Of a stretch of DNA of 28,631 bases, positions 1-28,631 are shown piece by piece. Position 1 is the stretch's first letter. Every line of letters begins with the position of its first letter. The notes beneath the pieces were generated by a model. The model worked only from the letters and a program-made list of their open reading frames with translations. It was not told the DNA's origin and searched no databases. The stretch lies in IMG/VR virus record IMGVR_UViG_3300009008_002093, positions 1-28,631 of that record; one strand, written 5' to 3'. Both the position numbers and the translations under genes were made by a program. The DNA comes from a virus.

Positions 1-546
1 ATTCCAGAAGCAACTGGTTTGGATGCATATGAATCTATTTGGTGTTGTGCGTCAGATTGGAACAATGGGGATGGAACGCCGAGACATAACAAACGATTGA
101 ATGAAAATCTTAGATATTTTCAGGAACATTCTGGAGAAAAGGATCTTCTTTGTGTTGCCGGAGATGTTGGAAATATAGATAATCCAGATCCACAGAAAAT
201 TGTTTTTCTTGGAAATTTGGCGGTTCATAAATTAATTTCTCTTTATAAAAAGGCAGATTGGTTTGTTCATCTTGCAGCGCAAGACCATTGCCCAAACGTT
301 GTGGTGGATGCAAAATCCTCTGGGTGTAGAATTGTATGTTCTGGCTCTGGGGGAACTCCAGAGATTGCAGGAAAAGATGCAATTATTATTGTTGACGAAA
401 ATGAGCATGGATATGATGCATGGGACTATAATGTTCCGACTACTTTGGATTTTTCACGAAGTATGAACGGTCATTATGAAGTGGACTTGTCAATAAATTT
501 TGTGGCAGATAGGTATTTGGAGTTTTTGGAGAAGCAAATAAAATGA
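1..546 (+). CDS. Glycosyltransferase, GT-B/GT4-like, 5'-truncated by window edge
   Basis: The frame is open from base 1, so only the C-terminal part (about 181 residues) is visible. A TTG at 19 and later ATGs are internal codons rather than starts. The visible part carries the donor-binding half typical of GT4-like enzymes: a segment VHLAAQDHCPNVVVDAKSSG followed by GSGGTPEI, which corresponds to the family pattern of a conserved acidic residue, an ASG-like turn and GG-x-PE. It would transfer a sugar from a nucleotide donor in the cytoplasm. Its stop overlaps the next gene's ATG (ATGA), so the two are translationally coupled. The exact donor and acceptor cannot be inferred. Confidence 0.8.
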   Translation: MPEATGLDAYESIWCCASDWNNGDGTPRHNKRLNENLRYFQEHSGEKDLLCVAGDVGNIDNPDPQKIVFLGNLAVHKLISLYKKADWFVHLAAQDHCPNVVVDAKSSGCRIVCSGSGGTPEIAGKDAIIIVDENEHGYDAWDYNVPTTLDFSRSMNGHYEVDLSINFVADRYLEFLEKQIK

Positions 547-1148
547 GAATGTTAAAAGATTATGAAACCTATGATGATTATGTGGAGCATCAAAAAGAGA
601 AAACTTTGGACCCGGTGAGGCGAAAGAAGTGGTTGGGGGAAGAGTGGGAATTAAAATTAAATGGATTCACCGAGATTTTTCAAAGGTGTAAAGACATATT
701 AAAGCCGGGGATGAAGGCTCTTTGTATTGGTGCCCGCACAGGCCAAGAAGTGGTTTCAATGATAGATTTGGGGATTGATGCAATTGGAATTGATCTTGTT
801 CCAAATGAACCTCATGTGATTTTGGGAGACATGCATAATTTAGATTTTGATGATGCGTCTTTTGATTTTGTATTTACGAATGTTTTTGACCATTCATTGC
901 ATCCAGATAAGATGGTTTCTGAGATAGAACGAGTTTTGATTCCCGGTGGATTCTTTCTTTTACAGATGCAGGTACAGCAGGAAATTGACGCCTATGCAGA
1001 GAATGAAATAGATTCGGTTGATGGTGATATTATACCTTTATTTAAAGGTTCAGATGTATTTGTCAATACAGGAATGCCGAGAAATTTTGCCGGAATGAAT
1101 TGGGAGATTTTGGTAAAGAAGAGGAAACAAGAAGATGCAGAGAAGTGA
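543..1148 (+). CDS. Class I SAM-dependent methyltransferase
   Basis: The 201-aa protein has a Rossmann methyltransferase core of the Methyltransf_11 type. Motif I is ALCIGARTGQEV (about residues 79-90), followed by an acidic beta-2 end (GIDLVPNEP), a post-II DMHNLDFDDASFDFVF segment and a motif IV/VI region ending in RVLIPGGFFLLQ. The start is the ATG in the ATGA overlap with the upstream glycosyltransferase. It probably methylates a sugar or sugar-linked intermediate, given its position among glycosyltransferases. The methyl acceptor cannot be determined. The 3' end overlaps the next gene by 14 nt. Confidence 0.85.
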   Translation: MRMLKDYETYDDYVEHQKEKTLDPVRRKKWLGEEWELKLNGFTEIFQRCKDILKPGMKALCIGARTGQEVVSMIDLGIDAIGIDLVPNEPHVILGDMHNLDFDDASFDFVFTNVFDHSLHPDKMVSEIERVLIPGGFFLLQMQVQQEIDAYAENEIDSVDGDIIPLFKGSDVFVNTGMPRNFAGMNWEILVKKRKQEDAEK

Positions 1149-1791
1149 ATTGATATGCGATATTGATGAGCTAGAGGTTCCTGAAGAATATCAGAGAATA
1201 TGGAATGATATTAATCTTCCTATTCAGGAAGAGAAAGGCCGAACTCATGATTTGTCACAAGATGAATTAGCCAAGTGTCTGTCGGAACTATCACGCAGAG
1301 GATATTATTTGGTGTCCATTGCAGAGCAGTTTGGTGCAAAGAACATTGCAGAGGTAGGCACCGCCCAGGGCTGGCAATTTTATACGTTTGCTCACTATGC
1401 AGCCAAGGTTGATGGATTTGTCTGGAGTTGTGATATTCGTGATGTACGAGATAAGGATTATGCTCAAAAATATTCAGACGTAACAGATTTTGTTTCTGGA
1501 ACGAGTGAACAGATGGCAGAGACAATTAAGTTTTCTGGCGAAAAAATTGATATGTTTTATATCGACGGCTGGCATGAACGTGGCTGGGTATTGCAGGATG
1601 TGGAACGACTAAAGGAATTTCAGTCCGATGATCCTATTTGGATTTTTGATGACTATGATGAACGGTTTGGGTGTTCTTTTGATATAGATGAAATCTGTGA
1701 ACAGATACCCGACCATTATATATATCGGGTAGGAAATGCAGCCAGTGGCCAACCCAATCATCAGGTTGCCGTGTTTGGGAGGATTGAATGA
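1135..1791 (+). CDS. Class I methyltransferase, Methyltransf_24-like
   Basis: The 218-aa protein has a motif I-like IAEVGTAQGWQFYTF, an acidic WSCDIRDVRD, then IDMFYIDGWHERGWVLQDVE, where the D-G-x-H pattern is typical of Methyltransf_24 proteins. A FDDYDE motif follows (WIFDDYDERFG). Such enzymes often act as O-methyltransferases in polysaccharide gene clusters. Here the third conserved segment is rich in acidic residues that could bind a metal. It is the second methyltransferase in a row, so the glycan may carry more than one methyl group. The start ATG lies inside the previous gene (14-nt overlap) and the stop forms ATGA with the following gene. Confidence 0.8.
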   Translation: MQRSELICDIDELEVPEEYQRIWNDINLPIQEEKGRTHDLSQDELAKCLSELSRRGYYLVSIAEQFGAKNIAEVGTAQGWQFYTFAHYAAKVDGFVWSCDIRDVRDKDYAQKYSDVTDFVSGTSEQMAETIKFSGEKIDMFYIDGWHERGWVLQDVERLKEFQSDDPIWIFDDYDERFGCSFDIDEICEQIPDHYIYRVGNAASGQPNHQVAVFGRIE

Positions 1792-2750
1792 ATATTCTGT
1801 TTTATTCTAGTCATGATGATATTTCTGCGGGGTCGTATAGAATTTGGGTTCGGGATTTGAATGATTATTTTAATGATGTTGGAGTTTCTTCTAAAGTTGC
1901 AATTCGCGACCTTCCCGATCTTACTAATTTTGATGTTGTTATTTTTGGAAAGTCTGATTATGTGTTGGCATCAAAAATTAAAAAGTCTTATTCAAATAAA
2001 AAGATTGGTGTTATTAATCATCGCGCTGATGTCAATATTGATGTTGATTTTATAATTGTTGGTTCTATTGAAGAACAGGCAAGTCTTTCGTATTATGATA
2101 ATGTGTTTTTGTTTCCTTTGATTGAGAAAATGTATATTGATTCTTCTTTATATAAGAATCATCAACAGGCAGACACGTTAAGAATAGGGTTTCATGGCCA
2201 TCCGCCACATATTTCTAAATTTGTACTGGGAATGAATGCAGCCATTGAAGAGTTATCAAAACAAATTTCTGTAGAATTTTTAGTTGCCTCGTCTGGCCCG
2301 ATTAATAATACATTTCTTCCAAATGCAAATGTTATTGGAACACAATGGAATTTTGATACAATTGCAGATTCCTTATTGTCTTGTGATATTGGCGTAGTTC
2401 CGAACGCAGTAATTAGCGGGGTAGATTCAGAGGCACCAAATCAGGGATTATTTGATACGGACTATAGTATGAGGTTTAAAAATAAATCAAACGCCGGCCG
2501 TGCATTTGTATTTCATCAGTTAGGGATTCCTGTGGTTGCTGACATTACTCCAAGCCATTTTCATGTTATGGGAAATCCAGATTGTGGTTTTTTGGTTGCC
2601 GACAAGGCTGGGTGGTACAAGGCACTTTTGAAGTTGACTAACTATAGGACGAGGCAGGAAATTGCTGATAATGCAAAGAAAGAATTTGATAGATTATATG
2701 ACCCTCACGATTGGGCTCGAAAACTTTATAGGGAAATAGAGGAGATATAA
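1788..2750 (+). CDS. GT-B fold glycosyltransferase
   Basis: The 320-aa protein begins MNILFYSSHDD and has a glycine-rich N-terminal turn (SAGSYRIWVRDL), as in GT-B enzymes. The C-terminal half has a SNAGRAFVFHQLGIPVVAD segment, a typical donor-site loop, and a final helix with DWARKLYREIEE. A purine-rich GGGAGGA ribosome binding site sits directly before the ATG, within the ATGA overlap with the methyltransferase gene. No single GT family could be assigned by eye, so sugar specificity is unknown. Confidence 0.7.
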   Translation: MNILFYSSHDDISAGSYRIWVRDLNDYFNDVGVSSKVAIRDLPDLTNFDVVIFGKSDYVLASKIKKSYSNKKIGVINHRADVNIDVDFIIVGSIEEQASLSYYDNVFLFPLIEKMYIDSSLYKNHQQADTLRIGFHGHPPHISKFVLGMNAAIEELSKQISVEFLVASSGPINNTFLPNANVIGTQWNFDTIADSLLSCDIGVVPNAVISGVDSEAPNQGLFDTDYSMRFKNKSNAGRAFVFHQLGIPVVADITPSHFHVMGNPDCGFLVADKAGWYKALLKLTNYRTRQEIADNAKKEFDRLYDPHDWARKLYREIEEI

Positions 2751-2751
2751 A

Positions 2752-3498
2752 ATGAGTCAAGGAGTTTTATATATTGCGTTTGGTGATAATTTTTTAAAGG
2801 AACTTACGTTATCTGCCGAGTCGGTTAAGCGATTTTGTCCTGATTTGCATATTACAGTATTTTCAGATAAGCCTGTTGACTCTGAATTTATTGATGAGTG
2901 TAGAATAATTGAAGTAAATCATCTAAGACCTAAGATTGATTATATAATGCACGCCCCGTATGAGAGAACTTTGTTTTTGGATACGGATACGATTATTGAT
3001 TATGACATCGGTGATATGTTTGATATTCTTGATAATTTTGATATTGCCCTGGCTCATGATTTGGCCAGAAAGCGAAAGAAGTATTCTGACACGATACCCG
3101 AATATGGTGAAATTCCTTATTCATTTTCGGAGTTGAATACGGGCGTCATTGCATTTAAGAAGAATGAGAAGACGGACCTCCTTTGGGAGCGTTGGCGTGA
3201 AAATTTCTATAAGTGGTATGATATTGTGCCTTGGGATCAGCCGTCATTTCGGGTTTCTTTGTGGCAGACCACATTAGAAGATGATTTAAAGTTGTATGTA
3301 TTTCCAGTTGAATACAATATCCGAAGTAAAGCCAATCGAGAGAAGAACCGGCTAATGCATGATGAGTTTGGAGATGAACATTTGACCCCCCGCATTTATC
3401 ATATGCACGCAGACCCGAGAATTAATCAAGGAACGTATGAGGTTGAAAGTGTGGAACAGGCATTGGAATTTTGTAAGAAAAATTTTGTGGAGTATTGA
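2752..3498 (+). CDS. GT-A glycosyltransferase with DxD motif (GT8/glycogenin-like)
   Basis: The 248-aa protein resembles GT8-type nucleotide-diphospho-sugar transferases: an N-terminal YIAFGDNFLKEL, then FLDTDTII with the metal-binding D-x-D at residues 77-79, then SELNTGVIAFKKN, matching the conserved FN(A/T)G(V/I) element of GT8-like folds, and WDQPSF. A late IYHMHADPR could supply the usual C-terminal metal-binding His. It likely transfers hexose or an amino sugar from a UDP or GDP donor with retention, inferred from the fold. It begins one base after the previous stop. Confidence 0.75.
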   Translation: MSQGVLYIAFGDNFLKELTLSAESVKRFCPDLHITVFSDKPVDSEFIDECRIIEVNHLRPKIDYIMHAPYERTLFLDTDTIIDYDIGDMFDILDNFDIALAHDLARKRKKYSDTIPEYGEIPYSFSELNTGVIAFKKNEKTDLLWERWRENFYKWYDIVPWDQPSFRVSLWQTTLEDDLKLYVFPVEYNIRSKANREKNRLMHDEFGDEHLTPRIYHMHADPRINQGTYEVESVEQALEFCKKNFVEY

Positions 3499-3499
3499 T

Positions 3500-4294
3500 G
3501 TGAATATTTTTGATGAATTGATACATAATAAGACAGTTGCTCTTGTGGGCCCTGCTGCGTATATGGTTGGTTCTGGTTATGGTAATGAAATAGATTCTCA
3601 TGATGTTGTGGTTCGTCTTAATCGGGGAATTGAATGTGTTGAAGAACATTCAGAGGATGTTGGTTTTTTGACTGATGTTTTATATTCGTGTTTAATAGAA
3701 AAACCAGCCAACGCTGGAAAAGTAGATCCAGAATATCTTTTTGATTGTGGAGTGCAGTATGTTGTTACTCCCCCGAACTCCGATTTTCAAGGAGTAGCCC
3801 GTGTTACTGATTTTCATGAGTTAGTTAATCTAAAGATGGTTGATAAAATTCTTGAAAATATTCCAATGAGAATTATTGACCATATGTTTCATACAAAATT
3901 AGCAAAGGATGTTAGCTGTAAACCTAATACTGGGTTTCTTGCTATATATGATTTGTTAAGATTTAATCCGTCGCGTCTTTCTGTTTATGGTTTTAGTTTT
4001 TATTTGGATGGTTTTATTTCTGGAATAAAGTCGGGCGTAGAAGAGGAACAAAATTTAACAGAAGAACAATTTGCAAACCAATGTTTTAATTCAAAGAGAC
4101 ATGTGCAGAAGAATATGTGGGAATATGCCAAAAAAACTCTTATAGATACTCCTGTAGTTTCTTTAGATCCTGTTTTATCTTTTATTTTGAATATGGAAAC
4201 ATTTGACAAAGGTGAGTTTTTAAAATATGAAAATATTCATTCCAATAAAAGAGAATTCTCAGAGAGTTCCAAAAAAGAATTTCAGAACTCTTAA
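3500..4294 (+). CDS. GT29 sialyltransferase-like protein
   Basis: The 264-aa protein has recognisable sialylmotifs. Motif L (about residues 13-43) contains VALVGPAAYM, then GSGYGNEIDSHDVVVRLN, which is very close to the animal GT29 pattern (G-x-S/G-x-x-x-x-x-x-YG-x-IDSHD-x-V-x-R-x-N). Motif S (about 139-164) contains KPNTGFLAIYDLL then LSVYGFSF. A possible VS-like His-Glu pair is H201/E208. GT29 enzymes transfer a sugar acid from CMP-sialic acid, and the next gene encodes a CMP-sugar synthetase. A GTG start at 3500 with GGAG 8-12 nt upstream is chosen over an in-frame upstream codon at 3437 that lies inside the preceding gene. The C-terminus overlaps the next gene by 68 nt. Confidence 0.8.
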   Translation: MNIFDELIHNKTVALVGPAAYMVGSGYGNEIDSHDVVVRLNRGIECVEEHSEDVGFLTDVLYSCLIEKPANAGKVDPEYLFDCGVQYVVTPPNSDFQGVARVTDFHELVNLKMVDKILENIPMRIIDHMFHTKLAKDVSCKPNTGFLAIYDLLRFNPSRLSVYGFSFYLDGFISGIKSGVEEEQNLTEEQFANQCFNSKRHVQKNMWEYAKKTLIDTPVVSLDPVLSFILNMETFDKGEFLKYENIHSNKREFSESSKKEFQNS

Positions 4295-4877
4295 TGGAGT
4301 TCCTCTTTACAAACACACGCTATACAAACTCAAAGAATTTGATGTTTATGTTGATACCGATAGTGAATCTCTTGAACAAGAGATCCGTGAAGATGTCAAA
4401 TGTAAACATGTAATTCCTTATCAGAGGTCTTTATCGTTAATCGGAGATGATGTATCTGTTTGTGATTTGATTGATGATTTTGTTTTTCGCTATGGGTCTG
4501 AAGAAAATAATATTTGTCAGCTACATGTTACAAGCCCATTTTTGGATGTCAAAATTTTAAAGAATGCCATGGCCATGCTCGACCGGGGATATGATTCTGT
4601 GGTGTCTTGTAATCAAGTTCAATCAAGATTTTGGAGAAAAGAGTCATATGGATATTGCCCGGTAAATCATAACCCGGTTAAACTAGAGCAGACTCAGGAC
4701 TTGCCTATTTTTTATGAGGAGAATTCTGTCTTCTATATAATTAATGTTGATTTGTTTCGTAAGACAAAAATGAGAATTGGTATGAATCCCTATTTTTATC
4801 CATTAAGTTTTCCGATTAATCTGGACATTGACACAGAGGATGATTGGGAATTGGTAACAAAGGTAATAAAAAAATGA
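4227..4877 (+). CDS. CMP-sugar (acylneuraminate/Kdo-type) cytidylyltransferase
   Basis: The 216-aa protein opens with IPIKENSQRVPKKN, the nucleotide-binding signature of the NeuA/KdsB cytidylyltransferase family (usually IPAR-x-GS-x-R-x-P-x-KN). It also has QLHVTSPFL (about residues 98-106) and a C-terminal FPINLDIDTEDDWELV, the family's metal-binding DIDT/E ending. It should couple CTP to a 2-keto-3-deoxy sugar acid, releasing pyrophosphate and giving the donor for the adjacent GT29-like transferase. Whether the acid is a sialic-, legionaminic- or Kdo-like sugar is not readable. The Ala-Arg-Gly of the usual signature is replaced by Lys-Glu-Asn, a variation seen in several family members. Confidence 0.85.
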   Translation: MKIFIPIKENSQRVPKKNFRTLNGVPLYKHTLYKLKEFDVYVDTDSESLEQEIREDVKCKHVIPYQRSLSLIGDDVSVCDLIDDFVFRYGSEENNICQLHVTSPFLDVKILKNAMAMLDRGYDSVVSCNQVQSRFWRKESYGYCPVNHNPVKLEQTQDLPIFYEENSVFYIINVDLFRKTKMRIGMNPYFYPLSFPINLDIDTEDDWELVTKVIKK

Positions 4878-5608
4878 GATTATTATGGCAACAGATTCCA
4901 TCTACAATTATTTCTGAGATTTTTTCTTCTGTTGATAATTTTGATGGTGTAGTAATAGACACCGAGCATAGTCCTTTTAATGTGGAAACATTATTTTCTT
5001 GCATTCAGGTGGTCAAGTTATCTGGAAAGAAATGTTTTGTTCGATTGTCATATTTGGATAAAACATTGACCAAGATTTGTTTGGATGCCGGATGTGATGG
5101 GTTGATTTTTTCTACGGTTGAAACTGCATCTCAAGCAAAGGATATAATTTCTTATTGTAGGTATCCGGGTAAAAATTATTTTATTGAGGGAGGCTCTTGC
5201 GTAAGCCATTCTCCCCCACATGGAAGACGCGGCCAGGGACTGGTGCGAGAAAATGGTTGGGGCGTGCAGCCATTGGGAGAACATAGACCAATATTGATAG
5301 GTCAAATTGAAACCGAGGTGGGGGTTAATAAAATTGAAGAGATTGTCCAAACAAATGCATTCGATATGTTTTTGATTGGGCCATATGACCTAAGTGCAAG
5401 CCTTGGTTGTGTTGGAGACTTTGAGGATTATAGATATAAAGAAGCCATAGATAAAATAAAAGAGAGTGTTTCAGAAAGCTCTTTGGGTATTCATATTCCT
5501 AGAAATGTAGAATCTAGTATTGGTAATTATTCTAATTTTGGCTTTGTTGCCCTTGGTATGGATACCACGTTTTTACTGGAGAGAATAGAGGAGATTGGCA
5601 ATGGATAA
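4874..5608 (+). CDS. HpcH/HpaI-family pyruvate aldolase
   Basis: The 244-aa protein aligns by eye with class II pyruvate aldolases such as E. coli HpaI. Conserved points are DTEHSPFN (E31, H32), FVRLS (R57), GQIETEVG with metal ligand E146, LIGPYDLSASLG with metal ligand D172, and GMDTTFL near the end. The catalytic His, Arg, Glu and Asp all appear retained, so activity is expected: reversible aldol addition of pyruvate to an aldehyde, giving a 2-keto-3-deoxy acid. The ATG at 4874 in an ATGA overlap is preferred over an in-frame start at 4844 inside the preceding gene. About 16 extra residues follow the YPG segment (near residues 99-115) compared with E. coli HpaI. Confidence 0.85.
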   Translation: MRLLWQQIPSTIISEIFSSVDNFDGVVIDTEHSPFNVETLFSCIQVVKLSGKKCFVRLSYLDKTLTKICLDAGCDGLIFSTVETASQAKDIISYCRYPGKNYFIEGGSCVSHSPPHGRRGQGLVRENGWGVQPLGEHRPILIGQIETEVGVNKIEEIVQTNAFDMFLIGPYDLSASLGCVGDFEDYRYKEAIDKIKESVSESSLGIHIPRNVESSIGNYSNFGFVALGMDTTFLLERIEEIGNG

Positions 5609-6638
5609 ATTTAAAGAAGAGATTATGAAAAATGCGCCGTCACCATTTCTTGAGATCGAAAATATCGAAAAGAAATTTTATCAATTGGTGATTAGTGATG
5701 AATGGAATGAATTGCAAGCCAAATTTAATGATTGCCATGATATTTATGTTCTTGGTCATGGTGGAAATTTAGCTATTGCGGACCATGCAGCAATTGATAT
5801 TTCAAGACTTAGTAATGGGACAAAAAATGCAATATGTCCCGCCAGCGGTGTTGTAGTTACTTCATATATTAATGATACCAATTGGGATCAATGGATGGTA
5901 CAATGGTTGAGAAATGTAACTTCCGGGAAAACTATGGAACAAAAACGAAAATCATTGATTTTGGGATATTCTTCATCTGGAACATCTAGGGATTTGATTA
6001 AGGCATTTCAATGGGGATATTCTAATGAATTGCAATTAGGAACAATTACATCATTTCCTTTTACAGAAAGAATACCAACTTTGACAGAGGTTGCTATGGG
6101 ATGTAATTTTTATCATACTGCCGAGGTACTATCATTATTTCTTCAATATCAGTTGACGCATGGTTCGGGCAAAGCGTGCCCGCCAATTGGAGGCAATCGT
6201 CCAGAGGATATTGCTCATTATGATTCTGATATAGTTCCTGAAATTAGAGAGCATAGTTTTTCAGATGAGACAAAAAATATTGCATTGGATTTTGATGGAG
6301 TAATTCATAAAAACTCAAAGGGATATTATGATGGAACAATATATGATACTCCTGTGGATGGTGCCAAAGAAGCATTAAAGAAATTGTCGAAGACTTATGA
6401 TGTTGTTATTTTTACTGTTAAGGCCAAGCCAGACAGGGGGCTGGTTAACGGTAAGACGGGCACCCAATTGGTTTGGGAGTGGCTCAAGAAATATGATATG
6501 GATAGGTATGTGACAAAAGTTACTTCAGAAAAGCCTCGGGCTGTCGCATACATTGACGATAAATCAATTCATTTTGATAATTGGAAAATGTGTTTAGATA
6601 ATTTAGGGAGTATTGAAAATGAAAGATCCGTTACATAA
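5601..6638 (+). CDS. SIS-domain sugar isomerase fused to HAD phosphatase
   Basis: The 345-aa protein has two domains. Residues about 1-215 form a SIS domain with GHGGNLAIADHAA, resembling the phosphosugar site of GmhA-type isomerases, and GYSSSGTSRDLIKA. Residues about 225-345 form a HAD-like phosphatase with the nucleophile motif ALDFDGVIH, a motif II-like VVIFTVKAK and a motif IV-like VAYIDDKSIHF. The likely role is isomerising a ketose phosphate to an aldose phosphate and dephosphorylating it or a downstream product. Next to an aldolase and a CMP-sugar synthetase this supports sugar-acid synthesis. The ATG at 5601 with AGAGGAGA upstream is chosen over TTG at 5595. The gene overlaps the aldolase by 8 nt. 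Confidence 0.8.
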   Translation: MDKFKEEIMKNAPSPFLEIENIEKKFYQLVISDEWNELQAKFNDCHDIYVLGHGGNLAIADHAAIDISRLSNGTKNAICPASGVVVTSYINDTNWDQWMVQWLRNVTSGKTMEQKRKSLILGYSSSGTSRDLIKAFQWGYSNELQLGTITSFPFTERIPTLTEVAMGCNFYHTAEVLSLFLQYQLTHGSGKACPPIGGNRPEDIAHYDSDIVPEIREHSFSDETKNIALDFDGVIHKNSKGYYDGTIYDTPVDGAKEALKKLSKTYDVVIFTVKAKPDRGLVNGKTGTQLVWEWLKKYDMDRYVTKVTSEKPRAVAYIDDKSIHFDNWKMCLDNLGSIENERSVT

Positions 6639-7665
6639 TAGAAAGATTGTAGAGCGAGATTATTTATTTGATATTGATGAAGTGTGGGTGTCTTCGTCTC
6701 CTATAAAAATTTTGTGCGCTCATTTTTCACCATTTAAAAATGAACTTGAGGCGACAGATTATCCATTGTTTTTGACTAAGATGTTTCCTAATGGCACTAT
6801 TCATGCAACATACGACAAGGGAGGCAGCAACTTTCTTTCTTTTGAACTTAATGGGAACGAAGTGTCTGTTTTGGACGATATTGATTCTTCGTATGATATT
6901 ATTATCGGCCGATCTTCTGTATTTAATAATATGGCAGCCAGGCATAATCATAAAAGAGCATTAGACAATTCTGGGTTTAAGGTCAATATTAAGCCGATGG
7001 GCTTGGGCGGAAATAAAAAATATTGTGATTTTTGGTTTGATGATGGTTTTTTATTTTGCCCACCATCGCCACTTTATAGAAAAAAAGTAAAAGAAATTAT
7101 TGAAGATGATAATTTTAAAAAGAAGGATTTTGTTTTATTTTCTGGAAAGATTGGAAGAGAAAAGAATCAGCTAGATTTTGTTGAAAAAGTTGATCCCGTT
7201 CTTTGTGATAATTTGACTTTTGTTTTTGTTGGCAATGATACCGCTGACCCGGATTATGTTCAGACTTTAGCTAAATTGTGTGAACAAAAAAATATTTCTT
7301 ATTCTATAATGGGCGTGGTTGATTTTATAAATCAAATGCCATACTACACAGCGCATAGTAAATTACATGTTATAAATTGTGACCCAAGGCCATTTGGCCA
7401 GCCATATGATCCCATTCCAAGAGTTCTTGGTGAATGTGCAATATCGGATACCCACACTATTTGTTCAAAAACTACACTTTTTAATGATGATGTGTCAAAG
7501 TATGTTACTTCATATAACCACGAATCTTCTAATAGTTTAAATGATGTATTTGCCAAGTCTTTAGATATTGATACATTGGGCTATCATTATGACTTAATTA
7601 CTATGGAAGAGAAGTGTTGTGATATGACTTGGAGAATTTTGAAGGAGGCTGGGAGTTTGTCATGA
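6619..7665 (+). CDS. GT-B glycosyltransferase, GT4-like
   Basis: The 348-aa protein has an N-terminal acceptor domain and, from about residue 170, a donor domain beginning VLFSGKIGREKNQLDFVE, where the G(K/R)-x(3)-EKN pattern is a hallmark of GT4-like enzymes. It continues with LTFVFVGND and ends in a donor loop region around PIPRVLGECAISDTH. ATG 6619 preceded by GGGAG at 6607-6610 is chosen over an in-frame TTG at 6613. It overlaps the SIS-HAD gene by 20 nt. Acceptor and donor are unknown. Confidence 0.75.
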   Translation: MKDPLHNRKIVERDYLFDIDEVWVSSSPIKILCAHFSPFKNELEATDYPLFLTKMFPNGTIHATYDKGGSNFLSFELNGNEVSVLDDIDSSYDIIIGRSSVFNNMAARHNHKRALDNSGFKVNIKPMGLGGNKKYCDFWFDDGFLFCPPSPLYRKKVKEIIEDDNFKKKDFVLFSGKIGREKNQLDFVEKVDPVLCDNLTFVFVGNDTADPDYVQTLAKLCEQKNISYSIMGVVDFINQMPYYTAHSKLHVINCDPRPFGQPYDPIPRVLGECAISDTHTICSKTTLFNDDVSKYVTSYNHESSNSLNDVFAKSLDIDTLGYHYDLITMEEKCCDMTWRILKEAGSLS

Positions 7666-8282
7666 AAAAAGCACTTTTGATTAGCCCGCACCCAGATGAT
7701 GCTTTTATTGGATGCTCTGGTTTTGTTGTTAAAAATGAGCATAACTTTGACATTGATGTGTGTTGTTTTGCTACAAAAAATATAAATCCGTCTGAAGAGA
7801 CTCGCAAATATGAAGAGCTTTCTTCTTGGAAAATTATTAACAAAAAAGTTAATGTTTCTTTTTTTGATGGTGATGATACGAAATTATTTAGGAATCAAAA
7901 TAAAATCATAAGTCATATTGAGAATCTAGTCACCCAAAATGAGTATGACTATGTGTTTACTCCATACCCAGAAGATACCCATCAGGATCATAGAACTGTT
8001 TCTGAAGCAACATTGTCGGCATGTAGGTATCAGAATAAGATATTATTTTATGAGACACCTTCGACTACCGCGTTTCATCCCAATCTTTTTGTTCAGTTGA
8101 GTGGTGATGAAGCAAACCAAAAGATGTTGGGTTCCTGTGAGTATGAGTCTCAGATTCTTGGTTCTGAGAAATATCAAATTACATTAGAAGAATACATTCA
8201 GGCTAAACTTTTGAGTAATGGTGCAATGAGTCGTGTTTGTAAATATGCAGAAGGCTTTGTTCTTTATAAGGAAGTAATATGA
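7662..8282 (+). CDS. PIG-L/LmbE-family zinc deacetylase
   Basis: The 206-aa protein has the family signature PHPDD at residues 9-13 (zinc ligands H10 and D13, catalytic Asp) and a second metal motif DTHQDH at 105-110. These proteins remove N-acetyl groups from GlcNAc-type sugars or related intermediates. Here it probably deacetylates a nucleotide- or lipid-linked amino sugar so that the free amine can be re-decorated. ATG 7662 lies in an ATGA overlap and is preceded by GGGAG, which supports it over an upstream in-frame TTG at 7629. Confidence 0.85.
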   Translation: MKKALLISPHPDDAFIGCSGFVVKNEHNFDIDVCCFATKNINPSEETRKYEELSSWKIINKKVNVSFFDGDDTKLFRNQNKIISHIENLVTQNEYDYVFTPYPEDTHQDHRTVSEATLSACRYQNKILFYETPSTTAFHPNLFVQLSGDEANQKMLGSCEYESQILGSEKYQITLEEYIQAKLLSNGAMSRVCKYAEGFVLYKEVI

Positions 8283-8869
8283 GAGTTGCGATACATCAGC
8301 CGGAACATTTTCCATATATGGGGTTTTTTCAAAAGATGGAAGCGTGTGATTTATTTGTTATTCTTGACGACGTAAAATTCAAAAAGAATAATTTTCAAAA
8401 TAGGAACAAATTTTTAAATACATCGGGAGATGAAGAGTGGTTTACTGTTCCGATAGAAAAATCTGCACCATCAAAATTAATTAAGGATGTTGCGGTAAGT
8501 AATGTTCCAAATTGGAGAAAAAAAATTTCAAACAAAATTGTACAGAATATGAAGATTGATGTTTCTTTTGTCTATGAGTCTGAGAGTCTTATAGATATAA
8601 ACATGAAAAGTATAGAATGGTGTATGAATAAGTTAAAGATAGAAAAGCCCATAGTGTTTGCAAGCGAATTGGCTGCCGCTGGCTCCAAGTCTGAATTGTT
8701 GGCAAATATAATAAGAACTGTTGGTGGTACAGAATATATTAGTGGGCCTAGTGGAAAAGATTATTTGGATATGAAATGGTTTGACGGGATTGACGTTAGT
8801 TATTTTAGTCCTGTAGTTGATAATTATTATTCTGCATTGTATAATATTATGTTAGAGAAATTGAAATGA
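8279..8869 (+). CDS. WbqC-like family protein
   Basis: The 196-aa protein matches the WbqC family pattern: VAIHQPEHFPYMGFF at the N-terminus, then LFVILDDVKFKKNNFQNRNK (the family's LDD-x-Q/K-x-x-x-x-x-x-x-NRN element), W-x-x-KI and a C-terminal YISGPSGKDYLD. WbqC-like proteins occur in O-antigen and other glycan clusters; their biochemical role is not established, although an acyl- or glycyl-transfer role has been considered. It sits directly downstream of the deacetylase with an ATGA overlap, so it may act on the amine that enzyme frees. That link is inference. Confidence 0.85.
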   Translation: MRVAIHQPEHFPYMGFFQKMEACDLFVILDDVKFKKNNFQNRNKFLNTSGDEEWFTVPIEKSAPSKLIKDVAVSNVPNWRKKISNKIVQNMKIDVSFVYESESLIDINMKSIEWCMNKLKIEKPIVFASELAAAGSKSELLANIIRTVGGTEYISGPSGKDYLDMKWFDGIDVSYFSPVVDNYYSALYNIMLEKLK

Positions 8870-9882
8870 AAAAAATTATCTATGTATATAGAAGGCATAC
8901 TGGTGGAACATATATTATGTTGTACCAATCTTTTATAGTTCTTCGTTCATTGGGAATTCCTTCATCTGTTCTTCATGTGTCAGAAGGGTTGGAGAATATT
9001 AAAGATTCTGTTTTAATATTTTTAAAACATAAAGCAGAACAATCTCTTATTGATAAATTAAAGAATAATAATAACATAGTTATATTGATTCCGGGCGACG
9101 GAAATGTTTTTGAGATGACTTCGTATTTCAGGAATATTTGCGATGTGGATGGCGTTGTTGTTGCTAGTGATATATATAAAGCTAAATTAGAATCTTTAAG
9201 TAATACCTTTAGAATTGCGGTCATACCACATAACTATGATTATTTTTTAAATTCTGATATGTTTAAAGAAGAACGAGATAAAGAGTTTAGATTGTTTTTT
9301 GGAGGCGGGGTTTCAAGCGCAGGGCCAACTCAAGGAGATTTGGGTTTGAGGCAGTATCCTAATTTTTATGAAGATTATTTTATGCCATTGCACTACGCAC
9401 TAAAAGATAATTCAATTAATAATTCTGATGTTACTTTTGATGATAGACACAAGATTGTTTTAGATGCCGAGTTCAATCAAGATGTTTTGTCTCATATAAT
9501 GTCGGATGCAAACCCATCAAAATATAATTGTCATTATGCTGTTCGCTGCCCAAAAATCGCAGATACGTCGCATTATTGGATTGCAAAGTCTGCAACAAAG
9601 GTAGTTACTGCTGCCGGGTCAGAAGCTAATATCATAACTTCATTAGACCCTCCGGTTAGAGTTTTAATTGACGAAAGTTATCCGTATTCAATAGACACGG
9701 AAACTGATGAGTTTTTGTCTGATCCAGATCTGGTATGTATGGATATGATTGAGTATGCTAAAACTACATATAAAACTAGGATTTGGTATGATGCTTTAGA
9801 TGTGATGCGAGAAATTAAAAAGAAAGTATCAACCCAAAGCGTTACTAAAAAATATTTGTCTTTTGTTGAGGAGTTGCTTTGA
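8866..9882 (+). CDS. Probable GT-B glycosyltransferase
   Basis: The 338-aa protein starts with a hydrophobic beta strand (KKIIYVYRRHTGGTYIM) like the first Rossmann strand of GT-B enzymes. It has a central FRLFFGGGVSSAGPTQGDL glycine-rich linker between domains and a C-terminal YWIAKSATKVVTAAGSEA followed by an LDPPVRVLIDE strand that resembles a donor site. It lacks a clear GT4 EKN motif. The call rests on fold-like features and the cluster context, so a non-glycosyltransferase Rossmann protein is possible. Both ends are ATGA/TTGA overlaps. Confidence 0.5.
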   Translation: MKKIIYVYRRHTGGTYIMLYQSFIVLRSLGIPSSVLHVSEGLENIKDSVLIFLKHKAEQSLIDKLKNNNNIVILIPGDGNVFEMTSYFRNICDVDGVVVASDIYKAKLESLSNTFRIAVIPHNYDYFLNSDMFKEERDKEFRLFFGGGVSSAGPTQGDLGLRQYPNFYEDYFMPLHYALKDNSINNSDVTFDDRHKIVLDAEFNQDVLSHIMSDANPSKYNCHYAVRCPKIADTSHYWIAKSATKVVTAAGSEANIITSLDPPVRVLIDESYPYSIDTETDEFLSDPDLVCMDMIEYAKTTYKTRIWYDALDVMREIKKKVSTQSVTKKYLSFVEELL

Positions 9883-10463
9883 AATTTATAAATCCAAATA
9901 TAGCTTCTAGTTATAGACAGAAAGAAATGGGTCGGTTTTTATACGATGCTGTTATAGAATCTAATGCGAAAACGATTATAGATATAGGAATATTAAACGG
10001 ATATTCTACCGTTTGCTTGGCATTAGCTGCAAAAGAGACATCCGGCGTTGTTTATGCTTATGATCTTTTTGATGACTATAATTATACGAATTCTAACTAT
10101 GATGTGGTTGTATCTAATCTTAAAAACTATTCTGTTTTAGACTACGTTAAGTTGGAAAAGAAGTCTTTTGATAATTGGATTGAGGATGATCCAGTTTTTG
10201 ATGTGTTGCATGTTGATATTTCCAACACAGGAGAAATTGTAGAAAAATTATATGCAAACTTTAAGAATGTCCTTGACTCGGGTAGCCGAATTTTTTTTGA
10301 AGGGGGGTCTAAGAAAAGAGATTTTCAAGATTGGATGGTTGAATATAATATGAAAAAAATTAATGATATAAGTGTGCCGTTCAAGGTTCTTGCTGAAGAT
10401 TTTTATTATGACAAAATGCTCGGCCGATATTTTTCGCCATGTATTTCTGAGTTGGGAGGTTAG
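9879..10463 (+). CDS. Methyltransf_24-like class I methyltransferase
   Basis: The 194-aa protein has motif I IIDIGILNGYSTVCLA, an acidic VVYAYDLFDDYN, and VFDVLHVDISNTGEIVEKL, where HVD(I/G) is the metal or substrate segment of Methyltransf_24 proteins, then SRIFFEGGSKKRDF. The start is a TTG at 9879 forming TTGA with the previous stop, with GAGGAG at 9868-9873 upstream; no ATG occurs before the conserved core. It is the third methyltransferase of the island. Its acceptor is unknown. Confidence 0.7.
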   Translation: MKFINPNIASSYRQKEMGRFLYDAVIESNAKTIIDIGILNGYSTVCLALAAKETSGVVYAYDLFDDYNYTNSNYDVVVSNLKNYSVLDYVKLEKKSFDNWIEDDPVFDVLHVDISNTGEIVEKLYANFKNVLDSGSRIFFEGGSKKRDFQDWMVEYNMKKINDISVPFKVLAEDFYYDKMLGRYFSPCISELGG

Positions 10464-10464
10464 T

Positions 10465-11652
10465 ATGTCGAAAGTTTCATTTTTGGATTTAGGAAGACAG
10501 CCAATTGCAAATGGATTTTTAACAGAAGAACAGTTTGATGCTGAATTTTTTTATAACCTTTCGGTTGGGTTTGATGAAGAAACTTGTCTTGTTACACAAA
10601 TGAATTATGTTAAGCCAGAGATGATGTTTAATGATACATATGCATATCGTGGGTCAATGTCAAAAACAATGGTAAATCATTTTGCAAAATTTAGTGAAGG
10701 TATAAAAAACTCTTTGGATTGGGAACCATCTGTACCAGCCCGACCGCCCAAGGTTTTGGAGATTGGTTCTAATGATGGAGTATTTCTTAAAAATTGGGAT
10801 AAGGATACTACTTTTGCCGTAGAGCCTTGTTCTAATTTTGCAGAAGAGACAAATGCAATGGGATACAGAACCTATTCTGAATTTTGGGATAGAAATCTTG
10901 CAGAAAAAATTAGTATTGAAAATGGATATATGGATTTAATTTTTGCTGCCAATTGTATCTGTCATATACCAGACCTTGACGAAACCTTTTCCGCAGTTGC
11001 CTCGTTATTGAAACCGCATGGGATGTTTGTATTTGAAGATCCGTCGTTGGCCAGTATGATTAATAATAATTCCTATGACCAGATTTATGATGAGCATTCT
11101 CATGTTTTTTCTGTGATGGCATTGTCTAAAATTCTGAAAAGAAATGGTCTTGAGATTGTTCGAGCCGATTCATTGAGCGTTCATGGCGGATCAAATAGAA
11201 TCTGGGCACAGAAGATTGGTCATAATACACGACCAGACATTGATCGACACCTTGATTATGAGCGGGTGATTGGCTTGGATAATATTGAGTGCTTTAACCG
11301 ATTTGCCGAAAGGGTTGCTCAGTCTAAGGAAGATTTGAGGAATATGCTGACTCGATGTGCGGACCAAAATAAAAAAGTAATCAGTTATGGCGCAACGTCC
11401 AAGTCAACTACAGTTTTTAATTATTGTGATACTGGAACCGATCTAATATCATGCATTACAGACACTACTCCAGAAAAGCAACATAAGTATTCGCCGGGTA
11501 TGCATATTCCAGTTATACCTCAAGAAGATTCTGATGTGTTTGATTATGCGTTTTTGGGTGCATGGAATTTTGCTGAAGAGATTAAGAAGAAGGAACTTTA
11601 TTTTGGTGGTAGGTTTATTACTCATGTTCCTTCTGTGAGGATTGTTGAATGA
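10465..11652 (+). CDS. NDP-hexose C-methyltransferase-like protein
   Basis: The 395-aa protein follows the three-part layout of sugar C-methyltransferases (TylC3/CloU type): an N-terminal region with LDLGRQPIANGFL, a central SAM domain with VLEIGSNDGVFL (motif I, about 97-108) and FVFEDPSL, the conserved YDQIYDEHSHVFS (catalytic region), and a C-terminal KVISYGATSKSTT with the GA(T/S)xK signature. Known members methylate a ring carbon next to a keto group of a 4-keto-6-deoxy NDP-sugar. The usual four zinc-binding cysteines are mostly missing; only C41 remains in place. ATG 10465 with GGGAGGT just upstream is preferred over starts inside the previous gene. Confidence 0.85.
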   Translation: MSKVSFLDLGRQPIANGFLTEEQFDAEFFYNLSVGFDEETCLVTQMNYVKPEMMFNDTYAYRGSMSKTMVNHFAKFSEGIKNSLDWEPSVPARPPKVLEIGSNDGVFLKNWDKDTTFAVEPCSNFAEETNAMGYRTYSEFWDRNLAEKISIENGYMDLIFAANCICHIPDLDETFSAVASLLKPHGMFVFEDPSLASMINNNSYDQIYDEHSHVFSVMALSKILKRNGLEIVRADSLSVHGGSNRIWAQKIGHNTRPDIDRHLDYERVIGLDNIECFNRFAERVAQSKEDLRNMLTRCADQNKKVISYGATSKSTTVFNYCDTGTDLISCITDTTPEKQHKYSPGMHIPVIPQEDSDVFDYAFLGAWNFAEEIKKKELYFGGRFITHVPSVRIVE

Positions 11653-12086
11653 TGAATTATAAATTTGATGATGTTTCATGTTATGAGGATGATCGGGCTC
11701 AAAGAATTTTTGATGTGTTTGAAAAAACGCCGGGTCAGATCAATGTGTCTTATGTCAATTCAACAAAGCATGTCGTTGCTTGGCATAAACATAATGTCCA
11801 AACAGATTATTGGTGTTGCCTTAAAGGGTCTTTTAAGGTTGGATTGGCTTCGCCTAAAACTGGAATTCCACAAGAAGCTGGAGATTTTTATGATATTTCA
11901 TTTGAGTATTTGTCTGATAAAAACTTTAGAGTTCTTGAGATTCCGCCGGGAATATATCATGGATATAAAGCATTAGAACCTAATTCTATTTTGATGTATT
12001 ATTTAACTGAAAAATATAACCCAGAAGATGAGATTAGAACGCCTGTTGGATTTTTTGGTGAAACTTGGGAAACAGAAAATAAATGA
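11649..12086 (+). CDS. RmlC-like dTDP-sugar 3,5-epimerase (cupin)
   Basis: The 145-aa protein is a short cupin with the RmlC family layout: AWHKHNVQTDYWCCLKGSFK in place of the RG-x-H-x-Q segment, LEIPPGIYHGYKAL matching IP-x-G-x-x-HGF, and LTEKYNPEDEIR matching the Y-x-PEDE ending. RmlC-type enzymes epimerise C3 and/or C5 of 4-keto-6-deoxy sugar nucleotides. At 145 residues it is shorter than typical RmlC (about 180), so a single-site epimerase or related cupin isomerase is possible. Two in-frame ATG codons (11649, 11652) make the exact start uncertain. Confidence 0.75.
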   Translation: MMNYKFDDVSCYEDDRAQRIFDVFEKTPGQINVSYVNSTKHVVAWHKHNVQTDYWCCLKGSFKVGLASPKTGIPQEAGDFYDISFEYLSDKNFRVLEIPPGIYHGYKALEPNSILMYYLTEKYNPEDEIRTPVGFFGETWETENK

Positions 12087-12514
12087 TGAGAACTATTGAT
12101 GACGTTAAGGTGATGTATTTTGATGCATTTACAGATAGTGGCGATGTTGGGTGGGGAACTTTGGTTCCTTTAGAGTTTTCAAAACATCTTCCATTTGAAC
12201 CAAAGAGGCTTTTTTATGTTTATGCTGTATACACTAAGAATAAAAGAGGAGAACATGCACATTACACGACGGAGCAAATTTTAATATGCCTTCGCGGCCG
12301 TTGTGGTGTTATATGTAGGGATGGCGAAAGATCAAAAAGTGTTTTGTTAGATTCTCCTAGTGTTGGAGTATATATTCCAGAAATGATTTGGGATGAGCAG
12401 GTGTATATGTCAGAAGATACTGTTTTGTTGATACTTTCAAGCACCGAATATAACAAACTTGATTATATAGAAGATTGGAGTTTATATTTAAAGGAGCAGA
12501 AGAATTTAGTATGA
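12083..12514 (+). CDS. FdtA/QdtA-like dTDP-4-keto-6-deoxyglucose 3,4-ketoisomerase
   Basis: The 143-aa cupin has KRLFYVYAV then RGEHAHYTTEQILICLRG, matching the family element RG-x-H-A-H-x(5)-Q with catalytic histidines at 58 and 60, and VYIPEMIWDEQ matching IP-x-x-x-W-x-(E/Q). The enzyme moves the keto group from C4 to C3, giving a 3-keto sugar that a DegT aminotransferase can aminate. The residue after Trp is Asp rather than the frequent His. It is translationally coupled to the RmlC-like gene (ATGA), and both act on the same class of intermediate. Confidence 0.85.
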   Translation: MMRTIDDVKVMYFDAFTDSGDVGWGTLVPLEFSKHLPFEPKRLFYVYAVYTKNKRGEHAHYTTEQILICLRGRCGVICRDGERSKSVLLDSPSVGVYIPEMIWDEQVYMSEDTVLLILSSTEYNKLDYIEDWSLYLKEQKNLV

Positions 12515-13149
12515 CTACTATAATAGATATTCCGTTTCCACATATTTCTATAGATAATTTTATTCCCTCAGAGGCTTTGGTCAGAGCAGCCGCAACAAGT
12601 TTTGATGTTGTTTCCGATGAAGATTGGGTGAAATATGGGAAAGGGGATAATCAGATTCAATACTGTTCAAAAAATCGCCAACTTACAACTCCGCCCGCGC
12701 TGCTTGTTTTGGATTACATTGCTTCTCATTTTGACCCTAATGTGATATTCGAGGGATTTACAGATAAGACATTTCCAGACACATCTTATTATGGGGGAGG
12801 TATGATGGTAACTCCTATTGGGGGATATTTGGGTATGCATGTTGATGCCAAGGTTCATGGGTTACATCCCAAATGGGTGAGGGAATATAGTGCCGTTTTG
12901 TGTATTTCTGAAGACTATAATTCTTCTTTTGATTTATTACTTCATGATGGAGAACGAAGCCACACAAAAGTTCCATATAAGTTTAATCGACTGAATGTGT
13001 TTAAATGTTCTGAGAATTCTTGGCATGGATTTCCTGACCCCACTAAACACTCTGAAAGAAAAACATTAGGCGTGATGTATTGGTCAGCAAAGACTCAAGA
13101 TGTTGGGGATGCGTTCCGGGCAAAGTTTAATAATGATTTGGAGTTCTAA
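12511..13149 (+). CDS. 2OG-Fe(II) dioxygenase (prolyl-4-hydroxylase-like)
   Basis: The 212-aa protein has the double-stranded beta-helix iron site H-x-D...H: YLGMHVDAK (H110, D112) and SWHGFPDP (H172), with R183 of HSERKTLGV placed to bind 2-oxoglutarate. MMYWSA-like residues after it fit the last strand. Such enzymes hydroxylate, epimerise or dehydrogenate using oxygen and 2-oxoglutarate. Lying between a ketoisomerase and a reductase it may hydroxylate the sugar or a protein, but the substrate is inferred from position only. ATG 12511 forms ATGA with the preceding stop; an in-frame start at 12475 would overlap that gene heavily. Confidence 0.85.
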   Translation: MTTIIDIPFPHISIDNFIPSEALVRAAATSFDVVSDEDWVKYGKGDNQIQYCSKNRQLTTPPALLVLDYIASHFDPNVIFEGFTDKTFPDTSYYGGGMMVTPIGGYLGMHVDAKVHGLHPKWVREYSAVLCISEDYNSSFDLLLHDGERSHTKVPYKFNRLNVFKCSENSWHGFPDPTKHSERKTLGVMYWSAKTQDVGDAFRAKFNNDLEF

Positions 13150-13868
13150 TGAGAAAAATTATTATTTCTGGTGGAGATGGCTCTTTTGCTAAGGCCCTTA
13201 TAGATAATAATAAAGACTATGAGTTGTATCCTCTCAGTAGAAATGAGATGAATGTTACGAATATGAATGATATTGTGGATAATATACAGAGAATATCTCC
13301 TGACATTTTTATTCATGCGGCTGCACTTACTCGTCCAATGAAAACTCATAACGAGTTTCCCGAGTTAAGCATTCGTTCTAATATCATAGGGACTGGAAAT
13401 GTTACTTTGGCTTGTATGGAGATGGGGATAAAGTTGATTTATATATCAACGGACTATGTGTATCCCGGCAATGCTGGTAATTATAAAGAATCAGATTCTT
13501 TATTTCCTGTTAATAATTATGCTTGGTCAAAGCTGGGCGGTGAATGCGCTGTTCGCATGTATCCAAATTCTTTGATATTGAGGATGGGAATGTGTGAAAC
13601 TCCATATCCACATGAAGGTGCTATTGTTAATGCAAAAAAAAGTATGATAACAAGTCAAGATTCTGCAAAACTTGTGTTTCGACTTTTAGACCAAATAGGA
13701 ATTATTAATGTGGGCGGTGAGTCTATTTGTATCTATGATTTTGTCAAAAAATTAAATCCAAAAATCAAGAAGATATACCTAGAAAATATTGATGGAGTTG
13801 ATATGGCAAAGGACTGTTCCATGAATTGTGATAAATTGAAGGATTGTTTAAATGATACCCCTTTTTAA
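13149..13868 (+). CDS. RmlD-like NDP-4-keto sugar reductase (SDR)
   Basis: The 239-aa protein is an extended-type SDR: nucleotide-binding ISGGDGSFAKAL at the N-terminus, HAAALT (about 56-61), ISTDYVYPG (99-107) and the catalytic pair Y124/K128 in NNYAWSKLGGE. The STDYV(F/Y)-x-G and YG-x-(S/T)K arrangement is that of dTDP-4-dehydrorhamnose reductase. It probably reduces the C4 keto group of the epimerised sugar. It is shorter than RmlD (about 290 aa), so the substrate-binding C-terminal part is reduced. Its last 17 nt overlap the aminotransferase gene. Confidence 0.8.
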   Translation: MRKIIISGGDGSFAKALIDNNKDYELYPLSRNEMNVTNMNDIVDNIQRISPDIFIHAAALTRPMKTHNEFPELSIRSNIIGTGNVTLACMEMGIKLIYISTDYVYPGNAGNYKESDSLFPVNNYAWSKLGGECAVRMYPNSLILRMGMCETPYPHEGAIVNAKKSMITSQDSAKLVFRLLDQIGIINVGGESICIYDFVKKLNPKIKKIYLENIDGVDMAKDCSMNCDKLKDCLNDTPF

Positions 13869-14760
13869 TATTAATAATTATGTTGTGGATACATCAAAGT
13901 TTGGCCATTCTTTGCATGGGTCTGTAGTTCAGGAACTCGAAGAAGCCATTGCTGATTATGTTGGTGCTAAATATGCGTGTTCGGTTTCTAGTGCGACAAG
14001 TGCAATTTTTTTGGCTTTTCTAAACAAAAGCCTTACGGTTTCGGTTCCAAGTATGATCCCTCCGGTTGTGTTAAATGCTCTAATAAATTCCGGCAATCAG
14101 ATTAAATTTATTGATAATACGGAGTGGGTTGGTCATTCGTATGTTCTTCATGATTTTGGAAATTATAAGATTATAGATTCCGCACAAAAAATAGTAAGAG
14201 GCCAATTTGATAAAGAGGCAAATCCAAATGATTTGATGTTTTTTAGTTTCTATCCAACAAAACCTGTCGGGGGTTTGGACGGTTGCGTGATAGTTTCGGA
14301 TGATTTTGATAAAATTCAATGGTTCAAAGAAGCAACCATGAATGGAATGAGTACAGAAACGAATAGTTGGGAAAGGGGTATAAAGTTTCCTGGGTGGAAG
14401 ATGTATATGAATTCATTTCAAGCACATGTTGCCTTGCAGAATTTTTATAAATTAGAGGAAAAAAAGAAAAGACTTAAAGAGGTCCGAGAGTATTATAATG
14501 AGGCATTTGGATTAACTAATACTAGCGAACATCTATATCGAATTGATGTTGACGACAGAGAATTAGTCATGTCTAATTTAAATGATTCTGGCGTATCATG
14601 TGGGATTCATTATTCTTCTATGCATTTACACCCTATATATAAATTAGATTCTGTTAAATTGGTTGGGACAGAACAAAAAGAAAAAACAACTCTTAGTATA
14701 CCGTATAATGAAAAGTTGAGTGATGATGATTTGAATTGGGTGGCGGGGTGTTTGAGATGA
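13852..14760 (+). CDS. DegT/DnrJ/EryC1/StrS aminotransferase, first copy
   Basis: The 302-aa PLP enzyme has the PLP lysine K137 in FSFYPTKPVGGLDGC, preceded by IIDSAQ (D109) that replaces the usual IEDAAH, and VSSATSAIFLAF in the cofactor phosphate region. Family members transfer an amino group from glutamate to a 3- or 4-keto sugar nucleotide. It follows the FdtA-like ketoisomerase and RmlD-like genes, so a 3-amino or 4-amino product is plausible. At 302 residues it is shorter than most members (about 370), with shortening in the loop between residues 60 and 110. Confidence 0.8.
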   Translation: MIPLFNINNYVVDTSKFGHSLHGSVVQELEEAIADYVGAKYACSVSSATSAIFLAFLNKSLTVSVPSMIPPVVLNALINSGNQIKFIDNTEWVGHSYVLHDFGNYKIIDSAQKIVRGQFDKEANPNDLMFFSFYPTKPVGGLDGCVIVSDDFDKIQWFKEATMNGMSTETNSWERGIKFPGWKMYMNSFQAHVALQNFYKLEEKKKRLKEVREYYNEAFGLTNTSEHLYRIDVDDRELVMSNLNDSGVSCGIHYSSMHLHPIYKLDSVKLVGTEQKEKTTLSIPYNEKLSDDDLNWVAGCLR

Positions 14761-15764
14761 AAAAAGTTTTGATTTTTGGCGGAACGGGTTCTTTGGGAAT
14801 TTCTTTGATTCGTAGGTTGTTGCCCGATAATTCGATTTACATATATTCACGGGATGAGGCAAAGCATTGGACTTTAAAGAATCGGTATAAGGATTCTAAA
14901 AATTTGAATTTTTTTGTTGGGGATATTCGCGATTCGCAAAGGGTTTCTGACGTTATATCTAAAGTAGATGCAAATATTATAATTATCGCGGCTGCATTAA
15001 AACAAGTAGATACCTGTGAAATTTCTCCTGAAGAGAGTATTAAGACTAATATTTTGGGCCCATCTATTGTAGTTAATTCTGTTATAGCAAATAAAACTAA
15101 TTTATCATGTGATACCATTCTTTTTGTTAGCACAGATAAGGCGTGTGAACCCGTTAATGTTTATGGGATGTCAAAGGCAATATCAGAGAGAATTGTTACG
15201 AGCAATGAGATGTTTCATTCCGATATTAGATTTTTAGGAGTTAGATATGGAAATGTTCTTGAGTCGAGGGGAAGTATTATTCCATTATTTAAATATCAAT
15301 CATTGAATTCAGAATTTTTGACAGTCACTCATAAAGATATGACTCGATTTGTGATGACCTTAGACCAAAGTGTAGATTTAATTTTGAATACCATTGAACA
15401 TGGGTCTTCTGGTGAAATTTGGATTCCGAAATTGTCTTCTATGAACATATTGGATTTGGCAAATATTTTTGCAAAGAAGTATGATAAGAAAATTAAAATG
15501 ATACCAATTAGGCCCGGTGAGAAAATTGCAGAAAAATTAATTGGGTTGTCTGAGTCTTTAAGAGCAAGAGAAGATTTCGGGCATTATATACTTTCCCCTG
15601 CTCATTATATGATTGATTCGGAAAGTTCTAACTTTGAATATACTAGCGCCGATGACGTTTTATCTAGTGTGGCATTAGAACAATACTTAGATAATGATTT
15701 AAATATTATAGAGCAGCCTATGGAAAGTTTTATAGGAAAGAATATTGAGGAGATTAGAATATGA
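14757..15764 (+). CDS. PseB/FlaA1/CapE-like UDP-GlcNAc 4,6-dehydratase
   Basis: The 335-aa SDR has GGTGSLG at residues 8-14, VSTDKACEPVNVYGMSK with T126, D127, K128 and the Y136/K140 pair, then LGVRYGNVLESRGSIIPLF and IRPGEKIAEKLI. These are signatures of inverting UDP-GlcNAc 4,6-dehydratases (PseB, FlaA1, CapE) that make UDP-2-acetamido-2,6-dideoxy-4-keto-hexoses. The downstream DegT protein would aminate this product. ATG 14757 forms ATGA with the preceding stop. The substrate is taken from family membership and has not been shown. Confidence 0.9.
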   Translation: MKKVLIFGGTGSLGISLIRRLLPDNSIYIYSRDEAKHWTLKNRYKDSKNLNFFVGDIRDSQRVSDVISKVDANIIIIAAALKQVDTCEISPEESIKTNILGPSIVVNSVIANKTNLSCDTILFVSTDKACEPVNVYGMSKAISERIVTSNEMFHSDIRFLGVRYGNVLESRGSIIPLFKYQSLNSEFLTVTHKDMTRFVMTLDQSVDLILNTIEHGSSGEIWIPKLSSMNILDLANIFAKKYDKKIKMIPIRPGEKIAEKLIGLSESLRAREDFGHYILSPAHYMIDSESSNFEYTSADDVLSSVALEQYLDNDLNIIEQPMESFIGKNIEEIRI

Positions 15765-16888
15765 ATTATCCGTTGTTTAAAGTGTATGTTGATGAAATGA
15801 AGATTCTAAATGATTTGTCTCCTATTTTAGCTTCGGGTTTTTTGAACGAGGGAGTTTGTGTAGCAGAATTTAAAAATTCTCTGAGTGATTATTTTGTTCA
15901 AGAAAACGTTATTCCTTTGAATAGTTGTACTTCTGCATTAACTCTTGCCCTAAAACTCTCTGGGGTTAATTCAGATAGTGAAGTGATAACTACATCTATG
16001 ACTTGTGTTGCGTCAAATACTCCTATTCATAGTTTGGGAGCAAAAATAGTTTGGGCCGACATAGATCATAAAACTGGAAATATTTCTGTAGGTGATGTTA
16101 AAAATAAAATAACAAACAAAACAAAGGCTGTGTTGTGTGTTGATTGGGCAGGCTTGCCGTGTGATTTAGTTGAATTACATTCCTTGTGTAAGCAACATGG
16201 TATTAAATTAATACAAGATGCTGCCCATGCGTTTGGTGCAACTTATAAAGGACAATCTATTTCTCATTTTTCTGATTTTACTTGTTATAGCTTTCAGGCA
16301 ATAAAGCATTTAACATGTGGCGACGGGGGCGCTCTGGTCTGTTTGAATGATGATGATTTTGATAGAGCTAAACGATTAAAGTGGTTTGGTATTGACCGTG
16401 AAGCATCAAAGAATGAGAATGGAGAGTGGAAAGGCCAGAGATGGGATACTGATATTACGGAAGCCGGTTATAAATTTCATATGAATAATATATCTGCTTC
16501 TATTGGACTCTCTAATATGTTTGGATGTATTTCTAATTTAGAAATTCATAGAAAAAATGCACAAAAATATTCTAATTATTTTTCTGATTTAGATTTTATT
16601 TGTGGGTTGGATTATCCAGAAGATTCTAATCCATCATTCTGGGTATATACTGCTATTTTACATAAGGATATAGATCGGGATTCTTTAGTGGAAACTTTAA
16701 ATAGTTTAGGAATTGATGCAGGATTGGTGCATACTCCAAATCATTATTACTCATGTTTTGATGACAGTTTATGTAAATTGCCAGAAACAGATTATTTTCA
16801 TAACCATCAAATATCTTTGCCGTGCGGATGGTGGATGAATGAGAATGATGTTGGAAATATTGTAGATACACTTGTGGGTTCTTTATGA
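15761..16888 (+). CDS. DegT/DnrJ/EryC1/StrS aminotransferase, second copy
   Basis: The 375-aa enzyme is of full family length. It has LNSCTSALTLAL (phosphate loop), IQDAAHAFGA (D153), and CYSFQAIKHLTCGDGG with PLP lysine K182. It sits directly after the PseB-like dehydratase with an ATGA overlap, as PseC follows PseB, so it likely makes a UDP-4-amino-4,6-dideoxy-HexNAc. It shares little with the first copy beyond family motifs, so they are probably not recent duplicates and should have different substrates. Confidence 0.9.
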   Translation: MNYPLFKVYVDEMKILNDLSPILASGFLNEGVCVAEFKNSLSDYFVQENVIPLNSCTSALTLALKLSGVNSDSEVITTSMTCVASNTPIHSLGAKIVWADIDHKTGNISVGDVKNKITNKTKAVLCVDWAGLPCDLVELHSLCKQHGIKLIQDAAHAFGATYKGQSISHFSDFTCYSFQAIKHLTCGDGGALVCLNDDDFDRAKRLKWFGIDREASKNENGEWKGQRWDTDITEAGYKFHMNNISASIGLSNMFGCISNLEIHRKNAQKYSNYFSDLDFICGLDYPEDSNPSFWVYTAILHKDIDRDSLVETLNSLGIDAGLVHTPNHYYSCFDDSLCKLPETDYFHNHQISLPCGWWMNENDVGNIVDTLVGSL

Positions 16889-17589
16889 AAAAAACGTGTG
16901 GTATATTATTAAATAATAGAGATTATTTTATTCCCTATGTTAATTGGTTGCAGGAGGCACAAAAGTTTTTAGATTTTGATATTTCTGGAATTCATGCAAA
17001 AAATTCTGATTGGACTTTTGGTGAAAAGTTAATGTCTTTTGATGAGCTTATAGGGGTATCTGATGTTGTTATTTCTTTGGGTTATTGGAAGATAATAAAA
17101 CAAGAAGATATAAATAAAGTTCCTTACGGGATAGTTAACTTTCATCATTCTTATAGATTGAAATTTAGAGGAAGACATACTGCAACATGGGCTTTACGGC
17201 ATGGAGAAAGTGTGCATGGAAGTACAATGCACTTTATTGATAGCAGTTTAGATTCAGGTAGAATAATAGATACTGATTTTTTTGAAATTTCTGATGGTGA
17301 TGATGCTGAATCGGTTTTTTTAAAATCCAATTCAATTGGTTTAAGCCTTCTAAAAAGAAATTTTAAAAATGTTATTAGTGGAAATATTGTTGATTATAAA
17401 AAACATAGTGATGAATATTATGTGTATAAACAGAAAGATTTATCTCATCAAATAGATAGTTCATTTATTACTAATGAATCAGAATTTATTCGTCAGATTA
17501 AATCTTTAACATTTTCTGACCATCCATTGCCTTATGTTGTTGTTGATGGTAAAACGGTTTTTTTAAAAATTGAAAGGGAAGGAAAATGA
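16885..17589 (+). CDS. Sugar N-formyltransferase
   Basis: The 234-aa protein has the formyltransferase catalytic triad arranged as N85 and H87 in IVNFHHSYRLKFRGRH and D123 in IDSSLDSGRIID, the same layout as in methionyl-tRNA formyltransferase and in the NDP-sugar enzymes VioF, QdtF and WlaRD. N10-formyltetrahydrofolate would be the donor. Next to two aminotransferases it most likely formylates the amino group of a dideoxyamino sugar nucleotide. The N-terminal Rossmann region is short. It is coupled by ATGA at both ends. Confidence 0.9.
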   Translation: MKKTCGILLNNRDYFIPYVNWLQEAQKFLDFDISGIHAKNSDWTFGEKLMSFDELIGVSDVVISLGYWKIIKQEDINKVPYGIVNFHHSYRLKFRGRHTATWALRHGESVHGSTMHFIDSSLDSGRIIDTDFFEISDGDDAESVFLKSNSIGLSLLKRNFKNVISGNIVDYKKHSDEYYVYKQKDLSHQIDSSFITNESEFIRQIKSLTFSDHPLPYVVVDGKTVFLKIEREGK

Positions 17590-18338
17590 ATTGTAAGGTT
17601 ATTCCTACATATTGTGGTTGGCGGAAGGCTTTTGGTGGGACAGAAGATATAGATTTTTTTATTTCTAATCTTGAAAATAAAACATTTTTATACGAACTGT
17701 CTGTTGATAAGGGAGTTCCTTGTGATACTATTATTGTAAACAATTCTCCAGAAAATGAATATTTTAGTGAGTTTATTAATTCATATCATAACACCAAAAC
17801 ACCTAACGGATTGATGAAGATTATAGATGGAGATAATATAGGAATTTCGTTTGGTGGATATAATTTTGCTTTTAAAAATTTTAAAGAGGATTATCAAGAT
17901 TATTGGATGTTTCAAGAAGACGATTTTGTCTATATTAGAGATGGATACTATAAAGATGCTGTTTGTGTATTAGAACAAGATTTAAATGTTGGGTATGTTT
18001 GTATGTTTGGCCCCGTAGGTCCGCAACCTGCTGGTTGGCTTTCCCCAAACGACCCCGGCGACACCAGTCAGAAATATCCCGCTCATTGTAATGGCGGCTT
18101 TGGTATTTCTCGTTATAGTGATTTAATTAAGATATATAACCACTTTGGATCTCTTCCTCATTATAAAAGCATTGGAATGAAGGATCGCAGAGAACGAGGC
18201 AAGCATATTTTGCAAGGCGAAATTCCATTTACAAATGTATTTACTACCTTTTTAAATAAGACGTTAGTTTCTATAGATAATTCTGGTCATCCTGATGGGT
18301 ATCCCGATGATGAAACTAGGATGTATATAAAATGGTAA
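17586..18338 (+). CDS. Glycosyltransferase, probable GT-A/GT2-like
   Basis: The 250-aa protein has an N-terminal strand MNCKVIPTYCGW, a central YWMFQEDDFVYI in the position of a GT-A D-x-D or EDD metal motif, and HCNGGFGISRYSDLIKI resembling the acceptor-side GG(F)x(I/M) element of GT2 enzymes. It is the last gene of the island and closes the ATGA-coupled run. Its stop is followed by the 190-nt intergenic region with the promoter. Sugar specificity is unknown. Confidence 0.6.
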   Translation: MNCKVIPTYCGWRKAFGGTEDIDFFISNLENKTFLYELSVDKGVPCDTIIVNNSPENEYFSEFINSYHNTKTPNGLMKIIDGDNIGISFGGYNFAFKNFKEDYQDYWMFQEDDFVYIRDGYYKDAVCVLEQDLNVGYVCMFGPVGPQPAGWLSPNDPGDTSQKYPAHCNGGFGISRYSDLIKIYNHFGSLPHYKSIGMKDRRERGKHILQGEIPFTNVFTTFLNKTLVSIDNSGHPDGYPDDETRMYIKW

Positions 18339-18349
18339 AGTGGTTGTAA

Positions 18350-18368
18350 TTTATATTTAAAATATAAA
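18350..18368 (+). other. A/T-only palindrome after the glycan island
   Basis: A 9-bp inverted repeat (TTTATATTT / AAATATAAA with one central base) begins 11 nt after the last island stop. It is composed only of A and T and is not followed directly by a U-run, although a T5 tract lies shortly downstream. It could be a weak terminator, or chance in AT-rich DNA. Confidence 0.2.
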
Positions 18369-18445
18369 CACCAGTTTTTAATAAAATAATGAATTTAAAT
18401 AAAATTATATTTAAAAAGAAAATCCTATTTATTTTTGCCGGACAC

Positions 18446-18473
18446 TTGACTTGCCCCGTTTGGCGATTATAAT
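18446..18473 (+). promoter_or_regulatory. Near-consensus sigma70 promoter
   Basis: A -35 element TTGACT (18446-18451) and a perfect -10 element TATAAT (18468-18473) are separated by 16 nt. They lie 55 nt upstream of the 18529 start codon in an intergenic region. Transcription would begin near 18480. The spacer is GC-richer than the surrounding AT-rich DNA. This looks like an early promoter read by the host RNA polymerase and is the clearest promoter in the window. Confidence 0.8.
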
Positions 18474-18484
18474 AGGCCCAGGAT

Positions 18485-18500
18485 GAGAGAATTGTCTCTC
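18485..18500 (+). promoter_or_regulatory. Leader hairpin downstream of the promoter
   Basis: A perfect 6-bp stem GAGAGA / TCTCTC with the loop ATTG lies about 5 nt after the predicted transcription start and 28 nt before the start codon. A hairpin so close to the 5' end could stabilise the mRNA or bind a regulator. It leaves the AAAGGA ribosome binding site (18514-18519) exposed. Confidence 0.45.
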
Positions 18501-18528
18501 GACCACCTCAGATAAAGGATACACAGAA

Positions 18529-19680
18529 ATGGCAGCAAGAAGGGCACGGTCTGCGGCACCCACTTCGGACATGGGATTTGAACCCGATGACTGGAGCGAT
18601 CAGGCAGACCTTGAAGAAACGGAACTTCGGAACCGAATCGGATTTGCATTTAATTGGTATAATTACAATTATAATCAAAAGGAAATTAAAAAGAATTATA
18701 TTACATATCTGAAGTCAAATAAGTCATATGACAAAACGCAGGTGGCAGCAGTCAATGCCGTCGAACCTTTTGAAATCGGCAATGTCTATTCCTATCTGGC
18801 ACGCATGGCATCCAATGGATATGTGATGTCGGAAAACGAGCAGAAAAAGTTTGACACCCGGCTGGAATCTCTGGTCGAAAAGGGAAACGCCATTCTTGCC
18901 GTAAAGAAGGAAAAGGCAGACACCAAGGCAAAGGCACCCGTCATCAGCATCCAGCAAAGGGTCCGCAATGCAACCGCCGAAATCCTCGGAGAGATTGATG
19001 GGGAAATTGACGGTTATATTGAAGACGGGTTTCCGAAACTCTCGGAGTCATTCGACCTCTATACGTTCCTTCAGAAGAATGAAGTAAAGGGAGCGCACAC
19101 TCGTTTTGTCATTGCACACCTTGAGGAGCAGCTTGCCGAATTGAAAGAGTTGGCCGAGGGAACCGACGAGCAATTGGTGGAAGGGTATTCGCATATCAAG
19201 AAGACCAATCAGACCAAGCTCCGAAAGTTTGTTGCCGCTCTCATTGACGAAGCCGAAAACTGGCTGGACAACTGCAAGGGAAATCGGAAGGTGCGGAAGC
19301 GGAAGCAGAAGTCACCGAAGGACATTGTGAAGAATCTGAAGTTCAAGAAGAAGGATGAAGACTACGCAATTGAAAGTGTCAATCCGACTACCATTCTTGA
19401 TGCGTCACAGGTCTGGGTGTTCGACACCAAGACTCGATTTCTTTACAAGTATGTTTCCAATGTCGGCATGACGGTAAAGGGAACCACGCTCAAGGAATTT
19501 GATGAGTCGCGTTCCTACAAGAAGAAGATTCGCGAGTCTTATATTCTTCCGGTGTTTGCCGATGTGTTGTGCGGAGGCAAGGTTAAGCTCAGGAAGGTGC
19601 TTGACAATATCAATGCCAAGGAACTTCCGGTGACAGGACGAATCGGAAAAGAGATGGTTATTATGAGGACGGAAAAGTAA
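18529..19680 (+). CDS. Conserved-type T4-like phage protein of unknown function
   Basis: The 383-aa protein is soluble and charged, without a signal peptide or membrane segment. Residues about 35-100 are aromatic- and Asn-rich (FNWYNYNYNQKEIKKNY) and helical. Residues about 105-260 look like alpha-helical, partly coiled-coil sequence. A strongly basic patch GNRKVRKRKQKSPK (about 254-267) precedes a C-terminal beta-rich domain with VWVFDTKTRFLYKYVSN. It resembles an uncharacterised protein found in T4-like cyanophages and pelagiphages, recalled by sequence feel and not verified. The basic patch suggests nucleic-acid binding. AAAGGA lies 9 nt before ATG 18529. Its codons are GC-richer than the neighbours', which suggests strong expression. 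Confidence 0.75.
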   Translation: MAARRARSAAPTSDMGFEPDDWSDQADLEETELRNRIGFAFNWYNYNYNQKEIKKNYITYLKSNKSYDKTQVAAVNAVEPFEIGNVYSYLARMASNGYVMSENEQKKFDTRLESLVEKGNAILAVKKEKADTKAKAPVISIQQRVRNATAEILGEIDGEIDGYIEDGFPKLSESFDLYTFLQKNEVKGAHTRFVIAHLEEQLAELKELAEGTDEQLVEGYSHIKKTNQTKLRKFVAALIDEAENWLDNCKGNRKVRKRKQKSPKDIVKNLKFKKKDEDYAIESVNPTTILDASQVWVFDTKTRFLYKYVSNVGMTVKGTTLKEFDESRSYKKKIRESYILPVFADVLCGGKVKLRKVLDNINAKELPVTGRIGKEMVIMRTEK

Positions 19681-20324
19681 TGGGAATCGGAAAGAAAATT
19701 ATTGATTTTGAAAATGATTCTTTACGAGAAGCCTATCTTGATTATTCGCAAATTCGTATGTGTGAGATGGGAAATCAGGAATATAAAGGCGAGGAACGAA
19801 TGCCAGCAAAGGAATATTATAAAAATCATCTTCATGTAAAAGAGCATATATCCTTTGACCTCAACAATCAATGGGGCGCTTTGGAGTATGATCTGACAGA
19901 AGAACTGCCATCAGAGTTTCATAATAGGTTTGATGTTGTTACTAATTATGGGACAGGTGAGCATGTTCCAGATCAATATGAATTCTACACCAATTGCCAT
20001 AGAGTGTGTAAGCAGAATGGATTGATTATTAATTTTATACCCCATGAAGGATTTTGGCCGGGGCATGGTCGATTTTATTTTAATCAAGATGCGGTATGGG
20101 ATATGGCAGAGGTCTTTGGTTATAAGATTCTTAATTATAAAAATGTGAGATTGCATGACAATCAAGAACAAACAGAAGGAATTTTAGTGTGTTATGTTAA
20201 TAGATTGAATGAGTCTGTTGATAGGGATGATTTTGATATTATTGATATTGTAGATACGATGAATTACAGGGGGACTGGGGTTGACTACGACCACAGGCAT
20301 CTTGATAGGGAATATAATGACTAA
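19680..20324 (+). CDS. Degenerate methyltransferase-like protein
   Basis: The 214-aa protein resembles class I methyltransferases in its middle and end: HISFDLNNQWGALEYDLTEEL (motif II/III-like), FDVVTNYGTGEHVPDQYEFYTNCHR (motif IV and post-IV) and NGLIINFIPHEGFWPGHGRF. The motif I position reads MCEMGNQEYKG, which lacks the canonical G-x-G-x-G. It may be a divergent enzyme or a non-catalytic relative. The ATG overlaps the previous stop by one base. Its base composition is AT-rich like the glycan island rather than like the gene before it. Confidence 0.6.
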   Translation: MGIGKKIIDFENDSLREAYLDYSQIRMCEMGNQEYKGEERMPAKEYYKNHLHVKEHISFDLNNQWGALEYDLTEELPSEFHNRFDVVTNYGTGEHVPDQYEFYTNCHRVCKQNGLIINFIPHEGFWPGHGRFYFNQDAVWDMAEVFGYKILNYKNVRLHDNQEQTEGILVCYVNRLNESVDRDDFDIIDIVDTMNYRGTGVDYDHRHLDREYND

Positions 20325-20463
20325 GTTTGAAAAAGTTTTAGCAACGGTGTCGGCAGTATATCTAAGGGGATCGAAAGATCATAGTGACCAAAAGAATACT
20401 TCCAGCGAGGAATACTTGATTGAAATGACTGCATTGATTATGGAAACGATAGAAAGAGAATAA
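20317..20463 (+). CDS. Small hypothetical protein (48 aa)
   Basis: The ATG at 20317 overlaps the preceding gene by 8 nt and has ATAGGGA just upstream, which decides this start over an in-frame TTG at 20281. The protein is hydrophilic and mostly helical with no known motif, beginning MTKFEKVLATV and ending METIERE. RNase H starts two bases after its stop. No function can be given. Confidence 0.6.
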   Translation: MTKFEKVLATVSAVYLRGSKDHSDQKNTSSEEYLIEMTALIMETIERE

Positions 20464-20464
20464 A

Positions 20465-21325
20465 ATGCCTATTCTAGTTGACTTCAATCAGATTGCAATT
20501 AGCAATCTAATGATTAACTTGAAGATGGGTCATATTAATGAAGTGGAAGAGCCAATGCTTCGTCATATGATTCTGAACTCCCTGCGATTCAACAGAAACA
20601 AGTTCTTCAATGATTATGGAGAACTAATTATTTGTTGTGATGGCCGAAATACTTGGAGAAAAGATGTCTTCCCCTTCTACAAGCAGAACAGAAAGAAGAC
20701 ACGCGCCGCCTCCGGGTATGACTGGGGCAAGATTTTCGATGTTCTAAATACCATTAGGGATGAGATAGACGAACACTTTCCCTATAAGGTAATTCACAAC
20801 GATAGGGCAGAAGCGGATGACATCATTGCCGTCTTGGCAAAGCAATTGAAGACCCAAAAGGTCTTGATTTTATCAGGTGACAAGGATTTCATGCAACTTC
20901 AAAAATTTGACAATATCAATCAATATTCACCCGTTCAGAAGAAGTTTCTTCGGGTCAAAGACCCAAAGGAATTTCTGTTTGAACATATTGCTCGGGGAGA
21001 TGTCGGGGACGGCATTCCAAATTGCCTGAGCAAAGATTCCACGTTCGTCACGGGGGATCGGCAAAAGCCTGTTACCAAGAAACGCCTTGATGAATGGATG
21101 AAGGCAGGAAAGGTAACGTCGGGTGATGTGTCATGGTTTGATAGAAACCGTAGATTGATTGACCTTGATTATGTTCCCGATGATATTTGTGATGAGATTA
21201 TTTCGCAATACGAGGCAGCCAGGCCACTTCATTCCGAAGATGAGCTTGAAGCCCGCAGGGGGCTACTTAACTATTTTGTAAAGAATCGGCTATCGAAACT
21301 TATGCCGAACATACAGGAGTTCTAA
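20465..21325 (+). CDS. rnh: RNase H / 5'-3' exonuclease, T4 Rnh-like (FEN/PIN family)
   Basis: The 286-aa protein matches T4 RNase H in length (about 305 aa) and in its acidic metal sites: D6 near the N-terminus, D59 in IICCDGRNTWRK, E116/D118/D119 in RAEADDIIAVLA, D139/D141 in LSGDKDFMQL, and D179/D182 in GDVGDGIPN. The helical arch carries the basic FYKQNRKKTRAA. In T4 this enzyme removes RNA primers from lagging-strand fragments. The GDGIPN element is the helix-turn region that binds DNA in FEN nucleases. It supports the T4-like assignment of the window. Confidence 0.95.
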   Translation: MPILVDFNQIAISNLMINLKMGHINEVEEPMLRHMILNSLRFNRNKFFNDYGELIICCDGRNTWRKDVFPFYKQNRKKTRAASGYDWGKIFDVLNTIRDEIDEHFPYKVIHNDRAEADDIIAVLAKQLKTQKVLILSGDKDFMQLQKFDNINQYSPVQKKFLRVKDPKEFLFEHIARGDVGDGIPNCLSKDSTFVTGDRQKPVTKKRLDEWMKAGKVTSGDVSWFDRNRRLIDLDYVPDDICDEIISQYEAARPLHSEDELEARRGLLNYFVKNRLSKLMPNIQEF

Positions 21326-21332
21326 TGTAACT

Positions 21333-21545
21333 ATGGGAAGAACGAACCGAGATCAGATTCGCACACGGAAGAACGATTTTGCAGATGATGGTGATGACTT
21401 TGACGAACAGACAAAACGTCGAGAGAAGAAGAGAATGAAGAAGCATTCTCGCAGAGCCATCGGAAAGAATCTGAAAGATATTGTATCAAGTGGTGTATAT
21501 TACGAAGACTACGATGAGGAGTTGTATGATGACGATTATGTATGA
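21333..21545 (+). CDS. Small charged phage protein (70 aa)
   Basis: The protein has a basic middle (KRREKKRMKKHSRR) and an acidic, Tyr-rich C-terminus (YYEDYDEELYDDDYV). A CAGGAG site lies upstream, inside the RNase H 3' end. This basic-then-acidic layout is common in small T4-like phage proteins of unknown function and resembles that of the 82-aa protein at 22938. It may bind nucleic acid or RNA polymerase, but nothing specific is visible. Confidence 0.6.
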   Translation: MGRTNRDQIRTRKNDFADDGDDFDEQTKRREKKRMKKHSRRAIGKNLKDIVSSGVYYEDYDEELYDDDYV

Positions 21546-21557
21546 ACATTGAATATA

Positions 21558-21633
21558 AAAACTTTATTATCAATTCCTGTGGAGAGATTGGTGTAATGAA
21601 ATAGATAAAGTTTTATTATAGAACAATCTCTCC
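21558..21633 (+). ncRNA. Candidate pseudoknot from two interleaved 10-bp inverted repeats
   Basis: AAAACTTTAT (21558-21567) is complementary to ATAAAGTTTT (21605-21614). GGAGAGATTG (21581-21590) is complementary to CAATCTCTCC (21624-21633). The pairs are interleaved in the order A-B-A'-B', so they can form an H-type pseudoknot with loops of 13, 14 and 9 nt, or act as two alternative hairpins. Both matches are perfect over 10 bp. No known RNA family is recognised. Confidence 0.35.
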
Positions 21634-21699
21634 CAATCGGCTACTGGGTCCGTTAGGTTTTTTGGTTGCGGTTGGTGCCACATATTTCGATGATGATCG

Positions 21700-21742
21700 G
21701 GTGGAGCAGTTCCGCGCTCGCACCAGAATTATCGAAACGATA
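21700..21742 (+). ncRNA. Two adjacent stem-loops in the non-coding region
   Basis: The first stem pairs GGTGGAGC (21700-21707) with GCTC-g-CACC (21716-21724), 8 bp with one bulged G. The second pairs TATCG (21730-21734) with CGATA (21738-21742) around AAA. A third, weaker pairing follows (ATAG / GGCTAT around 21750). The run of hairpins suggests a folded RNA, but this is not a recognised family. Confidence 0.3.
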
Positions 21743-21856
21743 GAGCATCGGCTATAGTCTACATGTTTGTTGATTTGTTGTAAACTCCGCGTCACAACGG
21801 GACAGGCAACATTGAAGACAAAATAGTAATATCAAAACTGAGAATGATTTTGGAGT

Positions 21857-21895
21857 TGGGGAATAAAGTCCTCACGACACATGGGGAAGAGTCCT
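21857..21895 (+). repeat. Imperfect direct repeat, TGGGGAA-n-AGTCCT type
   Basis: TGGGGAATAAAGTCCT (21857-21872) and TGGGGAAGAGTCCT (21882-21895) recur with a 25-nt period. The first copy can also fold as TGGGGA / TCCTCA. The second is flanked by ACACA and TGTGT, which pair around it. Two tandem hairpins are therefore possible. Confidence 0.4.
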
Positions 21896-21901
21896 TGTGT
21901 G

Positions 21902-21955
21902 TTAATGACCAAGCCCTTCTTTCGTCCTGGGCGGCGAGTTTCCACGGGTCAGTAA
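21902..21955 (+). other. Long-range stem with inner hairpin
   Basis: TTAATGACC (21902-21910) pairs with GGTCAGTAA (21947-21955), 8 of 9 bp, enclosing GCCC (21913-21916) with GGGC (21929-21932). The arrangement is consistent with a branched RNA element. Confidence 0.3.
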
Positions 21956-22020
21956 TCAAAAAACCGCTTATCAATACTAAAACAAAATAATAGATGGTAA
22001 CATTATAGTGGTGGTAAGAC

Positions 22021-22047
22021 CCCCGGGGCCAGAACATGGCTCCGGGG
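22021..22047 (+). terminator. GC-rich stem-loop before the P-loop kinase gene
   Basis: CCCCGGGGCCA (22021-22031) pairs with TGGCTCCGGGG (22037-22047) over 11 positions, one a G-U wobble, around the loop GAACA. It is followed by TTATATAATAT, which is not a proper U-tract. It could be a weak terminator closing the non-coding transcript, or a 5'-leader structure of the gene at 22075. It is the strongest hairpin in the window. Confidence 0.4.
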
Positions 22048-22074
22048 TTATATAATATAAAAGAGAAAACTGAA

Positions 22075-22620
22075 ATGGGATTATTGACAAAGAAACCATA
22101 TGATAACCAAATAACAGATGACACATCAATATTTTATAACAATCATGAATTTTCTGATGAGTTTGAATATTGGGCAGAAAATAAAGACCTCCCGGTCGTG
22201 AACATTTGTATCGGATTTCCAAAGTGTGGAAAGACTACACATATTCAGAATAGGGGACTTGTGGGAATGAATTTTCCGGGGATACCTATATCTGAATTGA
22301 GGAGGTCGGACGATGAGGGGGACAGGGTGATTCATGTAATGTCTCCGTCAGAGGTTTCGAGGAGAAGAAAACTAAATAAAATTATCAAGAACAAGGATTC
22401 TGTCATTGTGGACGGAGAGAATCTGACGGTAAAAGAACGAGAAAAAATACTGGATAGGTTTCCTATATACTACAAGAAGATTGCAGTAATATGGGAATTG
22501 ACTGATAACGAACTACTTGAACGTGGGTGTTCTCAAGAAGAACTCGCAGAAAAAGGAAAACTCTATGAAAGACCGGATGCAAACGAAGGTTTTGACGAAT
22601 TCTTTTATATACTCTCATAG
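22075..22620 (+). CDS. P-loop kinase-like protein
   Basis: The 181-aa protein has a Walker A motif GFPKCGKTT at about residues 47-55 after a hydrophobic strand VVNICI, and a later strand-Asp DSVIVDGENLTVKEREKI that resembles the substrate site of polynucleotide kinase or zeta-toxin-like kinases. A C-terminal strand IAVIWELTDNELLERG follows. It probably phosphorylates a nucleic-acid end or a small molecule; the substrate is unknown. ATG 22075 is chosen because the in-frame ATG at 22036 lies inside the GC hairpin and precedes no conserved sequence. Confidence 0.7.
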   Translation: MGLLTKKPYDNQITDDTSIFYNNHEFSDEFEYWAENKDLPVVNICIGFPKCGKTTHIQNRGLVGMNFPGIPISELRRSDDEGDRVIHVMSPSEVSRRRKLNKIIKNKDSVIVDGENLTVKEREKILDRFPIYYKKIAVIWELTDNELLERGCSQEELAEKGKLYERPDANEGFDEFFYILS

Positions 22621-22966
22621 CAACGTGCTGCTCCTGGGGGCCATAATTGCCTTTGGGCTTTTATGTTCTCTTTACGTCACGGGTTTTGGTCTTGTCGGTG
22701 TCTTGGCAACATTGAGTGGCATTGGATATTTGGCATGGATGAATGGTCACGAATCTGGTACAATAGTGGCAGTAGAATCAACTCTGAAATATTTGATAGA
22801 GGATGGATTTCTTGAAAAAGAAGTTATAGACGAAGAGATTCAGGTATATAGAGTTGATAATTTGATATATACAGAAAAGTGTGAGTGTGGTGAACGGTTA
22901 ATTGTGAACGAATCAGTAACAAAGGGACATAGAGAAAATGGCAAAGATTACGAAAAAGAAGAATAA
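22565..22966 (+). CDS. Small membrane protein with two TM helices
   Basis: The 133-aa protein has two hydrophobic stretches (about residues 18-37 and 40-58, LLLGAIIAFGLLC and GFGLVGVLATLSG) followed by a soluble, acidic tail containing CECGE. It is probably an inner-membrane protein with its tail in the cytoplasm. The ATG at 22565, with AAAGGA 7 nt upstream, overlaps the kinase gene by 56 nt; an in-frame start at 22517 has no ribosome binding site. Function is unknown. A holin is possible, but the gene is distant from the lysis enzyme. Confidence 0.6.
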   Translation: MKDRMQTKVLTNSFIYSHSNVLLLGAIIAFGLLCSLYVTGFGLVGVLATLSGIGYLAWMNGHESGTIVAVESTLKYLIEDGFLEKEVIDEEIQVYRVDNLIYTEKCECGERLIVNESVTKGHRENGKDYEKEE

Positions 22967-23186
22967 CCTTCCGAGAAACTGGAATGCCGTGGATGCCCAT
23001 TTCCGAAATTCTGCGGGGGCCATGAAAGACAGGAGGGCTGGGCGTGCTGGAGCAAGCAATAATAATCGCGATTATCTCGATTCTTATTATGAAGACATGG
23101 AGGATGATTTGGAAAATTATTTCCTTGATTCTTTTGTGGACGATAATTCTGGTGTCGGCAGCGGTTCTGGCAGCGAAGGTGGTTGA
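22938..23186 (+). CDS. Small basic/acidic phage protein (82 aa)
   Basis: The N-terminus is basic (MAKITKKKNNLPRNWNAVDAHFRN) and the C-terminus acidic, then Gly/Ser-rich (GVGSGSGSEGG). AAGGGA upstream gives a ribosome binding site. It overlaps the membrane protein gene by 29 nt. A hydrophobic alternative frame (23044 onward) overlaps it and is treated as its shadow. The N-terminus resembles short T4-like phage proteins of unknown role. Confidence 0.6.
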   Translation: MAKITKKKNNLPRNWNAVDAHFRNSAGAMKDRRAGRAGASNNNRDYLDSYYEDMEDDLENYFLDSFVDDNSGVGSGSGSEGG

Positions 23187-23187
23187 T

Positions 23188-23520
23188 ATGGACATTCCTT
23201 CATTGATAGAAGATTTTCAATATCATGGGACAACTCAAGATGATTATGGATCATGGAATTTTTTTCGAGAGATTCCTTCTCCTATACCCAGTCCAGAAGA
23301 AATTATTATTTTTAGAGAGAGTCTTGGTAATGTGTATTCGTCTATGAGAACGTTGCCTAAAAATGATGTTGATGTTTTTATGACGAAGCATTTTGATAAT
23401 TGTAAGATTAGTGAAATCTCTAATGAATATGGAGTGTCTCGTTCGAGGATATATACTTCATTAAAAAATACAAGAAAATCTATTAGACAAAATCTTCAAA
23501 ACAAAGGGCAATTATTTTAA
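23188..23520 (+). CDS. Sigma region-4-like helix-turn-helix protein
   Basis: The 110-aa protein has a C-terminal helix-turn-helix of the sigma-70 region 4 type (about residues 56-97): MRTLPKNDVDVFMTKHFDN, then KISEISNEYGVSRSRIYTSL. The pattern of a leading LP, a hydrophobic helix and the S-R-S-R recognition helix matches sigma factors. It may direct late transcription, as T4 gp55 does, although it is shorter and has no region 2. Its last residues are NKGQLF, which could be a clamp-binding tail, an untested idea. The ATG begins one base after the previous stop. Confidence 0.6.
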   Translation: MDIPSLIEDFQYHGTTQDDYGSWNFFREIPSPIPSPEEIIIFRESLGNVYSSMRTLPKNDVDVFMTKHFDNCKISEISNEYGVSRSRIYTSLKNTRKSIRQNLQNKGQLF

Positions 23521-23702
23521 TGCCAGTATATGAATACGAATGTAAAAAGTGTGAACATACTTTTGAAGAACTCCAAAAGGTGACAGACAAGCCTCTCAAG
23601 AAATGCCCAGAGTGCGGAGCAAAGAAGGGGCTTGTCAAGTTATTATCCAGTTCGTCGTTGCAATTTAATGGCGAAGGTTGGACCCCAAAGTTTCATAACT
23701 AA
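23520..23702 (+). CDS. FmdB-family zinc ribbon protein, first copy
   Basis: The 60-aa protein reads MPVYEYECKKCEHTFE at the start and has C8/C11 and C29/C32 zinc ligands (KKCPECGA), then a VKLLSSSSLQFNGEGW tail, the full FmdB signature. FmdB-like ribbons are named as putative regulators; in phages their role is not known. Its ATG overlaps the sigma-like gene's stop by one base, which suggests a linked function. Confidence 0.85.
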   Translation: MPVYEYECKKCEHTFEELQKVTDKPLKKCPECGAKKGLVKLLSSSSLQFNGEGWTPKFHN

Positions 23703-23719
23703 CAAAAGGAAATAATGTA

Positions 23720-23920
23720 ATGGGTAAGGTGAAAGAAATTCAAATGGTGTTGGATAATATTGCACATGATGTTGCTGCTGCTGGCATTCGTGGGCAACTT
23801 TTTGAGGATAGCATTCGAGAAGAGGCAAAGATTTACGGTGTTTCAGATTATTTCATTAATCAGTATATGGAAGATGTTGAGTCTCTTAATCATATTAACA
23901 GAGACATGTATGATGGATAA
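23720..23920 (+). CDS. Hypothetical protein (66 aa)
   Basis: The protein is mainly helical and acidic (VKEIQMVLDNIAHDVA, then QYMEDVESLNH). AAAAGGA lies 10-16 nt upstream of ATG 23720. No motif is recognised. Its end overlaps the start of the nucleotidyltransferase by about 8 nt. Confidence 0.55.
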   Translation: MGKVKEIQMVLDNIAHDVAAAGIRGQLFEDSIREEAKIYGVSDYFINQYMEDVESLNHINRDMYDG

Positions 23921-24707
23921 TGAGATTGAAAGGTTTTTTCGTGATGATTTTAGGGAAATTGGTTATTTAATTAAAGAAGATGTTTCTGGTAAGTTAATTT
24001 TGCCGGAGAGAAAAATACAGGACAAGTGGGCCGAGCCAGTTAATGAAATTGTTTCTTTTTTGGTTGAAAATTTACCAAGAGAAAATCTTCATAGTATTTA
24101 TTTGAGGGGGTCTGCTTCTTGTGGATGTGCAATAGAAAATGTTTCTGATTTGGATTTTGTTTTATTGTTCAGACAGCATTATTCTGCGGACTATATAGAG
24201 GAGATTATAAACAACTACATTACTAAAAAATATCCATTTATTAAGTATGTAGAAATTGATTGTTCGTTTATGGGGTTTCTTGATGAACAAAATAAATGGT
24301 TATTTAAAGTTTCTACGAAGCATTTATATGGAATTAACATATTAGATACAATTGGTGATGTTAGTCTTTTGGATGTTCCTAAGTTTGTTGATGGGTATAT
24401 TTTTCATAATGCGAAAGATAAATTTAAAAACGATTTGCATATTGATAGATGTACGTCAATAATGAAGACAATTATGCGAGAGTTGTTTGGAACTGTGGCA
24501 CATAAAGAAAAAGTTTGGACTAGAAGTATGTACTATTGTTTTCATTATTTTGTAAAGAATTATCCAGATGCAGAGGACATAGCCAAAAAAATAGTATATT
24601 ATGCAATTAACCCGACAAATGATGTAGATGTAGTGTTTAATATTATTGATGAAGCGAGTTCTTGGTGGACTCGTAGAATTGTTATGAATGTTGATAATGT
24701 TGTTTAG
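23913..24707 (+). CDS. DNA polymerase beta-type nucleotidyltransferase
   Basis: The 264-aa protein contains the nucleotidyltransferase core YLRGSASCG (G66-S67) followed by SDLDFVLL with D79 and D81, and a third Asp (D116) in YVEIDCSF. This is the metal-binding arrangement of MNT/aminoglycoside-type transferases. A helical C-terminal half with FKNDLHIDRCTSIMKTIMREL could be the substrate domain. It would move a nucleotide monophosphate to a protein, RNA, drug or sugar; the target is not visible. Two start ATGs (23910, 23913) are possible. It is AT-rich compared with the genes after it. Confidence 0.8.
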   Translation: MDNEIERFFRDDFREIGYLIKEDVSGKLILPERKIQDKWAEPVNEIVSFLVENLPRENLHSIYLRGSASCGCAIENVSDLDFVLLFRQHYSADYIEEIINNYITKKYPFIKYVEIDCSFMGFLDEQNKWLFKVSTKHLYGINILDTIGDVSLLDVPKFVDGYIFHNAKDKFKNDLHIDRCTSIMKTIMRELFGTVAHKEKVWTRSMYYCFHYFVKNYPDAEDIAKKIVYYAINPTNDVDVVFNIIDEASSWWTRRIVMNVDNVV

Positions 24708-24722
24708 AAAGGAAATTTTTTG

Positions 24723-24932
24723 ATGGAAAAGCAAATGGGTCTTCGACAACAAGTAAAAAAGGGCCTTATAAGTATTGATGAGGCACTTGTAATCTCCGAA
24801 GGATATAACGAGACTATTCGCGAATGGTTGTTGCGAAGAAAGAAGTCAAACGTTTCTGTCCGAAAGGAAAAGGAAGCAAAGAAGCCTTCAAAGCGAAAGA
24901 AGAAATCCCGCCACAAGAAGAAGAGGAGTTAG
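24723..24932 (+). CDS. Small basic protein (69 aa)
   Basis: The N-terminal half is a helical segment (MGLRQQVKKGLISIDEALVISEGY), and the C-terminal half is nearly all Lys/Arg (KEAKKPSKRKKKSRHKKKRS), suggesting nucleic-acid binding. ATG 24723 with AAAGGAA at 24708-24714 is preferred to the adjacent TTG at 24720. No family is recognised. Confidence 0.6.
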   Translation: MEKQMGLRQQVKKGLISIDEALVISEGYNETIREWLLRRKKSNVSVRKEKEAKKPSKRKKKSRHKKKRS

Positions 24933-24939
24933 TTTCAAT

Positions 24940-25287
24940 ATGCCCTGGTATGACTATCAATGCCGCTCATGCGATCATGAATTCACAGAAACTTTGGTAA
25001 TGGCTGACCGAGACAAGCCCACGCGAAGAAAGTGCCCAGACTGTGGTCGAAAAACTGTCAGTAAGTTGATTGGGAACGTCATGATGGGAGATTCTGCACA
25101 TCTTGAGACAATGGGATCTAAACCAGACGAGTCATACCGGGAAGTGGTTTCGCGGATCAATGAGACATCGGGAATTAAAGGAACGCGATATGAGGTTCAA
25201 GACCGAATTAGTGAAAAATCTAAGAATTTCAGGAAGTTTAATACAGATTATGATATTAAAAAGGAAGTGGGCGATAGATTAAAGTAG
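24940..25287 (+). CDS. FmdB-family zinc ribbon protein, second copy, with extension
   Basis: The 115-aa protein starts MPWYDYQCRSCDHEF and has zinc ligands C8/C11 and C32/C35 (RKCPDCGRK), followed by VSKLIGNVMMGDSAH. Unlike the first copy it carries about 60 extra residues, charged and helical (SRINETSG, ISEKSKNFRKF). AAGAGGAG lies 12-19 nt upstream. Two ribbons of the same family within 1.5 kb suggest related regulatory or scaffold roles. Confidence 0.85.
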   Translation: MPWYDYQCRSCDHEFTETLVMADRDKPTRRKCPDCGRKTVSKLIGNVMMGDSAHLETMGSKPDESYREVVSRINETSGIKGTRYEVQDRISEKSKNFRKFNTDYDIKKEVGDRLK

Positions 25288-25296
25288 GAGAATAAA

Positions 25297-25989
25297 ATGA
25301 GTGAATTTGTCCATGAGCCACCAGTTGAATTAGATTATGAACCCATAAGCGTTACATATAAAAATGGAACGCGATACTATGAAGTCGAACCCGGAGTACG
25401 TTATCCGAGTATGACATCGGTTCTTTCTATTCTTTCACGCGATTCAATTGCCGCATGGAAAAAGAAAGTAGGAGAGAAGAAGGCAAACGCAATCTCAAAG
25501 GAGGCCCGTGAACGTGGAACAGAGGTTCACTCTATTTGTGAAGACTATTTGAATAACCGTGAAGATTATGATTTAGGAAAGTTGCCGGATGCAATTGAGT
25601 TATTCCAAGTATTCAAGCAGCCGCTCGCAAAGAATCTGACAAAGATATATCATCTGGAGCCTGCATTATATTCAAGTGAATTAGGAATTGCCGGAAGGGC
25701 CGACTGCATCGGAGAGTGGATGGGAGTCCCGGTAATTCTTGATTTCAAGACATCCCGAAGACCCAAGAAAGAAGAATGGGTGGACAACTACTTCATGCAG
25801 GGTGCCGGATATTCCAAGATGTATGAAGAGATGACAGGAATTAAAATTGACCATATTCTAATCATGGTTGCCGTGAATGGAGACTACGGAAGACTTCCGA
25901 GTATTCAATATTTCCCGGCACCCGTAAAGGATTGGGTCGAACCATTAGAAGAAACCATAGAAAGATATAGAAATGAAAATGATAATTGA
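25297..25989 (+). CDS. PD-(D/E)XK exonuclease (RecB-like)
   Basis: The 230-aa protein has the RecB/Cas4-type nuclease residues: H78 in ERGTEVHSIC, E121 in LEPALYS, D136 in GIAGRADCIG, and D149-F-K151 in VILDFKTS, then YFMQGAGYSKMYEE as the QxxxY element. This arrangement is usual in phage exonucleases that process double-strand ends or degrade host DNA. AGGAG at 25286-25290 gives a strong ribosome binding site before ATG 25297. Confidence 0.9.
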   Translation: MSEFVHEPPVELDYEPISVTYKNGTRYYEVEPGVRYPSMTSVLSILSRDSIAAWKKKVGEKKANAISKEARERGTEVHSICEDYLNNREDYDLGKLPDAIELFQVFKQPLAKNLTKIYHLEPALYSSELGIAGRADCIGEWMGVPVILDFKTSRRPKKEEWVDNYFMQGAGYSKMYEEMTGIKIDHILIMVAVNGDYGRLPSIQYFPAPVKDWVEPLEETIERYRNENDN

Positions 25990-26077
25990 TGCACTAAAAA
26001 CTTTGGCAGCAAACCCATTTGTTACAATCATTTGTTCAATTGTTTTGATTGACCTTGTTGCCCGGAGGTGTTTCTAA
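25973..26077 (+). CDS. 34-residue single-TM peptide
   Basis: The ORF from ATG 25973 to TAA 26077 encodes a peptide with an amphipathic start and one hydrophobic helix (FVTIICSIVLIDLV) ending in Arg-Arg-Cys-Phe. It overlaps the exonuclease 3' end by 17 nt and ends one base before the SleB start, and its last codons contain that gene's CGGAGG site. It may be a holin- or anti-holin-like partner of the lysin. The evidence is position and one TM only. Confidence 0.4.
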   Translation: MKMIIDALKTLAANPFVTIICSIVLIDLVARRCF

Positions 26078-26078
26078 T

Positions 26079-26675
26079 ATGAATTATGAGATAAGAAATG
26101 TTATAACTTGGGTGGGGGTCTGTGTTGCTCTGACAATATCCTCGTTCTCATTTGGAGTTAATTATGGAAAAAGTCTGAGGATTAAATACAATCCCCCGAC
26201 AATCATTGATGCCCCAAACAAGCCTTCGCCAAACATTCACTTTCATTATTACCAGCCCTCATCTGCGAGTAAGGAAAAGAAGTTGCCTGCAAACTATAGC
26301 GAGGCAGATAAATACTGTATGGCACAAAATATCTATTTCGAGTCTGCAAATCAATCTGCTCTGGGTAAACTGGCAGTCGGTCTGGTGGTCATGAATCGTG
26401 TAAAGGATACAAGGTATCCCGATACGATATGTGAAGTGGTCCGTCAGGACAGGCAGTTTTCTTGGGTGAAGGACAACAGGTCAAATGTGCCAAAGAAAGC
26501 CGATGCCGCATGGAAGGAATCAGTTCGCATCACAGATGATGTCTTGAGTGGTCGCGCAGACTTCTTGAAGTTCGATGAGGTCACGCACTATCACGCAGAC
26601 TATGTGAATCCGTATTGGTCCGGGCACATGGAAGAAGTTGCAACCATCGACCAGCACATTTTTTATAGGAGATAG
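26079..26675 (+). CDS. SleB-type cell-wall hydrolase with N-terminal membrane anchor
   Basis: The 198-aa protein has a hydrophobic segment (residues about 8-27, VITWVGVCVALTISSFSFGV) that acts as a signal anchor or SAR-type signal, a Pro-rich linker, and a C-terminal SleB/CwlJ hydrolase domain. This domain contains CMAQNIYFESAN with the catalytic-type E88, GLVVMNRVKD, and DRQFSWV. It would cleave peptidoglycan for host lysis. CGGAGG at 26064-26069 sits 9 nt before ATG 26079, so this start is preferred over an in-frame codon at 26049. Confidence 0.85.
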   Translation: MNYEIRNVITWVGVCVALTISSFSFGVNYGKSLRIKYNPPTIIDAPNKPSPNIHFHYYQPSSASKEKKLPANYSEADKYCMAQNIYFESANQSALGKLAVGLVVMNRVKDTRYPDTICEVVRQDRQFSWVKDNRSNVPKKADAAWKESVRITDDVLSGRADFLKFDEVTHYHADYVNPYWSGHMEEVATIDQHIFYRR

Positions 26676-26682
26676 TGAAGAT

Positions 26683-26901
26683 ATGATAATGTCAAAGGAT
26701 GATTTCTCTAGGTTGGTTGAAGAATCAGTATCTTCGGATGGTGTTTCTTATATGGATGCTATTGTAATATGTGCAGGGCAGACAGGAATTGAAGTGGAGG
26801 ATGCCGCTAAGTTATGTAGTAAGACTGTCAAGCAAATGCTACAAGCCGAGTCTGAAGAATTAAACCTTATGGAAAAGGCGTCTAGTAGACTTCCTATATA
26901 A
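26683..26901 (+). CDS. 33: Late-transcription co-activator, T4 gp33-like
   Basis: The 72-aa acidic protein has SYMDAIVICAGQTGIEVEDAAKL, a predicted helical pair, then VKQMLQAESEELNLMEK and the terminal SSRLPI. This layout of a conserved DAI-x-x-x-C segment, an internal ExExLN element and a short C-terminal LP(I/V) tail matches gp33-type late-promoter co-activators of T4-like cyanophages. In T4, gp33 links the sliding clamp to RNA polymerase. The call depends on recalled family patterns. ATG 26683 follows GGAG at 26668-26671. Confidence 0.6.
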   Translation: MIMSKDDFSRLVEESVSSDGVSYMDAIVICAGQTGIEVEDAAKLCSKTVKQMLQAESEELNLMEKASSRLPI

Positions 26902-27977
26902 TGTTTTCACCAAAGCCTAATCCACACGCCTTTAAAGGTAGGGATGACAAGCCTTATTCTGGGCTTGACGTTCCCAAGTATACCCCGTACAAAGATGGTA
27001 CGGGGAAGATTGATTTTGACCTGGCGCCGATCAAGTTGTCTCAACGCAGAAGCCTAGGAACTACTCTTTCGGAATCGATTTTTGATATTGATAAGTATTG
27101 GCCCTTTTACATGAATCAAAAACATTGGTTCCTTGATAATTGTCGTGATGCTGTCTATCAGGATCTAAATAAAAAGAAGACCCTCAAGGCCCATGAAGAA
27201 ATGCGAAATTTGGGGATGTGGCACGTTACGGATCTTGAGCATGATCTTCCTATATCATCTAATAATCCAAATTGGAGTGATTGGGGATACGATAGAGAAT
27301 TTTTTGAAAGGGTCAAGACGGCGCCTGAAAAAGGATCGTATGATCCTAAATTTATATATCGTAATTATTTTGGAGGCCCTTATGTTGAAGTGTGGAAACC
27401 AGGAGTAGGAAAGTATGGGCTTGAGGAGTTGGCCCGTATTGTCCAAGAAGACTTGTGCATTCTTCGCCGGACTGACGACGGTTGGGTCCTAAGGGCCGCC
27501 GCAGTTTGTTTTCCTTCTTATTGGTCACTACAAGAGAAGATGGGAAAGCCTTTGGGGGAGATTCACGGGCCTATTCCTAATGATAAGTTGGATGGTCTTG
27601 AGCAGGAAATTCCGGTTGAGCGTTTCAACTGGACGCTCACTTCAGATGAACAATTGCACCAGCCTTCTTCTAAAAGAAATCAAATAGGAGAGTTTAATGG
27701 GCATAGTATTGCGTGGAAGATTTTTATTCGTACGGAACGACAGACGTTTATGAAACTGCGGAACAATGACATTCTATTTACGATTAGGACATATCTAAAT
27801 TCTTTGGTTACGGCCTGTCAAGACAAGGAGCTGGCGTTAGGATTACATTCTTCTATTATGAACACTCCGTCCGAGGTATGGTACCATAGGGGCGTCGATA
27901 AGATTGGTGGAAAGGTGCTTGAATATATTGATCGTATGTGGATCAATCCTTCTGGATGTGCGGGGTTTCATAGATAA
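26901..27977 (+). CDS. DUF3445 heme-dependent oxidative N-demethylase-like protein
   Basis: The 358-aa protein matches the DUF3445 family: LCILRRTDDGWVLRAAAVCFPSYW, then EKMGKPLGEIHGPIP, VERFNWTLTSDEQLHQP and IRTERQTFMKLRNNDILFTIRTYL. In bacteria, family members bind heme and form the catalytic subunit of a dimethylamine oxidative demethylase. Length is close to normal. Its ATG overlaps the gp33-like stop and its stop overlaps the gp59 ATG, so it sits inside the replication/late-transcription module. The other demethylase subunits are not in this window, so host partners or a different role are needed. Confidence 0.85.
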   Translation: MFSPKPNPHAFKGRDDKPYSGLDVPKYTPYKDGTGKIDFDLAPIKLSQRRSLGTTLSESIFDIDKYWPFYMNQKHWFLDNCRDAVYQDLNKKKTLKAHEEMRNLGMWHVTDLEHDLPISSNNPNWSDWGYDREFFERVKTAPEKGSYDPKFIYRNYFGGPYVEVWKPGVGKYGLEELARIVQEDLCILRRTDDGWVLRAAAVCFPSYWSLQEKMGKPLGEIHGPIPNDKLDGLEQEIPVERFNWTLTSDEQLHQPSSKRNQIGEFNGHSIAWKIFIRTERQTFMKLRNNDILFTIRTYLNSLVTACQDKELALGLHSSIMNTPSEVWYHRGVDKIGGKVLEYIDRMWINPSGCAGFHR

Positions 27978-28579
27978 TGGATGCACTAGGAGTATATCAG
28001 ACATATCTGGCCGTCAAGCAACATTTTTCTGATGGTTCGTATGACTATTTCAAGTACAATGGAAAGATCCGAGTGAATGCAGATACCTTTTATGCCAGAA
28101 AGGATCGTTTCTTTTACGAGAAGATTGCACGAAAGTTTGAGGGCAAAGACGAAGAGATCAAAAATTACTTTGCGAGTAATTTGCTAGACAATCCTAAGGT
28201 ATGGATTCGCGAATTGGTTGGAGTAAAGGCCGAACAGAAATACACAAAGTGGAAGTCTTTTCAAGAATCGCTTTCATATAATTTCCAGCAAGATGTGTCC
28301 AAGATTGGAGATGGATATACTGGAAAGTTTGATGGTCTGTTTTCATGCCCCGGCGGCCAGCATCCTATTCTGTTAAATTTGTATACCAATTCAGAGATAG
28401 CTATTGAAACTTTGATAGGATTTGATATACTATTAGAGTGTTTCAAGAAGTGGAATAAAGAGATAGATGATCCTATTGTGTGGCCTGACATCTTTACTTT
28501 CTGCCAAAGGTATAGACCTTTCTTGAGAATTGATGATAAGAAATTTAAGCAGATATTAAAAAAGGAGTTTGTGGTATGA
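27977..28579 (+). CDS. 59: gp59 helicase assembly (loader) protein
   Basis: The 200-aa protein aligns by eye with T4 gp59: VYQTYLAVKQHFSDGSYDYF (T4 has a VYKLYLMIKQHMNG-type start), KYNGKIRV, YARKDRFFYEKIARK, FASNLLDNPKVWI, the central FQQDVSKIGDG and a C-terminal RYRPFLRIDDKKF. gp59 loads the gp41 helicase on forked DNA at replication and recombination. This is the clearest T4-lineage marker in the window. It begins at the DUF3445 stop (one-base overlap). Confidence 0.9.
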   Translation: MDALGVYQTYLAVKQHFSDGSYDYFKYNGKIRVNADTFYARKDRFFYEKIARKFEGKDEEIKNYFASNLLDNPKVWIRELVGVKAEQKYTKWKSFQESLSYNFQQDVSKIGDGYTGKFDGLFSCPGGQHPILLNLYTNSEIAIETLIGFDILLECFKKWNKEIDDPIVWPDIFTFCQRYRPFLRIDDKKFKQILKKEFVV

Positions 28580-28631
28580 GTTGTGACCAATGGTGGGAAA
28601 TTTTTACTAATCGAAAGAAAGTGGCAGCCTT
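28576..28631 (+). CDS. Start of an unidentified gene, cut by window end
   Basis: An ATG at 28576 overlaps the gp59 stop (ATGA) and is followed by 17 further codons, giving MSCDQWWEIFTNRKKVAA before the window ends. AAAGGAG at 28561-28567 is the ribosome binding site. Eighteen residues are too few to identify the product. Confidence 0.6.
   Translation, partial: MSCDQWWEIFTNRKKVAA

Follow-up and report, generated by a model that had tools for sequence, protein, structure and literature searches.

How does a virus that carries genes for activating and transferring an acidic sugar obtain that sugar? To our knowledge, every CMP-activated sugar acid with a known pathway comes from one of the PEP-dependent synthases NeuB or KdsA, and genome screens for such sugars look for the genes of these two enzymes. 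The window analyzed here, the entire IMG/VR virus record IMGVR_UViG_3300009008_002093 (28,631 bases), is a fragment of a marine virus genome, in which four contiguous, overlapping genes on the + strand (positions 3500-6638) encode a GT29-like transferase, a CMP-sugar-acid synthetase (CMPS), an HpcH/HpaI pyruvate aldolase and a SIS-HAD fusion protein (Table 1). Together, these genes are probably a compact version of a module that occurs widely and serves to make, activate and transfer an ulosonic (2-keto sugar) acid. This content and contiguity had been proposed in an earlier, sequence-only reading of the locus, and the gene calls, Pfam profiles, HAD models and Foldseek searches agree with it.

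Table 1. Features of the putative module and of its conserved upstream neighbors, in window coordinates
Feature	Coordinates	Strand	Evidence and remarks
Putative glycosyltransferase	1788..2750	+	No Pfam match; conserved upstream neighbor; homologues in the same place in L005-L012, L016, L059, L062 and L067
Putative nucleotide-diphospho-sugar transferase	2752..3498	+	PF03407, 4e-6; conserved upstream neighbor; same position in L016, L062, L067 and others
GT29-like (sialyltransferase-type) glycosyltransferase	3500..4294	+	PF00777, 3.2e-9, sialylmotif-L region
CMPS (NeuA/PseF-like cytidylyltransferase)	4227..4877	+	PF02348, 8.9e-15
HpcH/HpaI pyruvate aldolase, 244 aa	4874..5608	+	PF03328, 9.7e-21; ATG at 4874 overlaps the CMPS stop
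SIS-HAD fusion	5595..6638	+	SIS sugar-phosphate isomerase domain, residues ~20-200; HAD phosphatase domain, residues ~218-338

Surface-glycan genes are densely clustered on the + strand across bases 1-18338 of the window, and the remainder holds phage core genes, including that of a T4-type RNase H. The same virus is represented by two further records (G001 and G002), whose sequences agree with the window at 100% along 15.6 kb; one of them, of 34 kb, extends further upstream than the window. Two other regions deserve mention in their own right. Positions 11649-17589 encode FdtA-like proteins, an RmlD-like reductase, two DegT aminotransferases, a CapD/PseB-like dehydratase and a formyltransferase, a gene content that suggests a second sugar pathway, for a formamido sugar. 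At positions 26901-27977, amid the phage core genes, lies a gene similar to HODM_asu (haem-dependent oxidative N-demethylase alpha subunit; PF11927, 2.4e-36), which is unusual for a virus.

The open reading frame of the GT29-like transferase is open from position 3437, with a GTG start codon at 3500, immediately after the stop codon upstream. Its PF00777 score of 37 bits exceeds the cut-off of 23, with the match covering a 53-residue part of the protein only. Homologues lie directly upstream of CMPS in other loci, such as L016 and L154. In L005-L007 (6834-8432) and L008-L012, a 2-hydroxyacid dehydrogenase is fused to the GT29-like transferase or encoded directly upstream of it. The CMPS belongs to the CTP_transf_3 family (PF02348, 55.5 bits against a cut-off of 22.6) and contains a D200-x-D202 metal motif, both aspartates of which are retained in all members; its relatives among solved structures are NeuA proteins. 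The scores fall far short of the NCBIfam cut-offs for named enzymes, both for PseF, the best model (64.7 of 205.7 bits), and for KdsB (19.5 of 255 bits).

The aldolase is likewise a clear family member (PF03328, 74.5 bits against a cut-off of 25), and among solved structures E. coli HpaI is its best match (1.9e-18). The sequence-only reading had noted that H32, R57, E146 and D172 are kept as in the HpaI active site; these residues do align to H45, R70, E149 and D175 of the E. coli enzyme and are invariant across 11 viral aldolase homologues. By family analogy, E146 and D172 would be the metal ligands, R57 the pyruvate-binding arginine and H32 the histidine base. The NCBIfam equivalog models for HpaI, GarL and RhmA score 100 of 369, 93 of 407 and 74 of 441 bits, respectively, all below their cut-offs. 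The subfamily to which the window aldolase belongs has a conserved loop, RGxGLVRxNxWG.

No match was found in a Pfam profile search of the SIS-HAD fusion. Its N-terminal SIS half has a GmhA/KdsD-type fold, as judged from Foldseek matches of a predicted model (pLDDT 70.5) to 2i2w (4.2e-7) and 2xhz (1.6e-6), and its C-terminal HAD half matches phrog_1238 (6.4e-13) and, weakly, HAD-IIIA/GmhB models. Residues H64 and D68 match in position the histidine and aspartate of cellular GmhA-like SIS proteins (L140 and L141); later residues align unclearly.

The association of the aldolase with the cytidylyltransferase in viruses is not due to chance. In searches of viral contigs, every aldolase locus had a close CMPS, and the loci found with CMPS had an aldolase save in one distant case (L022, 35% identical). 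As a safeguard against circular counting, viral contigs were also searched with CMPS only (alignment A6). An aldolase lay within 6.5 kb in 47 of the 50 loci so obtained, mostly 0.6-1.4 kb downstream, and the three exceptions (L193-L195) represent one distant virus type with CMPS and a 2-hydroxyacid dehydrogenase (2HADH), without a nearby aldolase. Conversely, 52 of 57 aldolase loci contain a cytidylyltransferase, the other five being truncated upstream. Several contigs are near-identical, so these locus counts are inflated and do not represent independent events. In the cytidylyltransferase tree, whose rows were dereplicated at 85%, the window CMPS falls in a clade of 27 members (SH-aLRT 99) from viruses and an Altiarchaeales MAG, all 27 linked to an aldolase. 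A wider clade of 32 members was at first counted as always aldolase-linked, a count that was weakened by three plasmid relatives without aldolase. As a rough control, aldolases scoring ~103 bits or less (L120-L123) have no adjoining cytidylyltransferase.

One viral locus, L154, joins all the parts in overlapping genes, in the order GT29-CMPS-aldolase-2HADH-SDR-SIS-HAD. Among the 50,697 INPHARED phage records, no CMPS relative was found; SIS-HAD was represented solely by a HAD fragment, from a single Gordonia phage, and the aldolase was found only in two unannotated Staphylococcus records (29%), which are probably host DNA. Several other genes occur around the viral aldolases. A small GDPD-like protein (~150 aa, without a Pfam match) is encoded near the aldolase in ~40 loci (e.g., L005 10678-11115 and L015 13695-14150), often accompanied by a HAD-nucleotidyltransferase fusion, and the aldolase cluster of L019 (11400-15605), as read by eye, includes a nucleotidyltransferase-RpiB fusion, a KdsC-like phosphatase and a PfkB-like kinase.

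The module is also present in cells (e.g., L025, L114, L115 and L117). In a genome scan, close relatives of the aldolase turned up in MAGs of Woesearchaeota, Verrucomicrobia and Altiarchaeales, in every case accompanied by CMPS and a D-2-hydroxyacid dehydrogenase, a gene that many aldolase relatives add and that lay beyond the view of the earlier reading. More distant aldolases, from sampled Verrucomicrobiota, Woesearchaeota and Pseudomonadota genomes, are mostly located beside a NeuA-type or KdsB-type cytidylyltransferase, often together with 2HADH, SIS and phosphatase genes. The KdsB-type enzyme accompanies the aldolase in L129, L138, L139, L140 and L141; L129 and L138 pass the KdsB cut-off of TIGR00466, and L139 and L140 that of PRK13368. 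Gene orders vary: KdsB-aldolase-2HADH-SDR-HAD in G775, KdsB-Gfo/Idh-SIS-2HADH-aldolase in G691, and aldolase-inositol-phosphatase-2HADH-SIS-Gfo/Idh-KdsB in G806. In the cultured marine bacterium Acuticoccus sp. I52.16.1, a plasmid operon encodes the aldolase, CMPS and 2HADH in that order, with single-base overlaps between the genes (aldolase and CMPS: WP_244782418.1 and WP_244782419.1); genes for a HAD hydrolase and an oxidoreductase come next. Plasmids of Thalassovita, Gemmobacter, Sulfitobacter and Pararhizobium (L149, L150, L151 and L153) pair CMPS with 2HADH but have no aldolase nearby. On the Roseobacter-group plasmids of the first three genera, genes for large MptE-like (DUF115) transferases lie close to the pair.

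The earlier reading had also stated that no NeuB- or KdsA-type synthase is present, and a profile search of the window, G001 and G002 found none; nor does either gene lie just upstream in the longer same-virus record. All of these records are fragments, which makes this absence weak evidence by itself. Among the 14 cellular genomes with an aldolase relative, most have NeuB or KdsA elsewhere. NeuB was not found in three of them (G006, G277 and G317), and in G006, an archaeal MAG with the module, the KdsA family had no match either; MAGs may be incomplete. In L003, L064 and L105, NeuB lies in the same 10 kb as the module, with other NeuA copies nearby, and in L003 it adjoins its own, different NeuA. 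Besides the module, G691 encodes a true KdsA as well as another KdsB located apart from it, so the module there most likely makes something other than plain Kdo. G806 has WaaA and no KdsA-family match, and we considered that its module might replace KdsA in supplying the Kdo of lipid A. This idea was dropped because G691 combines a module of nearly the same gene content with KdsA and a second KdsB, so that the KdsA gap in G806 is probably missing sequence.

The proposed step from SIS to HAD ahead of the aldol reaction is less secure. Relatives of the SIS-HAD protein are frequent in marine viral contigs, where 94 were found and 80 loci were retained, and in ~40 viral loci the protein is encoded directly downstream of the aldolase. 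In 38 viral loci without the aldolase, including L033-L039, L048-L050 and L088, SIS-HAD adjoins a different cytidylyltransferase. It was therefore rejected as the defining gene of the module, other loci having 2HADH instead; in L187, a stand-alone HAD domain takes its place. In two of the loci without the aldolase (L039 and L088), an SDR gene directly precedes SIS-HAD. Together with the CMPS-2HADH plasmids, these 38 loci indicate that the parts of the module can separate.

In the proposed pathway, the SIS domain would isomerize a ketose phosphate, and the HAD domain would remove the phosphate, leaving a free aldose to which the class II HpcH/HpaI aldolase would add pyruvate, or possibly hydroxypyruvate. 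CMPS would convert the ring form of the resulting ulosonic acid to the CMP-linked form for transfer to a glycan by the GT29-like enzyme. We infer the direction and the substrates of the aldolase and the place of SIS-HAD in the pathway, as well as the order of the steps and the product. The core idea, that the aldolase makes an ulosonic acid and CMPS activates it, is supported by their linkage across viruses, bacteria (Pseudomonadota and Verrucomicrobiota) and archaeal MAGs, which also lends strong independent support to the earlier suggestion that an aldolase stands in for NeuB or KdsA. Genomic linkage is no proof that the product of one enzyme serves as substrate for another. As a guess, 2HADH may supply hydroxypyruvate as the donor, since the solved HpcH/HpaI relatives include hydroxyketoacid aldolases. 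YhcH/DUF386 proteins are also encoded at L023 and L117/L128 and fit the model, given that E. coli YhcH is a Neu5Ac anomerase that supplies the open form of an ulosonic acid to sialate aldolase (PMC8141875).

Part of this evidence could be read differently. CMPS might activate a conventional nonulosonate or Kdo, supplied by a NeuB or KdsA that the host or an unsequenced part of the virus encodes, the aldolase being a separate decoration or salvage gene. The fragmentary record, the PseB/PseC-like and formyltransferase genes in the window, and the NeuB genes near the module in a few loci and elsewhere in most cellular carriers are all compatible with such a supply. We nevertheless regard it as unlikely, given the consistent aldolase linkage of the window CMPS clade (27 of 27) and of the CMPS-only loci (47 of 50), the genomes in which NeuB or both synthases were not found, and the separate NeuA partner of NeuB in L003. 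Another possibility is that the aldolase works as a cleaving enzyme and degrades or edits an ulosonic acid of the host. HpaI, GarL and RhmA are known as catabolic enzymes. Additionally, YhcH, found near some aldolase copies, is known from sialate catabolism (PMC8141875). The aldolase of the window is nevertheless encoded in a glycan-synthesis setting, in one overlapping operon with CMPS and glycosyltransferases, and among its neighbors we saw no genes for uptake or for a kinase such as a catabolic pathway would have, which leaves cleavage improbable.

We give equally little credence to the reading that the aldolase and 2HADH jointly produce a hydroxy acid other than a sugar, as a decoration of the glycan, while CMPS serves another substrate. 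2HADH does accompany the aldolase in many relatives, and CMPS without the aldolase on some plasmids; the window and ~40 viral loci, however, lack 2HADH and still pair the aldolase with a cytidylyltransferase. Synthesis of an ulosonic acid by the aldolase remains the preferred reading, and the conserved context of the aldolase in its relatives is CMP-sugar-acid biosynthesis rather than some unrelated role.

We found no published description of such an aldolase-based pathway in the open-access literature. It is conceivable, though we put it at somewhat below even chances, that the module represents a third, PEP-independent route to CMP-ulosonates, in which a class II pyruvate/hydroxypyruvate aldolase and a dedicated cytidylyltransferase make an undescribed sugar acid in viruses, bacteria and archaea. 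If so, one class of acidic sugars on the surfaces of marine viruses and microbes would have escaped existing surveys. If 2HADH supplies a hydroxypyruvate donor, some versions of the module would keep the 3-hydroxyl and make Ko-like rather than 3-deoxy acids. The module is a compact, expressible enzyme set with a cultured carrier, which allows a direct test of the idea.

Among known enzymes, HpaI, GarL and RhmA share their family, fold and catalytic residues with the window aldolase, which scores far below all three curated cut-offs and has a biosynthetic gene context. N-acetylneuraminate lyase (NanA) differs from it in being a catabolic Schiff-base enzyme of a separate family. Like the proposed enzyme, NanA is a pyruvate aldolase with a sugar acid as its substrate, and it is aided by the YhcH anomerase (PMC8141875). 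The NeuB-NeuA pathways for sialic, legionaminic and pseudaminic acids resemble the proposed pathway in proceeding from synthesis of a 2-keto acid through its activation by a CTP_transf_3 enzyme to transfer by an enzyme of the sialyltransferase type. In contrast, the module is without the PEP-dependent NeuB and has an HpcH/HpaI pyruvate aldolase linked to the cytidylyltransferase instead. The Kdo pathway (KdsD, KdsA, KdsC and KdsB) shares with it a SIS isomerase, a HAD phosphatase and a cytidylyltransferase, the bacterial modules even using a KdsB-type enzyme, whereas the position of KdsA is taken in the module by the aldolase.
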